Under the pieces are notes generated by a model. The model did not search any database. It was not told the origin of the DNA and saw only the letters and a list, made by a program, of their open reading frames with translations. This document shows positions 1 through 64,000 of a stretch of 64,000 nucleotides of DNA, piece by piece. A program made the position numbers and the translations under genes. Numbering within the stretch: position 1 is the stretch's first letter; the number at the start of each line of letters is the position of its first letter. The stretch is from Rubeoparvulum massiliense (GTDB lineage Bacteria; Bacillota; Bacilli; Rubeoparvulales; Rubeoparvulaceae): assembly GCF_001049895.1 (NCBI RefSeq), contig NZ_CVPE01000006.1, positions 766,503 through 830,502 of the forward strand. The letters are read 5' to 3'.

Positions 1-48
1 TATTATGCTGATGAGATTCTACCGCTCATCCCCATCTTCTGGAAATAG
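1..48 (+). CDS. 3' end of an unidentified gene (partial)
   Basis: Frame 1 is open from the first base to a TAG at 46-48 and encodes the last 15 residues of a protein, ending in LPLIPIFWK. A hairpin follows about 15 bases later, which supports a real gene end. The remnant is too short to assign a family or function. Confidence 0.5.
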   Translation, partial: YYADEILPLIPIFWK

Positions 49-62
49 GTTAAACCTTGATA

Positions 63-91
63 GAGCAGGCATATAGATGCCTGCTCTTCTT
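63..91 (+). terminator. Rho-independent terminator after the partial gene
   Basis: The inverted repeat GAGCAGGCAT/ATGCCTGCTC surrounds a four-base loop and is followed by a T-rich run (TTCTTCATTT). It closes the transcript of the partial gene and precedes the start of the next gene at 149. Confidence 0.7.
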
Positions 92-148
92 CATTTCCCA
101 ACACCATTGGATGTTAAGGATCATAGAATAAAAACGAGGTGAGGAGGG

Positions 149-490
149 ATGAAGCAAGGCAATAATGGAAATAGGAAGCGTAACAAGCAGGAAAACGAGA
201 AGCAAAATGAGAGCGGACAGGGCAAGCAAAATTGTACCTCTGATCATCCTTTCAAGCAGCTCCTCACCGGTAAAAAGATAGAGCTAGTCACCGCTGCTCT
301 TCTCATACAAGGGAAGCTGACCGTTGACCAAGTAGCACTGGATCGTAAAGGTGGCGTGACAGTGGCATTAGTAGGTCAATTTCAAAAGCAAGAGAGTAAG
401 AATACAACAGATCTCTTTAATTTCTTTGATAGCCATGGCAATATGACCATGGATGAGGTATTTGATGCACTAAAAAAGAAAGTTACGTAA
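149..490 (+). CDS. Hypothetical small basic protein
   Basis: The product has 113 residues and I do not recognise it. Residues 1-32 are very polar, rich in Asn, Lys, Gln and Glu, and probably disordered. From about residue 33 a compact region follows with a predicted helix (LVTAALLIQGKLTV), a Gly/Val-rich strand segment and an acidic C-terminal helix. There is no signal peptide or membrane segment. GAGGTG lies 7 bases before the ATG. A 39-residue hydrophobic ORF follows 12 bases downstream and may be co-transcribed. The clear start and tandem arrangement favour a real gene; function is unknown. Confidence 0.6.
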   Translation: MKQGNNGNRKRNKQENEKQNESGQGKQNCTSDHPFKQLLTGKKIELVTAALLIQGKLTVDQVALDRKGGVTVALVGQFQKQESKNTTDLFNFFDSHGNMTMDEVFDALKKKVT

Positions 491-502
491 GGGGTGTAGG
501 GT

Positions 503-622
503 ATGTCATCAATTGAGCCTGAACAATTGGCAGATGCCTTTTTCATTGTCCTTTTCTTATTACTAGCCATTTTCGGCGAAACTTCTCCTCCTGCAGTGGG
601 TGATGTAATTATTGAGCTATGA
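503..622 (+). CDS. Small hydrophobic protein (39 aa), hypothetical
   Basis: A short ORF begins at ATG 503 after the G-rich stretch AGGGGTGTAGGG and ends with TGA at 620-622. The predicted product is acidic at the N terminus, has one strongly hydrophobic helix around residues 12-25 (FFIVLFLLLAIFG), then a short Pro-containing tail. This is the layout of single-pass membrane microproteins common in spore formers. It sits 12 bases after the previous gene and its last 6 bases overlap the 3' end of the converging kinase gene. No family is recognised, and a chance ORF is possible. Confidence 0.45.
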   Translation: MSSIEPEQLADAFFIVLFLLLAIFGETSPPAVGDVIIEL

Positions 623-2251
623 GCCTTCCTCTTGAAGCATCCCGCGATCCTTCGTTTTGATCAGTGGTAAATAAAGACGAAATGTAGTTCCTACGCCTAA
701 TTCACTTTCAACCTCAAGATCTCCATCATGATCTTGAATAATTTTATATGAAATCGGTAGTCCAAGACCTGTTCCCTCTTCCTTTGTTGTATAAAAAGGG
801 TGAAAGATCTTCTCGGTCTCCTCCTTCGTCATCCCACGGCCTGTATCCGCGATTTCTACCATACCCTTTCCATTCTTCTCTCCTAAGCGGATCGTTAGGA
901 TCCCATTGGCCTCCATGGCATCTAAGCCATTTTTCACCAAGTTTAAAATCACTTGGACGATTTTATCTTTATCTACACACACCTCTAAGGAGTGTAGGGC
1001 TGGTTGAATCACTAATTCATGTCCTAGGTAGACGGCTTGGGAGAGCGTGAGCTGATGGACACGGTCTACACATTCTTGGAGTGTACAAAGGCGAAAGTTT
1101 TTTGGTGCTGGCTTTGAAAACTGTAGAAATTCTGAGGTTAATTGATTGATACGATTAATCTCAGCCATGATTACCCCATACCAGGGCTCGATTTGATACG
1201 AATTGGATTTGGCAATTTGTACAAATCCCTTGATGGCTGTTAGTGGATTACGAATCTCATGAGCCATACCAGCAGCTAGTTCCCCTACAACACGTAACTT
1301 TTCAGAGCGCTGCATATCTTCCTCACGCTTCAACCAGTTCGCCCGTTTCATTAAGAAAAGCTTCTGTTCTGTAATGGTGATCAATTCTTGCTTGTTATCC
1401 GCCTCTTCTGGAAAAAGCGTATATCCATAGGTGATAGGCATCCCCATGATCATCGGCGTTTCACTTTCGAGAATCGGGGCCAGTCGTTCTTCAAGATCAT
1501 CTTCTTCCATCACACGTAAGACCACTGCAAATTCGTCGCCCCCATACCGCGCAATGCAATAGGCCTCAGGAAAAAGCTTCGTTAATTGATTAGAAAAGTC
1601 CTTCAGTAGATGATTCACACCCTCAAAACCTTGCTCCATATTCAATGACTTAAGATTGGTACAATCAATGAAAAGTAGTACAAACCGAGTGTCTCGCTCA
1701 ATGAGTCGATTTAAGCGCTGGTGTAAAGAAGCAAAATTAAGTAAGCCGGTGAGTGCATCATGGGTAAATAGATGATGATTCTCTTCCTTTACCTCAATAT
1801 TCTCTTTAATAATTCTCTTAAGATAGTGGTGAAAGCTAATATACCAGATAAATAGGATCAGCTGCATAAAAAGTGTAAGTGGATGAAAAAGATGAGAAGT
1901 ATCACTAATGAAGGTTATCAGTAAGTAGAGAAGTAGATGAAGGATGGCGAGCTTCCATAAGGGTATTTTTAACCTGAATTCCATCGTCAGCTTACTCATC
2001 ATAAATAAATAGAGGAGTATAACCGCTTCGTTTTGGACCATATAGTGAAAGAGGACAAGAAGAAGGTATGAACTCCAATAAAACCAAGTATGTTTCTTTT
2101 CTAGGAGTAAGCTTCCCACGAATAAAGGCATAATCAACCAAAGGTACTCCCCATATCGAATCCAAGTATGACCATAAGAAAGGGAAACCAAGTAAATCGA
2201 GAAAAGGACAATACTAACACGAACAAACAAGCTAATCACTCCGTTATTCAA
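617..2251 (-). CDS. Membrane sensor histidine kinase with internal GGDEF-like domain
   Basis: The 544-residue protein has about five or six N-terminal membrane helices (residues 5-145), a GGDEF-like domain (about 160-300) and a kinase core. The GGDEF signature itself is present (RYGGDEF, 236-241), but the usual nucleotide-binding ND..GH segment is replaced by NMEQGFEG, so cyclase activity is doubtful. The HisKA motif AHEIRNPLTAIKGF places the phosphoacceptor at His331. N-box (NLVKNGLDAM), G1 (DTGRGM) and G2 (GTGLGLPIS) motifs complete the HATPase_c domain. The kinase part resembles orphan sporulation kinases of the KinA/KinB type. No response regulator gene is adjacent. Signal and partner are unknown. 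Confidence 0.85.
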   Translation of the reverse strand: MNNGVISLFVRVSIVLFSIYLVSLSYGHTWIRYGEYLWLIMPLFVGSLLLEKKHTWFYWSSYLLLVLFHYMVQNEAVILLYLFMMSKLTMEFRLKIPLWKLAILHLLLYLLITFISDTSHLFHPLTLFMQLILFIWYISFHHYLKRIIKENIEVKEENHHLFTHDALTGLLNFASLHQRLNRLIERDTRFVLLFIDCTNLKSLNMEQGFEGVNHLLKDFSNQLTKLFPEAYCIARYGGDEFAVVLRVMEEDDLEERLAPILESETPMIMGMPITYGYTLFPEEADNKQELITITEQKLFLMKRANWLKREEDMQRSEKLRVVGELAAGMAHEIRNPLTAIKGFVQIAKSNSYQIEPWYGVIMAEINRINQLTSEFLQFSKPAPKNFRLCTLQECVDRVHQLTLSQAVYLGHELVIQPALHSLEVCVDKDKIVQVILNLVKNGLDAMEANGILTIRLGEKNGKGMVEIADTGRGMTKEETEKIFHPFYTTKEEGTGLGLPISYKIIQDHDGDLEVESELGVGTTFRLYLPLIKTKDRGMLQEEGS

Positions 2252-2437
2252 ACAGAATCTAACTTTGATTCAATGCCATCATCTCTTTACATAATATTTT
2301 TTACTACTAACATAATACAAGAAAGCTGGTGCTTTTTCCTCCTTTTAAGTTAGATTTTTCTATATTTTTCTTACTGAACCCTTCCTATCTATCAGCACAG
2401 TACAGCATTGCTTTTTTAAATAAGTATATTCTTATGA

Positions 2438-2467
2438 AAAAAGGGTAGCCAATAGGCCACCCTTTTT
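2438..2467. terminator. Bidirectional terminator
   Basis: The hairpin AAGGGTAGCC...GGCCACCCTT has A-rich and T-rich flanks, so on the minus strand it ends in a T run just downstream of the nucleotidase stop codon. The rest of the 2252-2488 gap is AT-rich and holds no convincing ORF; it presumably carries the promoter of the kinase gene. Confidence 0.75.
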
Positions 2468-2488
2468 GATTTCTAACTCAAGCTCGCA

Positions 2489-4309
2489 TTATTTAGCAGG
2501 AACGAATAACTGCTGACCTGGGAAAATGAGATGTGGATTCTTCAGATTATTCCACTTAGCTAGCTCTTGCCATGTGGTACCAAAGGAATGAGCAATCTTC
2601 CAAAGCACATCGCCAGATTTAATAATATAGGTCTGCTTCTTCACCTCTGGCTTACTTGGTTGCTCTACTGTAGATGCAGCAGGCTGTTCAACAGTAGGTT
2701 GGTCAACTACTGGCTGCTCCACTGGTGCAGGCTCTGTGACAGGAGCATCCACAACAGGCTCTTCCTTCACCTCATTGTTGATCACAGTAACTGGTGAATC
2801 AGCCAATTGGAGGCTCTCCTGTTTCCCTAAGTAGGCAATCACTGCTTCATCCAATGCAGGATGCTCACTTAATAATGGAGAGTCACCCAACATTGTATAT
2901 CCATCTCCACCATATGCCATGAAGTCATTGGTTGCAAGGAGATACTCTTTATTTACATCTAATGGCTCACCATTCACGGTAATCTCTACAATCCGAGAGC
3001 CAGCTGGCTTGGATGCATCAAAGGTATATTTCATCCCACCAACTTGGGGGAAAGCACCTTTCGTTGCAGGATAATCAGAGATCCCATGCTCTAGTGCTGC
3101 TAGAATATCTGCACCTTTTACCTTTTTGGAAACAATATAGTTCCCAAAGGGTAGAACTGTTTGGACTTGCCCCATGGTAATTTCACCAGGCTCAATGGAA
3201 GCACGGATTCCACCACCATTGGTAATAGCCACTTCAGCACCTGTTAAATCGAGCATTGCATCAGTGATCAAGGTACCAAGATTGGTTTGGCTGGTCCGAA
3301 CCAATTCTCGTGTCCCTTCAAGGTGAACATCAAGCTTCCCAACTACCTTGGAAGTTATCTCTTTCTGTGCTTCCTGTGTTTCTTCAATGAGAGCTTTTAC
3401 CTCAGGATCCACTGCCACGTCAGCAGTCTCTTCCTTGGTAATTAGTTTTCCTACTTTGTTGACTAATTTCTTATCTTGGAATGTTAAGGTGACTACACCT
3501 AAATTATTGCCATAGTATCCAGCCTGAACAAGTAAAGCATCACCAATGTTCTCATTGAGCTCTTGATGACTATGTCCGTCTACGATCACATCGATCCCTT
3601 TTACTTTCTCTGCAACCATTTTACTGGTCACTTCGCTGGATTCATCAGCACCCAAATGTACGAGGGCAATGATCACATCAGCTTTACCTTCTAGTTCCTT
3701 CACCATCGCTTCAGCTTTGGCAACTGGATCAGTAAACTCCACACCTTCTACATTCTTGGGATGAGTCTTCGTTTTGGTCTCTGGTGTTGATAAGCCAAAA
3801 ATGGCTACCTTAATACCATCCAGCTCTTTGATCACATAAGGAGTGAGGAGTGACTTCCCATCCTTCTCCACATTCGCACCCAATACAGGGAAGTTAGCTA
3901 CTTTTGTCAATTCTAGTAAGCGTTCATAACCATAATTAAAATCATGATTCCCAGCAGTTAGTGCATCATAACCAAGAGCATTGTAGAAGCGAACGATGCT
4001 CTCACCACGTTCAATGGTAGCGATTGTTTGACCATGAATAGCATCACCAGCATCTAAGAGTAAGAGATTTGGATTCTCCTCCCGATACTGCTTCACCAAG
4101 GTTGCTACCTTAGATAAGCCAATCTCATCATTGCCTAGACCCACTCGTGCATGCACATCATTGGTATGTAAGATCGTGATTGTAGTCTCTGCTTTCGCAT
4201 CTGGAGTTGCTTCAGCAGCTGCATTCAACCCAGTAAAGGTGAATACCAATGCAAGTGCTAGCAAGCTTGTTAGAGCTCTTTTTAGCCAAAGTTGCATCTT
4301 CATTCTCAT
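2489..4309 (-). CDS. Secreted 5'-nucleotidase (UshA-like) with C-terminal LysM domain
   Basis: The product (606 aa) has a Sec signal peptide (about residues 1-33, cleavage after an Ala-rich stretch). A calcineurin-type metallophosphoesterase domain follows, with the metal ligands of the family visible: HTNDVHA, DAGDAIHG, AGNHDFNYG, VHLGAD and DGHSHQE. The 5'-nucleotidase C-terminal domain contains TNGGGIRASI and the substrate-clamp region. A Pro/Val/Glu-rich linker leads to one LysM repeat (about 560-606, starting YIIKSGDVLWKIA), which binds peptidoglycan. It should release phosphate and nucleosides from nucleotides outside the cell while held in the wall. Exact substrate range cannot be read from sequence. 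Confidence 0.9.
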   Translation of the reverse strand: MRMKMQLWLKRALTSLLALALVFTFTGLNAAAEATPDAKAETTITILHTNDVHARVGLGNDEIGLSKVATLVKQYREENPNLLLLDAGDAIHGQTIATIERGESIVRFYNALGYDALTAGNHDFNYGYERLLELTKVANFPVLGANVEKDGKSLLTPYVIKELDGIKVAIFGLSTPETKTKTHPKNVEGVEFTDPVAKAEAMVKELEGKADVIIALVHLGADESSEVTSKMVAEKVKGIDVIVDGHSHQELNENIGDALLVQAGYYGNNLGVVTLTFQDKKLVNKVGKLITKEETADVAVDPEVKALIEETQEAQKEITSKVVGKLDVHLEGTRELVRTSQTNLGTLITDAMLDLTGAEVAITNGGGIRASIEPGEITMGQVQTVLPFGNYIVSKKVKGADILAALEHGISDYPATKGAFPQVGGMKYTFDASKPAGSRIVEITVNGEPLDVNKEYLLATNDFMAYGGDGYTMLGDSPLLSEHPALDEAVIAYLGKQESLQLADSPVTVINNEVKEEPVVDAPVTEPAPVEQPVVDQPTVEQPAASTVEQPSKPEVKKQTYIIKSGDVLWKIAHSFGTTWQELAKWNNLKNPHLIFPGQQLFVPAK

Positions 4310-4534
4310 TTTTTCCTCCTTCTATATTTTTTTATTTCAATATAGAATCATAGATTTTTCACCTATCATTCCATATCGAAGACGAAGTGGAAATCTTACC
4401 TATTACCATCATAAGAGTCTCACTTCCACTCTGTCAATATCTGGCTACATTAGAAAAATCAATGATGAATAATTCTCAAAATTGCATACAATGTAAAGAG
4501 TTTAATTGGTCCATATGGAAAAGGAGTGAAATAG

Positions 4535-5653
4535 ATGCCTTTATTCTGTTTAGGCGTCATTGTATACATACGACAGGGACGGTTTGAAGAGGGCTCGGAA
4601 CGAAGATACTTTCAGGAGATGACACGCTTAGGTCAAACCTTAGGGATCAATTTAATCTTTCTCCCTCCATGGCAAAAACGAAACCTAGATGGGAAATTGA
4701 TGGGCTTTCGCTATTTACTTAACGAAAAACGTTGGTCAAGTGGTGACTACTCCCGACCCCAACTCTTATTAGATCGTTATCGCGTGTTACGGTCACCACT
4801 ATTTCACCATTACCTGCGTTTTCGTAAGGAGATCAAAATCCCCATCCTTAACAATCGGATGGGGAACAAATGGCTCGTTCATCGGATCCTCAGTGCTGAT
4901 CAGGAGATGGTCTCTCACTTACCAGAGACCCACTTAATTGAGTCCTCTCAGCAACTGATCCAAATGATGCAACATCATCGTAGGCTCTTTATCAAGCCCA
5001 TCAATGGAACAGGTGGTCGCCATATTCTCCAGGTTAGCAAGCAAGCTTCGCACTTCAGCATTCATGGACGGAGCGGAACAAACTCACTCATCCATTATCC
5101 TGTAGTCCATTCAGCACATTTACTTTCCCTGCTTCGTCACCTACTCCCACGGGAACGAAAATTTATCGTACAACAAGGGATCAATCTTGGCTTACTGCCA
5201 CGCTCTGTGATCGATTTTCGCTTATTACTACAGAAGGATGGCCAAGGAGAATGGAAGGAGACAGCAATCATCGGCAAGGTTGCGCCACACTCTCATGTCA
5301 CAACCAACCTTCATGGCGGTGGAAGAGCCATGTGGGCTGATCAGTTCCTCAAGCGCCACTTCACAGCTGAGCAATACCACCATATTCGTGTACAATTACA
5401 ACGGTTAGGAGTGAAGATTCCCCTTCTTCTGGAAAACCATTTTGGCTCCCTTGTGGAGCTCGGGGTGGATGTAGGAATTGATGTGAATGGACACTGTTGG
5501 ATTATTGAGGTGAATCCAAAGCCTGGTCGTGTGATCCTTCAACGGATGGGGCGTTCTATCTACGAGAAAACCACACTCCATCCCCTTCTCTATGCTCGCT
5601 ATGCTTATGAGAATTTAATGGAGTCAGAAGATAGGAACATTACCGATGAATAG
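4535..5653 (+). CDS. YheC/YheD family ATP-grasp protein
   Basis: This 372-residue protein matches the YheC/YheD group, called endospore coat-associated in Bacillus. Visible features are an N-terminal segment with GVIVYIRQGRFEEG, the NKW motif (MGNKWLVHR), the ATP-grasp phosphate-binding segment FIKPINGTGGRHI and a metal-binding C-terminal motif (IIEVNPKPGR) that supplies ATP/Mg ligands. ATP-grasp enzymes ligate a carboxylate to an amine or thiol; the substrates of this group are not established. AAAAGGAG precedes the ATG at good spacing. The gene stands alone between divergent and convergent neighbours. A second family member lies at 49812. Confidence 0.85.
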   Translation: MPLFCLGVIVYIRQGRFEEGSERRYFQEMTRLGQTLGINLIFLPPWQKRNLDGKLMGFRYLLNEKRWSSGDYSRPQLLLDRYRVLRSPLFHHYLRFRKEIKIPILNNRMGNKWLVHRILSADQEMVSHLPETHLIESSQQLIQMMQHHRRLFIKPINGTGGRHILQVSKQASHFSIHGRSGTNSLIHYPVVHSAHLLSLLRHLLPRERKFIVQQGINLGLLPRSVIDFRLLLQKDGQGEWKETAIIGKVAPHSHVTTNLHGGGRAMWADQFLKRHFTAEQYHHIRVQLQRLGVKIPLLLENHFGSLVELGVDVGIDVNGHCWIIEVNPKPGRVILQRMGRSIYEKTTLHPLLYARYAYENLMESEDRNITDE

Positions 5654-5655
5654 AT

Positions 5656-5683
5656 AAAACGGGGCCATCGTAGCCCCGTTTTA
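5656..5683. terminator. Bidirectional terminator
   Basis: The palindrome AAAACGGGGC...GCCCCGTTTT sits between two converging genes. Its flanking A and T runs allow termination in both directions, and its far arm touches the stop codon of the ABC permease gene. Confidence 0.85.
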
Positions 5684-6514
5684 ATGTGGTCTTCTTCCCC
5701 TTGATTTGACAATGGAAAAGTCCGCCTTATTAAATTGAATCGTCGCAAGACTGAAAAAGATCAAACCGATAGCGAGAATAATCCACATCCCCATCAAGGG
5801 TGTAATCACCCAGCCACTTACATCGAATGCCACACCCATCCGCACAAGCTCATCGGTAGAAACATCACTGAGGCCCAATGAAATATAGCGGAAAATAGAG
5901 GTGGTATAGGTCAATGGATTGAGAAAAACCACTGGATTCAAAAAGGCAGGTAATACTGTGGTTGGGATATATGCCCCCGATAGAAAGGTTAATGGTAAAA
6001 CCACGATCGAGATTAATAGTTGAAAGGTTGTAGATGACTTCGCCAAGGTTGCAAGAAAAAGTCCAATGGAAGCGAAGGTAACTCCAACGAGTAGCATAAC
6101 CAGGATCATCTCAACAAATTGAAGGAGAGTAAGGGTCAAACCCATAAATAACGCCACAATCACAACAATGATCCCTTGTAATAGCGCAATGGTTGCAGAA
6201 GAGAGAATCTGCCCTACAGAAATTTGCCAGCGTTGAATAGGGGCCACAATAATTTCCCGCATGAAACCACTCGCCACATCATCAATTGTATTCATGGAAT
6301 TGTTCAGCGCAGCTTGGAAGACAGTCATAATAATTATTCCTGAGATGAGATAGGTGATTGGATTTTCCACGATGCCTTTAATGGTAGACTCCATCACAAA
6401 GGAAAAGATGAATAAAAAAAAGAATGACATAAAAATCGTAAAGAATAAACGCATTCTATCCCGCACGAAGTTCTTCATATTACGTATCCAGATTGCTTTA
6501 ATCGCTCGCATCAT
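5681..6514 (-). CDS. ABC-2 type export permease (DrrB-like)
   Basis: The 277-residue protein has six hydrophobic membrane segments, with the first at about residues 23-42, the layout of ABC-2 exporter permeases. The segment following the fourth helix (FLSGAYIPTTVLP) resembles the conserved ABC-2 motif near the fifth helix. Its start lies one base after the stop of the ATPase gene, so the two are translationally coupled and should form one exporter. Substrates of this group include drugs, polyketides, lipids or cell-surface polymers; the adjacent MarR regulator makes an antimicrobial or hydrophobic toxin more likely, but that is an inference. Confidence 0.85.
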   Translation of the reverse strand: MMRAIKAIWIRNMKNFVRDRMRLFFTIFMSFFFLFIFSFVMESTIKGIVENPITYLISGIIIMTVFQAALNNSMNTIDDVASGFMREIIVAPIQRWQISVGQILSSATIALLQGIIVVIVALFMGLTLTLLQFVEMILVMLLVGVTFASIGLFLATLAKSSTTFQLLISIVVLPLTFLSGAYIPTTVLPAFLNPVVFLNPLTYTTSIFRYISLGLSDVSTDELVRMGVAFDVSGWVITPLMGMWIILAIGLIFFSLATIQFNKADFSIVKSRGRRPH

Positions 6515-6515
6515 C

Positions 6516-7442
6516 CTACCCCCTAATCTCCCGACCTGTAATATTCAAGAATACATCGTTTAATGTACCCTTATTCACCTCAAGGTCCAAAATGGAATCC
6601 TTAAACTGTGTGATCAGATCTAGTCCGCTCGATAAAGTAGGCGGATAGATGGTGTAGTATTCATTCTTCAATATAAATTCCAGTTCATGCTCATGGAGAT
6701 ATGCTTCCAATGGATCATGTGAAGCTACCTTCAGCTTGATACTATCCTTTGTATACTTCTCCTTAAGTCCTGTGGCTGTATCATAGGCTACGATTTTACC
6801 ATGATCCATGATCGCAATCTTATCGCAAATTTCCGCTTCATCCATATAGTGAGTTGTTAAAAAGATGGTGATATTCTGCTCCTTCTGTAGCTTGGTAATA
6901 TAGCCCCAGATATTCGCCCGAGTCTGCGGATCAAGACCTGTTGTAGGCTCATCTAGAAAGAGCACACGAGGAAAGTGGACAAGACCACGGGCGATCTCGA
7001 CTCGTCGTTTCATCCCACCTGATAATGCTCCCACCGTGGAGTTTCGCCAGTCGACTAAATCTACCAAGTCTAAAACAAAGTCGATGCGCTCTTTCACCTT
7101 CTGCTCTGGCACCTGATAAAAATCACAATGGAGCTTTAGATTCTCTTCGATGGTTAAACGAGTATCCAATGTAGATTCTTGAAAGACAATCCCTATATCC
7201 TTGCGTACCAAGGCCTTCTGCTCCGCCACATCATGCCCATTGATCCGCATCTCTCCTTCTGTCTTTTCAATGATGGTGCAAAGGGTATTAATGGTTGTTG
7301 ATTTTCCTGCTCCATTGGGGCCAAGAAATGCAAAAATCGTTCCTTCCTCCACATCAAAAGAGATATGATCAACGGCAGTAAAATCGCCATACTGCTTGGT
7401 AAAATTACGTACCTCAATGATGTTATTGGTCAACACGCTCAC
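6516..7442 (-). CDS. ABC exporter ATP-binding protein (DrrA-like)
   Basis: The product (308 aa) contains Walker A (GPNGAGKST), Q-loop (VFQES), ABC signature (LSGGMKRRVEIARG), Walker B (VLFLDEPTTGLD) and the H-loop (TTHYMDEAE). A C-terminal extension of about 80 residues ends in NDVFLNITGREIRG, the C-terminal region typical of daunorubicin-resistance type ATPases. It energises the permease encoded just downstream. The gene is divergent from a MarR-family regulator, with a shared promoter region at 7443-7600. Confidence 0.9.
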   Translation of the reverse strand: MSVLTNNIIEVRNFTKQYGDFTAVDHISFDVEEGTIFAFLGPNGAGKSTTINTLCTIIEKTEGEMRINGHDVAEQKALVRKDIGIVFQESTLDTRLTIEENLKLHCDFYQVPEQKVKERIDFVLDLVDLVDWRNSTVGALSGGMKRRVEIARGLVHFPRVLFLDEPTTGLDPQTRANIWGYITKLQKEQNITIFLTTHYMDEAEICDKIAIMDHGKIVAYDTATGLKEKYTKDSIKLKVASHDPLEAYLHEHELEFILKNEYYTIYPPTLSSGLDLITQFKDSILDLEVNKGTLNDVFLNITGREIRG

Positions 7443-7600
7443 CTCTACATCTCTACCATCCTCATAATGCCCTGCAAAATGAGGACGAATATGTTATAAT
7501 TGAACAACAGTTATTCTATCATAACCATTTAAAGAAGGAAAGTAGCCAAGTTCTATTTTTCATTTTTCTACCCATGTAAATGTTGCTAAGGAGGATAAAT

Positions 7601-8053
7601 ATGAGTACGAAGCTCGATAATATCGTGGTGAATATGCTCACCATCTTCCCTTTGATCAATAAGCGACTATTTCACCCCATGACGTGCTTACAAGAGACCG
7701 ATTTAACACCAACTCATCTTCATATTCTAATTACCCTTGACAAAATAGGCCCTATCCATACCACAGAATTGGGCAATCGTCTCTCCATCTTAAAATCCAA
7801 TCTAACACCGCTCATTAATAAGTTGATTCAGCATGGGCTCGTGGAGCGCATCCATTCTACGAAGGATCGGCGTTATATCTTCTTACAGATAACAGAAAAG
7901 GGACATCAACTGCTAATTGAAAAAAAGCAAAGCATGCAAAACAGTTTAAAAATAAAGCTATCTGTACTGGATGAGGTAGATTTAGAGGAGCTTGACCGAT
8001 CACTTCAGGCTATCAACTCCATTCTCTCCAAGCTACAAACTGACCAGAAATAA
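7601..8053 (+). CDS. MarR family transcriptional regulator
   Basis: The 150-residue protein has the MarR winged-helix layout: an N-terminal dimerisation helix, a helix-turn-helix around residues 50-75 (TTELGNRLSILKSNLTPLINKL) and the wing with the conserved DRR motif (STKDRRYIFLQITEKG). The ATG at 7601 is preferred over the TTG at 7580 because AAGGAGG lies 5 bases upstream of it. It most likely represses or senses ligands for the divergently transcribed ABC exporter. The ligand is unknown. Confidence 0.88.
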   Translation: MSTKLDNIVVNMLTIFPLINKRLFHPMTCLQETDLTPTHLHILITLDKIGPIHTTELGNRLSILKSNLTPLINKLIQHGLVERIHSTKDRRYIFLQITEKGHQLLIEKKQSMQNSLKIKLSVLDEVDLEELDRSLQAINSILSKLQTDQK

Positions 8054-8054
8054 T

Positions 8055-8090
8055 GAAGAAGAGTGATGTCTATTTCGCATCACTCTTCTT
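8055..8090 (+). terminator. Terminator of the marR-type gene
   Basis: A long inverted repeat, AAGAAGAGTGATG/CATCACTCTTCTT, with a nine-base loop follows the stop codon directly. Complementary-strand flanks are less T-rich, but it also lies just beyond the stop of the converging BtuD-CbiZ gene and could serve both. Confidence 0.75.
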
Positions 8091-8095
8091 TCGAC

Positions 8096-9574
8096 TCAAT
8101 CCTCTTCATGCTCTGTTTTTTTCAAGTTTTTAATCGCTTGTTGAATCGTTTGATATACAACACGGGCAACCAAGCAGCCTAGCGGTGTAATGGGCCCACC
8201 ATAGGGAAGATGGCGCCCTTGCTGGGTTGCTGCTACTACCAAGCTATCAGTGGCTGTACCAGTAGCAGGTTCCCCTGTCTTATAATCGACTACGCCTGCA
8301 TCATGTACTGCCTTCACCTTGGCCTCTGTAGCTGTCATCATCACCTGCACCAGCGCTTCATCAGGGAGATGACCATCGATAAAGATCCATGTGTTGATGG
8401 TCCCAACCCCTTCTGGCTCACTTAGATGTTCGTCTACATTCGCGATATTCAAAGCTCTCCCTACGCCTGCTGTGGTATAGCAGCGGACTGTGATCCCATC
8501 ATCGCACAAGGTTTGCGTAACAACCTGTTCAACTGAGACTGCTGTCATCATCCCCACTGTCTCATGCTCAGCACAGCCCAATTGGTGGATGAATTGAAGC
8601 ATATCCTCATCTGGATGGGCACAATGATATTGGAGGGGAACACGCCAATTGACAAAATCCGTACGCCAGCCTATCCCTGCACCTAAAACACCGGAGGAAA
8701 GGGTACGAAGAGCTTGAGGTGCTTCGACCCATACATAATCAGCTGTAATCTTCTCCTTGAGTTGCTCAAGCTTCCAATCGATGCTCAGCTTATCATGGAG
8801 TGTGGGTAAGATGGTAATCTGCGGTCGCGGTTGAGTAGGATGTTCATCCCGTTGCAATTGCACCTCATAAATGGCTTGAAAACGACTGACATCCACCACA
8901 TTACTTGGTTTGTCGTGGATCACAGCTCTTCCATCATGGAGTAAAAGCAAGCGATCACAATAGAGACTAGCTAGATTAATGTCATGAAAAATGGCAACAA
9001 TGGTCATCTCCTTCTCCCGTGACCATTGATGGAGGAGATTGAGCATCCCCACTTGATGGTGAATATCCAAATGGTTTGTCGGTTCATCTAGTAAAAGAAT
9101 CCGTGGTTGTTGAGCAAGGGCACGAGCCAAAAAGACCCGCTGACGTTCGCCACCACTCAATTGATCCAAGGTCCATTGGCGAAATTGCCATACATCTGCC
9201 ACTTCCATGGCCTGTTGAACAATGGCTTCATCCTGCTCCTGCCAGGAATGAAAAAGTCCACGCTGATAAGGATATCTTCCCATCGCCACCGTCTCTTGCA
9301 CGGAGTATTGAAAGGTGGTGGAAGAGATTTGGGGCAACACAGCGATCAACTGGGCTAAACGCCGTGGGGAATACGTAGTCAGAGCTCGATTAGCCACCTG
9401 AATCGTTCCCTTGGCAACAGGGAGGAGACCGGAGATCATTTTGAGCAATGTTGTTTTCCCGCTACCATTGGGACCAAGGATCCCTAAAATCTCCCCGGAA
9501 TCAACCTGAAAGGAGAGATCCTTCACAATGATATGTTCATCATAGCCTCCACTAACATTCTCCACCTTAATCAA
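8096..9574 (-). CDS. btuD: Corrinoid ABC transporter ATPase fused to CbiZ amidohydrolase
   Basis: The 492-residue product joins two enzymes. Residues 1 to about 255 are a FecE/BtuD-type ATPase with Walker A (GPNGSGKTT), signature (LSGGERQRVFLARAL) and Walker B (ILLLDEPTNHLD). The C-terminal part (about 275-492) matches CbiZ, adenosylcobinamide amidohydrolase, with segments such as GVLGAGIGW and TAVSVEQ. CbiZ removes the aminopropanol arm from cobinamide so it can re-enter adenosylcobalamin synthesis. The start is taken as TTG at 9574: AAAGGAGGG lies 8 bases upstream and TTG overlaps the TGA of the permease gene as TTGA. Longer frames from upstream lack an initiation site. The fusion ties salvage chemistry to uptake. 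Confidence 0.88.
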   Translation of the reverse strand: MIKVENVSGGYDEHIIVKDLSFQVDSGEILGILGPNGSGKTTLLKMISGLLPVAKGTIQVANRALTTYSPRRLAQLIAVLPQISSTTFQYSVQETVAMGRYPYQRGLFHSWQEQDEAIVQQAMEVADVWQFRQWTLDQLSGGERQRVFLARALAQQPRILLLDEPTNHLDIHHQVGMLNLLHQWSREKEMTIVAIFHDINLASLYCDRLLLLHDGRAVIHDKPSNVVDVSRFQAIYEVQLQRDEHPTQPRPQITILPTLHDKLSIDWKLEQLKEKITADYVWVEAPQALRTLSSGVLGAGIGWRTDFVNWRVPLQYHCAHPDEDMLQFIHQLGCAEHETVGMMTAVSVEQVVTQTLCDDGITVRCYTTAGVGRALNIANVDEHLSEPEGVGTINTWIFIDGHLPDEALVQVMMTATEAKVKAVHDAGVVDYKTGEPATGTATDSLVVAATQQGRHLPYGGPITPLGCLVARVVYQTIQQAIKNLKKTEHEED

Positions 9575-10623
9575 CCTTGTCTCCCTCCTTTCGTACGATG
9601 ACGATACAGAATATAGGCAAAGACAGGTGCGCCAATCAAGGCGGTGATGACACCTACTGGCAGAGTTCGAGGTGAAATGATGGTACGAGCAAGTAGATCC
9701 GCGAGGATGAGAAAGCTGCCTCCAAATAGAGCCGAGAGGGGTAAAAGTTGGCGATGATCTGCTCCCCAAATCAAACGTACCATATGCGGAATAACCAGCC
9801 CCACAAAACCAATGGTGCCTGCAACAGCTACCGCAGCCCCTGTCATAATTGAAGCGGCGATCATAATGAGTAGCTTACGACGTTGGGTATGAACGCCTAA
9901 CTGCTGTGCTGTTTCCTCACCGAAGGTGAGAAGATTTAATTCCTGTGTATTGAACATGAGAAGTATGGACCCCAAGATAAAAAATGGCAGGATCAAGGAG
10001 ACATAAGTCCATCCCCGCATGGAGACGCTTCCCATAAGCCAAGTGATAATCTGGCGTAACTCATCACCGGAAAGGGCGACCGTTAAAGAGAGTAATGAGC
10101 CTAGAAACGAGCTAAAAATAATCCCTGTTAGAATAATGGTCTCCATCGCCATATTTCGTTGTACCAGTCGAGCAAAAAAGAGAACCAAGAGCATGGTAAT
10201 AAACCCTGCAGCAATGGCAATTAACGGCAAGGTAAATGCCCCAAGCAATGGAAGCTGCCACGCAAAGTAGATGACCAATACAGCACCCAGTGCAGAACCC
10301 GAAGAGATCCCTAATGTATATGGATCAGCGAGGGGATTACGAAGTAAGCCTTGGAAGGCTGCACCTGCCATGGACAATGCCGATCCCACCAAGAAAGCCA
10401 AGGTGACACGAGGTAAACGAACATCCCATACGATGGAATCATAGGTTGCCTCTGAAGGTGTCGGTCCCCCTGACAGAAGATGATGAGATATCACCTTACT
10501 GATCTCGTTAAGAGGGATGGTGACACTCCCAAGACTGATACCGAGGAAAAAGCTGAGTGTCACCACGAGGGTAGCGATTAAATATGGCGTAACCCTGATT
10601 CTCTTTCTATTGATTTTACTCAT
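9571..10623 (-). CDS. btuC: Corrinoid ABC transporter permease, BtuC/FecCD family
   Basis: The product (350 aa) has about ten membrane helices and family motifs including RLPRVTLAFLVGSALSMAGAAFQGLLRNPLADPYT split across its first third and GTIGFVGLVIPHMVR near the C terminus. It forms the membrane channel for the BtuF-BtuD system. I chose the ATG at 10623, which overlaps the end of btuF (ATGAGTAA), rather than the upstream in-frame start at 10668, because overlap suggests translational coupling. Neither start has a strong ribosome binding site. Confidence 0.88.
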   Translation of the reverse strand: MSKINRKRIRVTPYLIATLVVTLSFFLGISLGSVTIPLNEISKVISHHLLSGGPTPSEATYDSIVWDVRLPRVTLAFLVGSALSMAGAAFQGLLRNPLADPYTLGISSGSALGAVLVIYFAWQLPLLGAFTLPLIAIAAGFITMLLVLFFARLVQRNMAMETIILTGIIFSSFLGSLLSLTVALSGDELRQIITWLMGSVSMRGWTYVSLILPFFILGSILLMFNTQELNLLTFGEETAQQLGVHTQRRKLLIMIAASIMTGAAVAVAGTIGFVGLVIPHMVRLIWGADHRQLLPLSALFGGSFLILADLLARTIISPRTLPVGVITALIGAPVFAYILYRHRTKGGRQG

Positions 10624-11593
10624 TGAACAACTGAGGATAGAGAACCTTTGCCATCTCGATGACACCATCCACGAGACGAGGACCAGGACGAGTCACCATA
10701 TCACTATCCACATCATAGACTTGGCCTGATTGAATGGCTGGAATATGCCCCCACCCAGTACGGGCAAGGATCAATTCCTTTGCATTGGGAACATAATAGC
10801 CATAAGTACTTAAGATGATATCAGGCTGACGAACAATGACATCCTCTTCATTCAATTGGAACCAACCAGCTTGATCTCCTGCAATATTATTTGCATGTAA
10901 TAGTTTCAACATCTCATCAATGAAGGTACCACTGCCTGCTGTGTATAAGTCCTCAGAGATTTCAACCCAGACCTTGGGACGTTCATTTTCTGGAATGGAA
11001 GCTGCTTTTTTCTCAATTTCTGCAAATTGCTCCTTCATGCTAGTGACCAGTTGCTCCCCCTCTGTAGGTTCACCAATGGCCTGTGCTACCATTTCGATGG
11101 AGCGGTATACCTCATCAAAGGAGGTTGCGTCATTAACCACCACCACATTGATCCCCGCTTGTCGCAATTGCTCTAGCCCATCTGCCCATGCCGTTGCACT
11201 AGATTGATGAGCGAAGACCAAATCAGGTGCTAATGCCATGATCCCTTCAATATTGAGATCGATTCCTCCGATCTTCGTAATGGAAGTTACCTCTTCAGGA
11301 TAGTTATCCCAATCAGAGACACCCACCACCTTGGAACCTGCGCCTAGCGCAAAGAGAATCTCTGTGTTACTAGGAATGGTGGAAACAATTCTCTTTGGCT
11401 CCTGTTCAATCACAAGCTTTTGATCTAGCGCATCTGTTATCTCTACAGGTGTCCATGCTTCTGATTCTACTGCAGGCTGAGCTTCTTTTGGTTGATCAGC
11501 CGTAGTGCTTTCTCCATTACTTCCACAGCCAGGAAGCCAGACAAGTGTCATCATCAGCAATAATACTAGGCCTAACCAGTATCGCTTCTTCAT
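10616..11593 (-). CDS. btuF: Corrinoid-binding lipoprotein, BtuF-like
   Basis: The 325-residue protein has a lipoprotein signal with lipobox LPGC (Cys23) followed by a polar linker, then the two-lobed class III solute-binding fold seen in BtuF and siderophore-binding proteins. Typical segments are KRIVSTIPSNTEILFALGAG and VVGVSDWDNYP in the N-terminal lobe and RPGPRLVDG near the C terminus. The cobalamin riboswitch in its leader and CbiZ in the operon point to cobalamin or cobinamide instead of a siderophore. GAGGAGG precedes the ATG. Confidence 0.87.
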   Translation of the reverse strand: MKKRYWLGLVLLLMMTLVWLPGCGSNGESTTADQPKEAQPAVESEAWTPVEITDALDQKLVIEQEPKRIVSTIPSNTEILFALGAGSKVVGVSDWDNYPEEVTSITKIGGIDLNIEGIMALAPDLVFAHQSSATAWADGLEQLRQAGINVVVVNDATSFDEVYRSIEMVAQAIGEPTEGEQLVTSMKEQFAEIEKKAASIPENERPKVWVEISEDLYTAGSGTFIDEMLKLLHANNIAGDQAGWFQLNEEDVIVRQPDIILSTYGYYVPNAKELILARTGWGHIPAIQSGQVYDVDSDMVTRPGPRLVDGVIEMAKVLYPQLFNE

Positions 11594-11617
11594 AAAAATC
11601 CTCCTCTACCTATTAAA

Positions 11618-11643
11618 TAAAAAAAGTTCTCCTCGAGGAGAAC
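11618..11643 (-). terminator. Attenuator terminator in the btuF leader
   Basis: On the minus strand the perfect palindrome GTTCTCCTCGAGGAGAAC is followed by seven T residues. It lies between the cobalamin riboswitch and the btuF start, the expected position for a transcription-termination expression platform: cobalamin bound means terminator on, uptake genes off. Confidence 0.85.
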
Positions 11644-11744
11644 AGGGTGTCACCATCTCTTGCAAAAGCATCTCATGATGCTAGTTTTGCAAAGCTTTTT
11701 ATGGCAGTCACCTGTATCACCTTTTCCTCGAAGGATTCACAGAG

Positions 11745-11912
11745 CTGGTAAGGCAGGTCTCCTGACTTACGCTTAGCGAGAATACTCACCTTCCCATCCT
11801 TTATGGACAGTGGCATTTGGAGCATCTCTAGCGTATACAGTGGCGGGACCGTGTAGGAATTACACCTACTTCCCTTTTAACATTCATATCGAATGACCTT
11901 ACCACAAAGCTA
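11745..11912 (-). promoter_or_regulatory. Cobalamin (B12) riboswitch
   Basis: Reading the minus strand, the aptamer contains the B12-class core: the CCCGCCACTGT segment (complement of about 11837-11848) and, downstream, GTAAGTCAGGAGACCTGCC (complement of 11752-11770), the hallmark 3' B12-box region. The 168-base element is followed by the attenuator at 11618-11643. It lies between the ecfT stop and btuF, so it controls btuF-btuC-btuD/cbiZ and makes these a separate transcription unit from the ECF genes. Confidence 0.93.
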
Positions 11913-11940
11913 TCGATTTCTTTCTTTAGTATAACTGATC

Positions 11941-12771
11941 CTATACACGATAGTCTAATAGAATCCCAAAGTGACTAGGATGAATCCTCGCAACATATAC
12001 GAGAGCAACAAAGATGATCAGCATGAGCAATGCTCCTAGCCATTCATAGGTTCGCCAGCCAGGGGACCGATAGAAACGATGCTGCTTATTACGAAAACGG
12101 AACCCTTTACTATCTAAGGCATTCGCCATTAACTGCACACGCTTCAAGGTATTAATGATCAAGGGAACAAAGAGACGACTGTAGTTTTTCAGCTTCTCCT
12201 TCCAGTCACCTTCTTCAAATTGTAATCCTCGTACCATTTGCGCTTCCTTAATTACCTGTAAATCATGCTTCAGCATTGGGATAAAACGGATCACTAAGGA
12301 TAGTAAATAGCTGATAGAGAATGGGATTCCTATACCACGTAGGGCAATCACCAGCTGCCGAGAGGAGGTTGTATAAAAATAAAATATCGAAAGCAGGACG
12401 ATATTCATTATTCGTAGACCCATACCAAATGCCCAGGCTACCCCTATATCGGTGATGGTCAGCTCATACATTACTACGGGCAACTGCCAGCGAACTAGCA
12501 CCGCTCCTTCATGGATAAAAGGAAGCCAGAGGATTCCTGTCATAACGCCACCGATAATACCTAAAACAAGATAGAGAAAAAAGAGTGAGCGCTTCCACCC
12601 TAGATATGTAACGAGGATCAAGTTACAGAAAAAGAGAGTAAGCTGCACATAGGGCGCTTGAAAGACAAAGGGTAACAAGCTTAAAAAAAGAAAAAGCAGC
12701 ATCTTTAAGCTAGGATGGATCTTTGTTGGTATGGAAGAACCTCCTTGTAGCATCTCAACCTGAGGTTCCAT
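11941..12771 (-). CDS. ecfT: ECF transporter T component (EcfT)
   Basis: The 276-residue membrane protein has five to six helices and the two cytosolic coupling motifs of EcfT: AQMVRGLQFEEG and ANALDSKGFRF (variants of the family Ala-Arg-Gly signatures). These contact the ATPase dimer. I start it at the ATG at 12771, which has AAGGAAGGG five bases upstream; this overlaps the end of the upstream ecfA gene by 17 bases. It joins the substrate-specific S subunit to EcfA1/A2. Confidence 0.87.
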   Translation of the reverse strand: MEPQVEMLQGGSSIPTKIHPSLKMLLFLFLSLLPFVFQAPYVQLTLFFCNLILVTYLGWKRSLFFLYLVLGIIGGVMTGILWLPFIHEGAVLVRWQLPVVMYELTITDIGVAWAFGMGLRIMNIVLLSIFYFYTTSSRQLVIALRGIGIPFSISYLLSLVIRFIPMLKHDLQVIKEAQMVRGLQFEEGDWKEKLKNYSRLFVPLIINTLKRVQLMANALDSKGFRFRNKQHRFYRSPGWRTYEWLGALLMLIIFVALVYVARIHPSHFGILLDYRV

Positions 12772-13600
12772 TGGAATCCCTTCCTTTCCATGCACGAAGC
12801 CACCATGCTTGCATCTCTACTAGATTCATGGGTAGTGGATCGATATGATATCGTAGGGCGAGCTGCACCAGTGTAGGAGGTTCAACCTGCGCCAATGCCA
12901 GTTTGTCTGGCTGCGCAAAGGCAGCTCGTGGGGTATCGTCTAAAACCACCTGCCCCTCATGAAGGACGATGACGCGCTTTGCATACTGAGCAACCAGCTC
13001 CATGTCATGAGTGATGAAGAGAATGGCATGTCCCTTCTGATGAAGCTCATCGACCACCTGCATTAATTGACGGGCGCCCCAATAATCTAAGCCTGTCGTT
13101 GGTTCATCTAATACGATCAAGCGTGGCTCCATGGCGAGAATGGAGGCGACAGCTATTTTTTGCCGTTCTCCACGACCGAGAAAGAATGGCGCTTCATGAC
13201 GAAGATTCTCTAAATGAACAGCTTGGAGGGCGGCTGTTACACGTCTTTCAATCTCCTCATTTGACAATCCTAAATTCTTCGGACCATAGGCCACTTCTTC
13301 TTCAATGGTCGATTGGAAAATCTGATGATCAGGATTCTGATAGCAATAGCCAACAGAAGATGCTACTTGTGCAAGCTTTAGCTCCTCACTCGCTTTACCC
13401 TCAATAAATACGTGACCTGTGGTAGGCTGATATAAACTATTGAAATGCTTTGCAAGCGTTGTTTTCCCAGATCCATTACCGCCGATCAAGGCGATGAATT
13501 CCCCTGGGTAGATGGAAAGTGAAATGCCATGAAGTACTCCCGTTCCTTCTGAAGAATAATGGTAGTGTACATTCTCTAGCCTCACAATGGGTTCCATCAC
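12755..13600 (-). CDS. ecfA2: ECF transporter ATPase EcfA2
   Basis: The 281-residue ATPase has Walker A (GGNGSGKTT), Q-loop (YCYQNPDHQIF, diagnostic of ECF ATPases), Walker B (LIVLDEPTTGLD) and H-loop (FITHDMEL). The ABC signature is unusual: FFLGRGERQKIAVAS in place of LSGGQ, so its half of the composite ATP site may be weak or specialised. Its start overlaps the preceding ecfA1 gene by four bases (ATGA). It should pair with EcfA1. Confidence 0.9.
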   Translation of the reverse strand: MMEPIVRLENVHYHYSSEGTGVLHGISLSIYPGEFIALIGGNGSGKTTLAKHFNSLYQPTTGHVFIEGKASEELKLAQVASSVGYCYQNPDHQIFQSTIEEEVAYGPKNLGLSNEEIERRVTAALQAVHLENLRHEAPFFLGRGERQKIAVASILAMEPRLIVLDEPTTGLDYWGARQLMQVVDELHQKGHAILFITHDMELVAQYAKRVIVLHEGQVVLDDTPRAAFAQPDKLALAQVEPPTLVQLALRYHIDPLPMNLVEMQAWWLRAWKGRDSNGTSG

Positions 13601-14424
13601 TTGACCTCCTTCCTGTCAGGAAGTAGAAGTTGATCCCATGCTTTCAATTCTGTTGGGAGCGGGCTATCACTAGGGATAATCTCTTGTTGAAGTAACCAAT
13701 GGTAGAACTGAAAGGGTTCTGGTATAGTCAATCCTGATTCTTGCAAAAGTGTGGAATTTCTAAAATAACTGGCTGGCTCTAAGAAGAACTGCTCACGCCC
13801 CTGGTTAAGTAACATGATTCGATCAGCTACACCTGCGATCTCTTCGAGCGCATGGGTTGCGATGAGTATGGTCATCCCCGTTACTTTCAAACGTTTAACA
13901 AGTTCAAAAATCTGCTTTGCTCCAGCAGGATCTAATTCCGACGTTGGCTCATCTAATAGTAGAATCTCTGGTTCCATCGCCAAAGCACTGGCAATAGCAA
14001 CCCGCTGCTTCTCCCCACCAGATAAGTTAAAGGGGGACCGGTGCTCAAATCCTGATAATCCTACCAAATCTAGAGCCTCTTTGATTCGACCTTCAATCCT
14101 CTCATCATTCCAACCTAGATTTTCTAGGGCGAAAGCAATCTCTTCTTCCACAGTCATGCCAAGAAATTGTGACTCCGGATCCTGAAAGACGATCCCCATG
14201 GAGCCATGCACTTCCACAGAGCCTTCTAATTCTCCATGGTAATTCGTAGGGATTAGATCAGCAATCGCAAGGAGAAGAGTGGATTTACCAGCACCAGAGG
14301 CACCTGTGATTGCCACGACCTCTCCTGAAGCGATGGTACATGTCAGATTTTGGAGCGCCCATGTTGTCATATCTTGGTACTTCCAGGATAAACCTTGAAC
14401 TATAATCATGGGCTTCATTTCCAT
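13597..14424 (-). CDS. ecfA1: ECF transporter ATPase EcfA1
   Basis: The 275-residue ATPase carries Walker A (GASGAGKST), the ECF-type Q-loop (VFQDPESQF), a canonical signature (LSGGEKQRVAIASAL), Walker B (ILLLDEPTSELD) and the H-loop (ATHALEE). It forms the heterodimer with EcfA2 and powers the ECF transporter. The canonical signature here, with a non-canonical one in EcfA2, suggests one dominant hydrolysis site. Confidence 0.9.
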   Translation of the reverse strand: MEMKPMIIVQGLSWKYQDMTTWALQNLTCTIASGEVVAITGASGAGKSTLLLAIADLIPTNYHGELEGSVEVHGSMGIVFQDPESQFLGMTVEEEIAFALENLGWNDERIEGRIKEALDLVGLSGFEHRSPFNLSGGEKQRVAIASALAMEPEILLLDEPTSELDPAGAKQIFELVKRLKVTGMTILIATHALEEIAGVADRIMLLNQGREQFFLEPASYFRNSTLLQESGLTIPEPFQFYHWLLQQEIIPSDSPLPTELKAWDQLLLPDRKEVK

Positions 14425-14451
14425 TCAAGTTCTCCCCTTCTCACACATCTT

Positions 14452-15009
14452 TTATTTCACTGAACGACCGCGATATAATCCTGAGCGCTTTACAAATGGG
14501 TATAAAAACTTAATAAGCACTGGTCCAAGGATGGCTGTGGCAAAAAACTGATTTAAAAAGATATTGGGGATTAAAAAAGCAGCGATGGCTGGTGAGGTTA
14601 AGCCTAACCATACATTGATATAAACAGATCCTGCAATGATAGCTGATGCAATCAAGGTAACAAATATGTAGTATTCAATCCAGCTTTTCTTCGTAGCTAA
14701 GGCAGGATGACTCACTGCTTTATATGCGATATATCCACCTAGAAAGTTCGTGATAAAGCCCAGGATCATGGCATGTGGTGGCATACCTGTAAACATGTCA
14801 TTGACTAAATTACCAAAAGCCAAGCCAATACTTCCAGGTAGACCAAAGAACATGCCAAATACAGGCTGTAAAGCATTGGCAGGTCGGATTGGCGTAGGGC
14901 CTATTTTCAAAGACGCAGTTATTAATAGTGTTACAGCATAGAGCGCTGCCGTTACCACTATCAAAACAAAGTCTACGTTACTCCATTTCTGATTTTTTCT
15001 CGTTGTCAT
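14452..15009 (-). CDS. ECF transporter S component, substrate uncertain
   Basis: The 185-residue protein has about five or six membrane helices and an N-terminal segment like other ECF S subunits (FVLIVVTAALYAVTLLI), followed by a Pro/Arg-rich loop (PTPIRPANALQP) and FGNLVNDMF. It leads the operon S-A1-A2-T, so the transporter is a dedicated group I type. The neighbouring cobalamin uptake genes make a corrinoid the first guess, but this operon has its own leader without a cobalamin aptamer. A queuosine-precursor or another vitamin is also possible. Substrate binding residues cannot be inferred. Confidence 0.8.
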   Translation of the reverse strand: MTTRKNQKWSNVDFVLIVVTAALYAVTLLITASLKIGPTPIRPANALQPVFGMFFGLPGSIGLAFGNLVNDMFTGMPPHAMILGFITNFLGGYIAYKAVSHPALATKKSWIEYYIFVTLIASAIIAGSVYINVWLGLTSPAIAAFLIPNIFLNQFFATAILGPVLIKFLYPFVKRSGLYRGRSVK

Positions 15010-15111
15010 ATTTGTACCATCTCCTCATCAATTACAAGTAAATAATTGCTATAAAAAAAGTAATACCCTACTATCTTAGTATTGTAAGTCATAGGTGACA
15101 ATAGTGATAGT

Positions 15112-15170
15112 AAAAAAGCATCCTCATAGGGGGATGCTTAAATCTTTCTTGTGATGATGATACCCCTATG
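15112..15170 (-). promoter_or_regulatory. Attenuator leader of the ECF operon (class unknown)
   Basis: On the minus strand GCATCC-CCCTATGA-GGATGC followed by six T residues forms a terminator (15112-15137). Upstream in the same RNA, CATAGGGG (complement of 15163-15170) is fully complementary to CCCCTATG, which is part of the terminator arm and loop (complement of 15125-15132). The two pairings compete or form a pseudoknot. This is typical of transcription attenuation. I do not recognise a known aptamer. Confidence 0.65.
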
Positions 15171-15219
15171 CTCCATAACACAATAGCCTGCCTTTCTAAG
15201 ATGTATAAGGATATTTATA

Positions 15220-15248
15220 ATATTACATTTCTATGTATATTTAGTCAA
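15220..15248 (-). promoter_or_regulatory. Predicted sigma-A promoter of the ECF operon
   Basis: The minus strand reads TTGACT, 17 bases, TAATAT, close to the sigma-A consensus and placed so that transcription begins just upstream of the attenuator leader. Confidence 0.6.
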
Positions 15249-15351
15249 TCTTATCTCTCAACACCTGATTTTCTAGATGATTCTGAGGTATGCCAATGAA
15301 TACCATGAAGATTTTTCTGTTTTATAACAGTTTAAATATTTAAAAAAGATC

Positions 15352-15380
15352 TTGACACAGTTTGTGAACTCTATTAATTT
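15352..15380 (+). promoter_or_regulatory. Predicted sigma-A promoter of the DASS transporter gene
   Basis: A consensus TTGACA at 15352-15357 is followed after 17 bases by TAATTT. The resulting 5' leader of roughly 140 bases before the TTG start contains a small hairpin (TCGCTTATGAAAGCGA) but no recognised regulatory element. Confidence 0.5.
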
Positions 15381-15531
15381 AATAGTATGACATTTTTTAT
15401 TATTTTTTGTCGAATATGATACGTTGATCGAAGGACAGTGTTACGACGCTCTTTGATTCAGTTCCAATCTTTATTTTCTGGGGCAATCGCTTATGAAAGC
15501 GAATACATTTTATTAATAGGAGGGATTCAGT

Positions 15532-17211
15532 TTGATTCAACAAGGGATTGTACAAGTTTGGAATCGGATGTGGGATATTCATGATGAGACAAAGAAATTA
15601 CTTCGTTTCTTCGTGAAGCCAGATACTACACCCGAATCAATGAGCAAAACTACTAAACCTAGCCATAATTCAAATACCACCGGTTCTGGTGGCGGCAATA
15701 ATATGAAAAACAAAACGCGCTCCTTAAACTTTGGTCAACGTCTTGGCTTACTTTTAGGGCCAACACTCTTTATTATTTTTATGTTTGTTATTGAACCAGC
15801 AGGAATGACTCCAGAAGCACGAGCTGTCCTAGCTGGCACTCTGTGGATTGCAACCTGGTGGATCACAGAAGCGATACCGATTCCTGCTACTTCCCTACTC
15901 CCGATCATTATCTTTCCACTAACAGGGGCTCTCGGGACGAAAGCAGTCACCTCATCCTATGGTGACCCAACGATTTTTCTGTTTATGGGTGGGTTTATGA
16001 TCGCCCTTGCCATGGAACGTTGGAACCTACACAAACGGATCGCCCTCTCCATCATTTCAGTGATTGGAACAAGTACAGAGATGATTATTTTGGGCTTCAT
16101 GGTGGCCACTGGATTCCTCTCCATGTGGATCTCCAATACAGCTACAGCCATGATGATGGTTCCCATTGGAATGGCCATTATCTATCAAATCTCTGAAACT
16201 TCAAAGCATAATAATCAAGAGCTAGAGAAAAACTTTGGGAAGGCAATCATGATTGCCATTGCTTACGCTGCTTCCATTGGTGGTTTAGGTACATTAATCG
16301 GTACACCACCCAATGCCATTTTTGCCTCACAGGTAAGCACACTCTATGGTGTTGAGATCTCCTTCGCTAAATGGATGATGTTTGGTACACCATTGGCTGC
16401 AATTCTGCTCTTTGTTGCATGGTTTTATCTTGTGAAGATCGCTTTCCCGCTTAAGGTGAAAGCAATTCCAGGTGGTAAAGCTCTCATTCGTCAGGAAAAA
16501 ACCGCACTAGGCAAAATGAGCTATGAAGAGATAATCGTTGCTATCGTGTTTGCTTTAGCTGCACTAAGCTGGATTTTCCGTGATTTTGTCATCAATGCAT
16601 TGTTAGAGAGTAAAGGAATTAAAGTGGATGATACCATGATCGCGATCCTCTTCGCTGTCATCCTCTTTATTATCCCTGCACGCTCTAACAAGGCTCAGAA
16701 TATCCTTGACTGGGGGAATATGAAGGATCTACCATGGGGAATCCTTCTCCTATTCGGTGGTGGATTGGCTATTGCTGCTGGCTTTAAGGGCTCAGGCTTA
16801 TCCGAGTGGATCGGTAACCAATTGATCGGCTTAGAAGGCTTGAACTTCTTCTTGGTAATCTTGTTGGTTACTGGACTCGTAACATTCTTGACTGAGATTA
16901 CATCTAACACAGCAACGGCTACCATGATGTTCCCTATTATGGCTTCCCTTGCCCTTGCCTTGAACGTCCATCCTTATGCATTAATGGTGGCTGCTGGACT
17001 GGCAGCATCCTGTGCGTTCATGCTTCCTGTAGCTACACCTCCGAATGCAGTAGTCTTCGGTTCTGGATATCTACAGATTAAGGATATGGCTAAGACAGGC
17101 TTCTGGATTAATATCATTTCGATGATTATCATCGCAACTCTAATCTACTTTGTACTCCCAGTGATTTGGAACATTGATCTTAATATTTTCCCTGATAGCT
17201 TTCGTTCATAA
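15532..17211 (+). CDS. DASS-family sodium/dicarboxylate (or sulfate) symporter
   Basis: The 559-residue protein carries both SNT motifs of divalent anion:Na+ symporters, ISNTATAMMM in the first half and TSNTATATMM in the second, which bind sodium and substrate carboxylates. About eleven or more membrane helices are visible. The start is TTG with AGGAGG seven bases upstream, giving a roughly 60-residue polar N-terminal extension rich in Ser, Thr, Asn and Gly; an alternative ATG at residue 59 lacks a ribosome binding site. Substrates are probably succinate, malate or fumarate; sulfate cannot be excluded. Confidence 0.88.
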   Translation: MIQQGIVQVWNRMWDIHDETKKLLRFFVKPDTTPESMSKTTKPSHNSNTTGSGGGNNMKNKTRSLNFGQRLGLLLGPTLFIIFMFVIEPAGMTPEARAVLAGTLWIATWWITEAIPIPATSLLPIIIFPLTGALGTKAVTSSYGDPTIFLFMGGFMIALAMERWNLHKRIALSIISVIGTSTEMIILGFMVATGFLSMWISNTATAMMMVPIGMAIIYQISETSKHNNQELEKNFGKAIMIAIAYAASIGGLGTLIGTPPNAIFASQVSTLYGVEISFAKWMMFGTPLAAILLFVAWFYLVKIAFPLKVKAIPGGKALIRQEKTALGKMSYEEIIVAIVFALAALSWIFRDFVINALLESKGIKVDDTMIAILFAVILFIIPARSNKAQNILDWGNMKDLPWGILLLFGGGLAIAAGFKGSGLSEWIGNQLIGLEGLNFFLVILLVTGLVTFLTEITSNTATATMMFPIMASLALALNVHPYALMVAAGLAASCAFMLPVATPPNAVVFGSGYLQIKDMAKTGFWINIISMIIIATLIYFVLPVIWNIDLNIFPDSFRS

Positions 17212-17220
17212 TAAGGTATA

Positions 17221-17279
17221 AAAAATGGGGCTGTCCAGAAAGTCAGTGAAAGCTGACTTCTGGACGCCCCATTTTTTAT
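17221..17279. terminator. Strong terminator
   Basis: A long hairpin (AAAAATGGGGC...GTCCAGAAGTC-type stem ...GCCCCATTTTTTATT) lies immediately after the symporter gene. Its ends are A- and T-rich, so it can serve the converging carboxypeptidase gene as well. Confidence 0.85.
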
Positions 17280-17299
17280 TCTTCAATATTAATTGCTTA

Positions 17300-18175
17300 T
17301 CATAATGGATTCGTAACAGCATGCAGCAGTTGAACGATCTCTTGAGCCAATACATGAGTAGCTAGATACTCTTCGAGGGTAACCCCTTTTTCATGAATGA
17401 TGGTGGCGATCTCTACTCCTACATAGCGAAGATGCCAGGGCTCATATTGATAGCCTGTAATCTCTTCTTTATCCTTTGGATAGCGGATGATAAAGCCGTA
17501 TTCATGAGCATGCTGAGCTACCCACTCTCCTTCAAGGGTATGAGCAAACTCCTCTTCAAGGGCGAAGTTAATGGAAGCACCTGAAACATCCATGGCTAAC
17601 CCAGATTGATGCTCACTTTGGCCTGGCTGGGCGCTTACACGATTCGCTTCCACAAAGCCCTTCGTATCTACATTATAAGCAAAGAGTACTTCCTGACGTT
17701 GATACGAACGATAGCCTGAGACAGCATAAAGCGTAATCCCATCCTGTTCAGCTGCATTGAAAAGCTCTTCCAATGCTTGTGCTGCTGGTTCTCGTAATTG
17801 TTTTTTCTCAAGATTTTCACTGAAGGGGAAGCGTACATTTGGGATGACAAGATCACTGGGTACATACTTCTTCTGTAATTCGTTCACTTTATTAACAAGA
17901 AGTAAAAGATTATTGGTTATTGGAGCTGTAACTGGTTGTAGTTTATCACCAGTCTGCTCAGCCTTGAAAGATCTAATATTAGGATGTAGCATTTGGTTCT
18001 GTAGAGCTTGGCGATATTTCGTCCATTCTTCCATGAATACTGACGACAGCTGGGAGTGCTTAGAACTCTCTGTACCTTCTGTGGCAGCCACAGGAATGAT
18101 AAAAGAGCTGCTTACGATACAAACAAGAATCACGAAGTAGCTCACTTTACGTAATGGTTCCATCGATATCTTCAC
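17300..18175 (-). CDS. D-alanyl-D-alanine carboxypeptidase, VanY family (M15)
   Basis: The 291-residue protein has a signal peptide or N-terminal anchor (about residues 10-31) and an M15 peptidase domain. Zn-binding and catalytic motifs are visible: SGYRSYQRQ, SEHQSGLAMDVSG (the SxHxxGxAxD motif) and EPWHLRYVG (ExWHxR). It trims the terminal D-Ala of peptidoglycan pentapeptides outside the membrane. The GTG start at 18175 is supported by AAGGAG eight bases upstream. No van regulatory genes are near, so a role in wall maturation is more likely than vancomycin resistance. Confidence 0.9.
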   Translation of the reverse strand: MKISMEPLRKVSYFVILVCIVSSSFIIPVAATEGTESSKHSQLSSVFMEEWTKYRQALQNQMLHPNIRSFKAEQTGDKLQPVTAPITNNLLLLVNKVNELQKKYVPSDLVIPNVRFPFSENLEKKQLREPAAQALEELFNAAEQDGITLYAVSGYRSYQRQEVLFAYNVDTKGFVEANRVSAQPGQSEHQSGLAMDVSGASINFALEEEFAHTLEGEWVAQHAHEYGFIIRYPKDKEEITGYQYEPWHLRYVGVEIATIIHEKGVTLEEYLATHVLAQEIVQLLHAVTNPL

Positions 18176-18335
18176 ACCTTTAACTCCTTTTAATATTCTC
18201 TTCTTCTCACTCTACCATGAGATGATTCACTCTGCCAATGACCCACCGTAATCTTTTCCCAAATTGCCACACCATCGCCACTTCCAACATGGTACAATAA
18301 GGTACAGTTGAAGATAGAATAGGAGTGATACTTTG

Positions 18336-18692
18336 ATGAAAGCTCAATGGGGTATTATTGTTGGCTTACTCTTCACTTTATTGATTGCCGTCTTTGCTGT
18401 TGCCAATGTGGAGAATGTGGAAGTCAATTTTCTATATACAGAAGCAACCGTTCCCTTGATTATCGTGATTCTAACCTCCGTTTTACTCGGTGGCATCATG
18501 GTCGGATCGTTTGGAATTTTTCGTCAGTATCGTCTGCAACGCAAAATCTCCCAGCTGCAGCAGGAAGTGAAAACTTGGAAAGAACGGTTTGAAGCTGTGA
18601 GTAAGGCTCAGCTGAAGGAGACACGAAAGCAAGCTGATGCACAAAATAATCCGATGCCTACATCGGAGAGCAGCGAGTCCAATCAGGAGTAA
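18336..18692 (+). CDS. LapA-domain (DUF1049) membrane protein
   Basis: The 118-residue protein shows the two-helix layout of LapA-domain proteins: a first hydrophobic helix (WGIIVGLLFTLLIAVFAVANV), the characteristic NVEVNFLYTEATVPL segment, a second helix (VILTSVLLGGIMVGSF) and a cytosolic coiled-coil tail (about 65-100) ending in a polar Ser/Gln-rich stretch. The family is widespread; the Gram-positive role is unknown. ATG 18336 or TTG 18333 may be used; AGGAG lies just upstream. Confidence 0.82.
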   Translation: MKAQWGIIVGLLFTLLIAVFAVANVENVEVNFLYTEATVPLIIVILTSVLLGGIMVGSFGIFRQYRLQRKISQLQQEVKTWKERFEAVSKAQLKETRKQADAQNNPMPTSESSESNQE

Positions 18693-18710
18693 ACATAGAT
18701 GATGGAGTGA

Positions 18711-18738
18711 AAAATGCGGGGATGAGTCCCGCATTTTT
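18711..18738. terminator. Terminator
   Basis: AAAATGCGGG/CCCGCATTTTTTT forms a compact hairpin followed by seven T residues, 19 bases after the stop of the LapA-like gene. The reverse strand also ends in an A/T run, so it may serve the converging GGDEF-EAL gene. Confidence 0.85.
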
Positions 18739-18760
18739 TTATTGTTTCTTCAATTTTTCA

Positions 18761-20878
18761 TCATAATAAGCTTTCATTTTCCTCCCAAAAACAGAGAGCT
18801 TCCTTTGCAGGAACTGGTTTGCTACATAAATAGCCTTGGATCAAATCACAGTCATACTCCATCAATAAGCGCAATTGCTCTTGAGTTTCAACCCCTTCTG
18901 CCACAGTGCGCATGTTAAGATGCTTCGCCATCACAATGATGGTGGATACAATGGTTTGATATGAACGCTCTTCCACCATGGAGCGAATGAAGGATTGATC
19001 GATCTTCAATTTAGAGATGGGTAGTTGATTGATTAATGAGAGGGAACTATATCCTGTTCCAAAGTCATCCATACTCATATGAACACCCAACTGCTGCAGT
19101 TCCTTCATAACCTTTAGCGTATGATCCACATCGCGGGTTAATGATTCCGTAATCTCTAGTTCCAATAGCTTGGCATCAATCCCTGTCTTCTTGATTACTT
19201 CAGCAATATGTTGTACAAGATTAGCCTGACGAAATTGACGGATAGAAAGATTGACCGCCACAGGTAGTGGTTGATAACCACGGGCTTGAACAAGGGCAAG
19301 CTGTTTGCATGCCTTCTCAATCACCATTTCACCAATTGGCACAATCAAGCCTGTCTCTTCTGCCAGTGGAATAAAGTCCAGCGGTGGAACGATTCCTCTT
19401 GTTGGATGAATCCAACGAATGAGCGCTTCAAAGCCTGCCACCTTCCCAGTGCTAGTATCCACCTGTGGTTGATAATAGAGACTAAATTGATCTTGCTCAA
19501 TGGCTTCCCGCAATTCATTTTCAAGGATGAGCTGTTCATAAACTTCATTACGACTAGTTGTATAAAAACGATAACTCTTCTCTTCTCGATCCTTAACACG
19601 GTACATAGCGATATCAGCATGTTTGATTAGAGTTTCTCCATCTTGACCATCACGAGGATAGAAGGAAATTCCCATGCTTGCAGATAAGTGAAAGGTGGCA
19701 CCCTCTACGAAAAATGGTTCCTCAAGTACCTCAATAAGACGATCGGCGATTTTACACACTTCTTCTTTTTGACCCATTTGTGAAAGCAACACCACAAATT
19801 CGTCGCCACCCATCCTAGCAATCATGGAATCAGCTGGTACTCCTGCTTTCATTCTCTCAGCAGTCTGTTGAAGAATATTGTCACCAACACCATGACCTAG
19901 TGAATCATTGATCGTTTTAAAGCGATCTAAATCCAGTAAGATTACTGCAAATTGATGATTCTGGGTATCGCTGGTTTGCTTTTGAATCTGCTCCATCAAA
20001 GCTCGACGATTAGCTAGGCCTGTGAGCTCATCATGATAAGCCATGAAATTAATGGTCTCCTCTGCTTCTTTCCGTTCTGTAATATCCTCCATCGTAATAA
20101 GATAAGAACCATCCATCTCATCAAATAGTTGAGGTCGGGTCATTCTTACCGTATAGATCCGGTGGTCTAACGCTTGTTCAAACTCAAATTGTATCGTGGA
20201 TTTTTGATCCCAATTGCTCATTCTCCGCAAAATTTCACCATAAAGCTTCGCTGCAAATCTATCCAAAGATTGATGAAGAAGCCGTTCTGTTGCCACATGT
20301 AAGATTTTTGAGCCTTCATAATTAACGGAACGAACATGCATGTCTTGATCAAGGACAAATAGCCCAATGGGCATACTCTGAATAATTCGGTCAGCCAAAG
20401 CTTTTTTAAATGCCTCGCGCAGCTTTTCTTCAGCTACTATTTTATCTGTGATATCAAAACGAATGGAGACGAATTGATAGGGCTTACCATGATCATTGAG
20501 GAATGGCACGATAGTTGTATAGACCCAATAGAAGGAGCCATTCTTGGCACGGTTACGGATCTCTCCGCGCCAGACCCGACCCTCAAGGATCGTTTGCCAC
20601 ATATCTTTAAAAAATGATTTGGGATGATACCCTGAATTGATAATGCGATGATTTTTTCCAATCAGCTCTTCACGAGGATATTTTGATATTTCACAAAATT
20701 TATCATTGGCGTACGTAATTCGCCCAGATAGATCTGTCATCGCCACGATTGCTGCTTCATCGAGGGCAGATTTTATATCGGTTAAATTACGTAAATAATC
20801 TTGAAGTATTGCTTCCTTCCGAGCATTCTCTGTTCGTAATTGCTCTAAATCTCGTTGCAATTCCTCATGGATATTCAT
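18761..20878 (-). CDS. PAS-PAS-GGDEF-EAL c-di-GMP signalling protein
   Basis: This cytosolic protein (about 705 aa) begins with a coiled coil, then a PAS domain (about 40-150, with GRITYANDKFCEISKYP), a second PAS-like domain (about 170-265), a GGDEF domain with intact signature (RMGGDEF) and an EAL domain with intact EAL (GFEALIRW), the DDFGTGYSS loop and the KIDQSFI metal/catalytic region. Both synthesis and hydrolysis of c-di-GMP are possible. The start is uncertain: ATG 20878 lacks a clear Shine-Dalgarno site, while TTG 20899 has AGGTGG upstream. No membrane helices, so the signal is probably internal, such as redox or oxygen. Confidence 0.88.
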   Translation of the reverse strand: MNIHEELQRDLEQLRTENARKEAILQDYLRNLTDIKSALDEAAIVAMTDLSGRITYANDKFCEISKYPREELIGKNHRIINSGYHPKSFFKDMWQTILEGRVWRGEIRNRAKNGSFYWVYTTIVPFLNDHGKPYQFVSIRFDITDKIVAEEKLREAFKKALADRIIQSMPIGLFVLDQDMHVRSVNYEGSKILHVATERLLHQSLDRFAAKLYGEILRRMSNWDQKSTIQFEFEQALDHRIYTVRMTRPQLFDEMDGSYLITMEDITERKEAEETINFMAYHDELTGLANRRALMEQIQKQTSDTQNHQFAVILLDLDRFKTINDSLGHGVGDNILQQTAERMKAGVPADSMIARMGGDEFVVLLSQMGQKEEVCKIADRLIEVLEEPFFVEGATFHLSASMGISFYPRDGQDGETLIKHADIAMYRVKDREEKSYRFYTTSRNEVYEQLILENELREAIEQDQFSLYYQPQVDTSTGKVAGFEALIRWIHPTRGIVPPLDFIPLAEETGLIVPIGEMVIEKACKQLALVQARGYQPLPVAVNLSIRQFRQANLVQHIAEVIKKTGIDAKLLELEITESLTRDVDHTLKVMKELQQLGVHMSMDDFGTGYSSLSLINQLPISKLKIDQSFIRSMVEERSYQTIVSTIIVMAKHLNMRTVAEGVETQEQLRLLMEYDCDLIQGYLCSKPVPAKEALCFWEENESLL

Positions 20879-21125
20879 TTCATTTTCCCGTTGCTTCAAG
20901 CATACCACCTGCATTTCTATGTAAAGTGCGGCCAAATTTAGATCCAATATTATTCTAATATTTCTATTGTAGTACATGAATAATCGCTGTCAATTTATAA
21001 TAGTTTCTTATTTAAAATTGTTTTCAATATTATTTACCTTGCCAATCTATTTTTTATTTTTTTCCTTTTATGTTTAATTGTTGACATATTTTTATTTTTT
21101 GTAATAATTTGAATATAGCTAGTTT

Positions 21126-21139
21126 TGTAAACGATTACA
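21126..21139 (+). promoter_or_regulatory. Catabolite responsive element (CcpA site)
   Basis: TGTAAACGATTACA matches the cre consensus TGWNANCGNTNWCA at every defined position. It lies between a promoter-like TTGACA (21081-21086) and the start of tctC, so CcpA binding would block expression when preferred sugars are present. Confidence 0.8.
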
Positions 21140-21157
21140 TGGATTGGGAGGATTACT

Positions 21158-22165
21158 ATGAAAACTCGAATTACCCAAATGCTCCTCATGCTTAGTAGCT
21201 TTATCTTGATTTTTTCAGGGTGTAATCAAGCAAGCCCTTCAAACCAAACGGAAGGGGAATGGAAACCGCAAAAACCTATTGAACTAGTTGCACCTGCAGG
21301 TGCTGGAGGCGGTTGGGATACCACCGCACGTGCTGTATCAAAAGTCCTTGAGGAAGAAAAACTGATCACTAAACGAATGGCTGTTATGAACAAGCCTGGT
21401 GGTGGTGGTGCAGTAGGCTGGGCATATATCCACAGTAAAAAGGGTGATAATCATTCACTTTTTATCACCTCTCCACCGATTCTCTTTGTTCCGTTAAACG
21501 GTCAATCGGATCTAAAGCATCAAGATTTCACACCCATTGCTGGCATTATTGCTGACTATGGTGCTTTCGTAGTCAAAGCAGACTCCCCCTATCAAACAAT
21601 CAATGATCTAGTTGAAGTGCTTAAAGCTGATCCCACATCTATCTCCATCGTAGGAACCTCTTCACCGGGTAGCATGGATCATATGCAATTCGTAAAAGCA
21701 ATGAAGGCTGCTGGTGTTGATGTGAAGAAATTAAAATACGTCTCCGCACAAGATGGTGGCGGAATGGGAATGGTACTGGGTAATAAAGTTGATGTCTATT
21801 CAACAGGACTAGCTGAAGCAGCAGAGCAAGCGAAGGCAGGTAATGTTCGTGTCCTCGCCATCACAGCACCTGAACGATTAGAAGGCGATATAATATCTCA
21901 ATTCCCCACATTGATCGAACAAGGAATTAATGATCAATTTGTGGTCTGGCGTGGATTAATGGGACCGCCTGATATGGACCCACGCGCTGTAGCTTTTTAT
22001 GAAGAGAGTATTAAGGCGATGATGGATACACCCGCTTGGCAAGAACAGATAAACTTATACGGCTGGCAAAACTATTTTATGAGTAGCTCTGAATTTGGCC
22101 AGTTCCTTGATCAAGAATATGAAATCTTACGTCAGCTAATGGAAGAGTTAAATCTTGCTCAATAG
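21158..22165 (+). CDS. tctC: Tripartite tricarboxylate transporter binding lipoprotein, TctC
   Basis: The 335-residue protein has a lipobox (IFSGC, Cys22) and a TctC-type solute-binding fold with family segments PIELVAPAGAGGGWDTTAR (N-terminal carboxylate-binding loop), NKPGGGGAVGW, VGTSSPGSMDHM and a C-terminal helix. It captures an organic acid outside the cell and delivers it to the TctAB membrane complex. The ligand (citrate, other tri- or dicarboxylate, or an unrelated acid) cannot be read from sequence. GGGAGG precedes the ATG. Confidence 0.9.
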   Translation: MKTRITQMLLMLSSFILIFSGCNQASPSNQTEGEWKPQKPIELVAPAGAGGGWDTTARAVSKVLEEEKLITKRMAVMNKPGGGGAVGWAYIHSKKGDNHSLFITSPPILFVPLNGQSDLKHQDFTPIAGIIADYGAFVVKADSPYQTINDLVEVLKADPTSISIVGTSSPGSMDHMQFVKAMKAAGVDVKKLKYVSAQDGGGMGMVLGNKVDVYSTGLAEAAEQAKAGNVRVLAITAPERLEGDIISQFPTLIEQGINDQFVVWRGLMGPPDMDPRAVAFYEESIKAMMDTPAWQEQINLYGWQNYFMSSSEFGQFLDQEYEILRQLMEELNLAQ

Positions 22166-22183
22166 CTTGTTCAATCACTAGAA

Positions 22184-22211
22184 AGGGGGGAATGTAGTTA
22201 GCATCCCCCCC
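22184..22211 (+). other. Intercistronic hairpin between tctC and tctB
   Basis: AGGGGGGAATG/CATCCCCCCT forms a GC-rich stem with a single bulged A, followed by a CT-rich rather than a clean T run. It is likely a partial terminator or an mRNA-stabilising hairpin that keeps binding protein levels above those of the membrane subunits. Confidence 0.6.
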
Positions 22212-22237
22212 TCTTCTTTCGAGAGGTGAAATCTTAA

Positions 22238-22678
22238 ATGCTCCGTTCAATAGATCAAAAACTTGCTGCCATATTAATGGTCATTGCTGTCCTCTTTCTA
22301 TATGCAAGCTATCGATTACCAGCCTATCCCTATGCCACTGTAGATGCTGATCTCTTTCCAAAATCTTTAGGCTATCTATTGCTTTTCTTAGCTATTCTCC
22401 TCTTTTTTCAAAAAAGAAAGGGTGAAGAAGCTGTCAGCAGTAAAGATACAGCCTTCCTTCTCCTCATTGCCCTCGTTATGCTATTCTATATCCTCTTACT
22501 TGAGTGGATTGGCTTTTTGATTAGTAGTATCCTATTTTTTATTTTGATCGCTCGTCTCCTGGGTTATAAAAGATGGCGAGTTAACATCATCACTGCACTG
22601 CTCTTTTCTATTATTATTTACTTCTCTTTTAACTATTTATTACAGATTCAATTACCTCAGGGGATCTTACCCTTGTAA
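22238..22678 (+). CDS. tctB: Tripartite tricarboxylate transporter small membrane protein, TctB
   Basis: The 146-residue protein has four predicted membrane helices and the family segment YPYATVDADLFPKSLGYLL after the first helix. TctB partners with TctA in the membrane. GAGAGGTG lies upstream of the ATG, and tctA follows after 24 bases. Confidence 0.85.
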   Translation: MLRSIDQKLAAILMVIAVLFLYASYRLPAYPYATVDADLFPKSLGYLLLFLAILLFFQKRKGEEAVSSKDTAFLLLIALVMLFYILLLEWIGFLISSILFFILIARLLGYKRWRVNIITALLFSIIIYFSFNYLLQIQLPQGILPL

Positions 22679-22702
22679 ATATGGTGTAGGATGTGGTAAA
22701 TC

Positions 22703-24214
22703 ATGGAGACAATCAATAATATCATCTATGGATTTGAAGTAGCCTTGTCATGGCAAAACATTCTTTACGCATTTCTTGGAGTCTTTATCGGAACAATTAT
22801 TGGGATGTTGCCTGGCCTTGGACCAATTAGCGCAATCGCCATCATGATTCCTTTAAGTTATGGGATGCAACCTGCCTCGGCCCTCATCTGTATGGCAGGT
22901 GTATACTATGGAGCAATCTTTGGGGGGTCCACCTCTTCTATCCTTCTTAATGCACCAGGGGTAGCAGGCACCGTAGCAACCGCTTTTGATGGTTACCCTC
23001 TTGCAAAAAAGGGGAAAGCAGGCAAAGCCCTCGCTATCGCTGCCATCGCTTCTTTTAGTGGTGGAACCTTTAGTGTGGTTGCATTAATGCTCGTTGCACC
23101 TTCCATGGCCAAGCTTGCCATTACCTTCGGACCTATTGAGTACTTTGCCCTCATGTTACTTGGTTTAACAGCCATCTCTTCCCTTTCGGAAGGGTCTACA
23201 TTAAAAGCTTTTATTTCTGCCACGCTTGGAATGATGGTGGCAACTATTGGGATCGATCCACAGACCGGAACGCAGCGCTTTACATTTGGTACACCGTATT
23301 TATATGAAGGCATCGATTTTTTAATCATCGCTTTAGGCTTATTCGCACTGGCTGAGGTAACTTCACTGATTATCCATCGCCATGAACGACCCACCTATGA
23401 AAAGAAGGAGATGGGAAGTCTTCGCCTCGATAAAACAGAGGTAAAGGAAATATCGGGACCCATTGCTCGCCACTCTATCCTTGGCTTTCTTATTGGGGTA
23501 CTACCTGGCGCTGGTGCCACTATTGCCTCTTTTATCGCATATCTAACAGAAAAACGAATAGCAAAAGATCCAACAAGCTTTGGGGAAGGAAACTTGAAAG
23601 GATTAGCAGCGCCTGAAACAGCCAATAACGCAGCAACTGGTGGTGCCTTCGTTCCTCTACTAACCCTTGGAATTCCTGGTTCAGGAACAACTGCTGTTCT
23701 CTTGGGCGCTCTTCTTGTTGTTGGTGTTCAACCTGGACCACTCATGATCGTAGAGCACCCTGATGTATTCTGGGGAGTAATTGCAAGTATGTATCTCGGC
23801 AATCTCTTTTTGCTCATCTTAAATTTACCTTTGATCCCGTTTTTAGCCCGAATCTTATTCATTCCAAGACCGCTTCTGATTTCATTTATTCTACTCTTCT
23901 GTATTATTGGGGTCTATGCTGTTAGCTTTAATACATTTGACTTATACCTATTACTTGCCTTTGGAGTAGTAGGATACTTGATGCGACTGTTCCATTTCCC
24001 TGCTGCCCCATTTATCCTTGCTTTTATATTAGGAGGCATGATGGAACAGTCGTTACGGCAAGCGCTTACCATTTCTAATGGCAATCTGCTTACTCTGTTC
24101 AGTAGTCCAATCGCTAATGCCTTATTTATCCTAGCCACTCTCTCATTATTTCTACCATTGATGCGTAAAAAAAGAGGCCCTACAATAGGACCTCAGCAAG
24201 ATGTGAAGATGTAA
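22703..24214 (+). CDS. tctA: Tripartite tricarboxylate transporter large permease, TctA
   Basis: The 503-residue permease has about eleven or twelve helices and the TctA hallmark PGLGPISAIAIMIPLSYGM near the N terminus with a related inverted-repeat segment, LPGAGATIASFIAY, in the second half. LNAPGVAGTVATAFDGYPLAKKG is another family-typical region. It couples acid import to a cation gradient. The gene converges with a hydroxyacid dehydrogenase with only six bases between stops and no clear terminator. Confidence 0.92.
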   Translation: METINNIIYGFEVALSWQNILYAFLGVFIGTIIGMLPGLGPISAIAIMIPLSYGMQPASALICMAGVYYGAIFGGSTSSILLNAPGVAGTVATAFDGYPLAKKGKAGKALAIAAIASFSGGTFSVVALMLVAPSMAKLAITFGPIEYFALMLLGLTAISSLSEGSTLKAFISATLGMMVATIGIDPQTGTQRFTFGTPYLYEGIDFLIIALGLFALAEVTSLIIHRHERPTYEKKEMGSLRLDKTEVKEISGPIARHSILGFLIGVLPGAGATIASFIAYLTEKRIAKDPTSFGEGNLKGLAAPETANNAATGGAFVPLLTLGIPGSGTTAVLLGALLVVGVQPGPLMIVEHPDVFWGVIASMYLGNLFLLILNLPLIPFLARILFIPRPLLISFILLFCIIGVYAVSFNTFDLYLLLAFGVVGYLMRLFHFPAAPFILAFILGGMMEQSLRQALTISNGNLLTLFSSPIANALFILATLSLFLPLMRKKRGPTIGPQQDVKM

Positions 24215-24220
24215 AATTGA

Positions 24221-25198
24221 TCAACGTTCATATACTTGGGGATTGGCTGTATAGAGAAGAGGCTCTCCTACGAGACCACGGCAGATATTCTCCACTGTTA
24301 TCTTGACCATCGCTTCCCGCGTATCGATCTCGGCGCTTCCGATATGCGGGAGCATAAGCAGATTAGGTAATTGGCGGAATGGATGATCCGCTGGCAGTGG
24401 TTCTTCTTGATAAACATCTAAGCCAGCTGCCCAAATCTCATGCTGGGCTAGCGCTTCATACAGTGCCATTTCATCGACGTTTTGTCCGCGAGAAACGTTA
24501 ATGAAGATGGCACTTTTTTTCATGAGCTTGAACTGGTCACGTCCCATGAGATGATAGGTTTCCTTCGTTGCTGGAGCCAATAATACAACATAGTCTGAGC
24601 GACTTAAGAGCTCCTCCAACCCCACATACATTGCTCCTAGCTCATGCTCTAATTCCACTCTACGCTTGCGGTTATGATAGAGGATAGGCATCTGAAAACC
24701 TCGTGCCCGGCGTGCTACCGCTTCTCCAATCCGCCCCATACCAATAATTCCGATAGTTCGTCCATAAACGGGCTGGCCTGTGAGGTAAAAAGGACCCCAG
24801 CCTGGCCAACGCTTCTCCCTTACCACTTCTGCCCCTTCGACAATACGGCGTGCTGTTGCCATAAGTAGTGCAAATGTAAGATCAGCAGTTGCCTCTGTCA
24901 AAACACCTGGCGTATAGCCTACTGGGATACCCATTTGGATTGCTGTCGGAATGTGAATATTATCAAAGCCCACCGCCATGGTACTAATCACTTTTAGCTT
25001 CTTCCCTGCGGCAATGATCTCTTGATCTAGCGGATCAGCTAGATTCGTAAATAAACCATCGGCATGACGAATCGACTCCAATAATTGAGTACGTGGCATG
25101 GGATGGTCCGCTTCATGCCACATTTCCACTTGCCAACCACGCTGATAAAATGGTTGGAGATACTCTTCATCCACTTTTCTCGTTACTAGGATCTGCAT
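24221..25198 (-). CDS. D-isomer 2-hydroxyacid dehydrogenase (glyoxylate/hydroxypyruvate reductase-like)
   Basis: The 325-residue enzyme shows the Rossmann NAD(P)-binding motif GIIGMGRIGEAVARRARG, substrate-binding VGFDNI (in STMAVGFDNI) and the catalytic Arg in NVSRGQNVDE, Glu in YQEEPLP and His in LPHIGSA. It should reduce glyoxylate or hydroxypyruvate reversibly. The HNRKRR sequence after the second beta strand favours NADPH over NADH. The start is the ATG near 25198. Confidence 0.9.
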   Translation of the reverse strand: MQILVTRKVDEEYLQPFYQRGWQVEMWHEADHPMPRTQLLESIRHADGLFTNLADPLDQEIIAAGKKLKVISTMAVGFDNIHIPTAIQMGIPVGYTPGVLTEATADLTFALLMATARRIVEGAEVVREKRWPGWGPFYLTGQPVYGRTIGIIGMGRIGEAVARRARGFQMPILYHNRKRRVELEHELGAMYVGLEELLSRSDYVVLLAPATKETYHLMGRDQFKLMKKSAIFINVSRGQNVDEMALYEALAQHEIWAAGLDVYQEEPLPADHPFRQLPNLLMLPHIGSAEIDTREAMVKITVENICRGLVGEPLLYTANPQVYER

Positions 25199-25238
25199 AT
25201 TTCTTCCCCTCCATCCCCATTCTTTGTCTCCTATTGTA

Positions 25239-26849
25239 TCACGTAGAGCGGCTGAGGAGCCATCTTAAGGGAAGGATGGAGATCAAGATGATAAAGAGTG
25301 CAGCAGGTGCTGCGAGATAGTAGAGGGCTTCATTGGTTTCTACCCAGATGCGAATCGCTAGGGTGTCAAACCCAGGTGGACGTAAGAGCAAGGTGGCTGG
25401 TAATTCTTTTAATGCACTGACAAAGACTAAGGCACCACCAGCAAGGATCCCCGGTAAAATGGCCGGGACGATCACGGTAAATAGAGTTGTTAAAGGTTTA
25501 CGACCTAGACTTCTTGCAGCTTCCTCAATTCGGGGGGAAAGCAATTGCAGTGATGCCTCCTCACCCTGCATCGCTTGAGGAATAAAACGGATGGTATAAG
25601 CAATGATCAGAATGAATGGTGTTTGATAAAGCCAAGGAATATAGCGATTAAAGATAAAGATTAGTCCTAAGCCTACAATAATCCCTGGTAATGAATAGCC
25701 AATATAGCTTAGACCATAGATCCATTCACTCCAGCGTGTTGGCTGACGAAGCTTGAGATAGATGATCGGCAAGGCGATCACAACACTGAGAATGGCTGCA
25801 ATCAAGGAAATCTGGAGGCTATTCCAGGCGTATTCCCAGAAGCGAGGATCCCAATTTCCTAATTGAAAAGCCTGCCAGCTCCAGTAGAGAAAGACTACCA
25901 ATGGTATGAGAAAAGCGAGCATAAAGAGAAGAGAGATGAAGAATAGACTACCTGCTCGTGCCACCTTGGAAATCTTCAGCGGCACAGCTGGCTGAAAGGA
26001 ATGGAGCTGTTGTGCCACATGATGATCACGCTGAAGACGTACCTTGAGCCAAAGAATGATCCACATGAGTCCAATTAGAAAAGTACTTAAAATGGTAGCA
26101 GATGCTTGATCATAGCTTCCCATCTGATAATAGATGGCTGTAGTAAAGGTTAAATAGCGAAGCATTCCCACCGCTCCAAAGTCAGAGAGCACATATAGTG
26201 AAATGAGAATGGCTCCTGCTAGGATTGCTGGTTGCAAAAGAGGCAGATGGGTATGGCGAAAGAGCTGGAAGGTGGTATAGCCATGGCTCCTTGCCAATTC
26301 ATCATAATGACCACTAATTTTCCGAATGGCTGCACTTGTAATAATAAAAACATAGGGATAGGTAAAGAGCGTGAGCACAAAAAAGATGCCCCAGAAGGAG
26401 TAAATCTGCAATGGGTAGGACCAGCCAAGGCGTTGATAAATGGTAGATTCCCAGAGACTAGCCACCCAACCTTTTGGCCCAAGGATAATGATATAGGCCA
26501 CAGCCCCAATATACGGAGGGATGAGCAAAGGAAGCGCAAGAGCCCAGCGCCAAAAATTGCGGAAGGGGAGTTCAACTCGTTCGACTAGCCAAGCAAGGCT
26601 AACACCAATGAGCACTGCAGCTAGGGTGACCGAGAGCGTGAGCTGGAGCGTATTACTAAGTAAGCTGGGGATTCGAACATTCCACAGCCGTTGCCAGCGG
26701 GTAAATTCTGTACCACCTGCCTGGATGATCACATAGATCACCGGTAGGGCTAGCAAGGTGGCAAAGAGTGTTCCCATGATATAAAAGCTAGTCCAACGAT
26801 CTCCCCGTCTTATTGTATTGTTCTTGAGTCCGAGATGTAGCGTTCTCAC
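25239..26849 (-). CDS. fbpB: Ferric iron ABC transporter permease, FbpB type
   Basis: The 536-residue protein is a duplicated permease with about twelve helices; each half contains a binding-protein-dependent transport EAA-like loop (ELARSHGYTTFQLFRHTHLP in the first, EEAARSLGRKPLTTLFTVIVP in the second). This fused arrangement is typical of FbpB/SfuB-type iron(III) transporters. It pairs with FbpA upstream and FbpC further upstream on the same strand, and is expected to follow Fur control from the fbpA promoter. Confidence 0.88.
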   Translation of the reverse strand: MRTLHLGLKNNTIRRGDRWTSFYIMGTLFATLLALPVIYVIIQAGGTEFTRWQRLWNVRIPSLLSNTLQLTLSVTLAAVLIGVSLAWLVERVELPFRNFWRWALALPLLIPPYIGAVAYIIILGPKGWVASLWESTIYQRLGWSYPLQIYSFWGIFFVLTLFTYPYVFIITSAAIRKISGHYDELARSHGYTTFQLFRHTHLPLLQPAILAGAILISLYVLSDFGAVGMLRYLTFTTAIYYQMGSYDQASATILSTFLIGLMWIILWLKVRLQRDHHVAQQLHSFQPAVPLKISKVARAGSLFFISLLFMLAFLIPLVVFLYWSWQAFQLGNWDPRFWEYAWNSLQISLIAAILSVVIALPIIYLKLRQPTRWSEWIYGLSYIGYSLPGIIVGLGLIFIFNRYIPWLYQTPFILIIAYTIRFIPQAMQGEEASLQLLSPRIEEAARSLGRKPLTTLFTVIVPAILPGILAGGALVFVSALKELPATLLLRPPGFDTLAIRIWVETNEALYYLAAPAALFIILISILPLRWLLSRST

Positions 26850-26894
26850 TGAACTCCCCTCCTCATCATTACTTTAACCATCGCATTTTGTGCA

Positions 26895-28022
26895 TTATCG
26901 TAATAGGAGATCAAACCCAACTTCCTCGATGAGTTGGCGGGTTTCCTCCCACATGGGTCCAAGTTCACTTAAGTGCATCTCCATTACACGATACTCCGAA
27001 ATGTGCTTGGCTTCAGGCGCTGCTTCGATGGCTGCATTAAGTGGTACCTCCAGTGAATGATAAGAGAAAGCCTTTTGATTTTCTGGCTTTAGCAACCACC
27101 CGACAAATTGGAGGGCAGCATCCGAATGTGGACCATCCTTAATCACTGCTACTCCTGCACCGTTAACAAATGCCCCCATCTCCCCTTCCCCCTGATCCGG
27201 ATAGATTGCAGCCACTTGATTATTGGTGGGCTCGCGTAATTGGAGATGATAATAGTAATTATTCACTAGACCAAAAGCATACTCTCCAGATCCAATCGCT
27301 TGACGCATCTCGCCATGCCCCTTCATCACAGCGCCTGCATTGGTAGAAATTTTTTCGAGCCATTCTTTGGTCTTCTTATCACCCCAAACTGAGCGGAGGG
27401 CAGAGATCTGGGCTACCATACTAGCGTTACCACCATTGGTAATGGCGAATTTACCCTTATACTTCTCATCTGTTAGATCCCACATGGTTTTGGGCATCTC
27501 TTCTTCGGAGATCAAAGCTGGGTTATACATGAAAATACGAGTACGAGCTGAAAGTCCGATCCATGAGTTGTCCTCTGCACGAAATTGCGGTGCAATACTC
27601 TCAATACCCTCTACCTGATCAAGTCCTTGTAACATTCCTTCGATACGTAGGTGCTCCAGTGCCCCTATGTCATTGCTGATTAAGATATCTGCTTGCACAC
27701 GATTGCGCTCTTCTTTGATTTGGTTGATCATTGTATCTCCACCATGAAGGGCCTTCACCTTAATCCCGGTCTCGGCTGTAAATTGATCTAGTAAGGGTTG
27801 GACAAAGGATTCTTTCCGCGTGGAGTAGACCACTAATTCCTGCACAGAACGATGCGATGATTCTTCAAGGGCTCCATCATGGTTTGTCTCACCATTCTTA
27901 GGGGCTAAAGGTTCTATACCTGTAGAGGTTGAACAAGCTGAGAGACTCAAGGCCACAGCACTGAGTAGGATAAATGCAAGAATGAAGGTTCTCATCCATT
28001 TTTGCTCGCGATGTTTCATCAT
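26895..28022 (-). CDS. fbpA: Ferric iron-binding lipoprotein, FbpA type
   Basis: The 375-residue protein has a lipobox (LSLSAC) and a class II solute-binding fold of the FbpA family, starting with ELVVYSTRKESFVQPLLDQF, with the domain crossing GGNASMVAQ and a Tyr-Tyr pair (NNYYYHL) in the position of the iron-binding tyrosines. Start is ATG 28022, with AGGAGG six bases upstream. A Fur box lies 74 bases ahead of the start. Substrate is inferred to be Fe3+ from the Fur boxes and family; thiamine or phosphonate binding proteins are related folds. Confidence 0.86.
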   Translation of the reverse strand: MMKHREQKWMRTFILAFILLSAVALSLSACSTSTGIEPLAPKNGETNHDGALEESSHRSVQELVVYSTRKESFVQPLLDQFTAETGIKVKALHGGDTMINQIKEERNRVQADILISNDIGALEHLRIEGMLQGLDQVEGIESIAPQFRAEDNSWIGLSARTRIFMYNPALISEEEMPKTMWDLTDEKYKGKFAITNGGNASMVAQISALRSVWGDKKTKEWLEKISTNAGAVMKGHGEMRQAIGSGEYAFGLVNNYYYHLQLREPTNNQVAAIYPDQGEGEMGAFVNGAGVAVIKDGPHSDAALQFVGWLLKPENQKAFSYHSLEVPLNAAIEAAPEAKHISEYRVMEMHLSELGPMWEETRQLIEEVGFDLLLR

Positions 28023-28095
28023 ATATCTCCTCCTAAAGCTATGATGGAATAACATAACTTTGTGAAAATGTCTTTCTCTTCAGCATCATTTACTG

Positions 28096-28118
28096 ATATT
28101 GATAATCATTCTCATTAT
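28096..28118 (-). promoter_or_regulatory. Fur box upstream of fbpA
   Basis: The stretch GATATTGATAATCATTCTCA matches the core TGATAATnATTaTCA of Fur boxes with few mismatches. It lies between the fbpC stop and fbpA start and should repress fbpA-fbpB when iron is sufficient. Confidence 0.75.
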
Positions 28119-28137
28119 ATAGGCTAAAAAATGATAG

Positions 28138-29184
28138 TTATACAACATGAATAAGTTCAGGATTAATTTTCACTTCTACCTCTTCCCCAATCTTTACCTG
28201 CTCTGTGAGTGGCGCATAGACGATCCATGGAATCGATTCCTGCTTGCTTGTTAAGCGGAGATAAATCGTCTGAAAAGGACCCTGATAATCTAAGCGTTGC
28301 ACAATCCCTTTCATCCCACCCTCTCGAACCAGAAAAGTATTTTCCGGACGAATGGCTAGCTGAACTCTTGCTGCATTCAGTTTTCTTTTCACAGAGAATT
28401 GACCGATTTTCGTCCTGACAGAGCGACCATCAGCAAGGACTTCTCCTTCGATGAGGTTGGTCTGACCAAAAAACTGTGCCACAAATGGTGATGTAGGCTG
28501 TAAATATAGTGAAGAAGGGGAACCCTCTTGTAGAATCTGACCTTCGTTCATTACAACCACACGATCCGAGACAGCGAAAGCGTCCTGTTGATCATGGGTG
28601 ACAAGAATGGCTGTTGTCCCAGTACTTCGAAGAATCTTTACCAACTCTTCGCGCATCTTTTCTCGTAGCTTTGCATCCAAATTGCTAAATGGTTCATCAA
28701 GGAGAAGCAACTTGGGATCAGGTGCCAATGCCCTCGCCAAGGCAACACGTTGCTGCTGACCTCCTGATAGTTGGTGTGGGAAACGCTCTGCATACTCCTC
28801 TAAGCCAACAAGACGAAGCATTGCTTGAACTCGCTGCTGCCGATCTTTCTTTGGCCAACGATGCAAGCCAAAGAGTACATTCTTGTATACATTGAGATGA
28901 GGGAATAAAGCATAATCCTGAAAGACCATGCCGATCCCCCGTGCTTCAGCAGGCATATACTGCTCTGAATCCACAAGGATTCTTCCATCCAGTTCAATAC
29001 TTCCTACAGTTGGTTGCTCAAATCCAGCAATTAAACGCAGGGTGGTTGTCTTGCCACAGCCACTAGGCCCCAGTAGGGTAATAATCTCCCCTTGGGATAG
29101 GGAAAGGGAGATGTTATCCACAGCTAGCATATGTGAATGGGCATATTGCTTCGTTAGCTCTTTTAGTACCAAAAAGTTTTTCAT
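28138..29184 (-). CDS. fbpC: Ferric iron ABC transporter ATPase, FbpC type
   Basis: The 348-residue ATPase has Walker A (GPSGCGKTT), Q-loop (VFQDYALFPHL), signature (LSGGQQQRVALARAL), Walker B (LLLLDEPFSNLD) and a C-terminal TOBE-like domain. ATG 29184 follows GGGGTGA by four bases; the upstream start at 29229 would overlap the Fur box and lacks a ribosome binding site. It energises the FbpA-FbpB system. Separate Fur boxes in front of fbpC and fbpA suggest two promoters. Confidence 0.88.
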   Translation of the reverse strand: MKNFLVLKELTKQYAHSHMLAVDNISLSLSQGEIITLLGPSGCGKTTTLRLIAGFEQPTVGSIELDGRILVDSEQYMPAEARGIGMVFQDYALFPHLNVYKNVLFGLHRWPKKDRQQRVQAMLRLVGLEEYAERFPHQLSGGQQQRVALARALAPDPKLLLLDEPFSNLDAKLREKMREELVKILRSTGTTAILVTHDQQDAFAVSDRVVVMNEGQILQEGSPSSLYLQPTSPFVAQFFGQTNLIEGEVLADGRSVRTKIGQFSVKRKLNAARVQLAIRPENTFLVREGGMKGIVQRLDYQGPFQTIYLRLTSKQESIPWIVYAPLTEQVKIGEEVEVKINPELIHVV

Positions 29185-29213
29185 CTTTTCACCCCCGTAC
29201 CCGCTCATGCAAT

Positions 29214-29233
29214 TGAGAATGATTATCATTCGT
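29214..29233. promoter_or_regulatory. Fur box upstream of fbpC
   Basis: GAGAATGATTATCATTCGT is nearly identical to the classical GATAATGATTATCATTATC operator and is a good inverted repeat. It sits between fbpC and the divergent polymerase gene, so it controls fbpC and might also touch the polymerase promoter. Confidence 0.85.
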
Positions 29234-29342
29234 ATTTAATCTTACAGAAGGAACCCCATTTTGTCAATTGCTGAGTATTCATGGATATATGTTACAATAT
29301 AAGCATGAGTAAAAAGGCATGTGCGAGGGGGAATAAGCCGTG

Positions 29343-30458
29343 ATGGTTCTTCTTGTGGATATGAACTCATTCTTCGCTTCAGTACACCAAAGTGAAGACC
29401 CTTCACTGCGCGGAAAACCTGTGATTATTGCTGGTGATCCAAAATTACGAAAAGGAATTGTGATCGCTGCTAGCTATGAGGCGAAGGCGAAGGGAATCTA
29501 TACCACCATGCGTTACCATGAAGCGTTAGAGCGTTGCCCTGATGGCATCTTTATCCGACCCAACCATCCCTTATACCGTAAATACTCCCAGACTATTATG
29601 CGCTTTCTAGCGAAGGTGGCACCCTGTGAGGTCGCCTCCATTGATGAGGCGTATTTAGATGTTAGCGAAATCGTCGAACGGGGAGTACGTCCCCTGGAAA
29701 TTGCCCGCTATATTCAAAATAAATTAGAAAGAGAATTATCCATTCCATGTAGCATTGGAGCTGGTCCTAATAAGATCATTGCAAAAATGTGTGCTGATGT
29801 TAAAAAACCCCGGGGCTACGTAGAGATGGGGGTACGCCAGTTCCAGTCCTATTTTTGGCCCCAGGCTGTTTCCAAGTTACATGGCTGTGGACAACGAACG
29901 AGTGAAAAATTAAACCAACGTGGTATCATCACCATTGGACAGTTAGCCCAGCTTGAGATCGAAACATTACGGAACTGGTATGGGAAACAAGGTGAATATC
30001 TCTATTGGGCTGCACGGGGCATGACTCAATCTCCTGTTGACCCGATGCGGCGTAAAGGGAGCAAAAGTATGGGGATCTCTAGAACATTTCCACACGACGT
30101 GGATGATGAGGAACGTATCGCAGGGATTATTCATCAATATAGCCTGCAGATGAGCCAGCAGCTAAAGCGGAAGAAAGTAGTAGCGAAGACCATTTCTATC
30201 GATGTGAAAATTAGCTATGAAAAGGGACGGACACGGAGCTGTACTCTCGAGGAGGCAACAAGGGACCCAAAGACGATTGAAGAGACAGCAATTGCACTGT
30301 ATCAGACTCATTTCAAATATCAGCCCTTACGACTGCTCGGGATTCGTGTTAGCAATTTAGAGTCTGATGAGTCCATTCTTCCCTACCCTGTTCAACTCTC
30401 CTTCCAATTCACAGAGGGAGGATCGATGATCCTCCCTCCTGACTTCTCTGATAAGTAG
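29343..30458 (+). CDS. Y-family DNA polymerase (DinB/Pol IV-like)
   Basis: The product (371 aa) has the polymerase metal motifs VDMNSFFASV (first carboxylate and the Phe of the steric-gate region) and SIDEAYLDVS, two helix-hairpin-helix type segments (GCGQRTSEKLNQRGI) and the little-finger domain. QLSFQF near the C terminus resembles a beta-clamp binding motif. It performs translesion synthesis. GTG at 29340 is an alternative start one codon earlier. I saw no LexA box of the CGAAC-N4-GTTCG type upstream. The C-terminal hydrophobic tail is short. Confidence 0.9.
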   Translation: MVLLVDMNSFFASVHQSEDPSLRGKPVIIAGDPKLRKGIVIAASYEAKAKGIYTTMRYHEALERCPDGIFIRPNHPLYRKYSQTIMRFLAKVAPCEVASIDEAYLDVSEIVERGVRPLEIARYIQNKLERELSIPCSIGAGPNKIIAKMCADVKKPRGYVEMGVRQFQSYFWPQAVSKLHGCGQRTSEKLNQRGIITIGQLAQLEIETLRNWYGKQGEYLYWAARGMTQSPVDPMRRKGSKSMGISRTFPHDVDDEERIAGIIHQYSLQMSQQLKRKKVVAKTISIDVKISYEKGRTRSCTLEEATRDPKTIEETAIALYQTHFKYQPLRLLGIRVSNLESDESILPYPVQLSFQFTEGGSMILPPDFSDK

Positions 30459-30459
30459 C

Positions 30460-32892
30460 TTATAAGCTTCTGTTTTGAAGTAGTTGCAGTAATTGTTCAG
30501 GGGGCACAGGCTTACTCACAAGATATCCCTGAATATAATCACATCGCTGTTGAGAGAGATAGCTCCACTGCTTATCTTCCTCAACGCCCTCTGCAACAAC
30601 CTGCAAGTTAAGGGTATGAGCTAATGCAATAATGGAATTGACAATGGCATTGTCCTCAGGATTCATATTCACATGACGGATGAACATCTGATCAATCTTC
30701 AATCGGGAGATCGGGAACTTGCTAAGATAATTTAAAGAAGAGAAGCCTGTCCCAAAATCATCGATGGCAATGTTCACCCCAAGCTGCTTTAAGCCCCCCA
30801 TGGTCTCCATGACCTGTTCAATCTGGTCCATGGCCACCCGTTCTGTAATCTCTAGCTCCAGTAGCTCAGCTGGTATCCCTGTCTCTTGAATAATCTCTTC
30901 GAGGAGTATTACAAAGTTATTCTGCTGAAACTGTACCGCCGAGATATTCACCCCGAGCTTGATGGGATGAATTCCCGCCTCCAGCCAGTTCACCATCTGT
31001 TTACAAGCTTCTCGTAACACCCACTCCCCAAGGGGAATAATGATCCCCGTCTCTTCTGCCAAAGGTATAAATTGATTCGGTGGAATCCAACCATGTCTTG
31101 GATGCTCCCAGCGCAGTAACGCTTCGACTCCGATTACTTCTCTTGTCATCACATCTACCTGAGGTTGATAATGAAGGGTAAACTGCTTCAGCTTTAAAGC
31201 ATTCCTCAGTTCATTCTCTAGCTGCAGAGTTCGCGTTACCTGCTGATTTAGCACGTGATGATACTTACGGAACTGATTACGCCCTTTGGCCTTTGCATCA
31301 TACATGGCCGAGTCAGAATTACGAATTAAGGTAGTCCGATCACGACCATCATCAGGATAGAAGCTAATGCCCACACTGACACTACTGTATAAGGAGCGCC
31401 CATTCAATTTAAGCGGTTGTGTGAAGCTATGAATGATCTTATCTACCTTCGCCTCTACGCAAGTATGATCACATGGGATTGGCAGCAATGCGATAAACTC
31501 ATCACCACCCAAGCGATATAATTCATCAACTGGCCCCAGTTGACTACTGATCCGCTGTGCCGCTGCTACTAGCACCTGATCACCTATCTCATGTCCAAGG
31601 GAATCATTGATCACCTTAAACCGATCCATGTCAATGAAGAGGAGAGCAAATTTGGTTCCTCTCAGTTCTCCTTCTTCAATCCATGCATCTAAAACTTCAT
31701 AAAGTTTCGAACGATTGGGTAGCTGTGTCAATGGATCTGTAAAGGCAAGATGGTAGATGAGCTCTTTATTCTTAATCTCTTCGGAGATGTCACGGGCTGC
31801 ACCACGGAAACCGAGAAAATCACCTTGCTCATCCACGATGATTACAGCACTGGTCTGGAGCCAAACCCAGCTTCCATCCTTTTTCTGTCGCTGATACTGG
31901 AGCTGCTGAAAGCCTTGCTTCTCTTGGATGCTCTCCGCAATCACTTGCTTAACCGTCGAAAGATCATCGTGATGAATATTATCATTGAGAGATTTACCTA
32001 GTAGCTCGTCGGGAGTAAATCCTATGATACGCTCCACCGGTTCAGAAAGATAGATATATTCACCATCACGTCCAGACTCCCATACATACTCATCAAATGC
32101 GCTTACTACATCACGAAAGCGCTTCTCGCTGGCTGCTAATTGGAAGTGGCTACTCTGCACTAATTGATAAATTTCCATCATCTCTGGGAGAAAATGAGGA
32201 GAATCTTCATAGTCTAGATCTAGATTACAAACACGGTCACGGAAGAGCTTTATACTATCCTCATATTTTAACGTTATAAATTTCGTTCCGATCAAACCCA
32301 TGATAAGCATCGGGATCAAAATGGAAAATATGTTGTCTATTCGGTCCATAAAAAGTGTACGGAAATCACTTACGGTAATGTTCCCCCACACATGACCGAT
32401 CACTTCGCCATCAATAATAATTGGATGGATCCTAGCGATCACATAAGCTCCCCGAGTTTGCGAATAGTTATGAAATTTATAGGGTTCTTTGGTTTGATAC
32501 ACCGTTCTTGCTTCCGATTGGGGACGAATATCCTTCAATCCAGATTCATCATAATTAGGCACAAAGGCGACAATGCTCTGGAGGTCCTTTACATAGTAGC
32601 CTGCTCCATAGCCTGGAAATGCTTGTTGTACCTTCTCCACAATCGGCTGCAAAAGTCTGTTTAGAGCTAAGACCTGGTCATGATTGGGAGTGCTGATCTC
32701 CTCCCCTAACAACTCTTCATAGGATTTTCCTCCTAGTTCCAATTCTAGAAGGTAAGTCAGTGATTCAGTTGCTTGATGCTCACGCTGAATCATACTATTC
32801 CAAACCTCATAGTAATGCCAGGCAAAGCTGAAGAGTAGGGTAATGACAATCATTAATACCGTTAGCAGATAGACTTTCCGGGTAACCGCCAT
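30460..32892 (-). CDS. Membrane sensor PAS-GGDEF-EAL c-di-GMP protein
   Basis: The 810-residue protein has one N-terminal helix, an extracytoplasmic sensory region of about 160 residues (28-190, with GYYVKDLQSIVAFVPNYDE, Cache-like), a second helix (about 192-212), a PAS domain (about 255-375), a GGDEF domain with intact signature (RLGGDEF) and an EAL domain with GVEALLRW, DDFGTGFSS and KIDQMFI. Both catalytic signatures are complete. Compared with the gene at 18761 it adds an extracytoplasmic sensor. It converges on the polymerase gene with one base between stop codons. Confidence 0.88.
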   Translation of the reverse strand: MAVTRKVYLLTVLMIVITLLFSFAWHYYEVWNSMIQREHQATESLTYLLELELGGKSYEELLGEEISTPNHDQVLALNRLLQPIVEKVQQAFPGYGAGYYVKDLQSIVAFVPNYDESGLKDIRPQSEARTVYQTKEPYKFHNYSQTRGAYVIARIHPIIIDGEVIGHVWGNITVSDFRTLFMDRIDNIFSILIPMLIMGLIGTKFITLKYEDSIKLFRDRVCNLDLDYEDSPHFLPEMMEIYQLVQSSHFQLAASEKRFRDVVSAFDEYVWESGRDGEYIYLSEPVERIIGFTPDELLGKSLNDNIHHDDLSTVKQVIAESIQEKQGFQQLQYQRQKKDGSWVWLQTSAVIIVDEQGDFLGFRGAARDISEEIKNKELIYHLAFTDPLTQLPNRSKLYEVLDAWIEEGELRGTKFALLFIDMDRFKVINDSLGHEIGDQVLVAAAQRISSQLGPVDELYRLGGDEFIALLPIPCDHTCVEAKVDKIIHSFTQPLKLNGRSLYSSVSVGISFYPDDGRDRTTLIRNSDSAMYDAKAKGRNQFRKYHHVLNQQVTRTLQLENELRNALKLKQFTLHYQPQVDVMTREVIGVEALLRWEHPRHGWIPPNQFIPLAEETGIIIPLGEWVLREACKQMVNWLEAGIHPIKLGVNISAVQFQQNNFVILLEEIIQETGIPAELLELEITERVAMDQIEQVMETMGGLKQLGVNIAIDDFGTGFSSLNYLSKFPISRLKIDQMFIRHVNMNPEDNAIVNSIIALAHTLNLQVVAEGVEEDKQWSYLSQQRCDYIQGYLVSKPVPPEQLLQLLQNRSL

Positions 32893-33016
32893 GTAGATCC
32901 CTCATTTTTTCCTCATACTTCCACCTTGTTCATCTACCACTATTATACTATTATTCCTTCCATTATTGGTACGATAATTGTGATAATAGTATCAATGACT
33001 GGAAAATAGCGATAAA

Positions 33017-33046
33017 AAATAGGACTATGATCCATCCATAGTCCTG
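33017..33046 (-). terminator. Terminator of the liv/KAS III/hydrolase operon
   Basis: On the minus strand AGGACTATG...CATAGTCCT with an eight-base loop is followed by a run of six T residues. It lies just past the stop of the last hydrolase gene, marking the operon's end. Confidence 0.8.
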
Positions 33047-33061
33047 TTACATACTCCTATT

Positions 33062-33850
33062 TCAACTAGAGATGAGCGTACTCTTGACAACTTGCACAAA
33101 TTGCTGAGGATCTTCGAGCATGATGGAGTGACCGATATGGGAAAACATGATTAACTCTCCATGGGGAAGCAGCTCGCAGGTGGATTGCATCATTTCCTTC
33201 GTGACGAGTAGATCTTGCTCACCATAGATGACATATACAGGCATCGTCAACTTCCCAGCTTCTTGACGAATATCAAACTTTTCTAATGAACGGGCATTGG
33301 GGATGACTACATGGGCATCACGCATTGCCTCGTCGACAATTTGCTGAAAGAATGGAGTCTGGTGGTCTGCTGCAGGCGCCACCCCTTTTAATGCTGCCTC
33401 CATCAAGGGGCGTTGACTACCTAAGAGAGACAGGACAGCATAGTTTTCCTCTGGCGTTACCAGACCATGGAGAGGAGCTGAGTTAATTAAAATCATCCGC
33501 TCTATCATACTAGGAGCTAATAGGGCTGTCCTCATCACAATGGCGCCACCTAAGGAATGACCTACCAAGGTGACCTGCTTGGTCTCCAGCATTTCCAAGA
33601 GTGCTAACAAATCGTGGGCATATTGCTCAATTTCATACCCTGCGTCAGGACGTGTGGATTGACCGACACCACGCATATCCACAGTGACCACCTTACCCAA
33701 TTCAGAGAGGGGTTCGACCACTTGATTCCACCAGCTCTGATTCGCAATATTCCCATGTACCAGGACCATTGTAGATTCTCCAGTACCTTGCTCGTGATAT
33801 GCCAATTGACAATCGTCTAATTGGAGGAACTTCATACTAGACATCTCCAT
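33062..33850 (-). CDS. Alpha/beta hydrolase (second of a pair)
   Basis: The 262-residue protein has an oxyanion region VLVHGNIANQSWW, nucleophile elbow GHSLGGA (catalytic Ser) and a C-terminal His in HIGHSIMLEDP with an acid in the YVIYGEQDLLV segment, so the Ser-Asp-His triad is complete. The fold covers esterases, lactonases, C-C hydrolases and haloperoxidases. It is the last gene of a probable operon with another hydrolase, a KAS III-like enzyme and a Liv-type transporter. Substrate is unknown. It starts one base after the previous gene's stop. Confidence 0.85.
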   Translation of the reverse strand: MEMSSMKFLQLDDCQLAYHEQGTGESTMVLVHGNIANQSWWNQVVEPLSELGKVVTVDMRGVGQSTRPDAGYEIEQYAHDLLALLEMLETKQVTLVGHSLGGAIVMRTALLAPSMIERMILINSAPLHGLVTPEENYAVLSLLGSQRPLMEAALKGVAPAADHQTPFFQQIVDEAMRDAHVVIPNARSLEKFDIRQEAGKLTMPVYVIYGEQDLLVTKEMMQSTCELLPHGELIMFSHIGHSIMLEDPQQFVQVVKSTLISS

Positions 33851-33851
33851 C

Positions 33852-34658
33852 CTAGACCTCTCCCTTCTTTACTGCATTAAGAAAATTGATCAGTTCTTCA
33901 ACAAATTCTGCTGGTTGTTCATAAGCGGAGGCATGACCAGCTCCTGCCATGATGCGGAGGTCACCATGAGATACCTCGTGAATGATCCGCTCACTATAAT
34001 AGGCTGGTGTTAGAATATCATGCTCACCAACGATGCAGCGAATTGGCATGGTTAACTTTTTTAATCCATAGAGAGCATCATGTTGGAGAGCGCCTTGAAT
34101 CAGCCAGGTTGCCACAGGTGAATCCAGATTGGCTCCATATTCTCGAAACTGCAGAAGCTGGTCGTAGTTCTCCTCCAGAAATCGTGGTCCCCAGACATAA
34201 GGAAGGGCAACATCGAAACGGAGCAGCCCACCACCTGCTTCCATGGCTTGTAACCAACTGTGTAGTTTTGCATAAAAGAGGCGATCAACCTGAGGATAGG
34301 TATCAGCTAGGAAAAGTGAAGAAAAGCGCTCTGGAGCTTCAATGGCTGCCATTTGCAGGACTGCTCCACCATTGGAAATCCCCACACCATGTACCTGTTC
34401 AAGCTGTAAATGATCTAATAATTGTAATAGATCCTGAGCATGAAGGATTGAGGTGTATGGTCCTGCTGGTTTATTAGACTTGCCTTGACCGCGGCAATCA
34501 TAGCAAAGAACAGAGTAATGCTCCTTCAATCTCTCTATATGGGGATCCCACGTACGCAAATTGGTTAATAAACCATTTACTAATACAATCACATCAGCAT
34601 GATCTTTTGGATGCCACTCATAGTAGAGTTGAATATCACTCAATTGAGCCTTCGGCAT
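33852..34658 (-). CDS. Alpha/beta hydrolase (first of a pair)
   Basis: The 268-residue protein has VNGLLTNLRTW in place of the usual HG oxyanion motif, nucleophile elbow GISNGGA, acid segment IVGEHDILTP and the catalytic His in MAGAGHASAYEQP. The motif pattern resembles esterases and 3-oxoadipate enol-lactonase-like proteins, but assignment is weak. I chose ATG 34658 (GAGGGAGAGGG upstream) over an earlier start in the KAS III-like gene. It lies in the same operon as the paralogous hydrolase and differs from it enough to suggest sequential steps rather than duplication. Confidence 0.83.
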   Translation of the reverse strand: MPKAQLSDIQLYYEWHPKDHADVIVLVNGLLTNLRTWDPHIERLKEHYSVLCYDCRGQGKSNKPAGPYTSILHAQDLLQLLDHLQLEQVHGVGISNGGAVLQMAAIEAPERFSSLFLADTYPQVDRLFYAKLHSWLQAMEAGGGLLRFDVALPYVWGPRFLEENYDQLLQFREYGANLDSPVATWLIQGALQHDALYGLKKLTMPIRCIVGEHDILTPAYYSERIIHEVSHGDLRIMAGAGHASAYEQPAEFVEELINFLNAVKKGEV

Positions 34659-34684
34659 GGCTGTCCCTCTCCCTCGTTTTGTAA

Positions 34685-35698
34685 TTACCAACGAATCGCT
34701 GTAGCTGCCCAAGCATACCCGATGCCTGCGCTGACGAGCACAACGAGATCACCTTGCTTCAAGCGTCCTTCCTGAACAGCCAGCTCTAAAGAAAGGATCT
34801 GATCTAGCTGACCAATATGACCATACTCTTCTAAATAGATCGCCTGATCCTCCCGTAAACCGAGGCGCTCCAGTATGGTTTTATGCGCTGAACGCTTCAT
34901 ATGCAAGATTCCTAAATAATCGATCTCTTCCACAGAATAGCCACTTTTACGAACAGCCTCTTGAACCACTTGAACGAAGGTGGAAAGGGATTTTTCCTCT
35001 AGTCGCTCCTTCATCCCCTCTGGATCAAAGACATCTAAATAATATTCTCCCTTTGCTAGCGTCTCTTGAGTTAAAGGCTCCTTCGTTCCGCCAATGGGTA
35101 CTGCTACATCCTCTGAGAAGCTACCATCGGTAATAATATGACTTTCAAGAATTTGATGCTCATCTCTTCCTTTTTGGAGGATGAGTGCACCACCCCCTGC
35201 TGCTAAGTTATACATAAAGCGGGTTCGAGGATTCTTGTAGTTAATAAAATCCACATTACGATAGCCACCAGCAAGCAATACTGTGTTGATGGAATTGTCT
35301 GTGAGCATCAAGGCTCTCGCCAGCTTCAATGCCATTACCGTTGTACCACAGCGTAACGCCACATCGAAGGACCAAGCTCGCTCAGCCCCTAACTTCGCTT
35401 GTGTATAGATCCCTGCCGTCCAAAGGGGATATTCCTTATGCTCTTCACCAATATAGATCACTAGATCAAGCTTGGTTGCACTGATCCCTGCTCGTTGAAT
35501 CGCCTGCTCCGCTGCCCAAATTCCCATCTGAGCAGTATGATCATCTGGACCTGGTATGGGTTTTTGCAGGATTCCCATCTTCTTTTCAATAATCTCCTGA
35601 GGTATCTCACTCACTGTAGCCAGTTCACGAGAGGTCATCACCTGATCTGGCAAATAGAAGCCTGTACTCAAAATCCCAATCGACTCCTGGTTCCCCAT
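34685..35698 (-). CDS. Divergent KAS III (FabH-like) thiolase-fold enzyme
   Basis: The product (337 aa) has the thiolase fold of 3-oxoacyl-ACP synthase III. The catalytic Cys is present (Cys117 in ALRCGTT) and a His aligns with the FabH catalytic His (His266 in LHMKRSAHK). The usual catalytic Asn (GNTSAAS) is replaced by His294 in YGHIGQLDQ. The C-terminal GAAL-like end (WAATAIRW) is conserved. The altered active site argues against normal fatty acid initiation and for acyl transfer or a C-C bond reaction on a special substrate. AAGGAG lies eight bases before the ATG. It is surrounded by transporter and hydrolase genes. Confidence 0.85.
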   Translation of the reverse strand: MGNQESIGILSTGFYLPDQVMTSRELATVSEIPQEIIEKKMGILQKPIPGPDDHTAQMGIWAAEQAIQRAGISATKLDLVIYIGEEHKEYPLWTAGIYTQAKLGAERAWSFDVALRCGTTVMALKLARALMLTDNSINTVLLAGGYRNVDFINYKNPRTRFMYNLAAGGGALILQKGRDEHQILESHIITDGSFSEDVAVPIGGTKEPLTQETLAKGEYYLDVFDPEGMKERLEEKSLSTFVQVVQEAVRKSGYSVEEIDYLGILHMKRSAHKTILERLGLREDQAIYLEEYGHIGQLDQILSLELAVQEGRLKQGDLVVLVSAGIGYAWAATAIRW

Positions 35699-35717
35699 TA
35701 CTTCATCTCCTTCTTGA

Positions 35718-35894
35718 TCATTTACTAATTCTAGCGAGTACCTCTTCGATATAAGCCACCGCTTCTGCAAGCTGTGTCATCACAATTTCCTTCTCACCTT
35801 GGACATCTGTAATACGAATCCGCCATTGCTCAGGAATATTCTCATCCTTGACAAAACGAAGGACGAATGATTGAACGATCTGCTGTCCCGCCAT
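35718..35894 (-). CDS. Small conserved-looking protein, unknown (58 aa)
   Basis: ATG 35894 is preceded by AGGAGGG at ideal spacing, and the gene fits exactly between livM (12 bases upstream) and the KAS III-like gene (19 bases downstream). The product has a beta-type N-terminal half (QSFVLRFVKDE, WRIRITDVQGE) and an amphipathic C-terminal helix (LAEAVAYIEEVLARI). No signal peptide. I do not recognise a family. Its place suggests a small accessory or binding protein for the KAS III-like enzyme or hydrolases, which is inference only. Confidence 0.7.
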   Translation of the reverse strand: MAGQQIVQSFVLRFVKDENIPEQWRIRITDVQGEKEIVMTQLAEAVAYIEEVLARISK

Positions 35895-35905
35895 CCAATT
35901 CCCTC

Positions 35906-36946
35906 CTATGACTCTTTGATATCTTCTGCTCGTTCTGAACCGCTCCCTGGCGGAACCATGGAAGCGGTGAAGCGCTTTGCTTTCCAATCAACCCATCGTT
36001 GGGTAATGGTCCCCACAATTCCTTTAGGGAAGAAGATCACCATGATAATGAAGGCAAGGCCAAAAAAGAGGAGCCAACGATCAAAATTGGTAGATTCCAG
36101 ATAATTCTGTAGCACCTCAATAATTCCCGTCCCAATGATGGGACCGATCAGTGTACCCACCCCACCCACAATGGTGACAAGTAGTGCTTGATTCAAAGTG
36201 ATCTCTACTCCTAAAACACCTGGCACATCCACGTGGAAGGTGGATAAGGCATACATCACACCTGCTAACCCTGCTACCATCCCTGCTACTACATTGATAA
36301 TCACCTTATAGTAAAAGACATTGTAGCCTAGGGATTCCATCCGTTGTTCATTTTCACGAATGCCCTGTAGAACACGGCCGAGAGGAGAGAGGGTAAAACG
36401 GCGGAGCAATAGATAGATCAACAGCATGAAAATGATGGCCAGGTAGGTGAAGAGCAAGCGATCCTGAAAAAGCTCTGGTTTCTTATAGTTAAAACCATCA
36501 CTTCCTCCTGTAATTTTCCCCCATTTCTCTGCAAAAACAGCCACCATCTCTGCTACGGCCAGGGTAAGCATGGCAAAGAAGTGGGTGCGTAATCGGAGGG
36601 AAAAAACGCCTAAGAGAAGGCTAAGTAGTCCTGTAAGGACCAGTGTGATGACCACTGCAAGTGCTAAAGAACTATAGGTAGGTGCTACCTGCTTAAAGAG
36701 AATGGAAGTGGTATAGGCGCCCATCCCAAAGAACATCACATGACCAAAAGAAACGATACCCGTGTAGCCGAGAAGAAGATCATAGCTCATGGCAAAAACA
36801 GCCATGATGGCCACATTGGTAAGGATGATTAACGAGCTTCGTGAGTCCTGAAAGAGCATTGGCAGGATGAGAAATACGATGGCAAGGATGGTAAACACCA
36901 TGAGTACCGGTGATGATAGGCGTTGTAGATTGTATAATGGCTTCAT
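35906..36946 (-). CDS. livM: Branched-chain amino acid-type ABC permease, LivM
   Basis: The 346-residue permease has about nine or ten helices and the LivM-type segments YDLLLGYTGIVSFGHVMFFGMGAY and NEQRMESLGYNVFYYKV with the following VAGMVAGLAGVMYAL. It pairs with LivH. ATG 36946 has GGAGTGAGAGA upstream and lies four bases after the livH stop. The C-terminal tail is charged and extended. Confidence 0.9.
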   Translation of the reverse strand: MKPLYNLQRLSSPVLMVFTILAIVFLILPMLFQDSRSSLIILTNVAIMAVFAMSYDLLLGYTGIVSFGHVMFFGMGAYTTSILFKQVAPTYSSLALAVVITLVLTGLLSLLLGVFSLRLRTHFFAMLTLAVAEMVAVFAEKWGKITGGSDGFNYKKPELFQDRLLFTYLAIIFMLLIYLLLRRFTLSPLGRVLQGIRENEQRMESLGYNVFYYKVIINVVAGMVAGLAGVMYALSTFHVDVPGVLGVEITLNQALLVTIVGGVGTLIGPIIGTGIIEVLQNYLESTNFDRWLLFFGLAFIIMVIFFPKGIVGTITQRWVDWKAKRFTASMVPPGSGSERAEDIKES

Positions 36947-36950
36947 TCTC

Positions 36951-37847
36951 TCACTCCCTCCCTCCAAATAAGCCTTGCGGCCTTAAGAATAGGACAAGCA
37001 CCATGATAATATAGACAATGGCTGTTGAAAGACCCGCTGCATAATAGTTGATAAAGGCTGTAGCAATTCCAACGAGAATCGCTGCTACCATAGACCCCGG
37101 TACACTTCCCATCCCTCCGATGACCACGACTACGAAGGCAAGGAGCTGATACTCCATCCCGATCCCTGATGTGATCACCTGTTGATAGGGTGCCACCAGA
37201 AAACCACCAATGGAGGCTAAAACTGCTCCAAGGATAAAAACGCCAAGGAAAATGTTCTTAATATTGATACCAAAGGCCTGTACCATCTCCTTATCCTCTA
37301 CACCAGCCCTTACGATCAAGCCTAAACGAGTACGATTCAGCAGGTATTGCATCAATGCAAAAATCAAGAGCCCTGCCATGATTAAAAAGATCCGATATTT
37401 GATAATGGTGATTTCTCCCATCTGGATATTCCCTGCTAGCCATGCTGGTGGTTGAACGCCAACGGGGTTCACACCAAAGATCAATTTAGTTACTTCCGTC
37501 AGTACGATCATGGCGCCTAATGTGATCAAAATCTGCGCGATTAAGTCGCCATATACAGGCTGGATGATTAACTTCTCTATGATAAAGCCTAGGATCACCC
37601 CAGAGAAAATGGCACCTAATAGTCCTACTAGAAAACCGAGCTGATCTGAGAATCCCCAGCTCTGCATCGCATACTGATAGACCCAAATTCCTGAAAATGC
37701 ACCAAAAGCGAAGAGACCGCCATGGGCAAAATTTAAGACATGCATGAGTCCGAAGATCAACGTTAAGCCTACTGCTAACAAAAATATCAACATTCCTAAG
37801 GCAAATCCATTGATGGATAAAGAAATCCAAAGTTCCCAAAACGTCAT
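36951..37847 (-). CDS. livH: Branched-chain amino acid-type ABC permease, LivH
   Basis: The 298-residue permease has about eight helices and family segments LTLIFGLMHVLNFAHGGLFAFGA near the N terminus, ARAGVEDKEMVQAFGINIK-like coupling loop (VRAGVEDKEMVQAFG) and GGMGSVPGSMVAAILVG near the end. It forms the heterodimeric channel with LivM. The Liv group carries branched-chain amino acids, amides and urea, and in catabolic islands aromatic acids. Confidence 0.9.
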   Translation of the reverse strand: MTFWELWISLSINGFALGMLIFLLAVGLTLIFGLMHVLNFAHGGLFAFGAFSGIWVYQYAMQSWGFSDQLGFLVGLLGAIFSGVILGFIIEKLIIQPVYGDLIAQILITLGAMIVLTEVTKLIFGVNPVGVQPPAWLAGNIQMGEITIIKYRIFLIMAGLLIFALMQYLLNRTRLGLIVRAGVEDKEMVQAFGINIKNIFLGVFILGAVLASIGGFLVAPYQQVITSGIGMEYQLLAFVVVVIGGMGSVPGSMVAAILVGIATAFINYYAAGLSTAIVYIIMVLVLFLRPQGLFGGRE

Positions 37848-37869
37848 TCGATCACCTCCCTACTTACGC

Positions 37870-38577
37870 TCAGGCAATCCCTAAGTATTTTCTTTTTAAT
37901 TGTTCATCTTCCACAAGATCTGCCATCTTACCTGAATGGACGGTGCGGCCATCATCCACCAAATAATATTGGTCGCCTAGCATACTAGCCATCTGAAAGT
38001 TTTGCTCTACTAGTACAATGGTGGTATGTGTTTTTATTTCGTTAAGTGCTTCGATAACTCGTTCTACCATAATGGGTGCTAAGCCTTTGCTAGGTTCATC
38101 GATTAAGAGCAGATCGTTAGGCTGAAGGAGTGCTCGCCCAAGGGAGAGCATTTGCTTTTGTCCACCGCTTAGATGTCCACCCTTTCGTTTCCACGCTTTC
38201 TTTAAGTCAGGGAAGAGCTCTAAAATCCAAGCCTGTCGTTCTTGACTTGCTGCATCCCCTTTGCCCATGGCCACTCGCATGTTTTCCTCCACGGTTAAGT
38301 GGGAGAAGATCCCTTGATCCTCAGGAACATAGCCAATCCCCTTCTGCGCAATCTGGTGTGGTGATAGACGCTGGATCTCCTCACCATGAAAAAGGATCAT
38401 ACCCCTTGAAGCAGGTTGAAAACCCATGATCGAACGTAATGTGGTTGTTTTTCCTGCCCCATTACGTCCCAGCAAGACAGTAACCTGACCGCGCTTAGCT
38501 TGGAATGAAACGCCCTGTAAGATATGGAACTGACCGATATAGGTCTCAATATGATCAACCTGTAGTAGCTGTTCCAC
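37870..38577 (-). CDS. livF: Branched-chain amino acid-type ABC ATPase, LivF
   Basis: The 235-residue ATPase has Walker A (GRNGAGKTT), Q-loop (YVPEDQGIF, typical of LivF), signature (LSGGQKQMLSLGRAL), Walker B (LLLIDEPSKGLAP) and H-loop (VEQNFQ). The GTG start at 38577 has AGGAGG eight bases upstream and overlaps the end of livG by 23 bases. Confidence 0.92.
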   Translation of the reverse strand: MEQLLQVDHIETYIGQFHILQGVSFQAKRGQVTVLLGRNGAGKTTTLRSIMGFQPASRGMILFHGEEIQRLSPHQIAQKGIGYVPEDQGIFSHLTVEENMRVAMGKGDAASQERQAWILELFPDLKKAWKRKGGHLSGGQKQMLSLGRALLQPNDLLLIDEPSKGLAPIMVERVIEALNEIKTHTTIVLVEQNFQMASMLGDQYYLVDDGRTVHSGKMADLVEDEQLKRKYLGIA

Positions 38578-39328
38578 TCGCCATCCCTCCTAGATAAGCC
38601 TTCTGAACATCCTCGTTCTCCATAATGGCCTCTGGTACACCATCCGCTAATAACTGACCATGAAAGAGAACAGCCAATGAGTCAGATAAATCCAAGACCA
38701 TATCCATCTTGTGTTCAATCAGCAGAATGGTCCTGTTACGTTCCTCCTTAATATTGCGGATTAGCTGAAGAATGGCAGGTACCTCTTCCAGTGACATCCC
38801 GGCAGTCGGTTCATCGAGGAGGAGCAGATCACGTTCCAAAGCAAGAAGCATACCAATCTCCAATTTTCGCTTCTCACCATGTGCTAGATTCTTCGCGAGG
38901 GAATGTGCTTTATTCTCGAGAAGAACCCGTTCTAACACGTGATAGGCTTTCTCTTCTACCTCTTTATAATGGCGAAAATGGCGTATGGGGTTATATCGGA
39001 TCCCTTTCTCGATCTGAACAGCCAATCTTACATTCTCTAACACAGTGAGATTGGGAAAGATATTGGTAATTTGAAATGAACGTCCGATCCCCTTCCCTGT
39101 TCTCCGAATGGGAGATAATCCTGTAATCTCCTCACCTTTTAAGTAGATTTCACCTTGGGTTGGCTTAAGCTGACCACTAATCAGGTTGAAAAGCGTGGTC
39201 TTCCCTGCTCCATTGGGCCCGATAATCGACTTAAACTCATGGGGATGAACGGTGAGATTGACACCTTGTACTGCAGTATGACCACCGAAGGAAATGGTTA
39301 AGTCCTTCGTCTGGAGGATTGGTTCCAT
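38555..39328 (-). CDS. livG: Branched-chain amino acid-type ABC ATPase, LivG
   Basis: The product (257 aa) has Walker A (GPNGAGKTT), LivG-type Q-loop region (GIGRSFQITNIFPNLTVLENV), signature variant (LAHGEKRKLEIGMLLAL, usual for LivG), Walker B (LLLLDEPTAGM) and H-loop (IEHKMDMV). ATG 39328 with AAGGTG five bases upstream is preferred to a longer start at 39370 that would reach into the upstream hairpin. It pairs with LivF. Confidence 0.92.
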   Translation of the reverse strand: MEPILQTKDLTISFGGHTAVQGVNLTVHPHEFKSIIGPNGAGKTTLFNLISGQLKPTQGEIYLKGEEITGLSPIRRTGKGIGRSFQITNIFPNLTVLENVRLAVQIEKGIRYNPIRHFRHYKEVEEKAYHVLERVLLENKAHSLAKNLAHGEKRKLEIGMLLALERDLLLLDEPTAGMSLEEVPAILQLIRNIKEERNRTILLIEHKMDMVLDLSDSLAVLFHGQLLADGVPEAIMENEDVQKAYLGGMASGTATTG

Positions 39329-39357
39329 CAACACACCTTCTTTCTCCAATTTGTGAA

Positions 39358-39404
39358 AAAAGGGCTGCAATCTACTCCAGCATCACTGCGGATTGCAGCC
39401 CTTT
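39358..39404 (-). terminator. Intra-operon terminator between livJ and livG
   Basis: On the minus strand AGGGCTGCAATC...GATTGCAGCCCT closes a hairpin with a roughly 20-base loop, followed by six T residues. Because transcription continues into livG, this probably acts as a partial terminator that keeps the binding protein in excess of the membrane and ATPase subunits. Confidence 0.8.
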
Positions 39405-39421
39405 TCATATGCACGCTTTTA

Positions 39422-40693
39422 TTAATTCTTAATGGGAGGTTGAGTCTCCTCAGGTGATAGCTCGCGGATCAACTCAGGAACAGGATATGGGTGTTCTGAA
39501 CTCTTCACTAATTTTGCAGCATAAAGCGTCTGTAGCGCTTGATGATCCTCGGCACGGAAGGTCATGGGACCCTTCGGTGAATCGAAGGTCATTCCCTCCA
39601 TGGTCTGAATCAGCGTCTCCACCTCGGTGTCTCCGCCCGTCTTCTCCAAAGCTGTTACGATCGCCATGGCTGCTGCAAAGCCTCCTGCTGTAAAGAGATC
39701 TGGAACAGCGCCATTATACTTCTCCTTATGCTTTTCGATTAACCAATCATTCACTTCATTCTGTGGCAACAGATAGTTGTAAACCGTGAATCCATTCAAG
39801 CCTACTGCTGTCTCGCCCATGGCTGTTAAGCCTAGAATATCTGGGAAGCCTGTCACTGGCGTCACTTTATTGAAGAAGCCTAACTCCTGCATTTGTACCC
39901 AAGGTGTGTTCGCTCCAGCCCAAACGACGTACACATATTCTGCTCCAGAATCAGCTACCTTCTGGATATGAGAGGTATGGTCAGTGACATCGTGGGCTGT
40001 CATTTCACGGTGGATGATTTCATGACCACGGGCCTCTGCTTCCCGTTGAAATGCATTGGCACCATCGATTCCAAAGGCATAATCCTGGGCATAGATGGCC
40101 ACCTTTGCATTCTCACCTGGGATGGAGGCTGCTGCTGCTGCTGCATCCTGAGATGAATTGCGTCCTGTTCTAAAGATGTAGCGATTCCAATTCTCTCCTG
40201 TAATCGAGTCTGCCACAGCCGGCTCAATGATGAAGATCTTCTCGTACTCCTCTGCTAGAGGTAAAATTGCCGTGGCTGCAGCGGAGCTGGTTGTTCCGAT
40301 GATAAAATCAGCCTTATATTCATCCAGTAGCTTTTCTGCCTTTTCAATGGCTGTATTGCCATCTAATTGATCATCCTCTACACGCCATTCAATCTTTCGA
40401 CCAGCCACTTCAAAGGTACCTTTCGTAGCATACTCTAAACCTAGTTCAAAGCCTTGAATGGTCTGGGTTGCATACGCTTCCAATAATCCAGTCTTTCCAG
40501 CTAACAAGCCAACTCGAACTGGTTCGTTGGAAGCATTGGGTGAAGTCGTTTGATTCGATGTGGTTCCACCCTTGCTCTCATCGGATGCGCCTGTATTTTT
40601 ACTGCCTTGGTTATTACCACAGGCCACCATGGTAAAGACCATTACCAATGTTAATAGTAGAAGAAGTGAGCGTTTCATTCCATGTCCCTTCAC
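39422..40693 (-). CDS. livJ: Substrate-binding lipoprotein, LivJ/UrtA-like
   Basis: The 423-residue protein has a lipobox (FTMVAC), a Ser/Asn-rich linker, then a periplasmic-binding fold of the LivJ type (VRVGLLAGKTGLLEAYATQ; GTTSSAAATAILPLAEEY). The GTG start at 40693 follows GAGGAGG by eight bases; ATG 40678 is an alternative. It is the first gene of the operon and defines the ligand, which is not predictable here; amino acids, amides and aromatic or acyl compounds are all known for this family. Confidence 0.88.
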   Translation of the reverse strand: MKGHGMKRSLLLLLTLVMVFTMVACGNNQGSKNTGASDESKGGTTSNQTTSPNASNEPVRVGLLAGKTGLLEAYATQTIQGFELGLEYATKGTFEVAGRKIEWRVEDDQLDGNTAIEKAEKLLDEYKADFIIGTTSSAAATAILPLAEEYEKIFIIEPAVADSITGENWNRYIFRTGRNSSQDAAAAAASIPGENAKVAIYAQDYAFGIDGANAFQREAEARGHEIIHREMTAHDVTDHTSHIQKVADSGAEYVYVVWAGANTPWVQMQELGFFNKVTPVTGFPDILGLTAMGETAVGLNGFTVYNYLLPQNEVNDWLIEKHKEKYNGAVPDLFTAGGFAAAMAIVTALEKTGGDTEVETLIQTMEGMTFDSPKGPMTFRAEDHQALQTLYAAKLVKSSEHPYPVPELIRELSPEETQPPIKN

Positions 40694-40749
40694 AGAGCAT
40701 TCCTCCTCATGAATAATGGGTAAGCTTTTCCTTAATCGTAATGGGAGGA

Positions 40750-40767
40750 GTTACAAGAAAGTTACAA
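40750..40767 (-). promoter_or_regulatory. Tandem heptamer repeats, possible SARP operator
   Basis: The minus strand has TTGTAAC twice, with starts 11 bases apart (TTGTAAC-TTTC-TTGTAAC), one helical turn between copies. It lies between livJ and the regulator gene and overlaps the regulator's stop codon. SARP-type DNA-binding domains recognise heptameric direct repeats at 11-base spacing next to the -35 region, so this is a fitting operator for the neighbouring regulator. Confidence 0.55.
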
Positions 40768-43700
40768 CTTTGTGAACAGGTGAAAAGGTAGAGGTTTTGT
40801 CTCTCTTATTAAGCTCCATAATTCTACAGTCTCTGGTAGAGGTTCCACCCCCAGCTCCTCTTCGAGCACATGCTTACATTTCTCATAGACTTTTAAAGCT
40901 TGAGCGCGATGTTGAAGCTGATAATAGCAAAGCATTTGGAGTCGATATGCCTCCTCCCAACAGGGATCCAACTGAAGAATCCGTGAGCTCAATTGGATAC
41001 AGGCTTCATACTCCCCATCCTGCACCAGAAAATAAGCAAGCTGTTCAGCTGCTCGTAGAAACAAAACTTGAAAACGTTCTCGCTCTTCAATGGACCAGTC
41101 CTCATAGCGCTGCTCCAGGAGATAGTCGCCTTGGTAGAGCTGGATCGCCTTGCTTAACCATTCCTTGCGCCGCTCCCGATCCTCCTTCTCTCGTAAGCCA
41201 TGCTGTACTGCATACTCAAATTGCTCCACATCCAATTCATAGCCTGATGCCAGGTTAAACCCATAGGAAGTGCCATGTCGTTGAATATAGAAAGGTGTAC
41301 TCCGTGCTGTACGATTAGGCTCTAACGCTTTCATCAAGGCATTAAGTGCCACCTTGAAGTCACGATTGGCTGCTTTTTCATCCACCTCTGGCCAGAGCAG
41401 CTGATAGATCAGCTCGCGGGGGAGTAGCTGCTTACGATAGGTTAGCAGTAGTTGAAAGAGTTGCTTCGCCTTCTCTCGTTGCCACTCCTTTTCACTCACC
41501 TCTCGCTCACCGAGCCAGACTCGAAACTCTCCGAAGGTCTGTATCCGTAATGTATAGCCCGGATGAAGATCCACCTTATCGAAGCCTAGATCTGCAAGCA
41601 AAGGATTCACATAATCTAAAGCGATTCCTTGCTTCTGTGCTTCTACCAGCATCGGAAGAAACACTTGAACATCCTTGGGACCTAGAAGAGTACGCTGACG
41701 AAAGAGAAATTGATAGTTATCATGCTGTATATGTAGGAAGAGACGAGGAAGATAGGAATGTAAACGATTCCAATCCTGTTGACGCCAGCTCACATAGGCA
41801 AGCCATAGCATAGAAACTGCTGACCCATAGTTATCCCCGCATAAGGTGAACTGTTGGTAGGTGTTCTCTAACTCTAGCCCCGCCTGCTGCCAATTCTCAT
41901 CCATCACATAGCTATAGGCTTGGGCTAAATCACAGAGGGTTAACATCCACATATCCTTCGCCCGCTCGGCGATTTTTCTACCCTCTTGCGCGTAATGGCG
42001 GGCACGTTCACCCTGTCCCAGCGATGCATAAAGAAGAGCGATTCCCATCAGCGCTTCTACCTTACCTCGTTCCACTTGAAGGCGTTCGAAGATCTGTATC
42101 GCCGTCTGATAGCACTGAAGGATCATGGTAGGTTCATAATGCTCAAAGAGTTGCGAGGCATGTCCTAGTCGAATCCATCCCACAGCCTCCACAAATGGTG
42201 AGAGCAATGAATTGCCAGTAAAGATTCCCTTCTCCGCCATACGTTTCGCTGCTTCTCGCTCTCCTAGAAATGCATAGAGAAGGGAGAGAAGCACCGATGG
42301 ATCACGATGAAAGCGGCTCACCCTAGATTCCCCTTCTTGCTGCAGCGATTCCACCGCTTGAATTGCCGCTCGTAAACGGCCAGTTCGTAATAATAAGCGG
42401 GCCTCCAACTCTCCTCTGCTCACCTCATGTCGAATCTCTCGCGCTATACGAAACAGCTTTTCTGCTGTCCGATGCTGTCCGAGATTGATCTGATTCTCCG
42501 CTAATAACTCGAGGAGCTTTGCCTTATGCTCTGTCTTTGTTCTCCCCCCAAGTATACGTGTAGCTTCACGCAATAGGCGATCCGCTTGTGCAGGCTGAAT
42601 GGTATCGAGATAGAGACGAGCTTGCCCTTCGAGAGCACGACTTTGCCAGTACGGATCTTGTTCCTGTCTAGCTAGATCTTCTGCTTTTTTATAGCTTAGA
42701 AGCGCCTCCTGAAAGCGATTACGTAAACGAGCAATATCGCCCTGAAAAACGGGAAAAGCCAGCGAACTGGTTCCTTGCTGGTCAGATATACAATCTAACC
42801 AGATCTGCAGGGTATCCAGTTGACCTTGCTCCAACCACTGGTCTCCCTGTAGTTCAAGCAAACTCCTCACCTGAAGCCAATCCTCAAGCTCTAAGTAAAC
42901 GCGCAGTGCTTCCTCGATTTTTTTCTCCCCTTCATAATGTTGGGCTAACTTTCGTAGAAGGCTCTCATACCATCGAGCATCTTCTTTCAAGCGTTCACGT
43001 AACACTTGGCGGAATAGAGCATGATAGCGAAAACGCCCTGATTGGATCACCGTAAGAAAGAGCTCCTCTTGCAAGAACTGATTACAGATCGTAGAGGATT
43101 GCTGCCAACCTAGTAAGAGATCGCCTAACTCGGGTGTCACCTCTTCACAAATGGAAGTAGCGAGCAAAAACCGCTGTTCATCCGCTGATCGAGTAGATAA
43201 CACTTCAGAGATCAGGTATTCGAGAATCTCTTCACGCTGATGAAATTGAGATAGCAATTGTTCTAAATCAGCACCAGTACTAAGTTGCTGGCCAATTAAT
43301 GCGAGAACAATCACCCAACCCTCTGTGAGCTTCATGAGTTGATCCGCTCTATCTTTTTCAAGATGAAGACCATATCGCTCATAAAGTTGATGGATTTCAT
43401 CATTCGTAAATAGGAGATCTCCTTGCTTGATCTCTAGCAATTCTCCCTTCATCCTTAGCCCATTCATAATTGCAAGGCGGGGACGCTTTCGACTGCTAAA
43501 AATAATATGTAGATTGGGAGGTTGATGCTCAATGAGTAGCTGAAAGAGATGATTCAACTCTTCCACATCATCAATGGTATGATAATCGTCCAATATGAGA
43601 TAATAGGATCCTTCCTTCTCCTGAATCATTCGTATGATTTCATAGAGTGAGAGCTCCAATTGCTTTTGGATCTCTTCATGCCCTCCCAATCCAACCGATG

Positions 43701-43971
43701 GGAGATCCAGATTCATCCCATGAATCAAATGGGTAAGAAACACAATGGGATCCCGATCATATGTCGTTAAGGTATACCAAACGATTTCCCCTCTCCAGGC
43801 AGCACTTGCTAAGAGGAGGCTGGTACTCTTCCCATAGCCTGGCCCTGCTTGTAGAGTGGTTATAGGAAACTGAGGAACATGACCAAACAGCTGTTCTAAT
43901 CGTTCTGGCAAATAATAAGTAGACCTGGGCTTGGGTGGGATTAATTTACTCTTCATAATGGCGATGGACAT
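40762..43971 (-). CDS. Large STAND-type ATPase regulator with SARP/BTAD output domain
   Basis: The 1069-residue protein has a MalT-like nucleotide-binding N-terminal module with Walker A GPGYGKST (43-50) and Walker B YYLILDDYHT (about 123-132), then a long helical TPR-like region (about 340-800). Instead of the LuxR helix-turn-helix of most LAL regulators, the C terminus (about 815-1065) carries an OmpR-type winged helix (LFQLLLTYRKQLLPRELIYQLLWPE; HGTSYGFNL) and a BTAD helical domain, as in SARP activators. It is probably the activator of the adjacent liv operon on sensing its substrate. AAGGAGGAGAGGAG precedes the ATG. Confidence 0.86.
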   Translation of the reverse strand: MSIAIMKSKLIPPKPRSTYYLPERLEQLFGHVPQFPITTLQAGPGYGKSTSLLLASAAWRGEIVWYTLTTYDRDPIVFLTHLIHGMNLDLPSVGLGGHEEIQKQLELSLYEIIRMIQEKEGSYYLILDDYHTIDDVEELNHLFQLLIEHQPPNLHIIFSSRKRPRLAIMNGLRMKGELLEIKQGDLLFTNDEIHQLYERYGLHLEKDRADQLMKLTEGWVIVLALIGQQLSTGADLEQLLSQFHQREEILEYLISEVLSTRSADEQRFLLATSICEEVTPELGDLLLGWQQSSTICNQFLQEELFLTVIQSGRFRYHALFRQVLRERLKEDARWYESLLRKLAQHYEGEKKIEEALRVYLELEDWLQVRSLLELQGDQWLEQGQLDTLQIWLDCISDQQGTSSLAFPVFQGDIARLRNRFQEALLSYKKAEDLARQEQDPYWQSRALEGQARLYLDTIQPAQADRLLREATRILGGRTKTEHKAKLLELLAENQINLGQHRTAEKLFRIAREIRHEVSRGELEARLLLRTGRLRAAIQAVESLQQEGESRVSRFHRDPSVLLSLLYAFLGEREAAKRMAEKGIFTGNSLLSPFVEAVGWIRLGHASQLFEHYEPTMILQCYQTAIQIFERLQVERGKVEALMGIALLYASLGQGERARHYAQEGRKIAERAKDMWMLTLCDLAQAYSYVMDENWQQAGLELENTYQQFTLCGDNYGSAVSMLWLAYVSWRQQDWNRLHSYLPRLFLHIQHDNYQFLFRQRTLLGPKDVQVFLPMLVEAQKQGIALDYVNPLLADLGFDKVDLHPGYTLRIQTFGEFRVWLGEREVSEKEWQREKAKQLFQLLLTYRKQLLPRELIYQLLWPEVDEKAANRDFKVALNALMKALEPNRTARSTPFYIQRHGTSYGFNLASGYELDVEQFEYAVQHGLREKEDRERRKEWLSKAIQLYQGDYLLEQRYEDWSIEERERFQVLFLRAAEQLAYFLVQDGEYEACIQLSSRILQLDPCWEEAYRLQMLCYYQLQHRAQALKVYEKCKHVLEEELGVEPLPETVELWSLIRETKPLPFHLFTKL

Positions 43972-44061
43972 AGCTCCTCTCCTCCTTCATTGTCGATCTT
44001 TCCATAATCATACTATTATTCTTGTTTTTATGCTATTTTTCCTCTTTTGTGTTGAGTACCT

Positions 44062-44098
44062 AAAAAAGGTGTAGGGAGTTTTTCCCTACACCTTTTTA
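44062..44098. terminator. Terminator after glnA
   Basis: AAAAAGGTGTAGGG/CCCTACACCTTTTT is a perfect stem with a short loop and T run on both strands. It closes the glnRA transcript on the minus strand and insulates the regulator gene. Confidence 0.88.
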
Positions 44099-44149
44099 TC
44101 GATATGTTCAGTTACCTGATTGATTAACACATCACTCTCGATGTATCGA

Positions 44150-45481
44150 TTAATACATCTTCATATATCGTTCTCGTTCCCAAGGATGCACTTGAACCCG
44201 GAAGAGATCCCATTCAATCTCCTTCAACTCTAAGTAATGCTCCAAGACATGAGCTCCTAGGGCATTACAGATGACCTCATCCTTCACCATCTCATCCATG
44301 GCTTCTCGTAATGTGGAAGGAAGGCTTGCGATCCCACACTCTTCCCGTTCACTAGCTGTCATCACATAAATATTGCGATCTACTGGTGGGCAGAGCGCCA
44401 TCTTCTTCTTAATGCCATCCAAGCCTGCCATTAATGTAACAGCCAAAGCAAGATATGGATTAGCCATTGGGTCAGGATTACGGAGCTCCAAGCGTGTGCT
44501 CATACCTCGTGAAGCAGGAATCCGCACTAAGGGACTACGATTCTTCGCAGACCAGGCGACGTAACAAGGCGCTTCATACCCTGGCACCAGACGCTTATAT
44601 GAATTCACAGTAGGATTGGTAATAGCTGCAAAGCTCCGCGCATGGTGCAACAAGCCTGCAATATAATGACGAGCCGTTTCACTAAGACCCAAGGAATCAT
44701 TCTCATCATAGAACGCATTCTTATTACCAATGAAGAGGGATTGATGGGTATGCATACCTGAACCGCTCAAGCCATATATGGGTTTTGCCATAAACGTGGC
44801 ATGTAAACCATGCTTCCGTGCAATGGTACGAACTACGATCTCAAAGGTTTGGATAAAATCAGCAGCGCGAACTGCATCGGTATATTTAAAATCGATCTCA
44901 TGCTGACCTGGTGCCACCTCATGATGGGAGGCTTCCACTTCGAAGCCCATCTGATCAAGGGTCAACACAATATCGCGACGACAATTCTCTCCTAAGTCCA
45001 CAGGGGCAAGGTCAAAATATCCACCATGGTCATTGACATCAAGGGTGGGCTCACCCTTTTCATCGGTTTTGAAAAGGAAAAATTCAGGCTCTGGTCCCAC
45101 ATTCATCGTCGTGAAGCCCATGGCTTCAGCCTCTTTCAATGCACGCTTAAGGACATAGCGTGGGTCTCCTTCAAAGGGAGTGCCATCTGGATTGTAGACA
45201 TCACAGATGAGCCGTGCAACACGGGCATCCTCAGAAGACCAAGGGAAGATCATCCACGTATCAAGATCAGGATAGAGGTACATATCAGATTCTTCGATAC
45301 GTACGTAACCTTCAATGGAAGAGCCATCAAACATCATCTTATTATCCAGTGCTTTTTCTAACTGGCTTAAGGGAATCTCCACATTTTTGATGGTGCCTAG
45401 AATATCAGTAAACTGTAATCGGATAAATCGTACATGCTGTTCTTTGGCCATGTGTAGAATCTCTTCTCTTGTTGTACTCAC
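44150..45481 (-). CDS. glnA: Glutamine synthetase type I
   Basis: The 443-residue enzyme shows the beta-grasp N terminus and catalytic motifs [50 protein letters not shown] and the NRSPLVRIP segment. The length and motifs match the GSI-alpha type of Bacillus, regulated by feedback inhibition and complex formation with GlnR. It converts glutamate and ammonia to glutamine. The start codon is GTG at 45481, after GGGAGCG. It lies 58 bases after glnR in the same operon. Confidence 0.95.
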
Positions 45482-45539
45482 AATTTTCGCGCTCCCAACT
45501 ATTTAATATGAAAGATGTGGTAGAACCTCTCCAGCATAC

Positions 45540-45971
45540 CTACTGAAAAAATCGCGAGAGTTCTCCTTGGATCAACGATACTTCATGGGTTCGTTCTCCA
45601 TTGATCAACTGCTGGCGGACACGTTCTAATAGTTCTTGACTGGTGATCTGCGGCGTTTTAATTCTCTTCTCCCGTTCATGAATACCAGCAGGAAGAGGAC
45701 CAGAAGTCTGTACGAACTCTTCCTGGGTCGTAGTGGATTGAAACACTTTACGAATCCCTGCCATATTAAGCCCCTGTTCTAATAATTCCTTAATGAAGAA
45801 AAGTTGCTCAATGTGATGAAATGAGTAAAGTCGATGTCCACCCTCACTGCGGGGAACATCGATCAATCCTTGCTCCTCATAGTAACGAATCTGCCTACCT
45901 GTCAATTGAGTCAATTGTTGAACAATGCCAATAGAAAAAAGAGGTTGAAAACGGCGGTTAGCTTCATCCAT
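45540..45971 (-). CDS. glnR: GlnR, MerR-family nitrogen repressor
   Basis: The 143-residue protein has a MerR winged helix-turn-helix (FSIGIVQQLTQLTGRQIRYYEEQGLIDVPRS split around residues 13-42) and a short C-terminal tail for feedback by glutamine synthetase. It represses its own operon and other nitrogen genes. A perfect GlnR box is placed 64 bases upstream. Gene order glnR-glnA is conserved across Bacillales. Confidence 0.93.
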   Translation of the reverse strand: MDEANRRFQPLFSIGIVQQLTQLTGRQIRYYEEQGLIDVPRSEGGHRLYSFHHIEQLFFIKELLEQGLNMAGIRKVFQSTTTQEEFVQTSGPLPAGIHEREKRIKTPQITSQELLERVRQQLINGERTHEVSLIQGELSRFFQ

Positions 45972-46034
45972 ATCCGATTCTCCTCTCTCAGAATGTAATC
46001 ATTCTACTCGTGTACAAATTATTTGTCAATCCTA

Positions 46035-46051
46035 TGTTAGATTATTTAACA
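46035..46051. promoter_or_regulatory. GlnR/TnrA box
   Basis: TGTTAGATTATTTAACA fits TGTNA-N7-TNACA at all defined positions and is fully symmetric in the TGTTA/TAACA arms. It lies just upstream of glnR and is the expected autoregulatory operator. Confidence 0.88.
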
Positions 46052-46076
46052 TAACAATGTGATAATAAATAACAAA

Positions 46077-46103
46077 AGGTGGAGTCGTAGGAACTCCACC
46101 TGA
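46077..46103 (-). terminator. Terminator of the ynbB-like gene
   Basis: On the minus strand AGGTGGAGT...ACTCCACCT with a six-base loop is followed by TTTTGTTATTT. It separates the upstream spoVK-hflX-ynbB transcript from glnRA. Confidence 0.82.
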
Positions 46104-46114
46104 ATTTATTGAGC

Positions 46115-47476
46115 TTAATTACTTGCTGGAAGCTGGAGTAATTCCTTCTCCAGTAAGCGATTGAGTGCGTTACAAATGCCTACCTTGACATGAGAGTAGG
46201 TGAGGCCACCTTGAATAAACCCAAGATACGGTGCACGAATAGGTCCATCTGCACTCAATTCAATGGTAGAACCTTGAATAAAGTTACCAGCTGCCATGAT
46301 AACTTGATCGGCATAGCCTGGCATGGGACTTGGCTCTGGAGTCACATGAGAATCTACTGGAGAGGCTTGTTGGATTCCCTGACAGAAGGCGATTAAGCGC
46401 TCTGCTGAACCAAAGGTCACTGCTTGGATTAAATCGGTACGTGTTTCATTCCAGAGGGGATTGGTTTTAAAGCCCAGCTCTTCTACAAGGGCTGCGGTAA
46501 AAATTGCACCTTTCACTGCTTCCCCCACCACATGAGGAGCCATAAAGAACCCTTGAAACATAGGAAGCGGACTGGTGATGGTAGCGCCCCCCTCTGCGCC
46601 GATACCAGGCGCTGCTAGACGATAGCTAGCTAACTGTACCAAATGCTCCTTACCAACAATATAGCCACCAGAACGGGCGATACCACCGCCGGGGTTCTTA
46701 ATCAAGGAGCCAGCCATAATATCCACGCCAACCTCGGTAGGCTCCTGTAGCTGTGTAAATTCACCATAGCAATTATCCACAAAAACGATCAAATCAGAAC
46801 GTATTCCTTTGACGAAGCGGACCATTTCGCCGATCTGTTCGACGGTATAGGAAGGACGGTCTGCATAGCCACGAGAGCGTTGGATACCAATCACCTTGGT
46901 CTTCGCCGTGATGGCTTTTTCAATCGCTTCCTCATCGATCCAGCCATCTTCACGTAGAGGGATCGCTTGATAATCGATGCCATAATCGCGCATGGAACCT
47001 TGTCCTTCGCCACGAACTCCTACGACCTCCTCTAGGGTATCATAGGGGGTACCGGTGATATAGATCAGTTCATCACCTGGGCGGAGTAAACCAAAAAGTG
47101 CAGTGGCAATGGCATGAGTCCCTGAGATGATCTGATTACGTACCAAAGCGGCTTCTGTTTGAAAAACTTGAGCATAAATCGCTTCTAAGGTTGAACGTCC
47201 CATATCATCGTAGCCATAGCCAGTAGATGGTGCAAAATGAAACTCATTAACACCATGGGCTTGAAAGGCACGCAGTACCTTCCCCTGATTATAATCAACG
47301 ATTAATTCCATCTCTTTGATCTTCTCTTTAATCTTTTCTTCCGCCTGCTTTACAAAAGGGCGTAGCGCTTCGCCATGGGAGAATTGAGAAAAGAATTGAT
47401 CCTCTAAATGTTGACGTAGTAATTGATGCTGTTCATTCACTGTTGTATGCTCTGGTTTCATGCTCTCTCTCATCAT
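46115..47476 (-). CDS. YnbB-type PLP-dependent enzyme (methionine gamma-lyase family)
   Basis: The 453-residue protein belongs to the fold-type I PLP enzymes historically called aluminium resistance protein. The PLP-binding Lys is in AGSLIKNPGGGI, the Asp ring-nitrogen partner in VFVDNCYGEF, and the phosphate loop in RNQIISGTHAIA. The family is thought to act in sulfur amino-acid gamma-elimination but the true reaction of the Bacillus YnbB group is not established. It lies between hflX and glnR as in Bacillus. Confidence 0.88.
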   Translation of the reverse strand: MMRESMKPEHTTVNEQHQLLRQHLEDQFFSQFSHGEALRPFVKQAEEKIKEKIKEMELIVDYNQGKVLRAFQAHGVNEFHFAPSTGYGYDDMGRSTLEAIYAQVFQTEAALVRNQIISGTHAIATALFGLLRPGDELIYITGTPYDTLEEVVGVRGEGQGSMRDYGIDYQAIPLREDGWIDEEAIEKAITAKTKVIGIQRSRGYADRPSYTVEQIGEMVRFVKGIRSDLIVFVDNCYGEFTQLQEPTEVGVDIMAGSLIKNPGGGIARSGGYIVGKEHLVQLASYRLAAPGIGAEGGATITSPLPMFQGFFMAPHVVGEAVKGAIFTAALVEELGFKTNPLWNETRTDLIQAVTFGSAERLIAFCQGIQQASPVDSHVTPEPSPMPGYADQVIMAAGNFIQGSTIELSADGPIRAPYLGFIQGGLTYSHVKVGICNALNRLLEKELLQLPASN

Positions 47477-47500
47477 GATGATTAATTCTCCTTCTTCTTT

Positions 47501-48616
47501 TTATGACTTCTCAAGCTGTTCTTCCCATAGGCTCGCTTGAATAAGAAGTCGTAGATTATCTAGATCCCGAGCCTGATTGGCGGAGATCTTGATCATGGGT
47601 GGGCGAGTTGGTAATACCACATCTGCCCCAACCAAGTCCATCTTATTATACACCGTAATGGTAGGAATCTCATGGGCGCCAATCTCACGTAACAGCTTAT
47701 CCACCACTGCGATCCGCTGGTCCACCTGAGGTGCTGCTGCATCTACAACATGTAAAAGTAAATCAGCCTGTAGACTCTCTTCCAATGTGGAGCGAAAGGC
47801 AGAGATAAGTTCATGAGGCAGACGTTGAATAAAACCAACTGTATCGGTGAGGATCACTTCTTTCCCATTGGGCAAGTACAGTCGCCGTGACGTGGGATCC
47901 AAGGTAGCAAAGAGCTTGTCTTCCTCAAGGATCTGCGCTGTGGTTAAACGATTCAGCAGAGTAGATTTGCCTGCATTGGTATACCCCACAAGGGCAACTT
48001 GCTTCACCTGATTTTTACTGCGCCGCTGACGATGAAGCTCCCGTGTCTTCACAATTCGTTCCAGCTGTCGCTCGATATCTGTAATACGACGGCGGACGTG
48101 GCGACGATCAGATTCCAGCTTGGTCTCACCAGGTCCTCTCGTCCCAATTCCACCACCTAAGCGGGATAAGACATGCCCCATCCCCGTTAAGCGGGGCAGA
48201 AGATACTTGTACTGCGCTAGTTCCACCTGTAGCTTCCCTTCGTGGGATTGAGCACGCGATGCAAATATATCTAGAATCAACTGAGTACGATCGATCACCC
48301 GACCATTCAGGGATTGCTCAAGGTTACGTACTTGTGCAGGTGAAAGCTCTGTATCAAAGATAAACAAATCAGGCTCTAGCTCAGCAGCCATCGCTGCAAG
48401 CTCTGTCACCTTCCCCTCACCGATGTACCAGCGAGAGTCCACTTGCGGTCTTTTTTGTGTGACTACACTCAACACTTCTGCTCCTGCAGTCTCCGCAAGC
48501 TGTCGGAGTTCATCTAATGAGTTGGCAAACAGTGCTTCATCAAGCTGCCCGATCTGACACCCTACTAGAATGACACGTTCACAGGATTCATCTTTGACCG
48601 TATGATATGATTTCAC
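47501..48616 (-). CDS. hflX: Ribosome-associated GTPase HflX
   Basis: The 371-residue GTPase has the Gly-rich HflX N-terminal domain (LPRLTGMGHVLSRLGGGIGTRGPGE part) and a G domain with G1 GYTNAGKST, G3 DTVGF and G4 NKMD. It splits stalled or hibernating 70S ribosomes. The GTG start at 48616 follows GAGGGG by about nine bases. It shows the usual length for short HflX without a long C-terminal extension. Confidence 0.94.
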   Translation of the reverse strand: MKSYHTVKDESCERVILVGCQIGQLDEALFANSLDELRQLAETAGAEVLSVVTQKRPQVDSRWYIGEGKVTELAAMAAELEPDLFIFDTELSPAQVRNLEQSLNGRVIDRTQLILDIFASRAQSHEGKLQVELAQYKYLLPRLTGMGHVLSRLGGGIGTRGPGETKLESDRRHVRRRITDIERQLERIVKTRELHRQRRSKNQVKQVALVGYTNAGKSTLLNRLTTAQILEEDKLFATLDPTSRRLYLPNGKEVILTDTVGFIQRLPHELISAFRSTLEESLQADLLLHVVDAAAPQVDQRIAVVDKLLREIGAHEIPTITVYNKMDLVGADVVLPTRPPMIKISANQARDLDNLRLLIQASLWEEQLEKS

Positions 48617-48664
48617 AGGATTTCATCCCCTCGCTTTCAGAGTAATCTTATCACACCAAGCAAA

Positions 48665-48700
48665 AAATAAAAACGAACAGCCCGAATCTCTTGCTGTCCG
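48665..48700 (-). terminator. Terminator after the spoVK-like gene
   Basis: On the minus strand CGGACAGC...GGCTGTTCG with an 11-base loop and one G-T pair is followed by TTTTTATTTTTT. It separates spoVK from hflX. Confidence 0.7.
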
Positions 48701-48718
48701 TATCAAAATGAATACACC

Positions 48719-49651
48719 CTAAGGTAGATCCTCCGACCGTATTCGCTTCAATTCCTCCATTGGAGGATAATTACCTTGGAGGAGCCGTACCGCTTGCTTT
48801 CGAAAGGCACCTTCCAAGAGATTGCGAATATAGCGAGCATTGCTGAAGTAGGGGTCCTGTTGCTTCTGCTGACGAAGCGTACGGCGTAGTTTCACCTCGG
48901 TGGTTGGTAGGAGTTCATATTCCCGCTCCTTTGCCATAAAACGAGCGATTTCTAGAAGCTCCTCTACGCTATAGTCAGCAAAATCAATCTGAATGGAAAA
49001 GCGTGAGCTAAGTCCTGGATTGCAAGCCATGAAGTACTCCATCTCCTTAGAATACCCCGCCAAGATTAATACAAAACGCTCGCGAAAATCCTCCATACCT
49101 TTTACAAGCGTATCGATGGCTTCCTTTCCAAAATCCTTCTCACCACCACGAGCGAGGGCATAGGCCTCATCAATGAAGAGTACTCCCCCAAGTGCTTCCC
49201 GGATTTTATCCCGGGTCTTTTGTGCAGTATGGCCAATATATTCACCAACTAAATCAGCACGTTCCGCTTCGATCACATGCCCTAAATCGAGGATCCCCAT
49301 GCGTGCCAGCAATTTACCCACCAATCTTGCCATGGTGGTTTTGCCTGTTCCTGGATTGCCACGAAAGACCATGTGCAAAACATGACGATCTGCTCGTAGC
49401 CCTGCCTGCTGACGCCAACGGTTCACCTGTAGCATGGCCAGGAGCTCTAACATACTTTTTTTTACCTGTTGTAGCCCAATCAATTGGTCCATCTGAGTGA
49501 GGATGGGTAGAAGTTGCTCCCATTGCTCTGGCGGAAAGGATTTTCCATGTAGACTTCGTACGAGAGATTCCTGTTCTCCTTCTCCCACCTTAGGTTGTGG
49601 GATTACCACTTGGATCTGGCGTGACGTTTGCGTAACCACACTTTCCATCAT
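48719..49651 (-). CDS. spoVK: AAA ATPase, SpoVK/CbxX family
   Basis: The 310-residue AAA protein has Walker A GNPGTGKTT, Walker B GVLFIDEAYAL, and Arg-rich C-terminal helix bundle (SRFSIQIDFADYS; FSNARYIRNL). It matches CbxX/CfxQ-type ATPases and Bacillus SpoVK. In sporulation it acts in late spore maturation; its molecular target is unknown. The neighbouring hflX, ynbB and glnRA confirm orthology by gene order. Confidence 0.92.
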   Translation of the reverse strand: MMESVVTQTSRQIQVVIPQPKVGEGEQESLVRSLHGKSFPPEQWEQLLPILTQMDQLIGLQQVKKSMLELLAMLQVNRWRQQAGLRADRHVLHMVFRGNPGTGKTTMARLVGKLLARMGILDLGHVIEAERADLVGEYIGHTAQKTRDKIREALGGVLFIDEAYALARGGEKDFGKEAIDTLVKGMEDFRERFVLILAGYSKEMEYFMACNPGLSSRFSIQIDFADYSVEELLEIARFMAKEREYELLPTTEVKLRRTLRQQKQQDPYFSNARYIRNLLEGAFRKQAVRLLQGNYPPMEELKRIRSEDLP

Positions 49652-49811
49652 TGGTGTGTCACCATCCTTTGTGGAATGTATGAGCAGTATATGGCAAACG
49701 CCCAGATTTGGTTACTTAACCGCACATTTTCCCTCTCCTAGATAGGGATACAGGAATGCCCTTTTCGATCTGCATATGGTAAGTGTGAAGGCACAACAGG
49801 GAGGTGTGGAC

Positions 49812-50483
49812 ATGTATAACCTAAAGGCAAAACGAGTTGCAAATAAATGGATTAAACAAGAGGTGCTCCGTAAGGACCCGCAAATTGCTGCGCATATTCC
49901 GGTCACACGTCATCTGACCAATGACCAATTAGATTATATGTTAAAGCATTACGGACGTATCATCCTAAAACCTATCGTGGGTACAGGGGGCGGAGGGATC
50001 ATCTCTGTAACCAAACTCAGCGATGGCCTCCTTGTCCAATTCAAACAAAAGCGGCGCCATTTTTCCACTTTACAAGCTGCCCTTTCCTATATTCGATCGA
50101 TCCAACGTAAGCGTCAATATATGATCCAAAGGGCAATTATGATGGCCACCATACAAGGACGCCCCATTGACTATCGCGTGAAGATCCAAAAGCCAAAAAA
50201 CGAATGGATTATTACTGGAATGGTAGGACGTCTTGCTCGACCAGGCCTCTTCGTTACCAATCTCTGTAAGGGAGGTACTCGCCTCACCTTAAAGCAGGGA
50301 ATTACCCGTTCATTACCCCATGTGAACTATGCATTAAAACGGAAAGAGATGCGACAATTAACACGGCGAAGCACACAGCTCTTAGAACGCCATTTTCCTG
50401 GAATCCGCCAGCTTGGTTTCGATTATGGACTAGATTCTGCAGGGTATATCTGGATCTTTGAAGTAAATACCAAGCCTGCCTAA
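49812..50483 (+). CDS. YheC/YheD family ATP-grasp protein (short)
   Basis: The product (223 aa) begins at ATG 49812 with GGGAGGTG five bases upstream; a longer frame starting at 49776 lacks a site. It has NKWIKQEVL, the glycine loop LKPIVGTGGGGI and FEVNTKPA at the C terminus, where ATP-grasp Mg ligands (Glu, Asn) lie. It is shorter than the homologue at 4535 and keeps mainly the ATP-grasp core. It is divergent from spoVK, suggesting a role in sporulation. Confidence 0.85.
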   Translation: MYNLKAKRVANKWIKQEVLRKDPQIAAHIPVTRHLTNDQLDYMLKHYGRIILKPIVGTGGGGIISVTKLSDGLLVQFKQKRRHFSTLQAALSYIRSIQRKRQYMIQRAIMMATIQGRPIDYRVKIQKPKNEWIITGMVGRLARPGLFVTNLCKGGTRLTLKQGITRSLPHVNYALKRKEMRQLTRRSTQLLERHFPGIRQLGFDYGLDSAGYIWIFEVNTKPA

Positions 50484-50514
50484 TCGAACACATACAGTAA
50501 AAAACTTGTACCTA

Positions 50515-50545
50515 CCAAAAAAGACCTGTTCTAGGTCTTTTTTGG
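50515..50545. terminator. Bidirectional terminator
   Basis: AAAAAAGACCT-GTTCT-AGGTCTTTTTT is a short stem with A and T runs on both sides, between converging genes. Confidence 0.85.
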
Positions 50546-50552
50546 TTTCACT

Positions 50553-51665
50553 TTATTCCGGCTTTTTCTCCACTTCCATGGGTGTAAACTCATCCTCCGG
50601 TAAGCGGATCCATTTTTTGAAATAGCCCTGTGCAATCAATTCCTTAATGAGAATCACAAGAATTGGTGAGATGATCAAGCCTGGTACTCCAAATAATGTA
50701 ATCGAGACCACCATAAAGGCTAACATGGTGAAGGCAGATACACCCAGGGAATCACCGGTAATCTTTGGCTCTAAGAAATTGCGAGTTAAGACAACAACCA
50801 GATAGACCACAGATAACGAGATAGCGAAGGAGATATTATTCACAACAAATTCATAGATGATCCAAGGGATGAATAAGGTTGAAACCCCCAGCAATGGTAG
50901 CAAGTCGAGAAAGGCTGCCAGTAAAGCGATGGTGAATGCACTACGGACTCCCAAAATTAGCATTCCAATAAAGACAAGAATAAAGCTAATGGAGATCAAT
51001 TTTAAAACCGATTTGATATAGGCTAAGATCCCACGAATGACATTATTCTTTAGAAAATAGTAGGCCCTCTTAAAGGTGTTAGGCGTCTTCTCTCGTGCCC
51101 AGCGTTGCCACATATCGCTTTCAATACTAAGGAAAAAGGCGAGAATAACACCAAAGCCCATATTGATTACGAAGGAGGAGACCGATGTGATCCGATCACC
51201 AATGGCTTTCATTCCCTCTCCCACATACTGATTGGCCTTTTGCAATACATCTCCAACATATTGCTGCCAGTTCATTAAGAAGTCCTCAGGTATCCAACTC
51301 CGCATGAACTCAAAACGACTGATCAGGTTAATTAATTCACTCTGGAAGGTGTGGATATAGCCAGGGATCACTTGTGCTAATTGTGCCATCTCATTGATGA
51401 AGATAGCGATAAAACCTGCAAGAATGGATAAGATGATAAGAGCAAAGAGCAAGACAGATAGACTGGTAGCAATAATCTTCTTCATTCCACGGCGTTGAAA
51501 GAAACGTGCCATCGGCTCAATGATCATATAGATAACCAAACAATAGAAGATGGGCTTTGCAATATTGAATAAAAAAGTGAAGGTGACCATAATCAGCCAC
51601 ACTGTTAAGACAATAACACCAATATCGAAGCCGGTCTTCCAATACTTTTTATAAAACTGATACAT
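50553..51665 (-). CDS. AI-2E family transporter-like membrane protein
   Basis: The 370-residue protein has about eight helices and the family pattern (PF01594 type): N-terminal pair of helices, an extracellular helical region (IPGYIHTFQSELINLISRF), then MGFGVILAFFLS, LGVRSAFTIALLAAFLDLLPLLGV and VPGLIISPILVILI. ATG 51665 has AAAGGAGGG five bases upstream. Family members export small solutes or exchange Na+/H+; the true substrate is uncertain. Confidence 0.88.
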   Translation of the reverse strand: MYQFYKKYWKTGFDIGVIVLTVWLIMVTFTFLFNIAKPIFYCLVIYMIIEPMARFFQRRGMKKIIATSLSVLLFALIILSILAGFIAIFINEMAQLAQVIPGYIHTFQSELINLISRFEFMRSWIPEDFLMNWQQYVGDVLQKANQYVGEGMKAIGDRITSVSSFVINMGFGVILAFFLSIESDMWQRWAREKTPNTFKRAYYFLKNNVIRGILAYIKSVLKLISISFILVFIGMLILGVRSAFTIALLAAFLDLLPLLGVSTLFIPWIIYEFVVNNISFAISLSVVYLVVVLTRNFLEPKITGDSLGVSAFTMLAFMVVSITLFGVPGLIISPILVILIKELIAQGYFKKWIRLPEDEFTPMEVEKKPE

Positions 51666-51800
51666 TATTTCCCTCCTTTCTTCAAAATCACTAAGGATTA
51701 CGTCTATTGTACAATAACGTTTCAGCAATTGCACAAATCATTTCCCTAACTTTTGGGACAGACTAATGATAAGATGTGATGATCCTATGGAGGGATGAAA

Positions 51801-53441
51801 ATGAATAAGCGTTCTCAAGAACAATTGGAACAAATGCCTACTTCTTTAACACTTTCCTCTTTGCTATTACGACAGTTAAAACTCTGGGGTGTAGAACGGA
51901 TCTATGGTGTTGCTGGTGATGCCATCCTACACCTTCTCCAAACCATTGGTGAAGAACGCCACTTAATTTGGGTTAATGCCCGTTTTGAAAGTGCTGCAGC
52001 CATGATGGCATCAGCAGAAAGCATCCTCTCAAACCGACCAGGAGTCTGTCTGGGCACTAGTGGACCAGGACTTGCCAATATGTTAAATGGTCTTGCTGTG
52101 GCTTCTGCTGACCATATCCCACTATTAGTAATTACTGGGCAAGTGCCACAGGATTCCATTGGAACGGAAGCAAAACAATATGTGGAACAGCAGGAGCTGA
52201 TTGCACCACTGGCTTGCTATTCTGCGGAGGTGCAAGATTCAAAAGCTTTACTTCCCTTATTACGAACTGCCTATGTAACAGCTATGACAAAGCGAGGTGT
52301 GGCTCATCTCAGTATTCCACAAAATCTCTTTTCACAGATCGTTACAGCAGTTCCTCGTCCGCTCATCGATCTACAAAGTCAGCTGCAAACTGAGAATTGT
52401 ACACAGCTTGAGCAAGTGGTTGACCAACTTCAACGCTCGCAGCGCCCTGCCTTGCTCCTTGGGGTCGGAGCTCGCCAAGCACAGAAAGAAATTATGCAAC
52501 TAGCAGAAATCCAGGAAGTGGCTCTTTTTGAAAGCCTGGGAGCCAAAGGAGTGATCTCCTTTCATCATCCTTTTTTCCTCGGCGGATTAGGGGAAGGTGG
52601 AACCATGGAAGGAATGGCCCTCTTCCAACAAGCAGACTTTATTCTCGTTATCGGTAGCAATTGGTGGCCAGATGGCTTTGTCCCACAGCAAGCTACCGTC
52701 GCCAGCATTGACCTAGCAGTAGCCAGCATTGAGACCCATCCTGCAGCCAACCTCGGTCTGATCGGTGATGCTACTACCGTACTTACAAAGATCATCAATC
52801 AACTCCAACAACGTTCGCGGGTAGAATGGAAGAAACAGATCACCCAGTGCAAGGAACAGATTGATCAAGCATATTCCCATGAGAATTCCCCGCCTGATGC
52901 ACTCACACCTGCTCAGGTAATGAGCATCCTCAGTGATATGGTTGATGATGATGGGATTATTACTGTAGATACAGGTGATCACACAATCTGGTTCAATCAG
53001 CGCTTCCGTGCCACGAACCAAGAGGTACTCTTCTCGGGAAAGTGGCGCACCATGGGCTATGGATTACCTGCAGCTATCGGTGCACAGCTGGCTGCACCAC
53101 AAAAACAGGTTACTACCATCGTTGGTGATGGTAGCTTCGTAACTACTATGATGGAGCTCTCCGCTCTCCACGAGCAACAGCTTCCCATCACCATCCTCAT
53201 CCTCAAAAATCATACCTATGGGAAGGAGGAGAGTAGCATGCTAGCTCGAGGCTATCAGCCCTATGGCGTTCAGCTTGCTAACCCTAACTTTGTCCAACTG
53301 GCTCAGGCTTATGGCATTGCAGGAGAACAGGTGAAAGATGCCGATCAGCTCCTTAATGCCTTGAAAAAAGCCTACAAGTCAAAGGCTCCCTTTGTGGTGG
53401 AAATCGAAACCGCCTATATCACTCCCCCGTTTACTCAGTAA
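51801..53441 (+). CDS. Thiamine diphosphate-dependent enzyme, pyruvate oxidase/acetolactate synthase type
   Basis: The 546-residue protein has three ThDP-enzyme domains: the N-terminal PYR domain with catalytic Glu (NARFESAA), a central domain and the C-terminal PP domain with the ThDP motif GDGSFVTTMMELSALHEQQLP ending NHTYG. No acetolactate-synthase regulatory partner is adjacent, and the GVERIYGVAGDAILHLL start resembles pyruvate oxidase or related decarboxylases. Substrate specificity is not resolved. ATG 51801 follows GGAGGG by six bases. Confidence 0.87.
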   Translation: MNKRSQEQLEQMPTSLTLSSLLLRQLKLWGVERIYGVAGDAILHLLQTIGEERHLIWVNARFESAAAMMASAESILSNRPGVCLGTSGPGLANMLNGLAVASADHIPLLVITGQVPQDSIGTEAKQYVEQQELIAPLACYSAEVQDSKALLPLLRTAYVTAMTKRGVAHLSIPQNLFSQIVTAVPRPLIDLQSQLQTENCTQLEQVVDQLQRSQRPALLLGVGARQAQKEIMQLAEIQEVALFESLGAKGVISFHHPFFLGGLGEGGTMEGMALFQQADFILVIGSNWWPDGFVPQQATVASIDLAVASIETHPAANLGLIGDATTVLTKIINQLQQRSRVEWKKQITQCKEQIDQAYSHENSPPDALTPAQVMSILSDMVDDDGIITVDTGDHTIWFNQRFRATNQEVLFSGKWRTMGYGLPAAIGAQLAAPQKQVTTIVGDGSFVTTMMELSALHEQQLPITILILKNHTYGKEESSMLARGYQPYGVQLANPNFVQLAQAYGIAGEQVKDADQLLNALKKAYKSKAPFVVEIETAYITPPFTQ

Positions 53442-53447
53442 TATGAA

Positions 53448-53482
53448 AAGGGTCTAACCTTAAGAAAATAGGTTAGACCCTT
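53448..53482. terminator. Bidirectional terminator
   Basis: AGGGTCTAACCT/AGGTTAGACCCT forms a 12-base-pair stem with a nine-base loop between converging genes. Confidence 0.85.
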
Positions 53483-53485
53483 CGT

Positions 53486-53911
53486 CTATGCTTCACGAAT
53501 CAATTTGGAACTAAAAATTTGTTCCGAACAATATTCAATAATCTCACGACGTCGAACAATCCCAATAAAAACTTCGTTATCATCGACGACTGGGACAAAG
53601 TTCTGTGCAACCGCAAGGGTGATTAAATCTTCCATTTTTGCGTTAATCGAAACCGTTTGATTCTGCCATCTCAAAGGAATGTCTTTAAGACGAATCTTAT
53701 CTGTATTCTCAAAACTTAAATCGGGGGTATTCTTCAACTTCCAAAGGAGATCTCCTTCGGTTAAGGTACCAATATAATGTCCTGAATCATCGATCAGTGG
53801 GATGGCCGAAAAGCGATGGAACTCCATCCGTTCCAATGCTTGTCGCATGGTAGCTTCAGGTGTCATATACACCACTTCACGCTTCGGTAAGAGAAAAAAT
53901 GCAATATTCAT
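53486..53911 (-). CDS. CBS-domain-pair protein
   Basis: The 141-residue protein is almost entirely two CBS motifs, one around residues 18-60 (ATMRQALERMEFHRFSAIPLIDDSGHYIGTLTEGDLL) and one from about 85 to 130 (NAKMEDLITLAVAQNFVPVVDDNEVFIGIVRRREI). Such stand-alone CBS pairs bind adenine nucleotides or c-di-AMP. ATG 53911 with AAAGGGG is preferred to a longer start. Ligand and partner are unknown. Confidence 0.82.
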   Translation of the reverse strand: MNIAFFLLPKREVVYMTPEATMRQALERMEFHRFSAIPLIDDSGHYIGTLTEGDLLWKLKNTPDLSFENTDKIRLKDIPLRWQNQTVSINAKMEDLITLAVAQNFVPVVDDNEVFIGIVRRREIIEYCSEQIFSSKLIREA

Positions 53912-54030
53912 CAGCAAAACCCCTTTATCTGTTTTCTCCTTCCCTTCTAGCATTTTACCATTTTTTGAACATGCTTTTACACGTTACTGCCATCACTATT
54001 ATATAATATTTCAGCGCAAAACATGAAGAA

Positions 54031-54073
54031 AGAATCTCCCTATTCTACTTTGATTAAGAGACAGGGAGATTCT
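54031..54073. terminator. Terminator after copZ
   Basis: AGAATCTCCCT/AGGGAGATTCT is an 11-base-pair stem with a roughly 21-base loop. The T run is weak, so termination strength is uncertain. Confidence 0.6.
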
Positions 54074-54090
54074 GTTCAAACAAGTTTGGA

Positions 54091-54300
54091 TTATTCCACC
54101 ACGTCATAGCCTTGTTCTTCGATTGCTTCCTTCATTGCTTGATCTGTAACTTGACTAGGATCATATTCAACATGAACGCGTTTGGCCTCTAAATTGACTT
54201 TGGCTTCCTTCACACCTGCCAAGCTGTGTAATGCACCTTCTACTGCTTTTACACAATGCTGACAAGACATTCCTTCCACATGGTACTCTTTCACTCCCAT
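54091..54300 (-). CDS. copZ: Copper chaperone CopZ
   Basis: The 69-residue HMA-domain protein has the GMSCQHC metal motif and carries Cu(I) to CopA. ATG 54300 follows GGAGGTGAGAACA (AGGAGG-type site eight bases upstream). It lies 60 bases downstream of copA on the same strand. Confidence 0.94.
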   Translation of the reverse strand: MGVKEYHVEGMSCQHCVKAVEGALHSLAGVKEAKVNLEAKRVHVEYDPSQVTDQAMKEAIEEQGYDVVE

Positions 54301-54360
54301 TGTTCTCACCTCCTCCGTCGTCCATCATACTTCGATCTCTTCAAGATATCGTCAAATGAA

Positions 54361-56562
54361 TCATTTCCTTTGAAGTGGAATATGACGTAAGCGTAAAGCA
54401 TTGAGAACCACAGAGACTGAGCTGAGCGCCATGGCTGCACCAGCGATCCATGGCGCTAACCAACCTGCCATCGCAATTGGAATACCAATGGAATTATAGA
54501 AGAGAGAGGCAAAGAGATTCTGTTTAATGTTGGTCATGGTATGGCGACTCACGAGAATCGCATTGACAACCCCCTGCAACTCACTCCCCATCACCGTTAC
54601 ATCAGCAGCCTCCATAGCTACATCCGTTCCTGTATCAATGGCAATTCCCACCTCGGCAGTGGCTAATGCAGGGGCATCATTGATCCCATCGCCAACCATC
54701 GCCACTCGGAAGCCTTTTTCTTGATAGTGTTTTACCACATCTGATTTCCCCGTTGGTAATACCTCCGCTTCCACCTGGGTGATACCTACCTGCCGAGCGA
54801 TGGCATGAGCAGTTCGCTGATTATCCCCTGTGACCATAGCAACCTGGAGACCCATCTGTTGCAATTGGTTGATGGCCTGCTTGGCATCCTCCTTGACCTG
54901 ATCAGCTACAGCGATCAATCCGATAACAGCATTACTGCTTGCCACCAACATTACCGTCTTACCCTCTGCCTCCAATTGCTCTAGCTGGTTGAGCGAGGTA
55001 GAATAATCGATCCCTTGCTCCTCCAACAAGCGGCGATTTCCAATCCAGTATTGTTGACCTTCGTGAATGGCGGCAACGCCCTTGCCAGGATAGACGGTAA
55101 ATTGCTCTACTCCCCCACATCGTTCTCCTCGTTCCTTCGCATACTTCACAACAGCTTGCCCTACGGGATGCTCAGAATTTTGTTCAATGGATGCAACTAC
55201 TTGCAGAAGCTTCTGCTCTTCACTTTGGAATGAGAGAATCTCTGTCACCTGTGGTTCTCCATGGGTGATGGTTCCTGTCTTATCCAGAAGAATCACATTG
55301 ACCTTACTTAGCTGCTCTAAATGTTCCCCACCCTTAAAGAGGATTCCATGCTCTGCACCCTTCCCAGTCCCTACCATGATGGATGTTGGCGTCGCCAATC
55401 CTAAGGCACAGGGACAGGCGATTACGAGAACAGCCACCGCTGTGATCAGCGCATACTCCACATTCCCGGGCTGTAGCCAAAAATAATGAAGTAAGAATGT
55501 AATAAGGGCGAGTAATACCACCGTAGGAACGAAGATACCAGAGATTCGGTCAGCCACCCGCTGAATCGGTGCCTTACTTGCGTTCGCTTGCTTCACCGCT
55601 TGAATGATTTGGGCTAAAACCGTTTCATTCCCAATCTTCGTTGCACGAAATGTGAGGGCACCATGAAGATTGATAGTACCACCAAAAACAGGATCTCCCT
55701 TTGTTTTTTCCACAGGTAGGCTTTCACCGGTTAGCATCGATTCATTGATGGTGGAATTACCTTCCACAATCTCACCATCTACAGGAATCTTCTCACCTGG
55801 TCGAACAAGTATCCATTGATCATGTTTCACCTGCTCCACAGGAATCACCTGCCAATCTCCATCCATTTTCACAGTAGCAGTTTGGGCTTGGAGGGAGAGG
55901 AGCTTTTCCATAGCGGCAGTGGTTCTGCCCTTGGCCAATGCTTCGAGATATTTCCCCACAAGAACGAGGGTAATCAAGACGGCACTGGTTTCGAAATAGA
56001 GATGATGAGAGCCATTGAGCATTCCATAAATGCTATAAAAATAGGCAGCTGATGTTCCTAAAGCTACGAGAACATCCATATTGGCACTTCTATTCTTCAA
56101 AGCCTTCCAAGCGCCTTCATAGAAGATCCAGCCAACAAAGAATTGCACAGGTGTGGCAAAAGTCCATTGTACCCATGGGTTGAGTAACCATTGGGGCACC
56201 AGCATTGGTAGACCTAAGTGGGCGAACATCGTCCAGAGTAGCGGGAATGAGAGAAGAGCTGAGAGAATGATTCTACGCCGCTTATGGCTCAGTTCCTCTT
56301 CCTTCAATGCTTTCCGATCATCTACCTTTTCCATTGCTCCATATCCTAAGTCTTTTACTTTCTTGCGTAGATCTTCGATATCAAGTTGATTCGGGTCAAA
56401 GGAGATCACCGCCTCCTCTGAAGTAAGATTGACGGTGGCATTCTGAACACCTTCCATACGATTTAAACCCTTTTCAATTCGATTGGAGCAAGCCGCACAG
56501 GTCATCCCTGTAATCACCAGTTGTACCTGCCTTCCCCCACGTTGTTCTGTACCTTCTGCCAC
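54361..56562 (-). CDS. copA: Copper-exporting P1B-type ATPase CopA
   Basis: The 733-residue protein has one HMA domain with [14 protein letters not shown] near residues 18-31, then eight membrane helices. Motifs: CPC in [12 protein letters not shown], phosphorylation DKTGT, TGE actuator (MLTGESLPV), HP in NSEHPVGQA and hinge [10 protein letters not shown]. It pumps Cu(I) out of the cytosol. Many relatives have two HMA domains; here one is present. Start is GTG at 56562. A possible CsoR operator lies upstream. Confidence 0.95.
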
Positions 56563-56629
56563 AGTAACCTACCCCCTTTGATCTTTAAGATGACCAATTC
56601 TTACTTTACATACTCTATACTATATATAC

Positions 56630-56648
56630 TATACCCCCCATGTGTATG
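56630..56648. promoter_or_regulatory. Candidate CsoR operator upstream of copA
   Basis: ATACCCCCCATGTGTAT resembles CsoR operators of the form ATACCCC-n-GGGGTAT, with the right arm degenerate (GTGTAT). It lies about 70 bases upstream of copA in a region with AT-rich promoter sequence (TATATATACTATA). Confidence 0.5.
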
Positions 56649-56733
56649 TCAAACCTTTTTTCATTGAAATATACTCACCGACTGGGTATGATAAAGAGGA
56701 CTTCGCGACAACGAGAAAGGAAGGTGAATCCTC

Positions 56734-57081
56734 ATGATGAATGAGTTAATGAAGACCAACCTTGATGACGTGTTAACCACCGATTTACAGCGGAAAATCA
56801 TGGACCAACTACGAGAGCATGTTGTAGATCCTGAGCTCAATATGAATGTGGTGGATCTTGGTCTCGTATACAGAATTGAAGTATTAGATGATAAGAAAGC
56901 TTATATTGAGATGACCCTCACTTCCATGGGATGCCCGTTAGCTGGCGAACTTACCACTCTAGTAAGAGAAGCTGTTACCCAACTAGAAGAGATTGATGAT
57001 GTGGAAGTCAATGTGGTCTGGAACCCACCATGGAGCCGAGAGAATATGTCACAGTTCGCTCGGATGACCCTTGGAATATAA
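56734..57081 (+). CDS. sufT: SufT/MIP18-family Fe-S cluster assembly protein (DUF59)
   Basis: The 115-residue protein is a single DUF59 domain with DPELNMNVVDLGLVYRIEV and TLTSMGCPLAGELTTLV. Family members help target Fe-S clusters to client proteins. It stands alone, divergent from copA. GGAAGGTG lies upstream of the ATG. Whether it belongs functionally with copper handling, which damages Fe-S clusters, is speculative. Confidence 0.86.
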   Translation: MMNELMKTNLDDVLTTDLQRKIMDQLREHVVDPELNMNVVDLGLVYRIEVLDDKKAYIEMTLTSMGCPLAGELTTLVREAVTQLEEIDDVEVNVVWNPPWSRENMSQFARMTLGI

Positions 57082-57100
57082 GAAAAACATGGCATAAACA

Positions 57101-57134
57101 GATAAGGCAGGTGCTCCATTGCACCTGCCTTATC
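57101..57134 (+). terminator. Terminator of sufT
   Basis: GATAAGGCAGGTGC-TCCATT-GCACCTGCCTTATC is a 14-base-pair stem that overlaps the stop codon of the converging hydrolase gene. No long T run follows on the plus strand. Confidence 0.65.
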
Positions 57135-57870
57135 TCGCTTCCCAGCGCCAGCCTTCTCGAGCAAGGGCGATGGGTCCTGTAAAATGTTCTGCCGCTTCCT
57201 CAAGCAATTGGTCATGCTGACCAAAGTGCGGCAGATGAGTGAGCAGAAGGGAGCCTACTCTTGCTTCCGCTGCAAGTCGACCTACATCATAACTGTTCAT
57301 ATGGCCCCCATAGGCTTGAGCATCCATCCCTCCATAGAAGCTACACTCTGCCACAAGCAAATCAGCATCTGCTGCAAAGTCCACCAGCTTTGGAAAGAAT
57401 GCGGTATCTGCTGTATAAACAATCGTTGCTTCTGAAGTAGCAATACGCATAGCTAAGCAGTACTCAGGATGTTGAGTGGGAAGTACTTCCACTTGAAATA
57501 ATCCAATCTGCTCTTTCTTGTCAGGTAATAAGGGAAAGGCCTGGGTAATATTAGGACGTTGTAAACGTTGAAAGGCCTCTTCATCGTGGTTAGGAGCATA
57601 GATGGGCAATACACCATTCCCATTGCCCAATTGTTGCTGTACAAGCAATGCATATTGCAACACGCCTAGATCCGCGATATGATCATAATGATAATGGGAG
57701 AGTAGTACCGCTTGTAAGCGTTCAGGTTGGGTAAAATAAGGAAGTCTTGATAAGACACCACTTCCACAATCAAGTAAAAGTTGTTCACCATCATGTTCCA
57801 GCAAATATCCAGCTGTGGCACTACCGGGTCCCGGGTACCCACCCCAATATCCAATCACTTGAAACTGCAT
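57130..57870 (-). CDS. Metallo-beta-lactamase fold hydrolase (YhfI-like)
   Basis: The 246-residue protein has VIGYWGGYPGPGSATAGY at the N terminus, the HxHxDH motif as SHYHYDHIADLG, then TPQHPEY-like (PTQHPEY) and ADTAFF downstream, with AECSF and THLPHF completing the metal site. This is the RNase Z/YhfI-type hydrolase family with unknown substrate. ATG 57870 is chosen by homology of the start and AAGGTG nine bases upstream. It is divergent from csoR with about 60 bases between. Confidence 0.87.
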   Translation of the reverse strand: MQFQVIGYWGGYPGPGSATAGYLLEHDGEQLLLDCGSGVLSRLPYFTQPERLQAVLLSHYHYDHIADLGVLQYALLVQQQLGNGNGVLPIYAPNHDEEAFQRLQRPNITQAFPLLPDKKEQIGLFQVEVLPTQHPEYCLAMRIATSEATIVYTADTAFFPKLVDFAADADLLVAECSFYGGMDAQAYGGHMNSYDVGRLAAEARVGSLLLTHLPHFGQHDQLLEEAAEHFTGPIALAREGWRWEAR

Positions 57871-57930
57871 GTCCATTCTCACCTTTCCATTGTATTCACT
57901 TGATGATCTAATATAAAGGAGGAAGATAAT

Positions 57931-58272
57931 ATGGTCGATCAAGAAACCAGCCATGAGGCGATGATGATTCCGATGGCAAGCTGCTGCAGTGCCGGGCGGA
58001 AAAGCCATCATTCACCGACAGTAAAACGGAATTTAACCTCACGACTCAACCGAATCGAAGGACAAATACGTGGAATTAAGCGTCTGATTGAAGAAGATAC
58101 TTACTGTGATAATGTCCTGAATCAAATTGCAGCCGTGCAAGCTGCCCTTAGTTCAGTGGCTACCATCCTCATGGAGAATCACATGAAAAGCTGTGTAATG
58201 GAACGGCTTCAAGCAGGAGACCAAGAAGTCGTCGATGAACTGATGCAAACGATGAAGCGCCTAATGAAATGA
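57931..58272 (+). CDS. csoR: CsoR-family copper-sensing repressor
   Basis: The 113-residue all-helical protein has the Cys-His-Cys Cu(I) site: Cys59, His84 and Cys88 (spacing 25 and 4, identical to CsoR). The N-terminal region carries an extra SCCS plus a pair of His, more than in most family members. It should repress copA-copZ until Cu(I) binds. AAAGGAGG lies upstream of the ATG. Confidence 0.9.
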   Translation: MVDQETSHEAMMIPMASCCSAGRKSHHSPTVKRNLTSRLNRIEGQIRGIKRLIEEDTYCDNVLNQIAAVQAALSSVATILMENHMKSCVMERLQAGDQEVVDELMQTMKRLMK

Positions 58273-58276
58273 TCAA

Positions 58277-58927
58277 TCATTGAATGATGGGCCAGCCGCG
58301 TTCCTCTACATGAGTACGAAATTCTGCCTTCGGCCGAACTACGACGGGACGAGATACAAATTCAAATAGAGGGAGATCAGACGCACTATCCGCGTAGGCC
58401 CATGTCTCCTTCACTTCTGTTTCTTGTAGCCACGCTTGGAAATGTCTCACCTTCTCCTCGCCATGATTGATCACACCGATCTCACCTGTACAAATCTCCC
58501 CTTCAAAGAGAAGCTCTGTGCCTCTTACCTCATCAATGGGTGCCCCAGTTCGAGCTACGAATAGTTCGAGAAATGGATGAAGCGCTCCAGACAGTAAAAT
58601 CACTCGATCCCCCGACTGATGATGGGATTGAATCCGTTCCAAAATCTCTCGATCCAATTGCTCTACACCATGATCAACCAAACGAACAAAAAACGCTTCT
58701 ACTTCTCCTCGGGTTAATCCGCGAAACCCTTGGGCAAAAGCGCGGAATAATTCAGTGCGAACTACATAGGAGCCCTTACGATAATTGATGATGACCGCTT
58801 GACTCATTCCTTTATAAATACGAAGTCTGCGGTGAAGTGGAAACTGCGTTAAACCCACTTTGAGCATTAAGGCTAGGGGATTACCTTGAAAAAGAGTTCC
58901 ATCAAAATCGACAGCAACATAGGCCAT
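58277..58927 (-). CDS. HAD-IB family phosphatase (SerB-like fold)
   Basis: The 216-residue enzyme has motif I VDFDGTLF (Asp nucleophile), motif II LLSGA, and motif IV YADSASDLPL. The cap insertion between motifs I and II gives the IB subfamily, which includes phosphoserine phosphatase and lipid phosphate-like hydrolases. Exact substrate is unknown. The gene converges with csoR with four bases between stops. Confidence 0.86.
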   Translation of the reverse strand: MAYVAVDFDGTLFQGNPLALMLKVGLTQFPLHRRLRIYKGMSQAVIINYRKGSYVVRTELFRAFAQGFRGLTRGEVEAFFVRLVDHGVEQLDREILERIQSHHQSGDRVILLSGALHPFLELFVARTGAPIDEVRGTELLFEGEICTGEIGVINHGEEKVRHFQAWLQETEVKETWAYADSASDLPLFEFVSRPVVVRPKAEFRTHVEERGWPIIQ

Positions 58928-58999
58928 ACCTTGAATAAACCTCCTTCTTTTCCACTGCGTGATATCTATAGTATCCCCTATACCATTCGTGATGATTCC

Positions 59000-59356
59000 T
59001 TATTTTTCCTGCTTATCCTGTTCCTCTGTTGTCACATGTTGAAGGTGAAATTGGATTAAACCAAATAGATAATCAACAGAATGGAAGGCATAATATTTAG
59101 CAATGACCCCCTTCTCTCCATAGACTACCAGGGCTGGCACACTAGTAATCTTCCAAGCTTGAGCAAGAGCAGGTAGGTAATTGAGGTTACTGGCGATGAT
59201 GCGAGCCTGCGGGATTGCTGTAGCGGTAATCTCTAACAAGCGATGGGCCAATTTACAAGTACCACAAAAAGGCGTATAAAGATATACAAATAATGGAGCC
59301 CCTTTTACATCTTGAAGCTGTTGATGTAGTTCTTCTTCAGCCATCTCCTGGATCAT
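59000..59356 (-). CDS. Thioredoxin-like protein (CGTC)
   Basis: The 118-residue thioredoxin-fold protein has CGTC in LYTPFCGTCKLAHRLLE and the cis-Pro of the fold in ITSVPALVVYG. There is no signal peptide, so it is cytosolic. ATG 59356 with GGGAGGGG upstream is preferred to a longer frame. It follows korB after a terminator, so it is probably read from its own promoter or by read-through. Similar YtpP-type proteins have poorly defined roles. Confidence 0.85.
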   Translation of the reverse strand: MIQEMAEEELHQQLQDVKGAPLFVYLYTPFCGTCKLAHRLLEITATAIPQARIIASNLNYLPALAQAWKITSVPALVVYGEKGVIAKYYAFHSVDYLFGLIQFHLQHVTTEEQDKQEK

Positions 59357-59377
59357 CTTCACCCCTCCCTCCAGCAA

Positions 59378-59417
59378 AAATGAAGACACCGCCTCGATGG
59401 TGGGCAGTGTCTTCATT
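59378..59417 (-). terminator. Terminator of korAB
   Basis: On the minus strand GAAGACACTGCC...GGCGGTGTCTTC with an 11-base loop is followed by ATTTTT. It lies 6 bases after the korB stop, upstream of the thioredoxin-like gene. Confidence 0.8.
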
Positions 59418-59422
59418 ATACC

Positions 59423-60268
59423 TTATTTGAATAGGTTCTCCATCTTGCGAAGCAAGGCTTCATCCATGGAACCTTCTTTGACATCGAGGATATTCCAGTC
59501 AATGTCTAATTGCGTTTGGAAGTCATCCCGTTCTTCTTCAAAGAGAATACCTGTTACGAGGCCTTCTTTTTCTTTGATAAAGCTGATGGCTTCTTCTCTC
59601 GTAGCAAAAGGTTGATCCACCTGAGCAAGGCTTTCCTTAAAGAAGTCATAGGTGTTCACCTTATTAAAAGTAACACAAGGACTGTATACATTCACCAAAG
59701 AGAAACCTTTATGTTGAATGGCACGCTCAATAATCTCAGTCATGCCTTTAATATCCCCGGAGAAGGCTTGTGCCACAAATGTTCCACCATTGGCAATGGC
59801 TGTTGCCAGCGGATCGATAGGATACTCCTTATTACCTGCTTTCGTCGTCTTCGTCACAAACTGATGAGCGCTACGTGGAGAGGTCTGTCCCTTGGTTAAT
59901 CCATAAATCTGATTATCCATCACCACATAGGTCATATCAATATTACGACGAACCGCATGGGCAAAGTGTCCCATTCCGATTCCATAGCCATCGCCATCAC
60001 CGCCTGCAGCAATGACAGTCAACTCTGGGTTGGCCATCTTCACACCTTGGGCAACAGGGAGTGAACGTCCATGGAGGGTATGAAAGCCATAGGTTCGCGT
60101 ATACTCAGACAGCTTACTGGAACAGCCAATCCCTGTAACAATGGCCATTTGATGTGGTTCCAGTCCCAAATTCAACGCTGCCTTCTGTACACCTGCCATG
60201 ACACTAAAATGGCCACAGCCTGGGCACCACGTTGGTGTATCGCCACGGAAATCTTTTATTGTAGCCAT
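59423..60268 (-). CDS. korB: 2-oxoacid:ferredoxin oxidoreductase beta subunit, KorB
   Basis: The 281-residue subunit has the N-terminal WCPGCGHFSVMAG motif and the ThDP motif GGDGDGYGIGMGHF followed by NQIYGLTKGQTSPRS, which define the 2-oxoacid:ferredoxin oxidoreductase beta subunit. There is no [4Fe-4S] ferredoxin domain. With KorA it decarboxylates 2-oxoglutarate (or another 2-oxoacid) to acyl-CoA with reduction of ferredoxin. It starts one base after the korA stop. Confidence 0.92.
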   Translation of the reverse strand: MATIKDFRGDTPTWCPGCGHFSVMAGVQKAALNLGLEPHQMAIVTGIGCSSKLSEYTRTYGFHTLHGRSLPVAQGVKMANPELTVIAAGGDGDGYGIGMGHFAHAVRRNIDMTYVVMDNQIYGLTKGQTSPRSAHQFVTKTTKAGNKEYPIDPLATAIANGGTFVAQAFSGDIKGMTEIIERAIQHKGFSLVNVYSPCVTFNKVNTYDFFKESLAQVDQPFATREEAISFIKEKEGLVTGILFEEERDDFQTQLDIDWNILDVKEGSMDEALLRKMENLFK

Positions 60269-60269
60269 C

Positions 60270-61991
60270 TTATATCAACTCCTTTAACTCACGATAGACA
60301 CGTTCCATCGTGAAGGGATTTCCATCATATTGCGTAATTTTAGCTGCCTTCTCATGGATGGGAAGATGCATTTTAATCACATTGAGCAACTGACCAAAGT
60401 AGTTATTCTCCACGCTGATAACCCGCTTCCCCTTTAAATATGGAGCTAATTCCATCGGGAATGGGCTGATTTGCTGCAGTTGAATATGACCGAGGTATAT
60501 ACCTTCTTCAGCTAATTTAGCAATGCTCTCTTCAATCACCCCACGGGTTGAGCCCATACCTACCACCATGACCTCAGCATCTTCATTCTTCAAGTAGTAA
60601 GGTGTGGCAATCCGTGCTTGTTCTACCTTACCGAGACGTTTATTCATCATCTGTGTACGGATGGCTGGATCTTCTGTAATATAACCTTCTTCATTATGCT
60701 CATTGGAACTCGCTGTATGAATACCACCCTCCATTCCTGGAATGGCACGTGGTGAGATTCCATCCTTGGTAAAACGATAGCGCTTAAAGATATGCTCATC
60801 CAAGCTCTTTACTTCATCAGGTGAGAGGAGCTTGCCGCGACTTATTTGAACACGGTTAGCATCGATGGCAGGAATGGTGGTTTTATTCATTGAGAGTGCT
60901 AGATCCAACCCGACAATGACAGGGCATTGATATTGTTCTGCGAGATTAAATGCTTCCGCTGCAAGGTAGAATGCATCCTCAATGGTGCTGGGATAAATGA
61001 CGATCCGAGGAATCTCACCATGCCCAGCATAGAGCATCTGTTGTAAGTCACTCTGTTCATATTTAGTTGGGAGACCTGTAGAAGGACCACCGCGCTGAGA
61101 ATTAACAATCACTAACGGCGTCTCACTCATTCCAGCCAGTCCCAATGCTTCTGTTTTCAAGGATAAGCCTGGTCCTGATGTAGAAGTCATTGCACGAGCG
61201 CCTGCGTAAGATGCACCGATGGCGAAGGTGACCCCAGCAATCTCATCCTCTACCTGTAGTACTGTTCCTCCCACTTTAGGAAGATTGGCACTCATCCATT
61301 CCATGATCTCACTAGCAGGTGTAATGGGATAAGCAGAGAGAAAACGACAGCCTGCCATGAAACTTCCAAAGGCAGTAGCCTCATTTCCAGAAAGATATAG
61401 ACGTTCCTCTTTTGCCACAGGCTCCAGCTTCTGAATATAATCAGCTAAATATTGTTCTACCAATTCATAGCCCTTATCAACTGCAGCTTTATTGCTCTGG
61501 ATTACCTCAGCACCTTTTTTGGCGAATACGTCTTCAATAAATTCATAGAACAATTCTTTGGGTAACTGAATTAATGCACCACTGATCCCAAGTGCGATCA
61601 TATTCTTAGCAAGGGGATTCCCAAGTTGCGTGGCCAGTTCCTTCATGGGAAACGTCGCTTCAACATATTGCTTGCCATCATGCTTCTCAACATGAATCTC
61701 CTTACCTTCAACAATGGCTACGCCATTCTCAACTAATGCCTGCTCATTCAGTGGAAGAGTATCCTTATCCAAGCACAGAAGAATATCTACCTGGTCGCCA
61801 GCATAATAAGTCTGGTCTTGTGTAGCACGGATTTTATAATCCGTATGTCCGCCTTTAATTCTTGACATAAATTGCTTATACGTGGTTACATGGTAACCGT
61901 AACGAAATAATGTTCTGGCAAATACTTCACCTGTGGAGTCAACACCTTCACCTTGTTGACCACCCACTTTCCATTGGATCGCTTTGATCAT
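60270..61991 (-). CDS. korA: 2-oxoacid:ferredoxin oxidoreductase alpha subunit with fused gamma domain, KorA
   Basis: The 573-residue protein fuses the gamma domain (about 1-190, WKVGGQQGEG start) to the alpha domain (about 200-573), with YPITPASEIMEWMS and STSGPGLSLKTEALGLAG motifs. The fusion is common in Bacillales and related aerobes. ATG 61991 has GGAGAGGTG six to eight bases upstream. It binds the 2-oxoacid and the CoA-side with KorB. Confidence 0.92.
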   Translation of the reverse strand: MIKAIQWKVGGQQGEGVDSTGEVFARTLFRYGYHVTTYKQFMSRIKGGHTDYKIRATQDQTYYAGDQVDILLCLDKDTLPLNEQALVENGVAIVEGKEIHVEKHDGKQYVEATFPMKELATQLGNPLAKNMIALGISGALIQLPKELFYEFIEDVFAKKGAEVIQSNKAAVDKGYELVEQYLADYIQKLEPVAKEERLYLSGNEATAFGSFMAGCRFLSAYPITPASEIMEWMSANLPKVGGTVLQVEDEIAGVTFAIGASYAGARAMTSTSGPGLSLKTEALGLAGMSETPLVIVNSQRGGPSTGLPTKYEQSDLQQMLYAGHGEIPRIVIYPSTIEDAFYLAAEAFNLAEQYQCPVIVGLDLALSMNKTTIPAIDANRVQISRGKLLSPDEVKSLDEHIFKRYRFTKDGISPRAIPGMEGGIHTASSNEHNEEGYITEDPAIRTQMMNKRLGKVEQARIATPYYLKNEDAEVMVVGMGSTRGVIEESIAKLAEEGIYLGHIQLQQISPFPMELAPYLKGKRVISVENNYFGQLLNVIKMHLPIHEKAAKITQYDGNPFTMERVYRELKELI

Positions 61992-62228
61992 GGTTATCAC
62001 CTCTCCTATCGACATTATAGAACAGAATTATCAATTGAGAAAACAGAATTTATAAAATTGTTAATCACTTGAAACGAACTGGAGAAAAAAGACTTATAAT
62101 TACTATAACAGATTGATTTTACTATTGATACAGTTTTATTATATGATCTCCAATACCTTATCTGCAACTATTTTCCACCATTTACACTGCCTATATGCTA
62201 CAATATTGAAAGATAAGGAGGTTGTCTA

Positions 62229-62723
62229 ATGACACAGACCAAAAAGAGCATTTTCCGAATCATAGCCCTCTTCATGTTTAGCTTGCTCATTATTTCTGGC
62301 TGTAGTAGTCAAGATGAGAGCACTCCGATCATTCCTAATCAATTTAATGAAGGCACCCATCTGATTTTTCTCTTTACCGCACCTGGCTGAACACAATGCC
62401 AAGGGCAACTGGTGCAGTTGCAAGAAGAATGGGAGCAGCTCCAACGCAAAGGGGTGCAGTTCCACGTATGGAATGCTGGTACCAGTGAAGAGAATCGACT
62501 TCTTGAGGAACAGCTGAAGATCACCGCCTTTACCATTCAAGGCGATCCTGATCTGACACTTCATCGAACATTTGGCCTTACAGAGATTGAGAACAACTAT
62601 GAATATGCATTACGAGGATATGCGATCATCCACCAAGGCACGCTCATTGAGGCGAAGGCAGTCCCACTCCTTTCTGATATGGCCGTACATATCGCTGATA
62701 AGGCAGCGAAGCAGCAAAATTAG
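62229..62723 (+). CDS. Candidate selenoprotein: thioredoxin/peroxiredoxin-like lipoprotein with UxxC motif
   Basis: Read through the TGA at 62388-62390 as selenocysteine (Sec54), this gene encodes one 164-residue lipoprotein. AAGGAGG lies 7 bases before the ATG. Residues 1-25 form a lipoprotein signal with lipobox ISGC (Cys25). Then follow a strand (THLIFLFTAPG), the active site Sec54-Thr-Gln-Cys57, a helix, and redoxin-like strands including FTIQGDPDLTLHRTFGL, close to the AhpC/TSA pattern. PG-U-T aligns with the PGCT peroxidatic Cys of BCP-type peroxiredoxins, or UTQC with a thioredoxin CxxC. The frame continues unbroken to 62723. A SECIS-like hairpin starts 14 bases after the TGA. Without selenocysteine it would be a pseudogene or two fragments. 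Role inferred: extracytoplasmic peroxide or disulfide reduction. Confidence 0.8.
62405..62421 (+). promoter_or_regulatory. Candidate bacterial SECIS element
   Basis: GCAACU-GGUGC-AGUUGC is a perfect six-base-pair hairpin with a five-base loop that begins with two G residues. The loop starts 20 bases after the TGA. Bacterial SECIS elements need a short stem directly downstream of UGA, within about 16-37 bases, and a G in the first two loop positions. It lies within the coding sequence, as in bacteria. Confidence 0.68.
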
Positions 62724-62756
62724 TAAAAATTGAATTATAGAATACTACTAAATAGC

Positions 62757-62802
62757 AAAAAAGCTGTTCCCCAAAATCATCTTGGGTAGCAGCTTTTTTT
62801 GT
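62757..62802. terminator. Bidirectional terminator after the selenoprotein gene
   Basis: AAAAAAGCTG...CCCCA-loop-TGGG...CAGCTTTTTTT folds into an imperfect stem with A and T runs. It lies between the candidate selenoprotein gene and the converging PAP2-family gene. Confidence 0.8.
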
Positions 62803-62807
62803 TTGAA

Positions 62808-63779
62808 TTATGCTCGTACCATCTCTTTTTTGCTCTTACGTTCTGGAAGAACCCGTTCAATGCGCTCAATAAACTGGTTGATCCAGAGTTGAAAGGTAGG
62901 ACGTGCGACTACCCAATCGCCTATCTTCACTGCAGACCAGCCTAGTAAAATACCACCAATCAGATCCAAAATCCAATGGATTCCAAGATATACGGTGGTA
63001 AAGATTACCGTCACATTAAAGATCACCATAATCCATCTGAAAAACCGATTTTTTTCTCGTAAAGCCATGATAATAATGGCTGTAGCAATGGATGTATGCA
63101 TGCTTGGAAATGCGTGATTAAAGCTAGGTACCTTCGCTCCTGATACTAGCCAATGGCGATAATTAACGATAGGGTCTGTAAAGAATGTACCATCAAACAT
63201 GTTTTGTACTTGCCAAACCTGATAGGATTCGACCCAGAAGTGGAAGGGTAAAATCATCACATATTGTAGAGCATGGAAGGCAAAAATAGCCTGTACCACT
63301 TTTACTGGTTGTTTCGTTGCCACATAGTAGACTGCCATGACTGCAGCTGGAACCACAAAGCCATGAACATAGATCGGCACTAAAATCTGATCCAGCCAAG
63401 GTGTAGCGAACTGACGAATAAACATCCCATCATTGAAAGGAATGCTGTGTAAAAAATGATTCATTGGAATCAAAAAGTCAAACAATCCATTGGGATGTAC
63501 CAATTCATATTTTAGCTGCCAAACATGCATCTTAAAAACAAGCATATTGAGAACGTAATAGGCAATTCCTAAAATTGCAGCAGCCCAAAAATAACTACGT
63601 GATCGCTCTTCTGCCTTAATCATGGCAGGTATACAGGGAATGAGCAAGAAAATAAAAAATTGAGCGCGCTCATGTTCGGGTGACAAGATTAACGCGATGC
63701 AAAAAAGCAGGAGAGCAAGCGGCAGATACCAGCGGATCCAGTTATTTCTCTGAATCACACTCTTTTCATAAAGTTCCAT
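62808..63779 (-). CDS. PAP2-superfamily membrane phosphatase/transferase
   Basis: The 323-residue protein has six to eight membrane helices and the PAP2 active-site motifs: FPSMHTS (the SxH of motif 2) and YLGIHWILDLIGG (the H...D of motif 3). The layout is like AUR1-type and DedA-unrelated PAP2 proteins. It probably acts on a lipid phosphate at the outer membrane face. ATG 63779 with GGATGGG upstream is used; an in-frame ATG lies four codons earlier. Substrate is unknown. Confidence 0.85.
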   Translation of the reverse strand: MELYEKSVIQRNNWIRWYLPLALLLFCIALILSPEHERAQFFIFLLIPCIPAMIKAEERSRSYFWAAAILGIAYYVLNMLVFKMHVWQLKYELVHPNGLFDFLIPMNHFLHSIPFNDGMFIRQFATPWLDQILVPIYVHGFVVPAAVMAVYYVATKQPVKVVQAIFAFHALQYVMILPFHFWVESYQVWQVQNMFDGTFFTDPIVNYRHWLVSGAKVPSFNHAFPSMHTSIATAIIIMALREKNRFFRWIMVIFNVTVIFTTVYLGIHWILDLIGGILLGWSAVKIGDWVVARPTFQLWINQFIERIERVLPERKSKKEMVRA

Positions 63780-64000
63780 TTGCAATCCCATCCTAATCGA
63801 AGAATATAGTTAGGCATCATAGCTTTTGAATACCAGCCATGAAGCCATAAAAACATTTTACCTCCAAATCAGCCTCCATCGCAACAAAAAATATTACAGC
63901 TTTGTTGCAAGCATGCTGGATTCTCTTTCCTTATGTATTGATGTTTGTCACATGATCGTTTAGGATGATTAAAGATGGCGAAGAAAAGAGTGAGGTGCAA
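63780..64000. other. Intergenic region at the window edge, no gene supported
   Basis: The last 220 bases hold the upstream region of the PAP2-family gene. A short open frame begins near the end (ATG at 63965) but lacks a convincing ribosome binding site and is cut by the window, so I do not call a gene. Confidence 0.4.

Follow-up and report, generated by a model that had tools for sequence, protein, structure and literature searches.

What compound is taken up and broken down by an operon that joins a complete LIV-type ABC importer to an enzyme of KAS III fold and a pair of alpha/beta hydrolases, next to a large ATPase regulator? Such an operon lies within the 64,000-nucleotide stretch of Rubeoparvulum massiliense DNA that we analysed (the window). 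We propose, with a probability we put at roughly 55%, that it is a version of a widespread operon that scavenges exogenous short-chain polyhydroxyalkanoate (PHA) fragments, most likely 3-hydroxybutyrate oligomers or close 3-hydroxyacyl esters. The features of the locus are:

40762..43971, minus strand: regulator of 1069 residues, STAND/MalT-like NTPase plus TPR plus C-terminal SARP-type region (winged helix and BTAD; PF03704, NF003420)
39422..40693, minus strand: LivJ-like solute-binding lipoprotein (PF13458, 202 bits)
38555..39370, minus strand: LivG-like ATPase (PF00005 and PF12399)
37870..38577, minus strand: LivF-like ATPase (PF00005, 113 bits)
36951..37847, minus strand: LivH-like permease (PF02653, 123 bits)
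35906..36967, minus strand: LivM-like permease (PF02653, 135 bits)
35718..35894, minus strand: 58-residue protein, function unassigned, with the motif SFVLRF...WRIRITDVQGE and relatives in other loci
34685..35698, minus strand: KAS III-fold enzyme of the PRK06840 family, Cys116-His265-His293 (NF005308, 519 bits)
33852..34712 (likelier ATG near 34661), minus strand: alpha/beta hydrolase 1, GISNG box (PF00561, 82 bits)
33062..33850, minus strand: alpha/beta hydrolase 2, GHSLG box (PF00561, 103 bits)
33021..33045, minus strand: terminator-like hairpin with a 10-pair stem and T-run

Checking the gene calls recovered every open reading frame on the strand and at the coordinates given by the first-pass annotation, which had described the liv genes, the 58-residue protein, the KAS III-like enzyme and both hydrolases as running in one direction with short gaps or overlaps. 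All genes from the regulator to hydrolase 2 are co-directional and tightly packed, with the spacing between neighbouring operon genes ranging from a 23-base overlap up to 68 bases; for the KAS III, the coordinates above use a likelier ATG than the listed reading frame, which extends to 35770. The hairpin fits the terminator that had been placed at 33017-33046. Terminator-like patterns in the region overall are not in excess (6 seen, 8.9 expected), and promoter patterns are fewer than the chance level. The operon is probably a single transcript, and its arrangement is not due to chance, because it is conserved across many genomes.

An order-level search covered no genome besides the window genome, so co-occurrence was assessed at class level, in Bacilli. 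Scanning species genomes for the KAS III gave 379 loci that encode it, and in the best 80 of these, nearly all from Bacillales, LIV genes are linked to it. The usual order in relatives is regulator-LivJGFHM-KAS III-hydrolase-FabG-like SDR-acyl-CoA ligase; among the same best 80 loci, a regulator orthologue sits upstream of the operon in most, and a motif-sharing relative of the 58-residue protein, which is without a family match in the profile search, lies between LivM and the KAS in 36. The KAS and LivJ families occur together in 46 of 399 Bacilli genomes (7.0 expected, p 2e-45), and of the 32 Bacilli genomes with a KAS orthologue, 29 have a LivJ relative no more than 10 kb away from it, so the separation of transporter from enzymes in homologous loci, which the first-pass annotation had named as a refutation, is not seen. 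Bacillales and Halobacteria alike keep the LIV genes linked with those for the KAS and acyl-CoA enzymes. The gene set is thus real, widely conserved in bacteria and not unique to the window genome, which upholds this part of the earlier reading: an uptake and catabolic operon whose pathway involves hydrolysis and a thiolase-fold enzyme. We found no published description of the set as a unit, in line with the annotation's remark that it matched no described pathway.

The window version is divergent: it has an extra hydrolase, its SDR and ligase are not adjacent (the best matches, 57% and 53% identical, lie elsewhere in the genome and are unlinked to the operon), and its genome lacks a secreted depolymerase of the PF10503 type. 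The "two hydrolytic steps" proposed at first are a trait of the window lineage, as in most relatives a single intracellular hydrolase is accompanied by an SDR and by an acyl-CoA ligase, with a secreted depolymerase added in some.

Import and breakdown of small PHB fragments or similar esters is the most likely function because relatives of the operon adjoin PHB-digesting enzymes. The hydrolase that usually neighbours the KAS in relatives scores 444 bits against NF050089 (i_nPHAscl; cut-off 300) and matches a solved PHB depolymerase (8ynv, E 2e-78); with scores above 390 bits and a GWS[TML]G box, this hydrolase type is a clear member of NF050089, the lipase-box family of intracellular short-chain PHA depolymerases described from Bacillus thuringiensis PhaZ. 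NF050089 proteins over cut-off occur in 22 of the 32 KAS-orthologue genomes, where 2.9 would be expected. Strong PF10503 matches, a fold that also covers acetylxylan and feruloyl esterases, are encoded in 14 of the 32 compared with 4 of 80 controls (p 3e-6). In 10 species the gene for a secreted short-chain PHA depolymerase is part of the operon or its neighbour: it adjoins the operon in G105, G116, G119, G127, G138, G149, G181 and G257, and is placed between SDR and ligase in Alkalihalobacterium elongatum and A. chitinilyticum. The seven operon-linked depolymerases that were scanned score 291-327 bits as e_dPHAscl_type1 (cut-off 150).

Hydrolase 2 of the window is the orthologue of the hydrolase that adjoins secreted PHA depolymerases in related operons (tree support 97/94), is 37-42% identical to the operon hydrolases of G063, G105, G116, G149, G181, G012 and G066, and in six genomes of the G105 type its orthologue is followed directly by a co-directional depolymerase gene. 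NF050089 is also its best NCBIfam match, yet both window hydrolases fall below that family's cut-off, at 136 bits for hydrolase 2 and 74 for hydrolase 1. Hydrolase 1 differs from the usual operon type; it is 31% identical to the hydrolase of the Chloroflexota module and groups weakly, on long branches, with its counterparts from the module versions of Chloroflexota and Halobaculum (95/71 and 97/93). Behind the operons of G057 and G204 lies a different secreted hydrolase with a weak resemblance to PhaZ7 (28.7 bits, cut-off 450), which we left out of the evidence.

From the gene content, linkage, family membership and conservation established above we infer the transported compound, the direction of flux, the regulation and the KAS reaction. 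Oligomers would be set free by a secreted depolymerase, whose gene neighbours the operon in some relatives and which other organisms would presumably supply here; the LivJ-like protein would bind them and LivFGHM would import them, and the intracellular alpha/beta hydrolases would cleave their ester bonds. A FabG-like SDR would then oxidise the 3-hydroxyacid and an acyl-CoA ligase would activate the product for acetyl-CoA metabolism, both being linked to the operon in most relatives and encoded elsewhere in the window genome. The SDR itself, together with the SDR and acetyl-CoA C-acetyltransferase behind the KAS in G001 and the annotated 3-hydroxybutyrate dehydrogenase that adjoins a gene of the same LivJ family in Mariluticola, points to 3-hydroxyacid chemistry. 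Among the substrates suggested at first, the general class of esters agrees with this reading; cyclic ketones, aromatic acids and amino acid derivatives gain no support, and short-chain PHA oligomers are indicated in their place. If the proposal is correct, an uptake operon for fragments of biodegradable plastic would be recognisable in many soil and marine Bacillales, with carriers including Lysinibacillus, Neobacillus, Psychrobacillus, Alkalihalobacterium, Tumebacillus and others, and beyond the secreted depolymerase PHB degradation would gain a route of uptake as well as a marker visible in genomes.

Several observations count against PHA as the substrate. Neither a secreted depolymerase (NF050058/PF10503), nor a PhaC match, nor an NF050089 protein over cut-off was found in the window genome, whose SDR and ligase are moreover unlinked. 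Strong PF10503 proteins are encoded in under half of the KAS-orthologue genomes, and in none of 19 genomes that carry only the paralogous, KAS-prime module. The proposal gives no chemical reason for the KAS III being the best-conserved enzyme. Alphaproteobacterial LivJ relatives stand alongside genes for an AMP-ligase, enoyl-CoA hydratase, MaoC, acyl-CoA dehydrogenase and thiolase, a beta-oxidation set that fits other carboxylic acids too. The operon might accordingly import and beta-oxidise a different acid or ester, such as medium- or branched-chain hydroxy acids, lactones or non-PHB natural polyesters, with the depolymerase neighbours a sideline of some lineages. The MaoC and second ligase of many Bacilli versions, and the acyl-CoA dehydrogenase and 2-oxoacid dehydrogenase that adjoin the module in Halobaculum, would suit such a pathway, but it leaves unexplained why most relatives carry a hydrolase of a PHB depolymerase family and why secreted PHA depolymerases are enriched, and linked in 10 species; we regard it as possible but somewhat unlikely.

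The KAS III belongs to NF005308/PRK06840 (curated cut-off 315) and is not a classical FabH, scoring 142 bits against TIGR00747 (cut-off 292). Its predicted structure (AF2, pLDDT 90.6) has FabH proteins as top PDB matches, with TM 0.85-0.9, and it shares their nucleophilic cysteine (Cys116) and general-base histidine (His265); unlike FabH, it has histidine (His293) in place of the triad asparagine, and a conserved GEEHKEYPLWTAG segment. Cys, His and His are invariant at these positions among 19 orthologues. FabH serves fatty acid synthesis, whereas the context here is catabolic. The enzyme would handle an acyl group via Cys116 and CoA, most plausibly by transferring it between CoA and either the oligomer or the hydroxyacid; this would give a role to a family labelled in databases as a fatty acid synthesis enzyme. 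A more specific and rather speculative version, which we think unlikely, is that 3-hydroxybutyrate oligomers enter by dedicated ABC uptake and the Cys-His-His enzyme cleaves the imported ester by CoA transfer (thiolysis), conserving the energy of the ester bond, with a Ser-for-Cys paralogue, found beside the KAS in some genomes, as its partner there.

That same side-by-side pair, reminiscent of PqsC/PqsB-type pairs, could instead speak for biosynthesis of a beta-keto or beta-lactone product or an alkylquinolone- or pyrone-type signal, with the transporter for re-uptake; KAS III, hydrolase, AMP-ligase and SDR, present together in most relatives, are formally the four superfamilies of the OleABCD olefin pathway. 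We consider this improbable, as importer and secreted depolymerases indicate catabolism, and the operon is not an OleABCD member: its triad is Cys-His-His where OleA has Cys-His-Asn, its hydrolases have serine nucleophiles in GHSLG and GISNG (GxSxG) boxes where OleB has a dehalogenase-type aspartate, its SDR is of the short FabG type, and the transporter sets it apart.

The importer has a Peripla_BP_6 binding protein, two BPD_transp_2 permeases and two ATPases, and so belongs to the LIV/HAAT superfamily, sharing its five-subunit set and folds with LIV-I, UrtABCDE and the Rhodopseudomonas aromatic-acid importers. This family membership is also what one would expect of an ordinary LIV-I importer that takes up branched-chain amino acids with high affinity, or of a urea/amide transporter, lying beside unrelated enzymes by chance. 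Yet no subunit reaches the curated cut-off of a LIV-I or Urt equivalog model (LivF, LivG, LivH, LivM, LivJ), and the linkage to genes for a KAS III, a hydrolase and acyl-CoA enzymes, with its statistics, argues against coincidence. LivJ is closest among solved structures to 3n0x/3nnd (E 2e-92) and distant from E. coli LivJ (2liv, E 1e-5); literature searches on 3n0x/3nnd or RPA4397 returned nothing relevant. In a low-identity alignment with the E. coli protein, Ser79 is kept and the positions of Thr102, Tyr202 and Glu226 are changed, those that bind the alpha-amino group (Thr102, Glu226) being Val/Ala and Asp (Ile in Alphaproteobacteria). Because these pocket positions differ, the ligand is probably not an amino acid, and we hold a LIV-I or urea transporter to be very improbable.

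That the operon serves to mobilise PHB granules stored by the cell itself is hardly credible, and we rejected this reading, although such mobilisation is the known role of NF050089, to which the operon hydrolase of most relatives belongs. PHB synthase (TIGR01836 over cut-off) does not co-occur: the window genome has none, among the 32 KAS-orthologue genomes it is found in 1 (2.6 expected), and an importer would be superfluous.

The scavenging operon we favour has its regulator directly adjacent, as the first-pass annotation had noted in calling it a SARP-type ATPase. A profile search places a BTAD domain at residues 913-1055 (PF03704, 92 bits, 6.4e-26), and the N-terminus is of the MalT type (NF003420, 180 bits, residues 6-474); a literature search on BTAD-MalT regulators returned nothing relevant. 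The substrate or an intermediate is probably the signal to which this STAND-BTAD protein responds by switching the operon on. It has the MalT-like NTPase/TPR sensor of MalT and the winged helix and BTAD of AfsR-type SARPs, and scores under the equivalog cut-offs for both; a further difference is that its output domain lies at the C-terminus, after the sensor.

The ten genes that the first-pass annotation placed in this operon all lie on the minus strand at coordinates that agree with our own, and the families it named agree with our family searches: a regulator, LivJ, LivG, LivF, LivH, LivM, a 58-residue protein, a KAS III-fold enzyme of the PRK06840/NF005308 family (hereafter KAS) and hydrolases 1 and 2, with spacings from a 23-base overlap up to 68 bases. 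The regulator is MalT-like at its N-terminus and TPR-like in its middle part, and carries a winged helix and a BTAD domain at the C-terminus; its description as a SARP-type ATPase regulator is therefore fair. Landmarks in the window are:

30460-32892: PAS-GGDEF-EAL protein, immediately downstream of the operon terminator
33045-33021: hairpin of 10 pairs with a T-run
35718-35894, minus strand: the 58-residue protein
44150-45971: glutamine synthetase and a MerR-type regulator, an ordinary glnRA-like pair upstream of the operon's regulator gene

The operon's parts are known families, most of them recognised by NCBI models, and we place it with the LIV-type catabolic operons; no paper describing the gene set as a unit was found among open-licence papers. 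Its relatives probably take up and break down exogenous 3-hydroxybutyrate oligomers or similar short 3-hydroxyacyl esters, a substrate class that, as far as we know, has not previously been assigned to LIV-type catabolic operons.

KAS family members occur in 51 of 399 Bacilli genomes, 32 of which, including the window genome, carry close orthologues (58-68% identity). Members of the LivJ family are found in 55 of the 399, 46 of them in common with KAS (7.0 expected, p 2e-45), and LivJ lies less than 10 kb from KAS in 29 of the 32 orthologue genomes. Among 84,980 species genomes scanned there were 379 KAS relatives, the best 80 of which come from Alkalihalobacterium, Ornithinibacillus, Lysinibacillus, Psychrobacillus, Neobacillus, Mesobacillus, Paenibacillus, Tumebacillus, Hazenella, Acididesulfobacillus and others. 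All 80 of these loci have LivH and LivM clusters and 77 have LivJ; alpha/beta hydrolase, SDR and acyl-CoA ligase clusters, counted over the whole locus, occur in 71-79. The usual order is regulator, LivJGFHM, an optional protein of 50-60 residues (36 of 80 loci, between LivM and KAS), KAS, hydrolase, SDR and ligase. The small proteins, together with the 58-residue one of the window, form a conserved family with the motif SFVVRF...WRIKVTHVQ that matches no known family. Halobaculum megaplasmids carry LIV genes followed by a same-family KAS (409 bits, NF005308), with ligase, MaoC and hydrolase nearby, and a Chloroflexota plasmid groups regulator, SDR, FabH-like KAS, CoA-transferase, thiolase, hydrolase and LIV genes.

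Most of the argument for the substrate comes from secreted depolymerases. Strong matches to PF10503, a secreted depolymerase-type family, occur in 14 of the 32 KAS-orthologue genomes versus 4 of 80 other Bacilli (p 3e-6, a value that shared ancestry may inflate, as the groups are unmatched by family). In 8 of these 14 the gene adjoins the operon; six of the eight are G105-type genomes, in which it lies behind the hydrolase 2 orthologue in the same direction, at ~50-125 bases where measured. Two further species, Alkalihalobacterium elongatum and A. chitinilyticum, have it between SDR and ligase. The operon-linked proteins have signal peptides as judged by eye, the seven scanned score 291-327 bits (cut-off 150) against the extracellular type-1 short-chain PHA depolymerase model, and their nearest match among solved structures is 8daj, entitled PHB depolymerase family esterase.

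The operon hydrolase in most relatives matches NF050089, the intracellular short-chain PHA depolymerase model (444 bits at one locus, L035; cut-off 300), and aligns over its full length with the solved PHB depolymerase 8ynv (E 2e-78). An NF050089-type gene is present in 22 of the 32 genomes; the other ten are the window genome and G105, G116, G127, G138, G149, G181, G012, G066 and G063, and the operon hydrolases of these nine are 37-42% identical to window hydrolase 2. All seven included in our tree group with it (97/94), that of G063 as its sister (99/96); hydrolase 1 groups, on long branches, with Chloroflexota and Halobaculum module hydrolases. In Mariluticola, the LivJ family adjoins an annotated 3-hydroxybutyrate dehydrogenase.

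A role in endogenous PHB storage is unlikely in general, since the operon shows no association with PHB synthase (present in 1 of 32 KAS-orthologue genomes, 2.6 expected). At the closest KAS orthologue (68%, G001, C1 537000-556000), KAS, SDR and acetyl-CoA acetyltransferase (thiolase) stand behind a dipeptide-type ABC importer, with LIV genes, regulator and ligase ~1.27 Mb away; KAS can thus have another kind of importer as its neighbour, which speaks for a substrate other than a free branched-chain amino acid. The binding protein, in a low-identity alignment with E. coli LivJ, keeps Ser79 and has Val/Ala for Thr102, Asn for Tyr202 and Asp for Glu226, changes that weakly suggest a carboxylate lacking an alpha-amino group. 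Two further genomes (G057, G204) have ligase, regulator, KAS, hydrolase and SDR without a transporter, followed by a secreted lipase-like protein (weak PhaZ7 match) and a second intracellular alpha/beta hydrolase.

For uptake of 3-hydroxyacyl esters, gene content implies a putative route: the ester would enter through the LIV-type importer and be cleaved inside the cell by the hydrolases, and the product would then be oxidised and activated with CoA. KAS may, tentatively, transfer acyl groups between CoA and either the imported ester or the hydroxyacid derived from it, a role favoured because no other enzyme of the set is as well conserved and because KAS is paired with a transporter even where the hydrolase differs. 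Cys116, His265 and His293 are invariant across 19 orthologues, whereas FabH has Asn in place of the third; the AlphaFold model (pLDDT 90.6) best matches FabH (TM 0.85-0.9), then BioZ, PqsD and OleA.

The window operon is atypical in having two hydrolases and no linked SDR or ligase, the best matches to which lie elsewhere in the genome (C6 1169040, 57%, and C4 524836, 53%). This genome (6 contigs, 2.84 Mb), the sole representative of its order among those compared, lacks both a PF10503 protein and a match to PhaC; its operon may act on oligomers that neighbouring organisms produce, or on a related ester.

In KAS-prime, a paralogue, Ser replaces the catalytic Cys; it occurs in many genomes in a TetR-ligase-(MaoC)-KAS-prime-LIV module, often joined to the KAS module. 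Large genomes of Bacilli family f22 (L133, L134, L135, L138) have TetR-ligase-MaoC-KAS-prime-LIV without a Cys-type KAS; strong PF10503 genes are absent from all 19 KAS-prime-only genomes, and such modules therefore likely serve a different substrate. The TetR-ligase-KAS-prime cassette lies immediately upstream of livJ in other Bacilli, and stands without a transporter in the window genome (C3 178333-181645; L122 8322-11645). At 12668-15784 of the same locus is an endonuclease/phosphatase-like protein bearing a dockerin type I domain.
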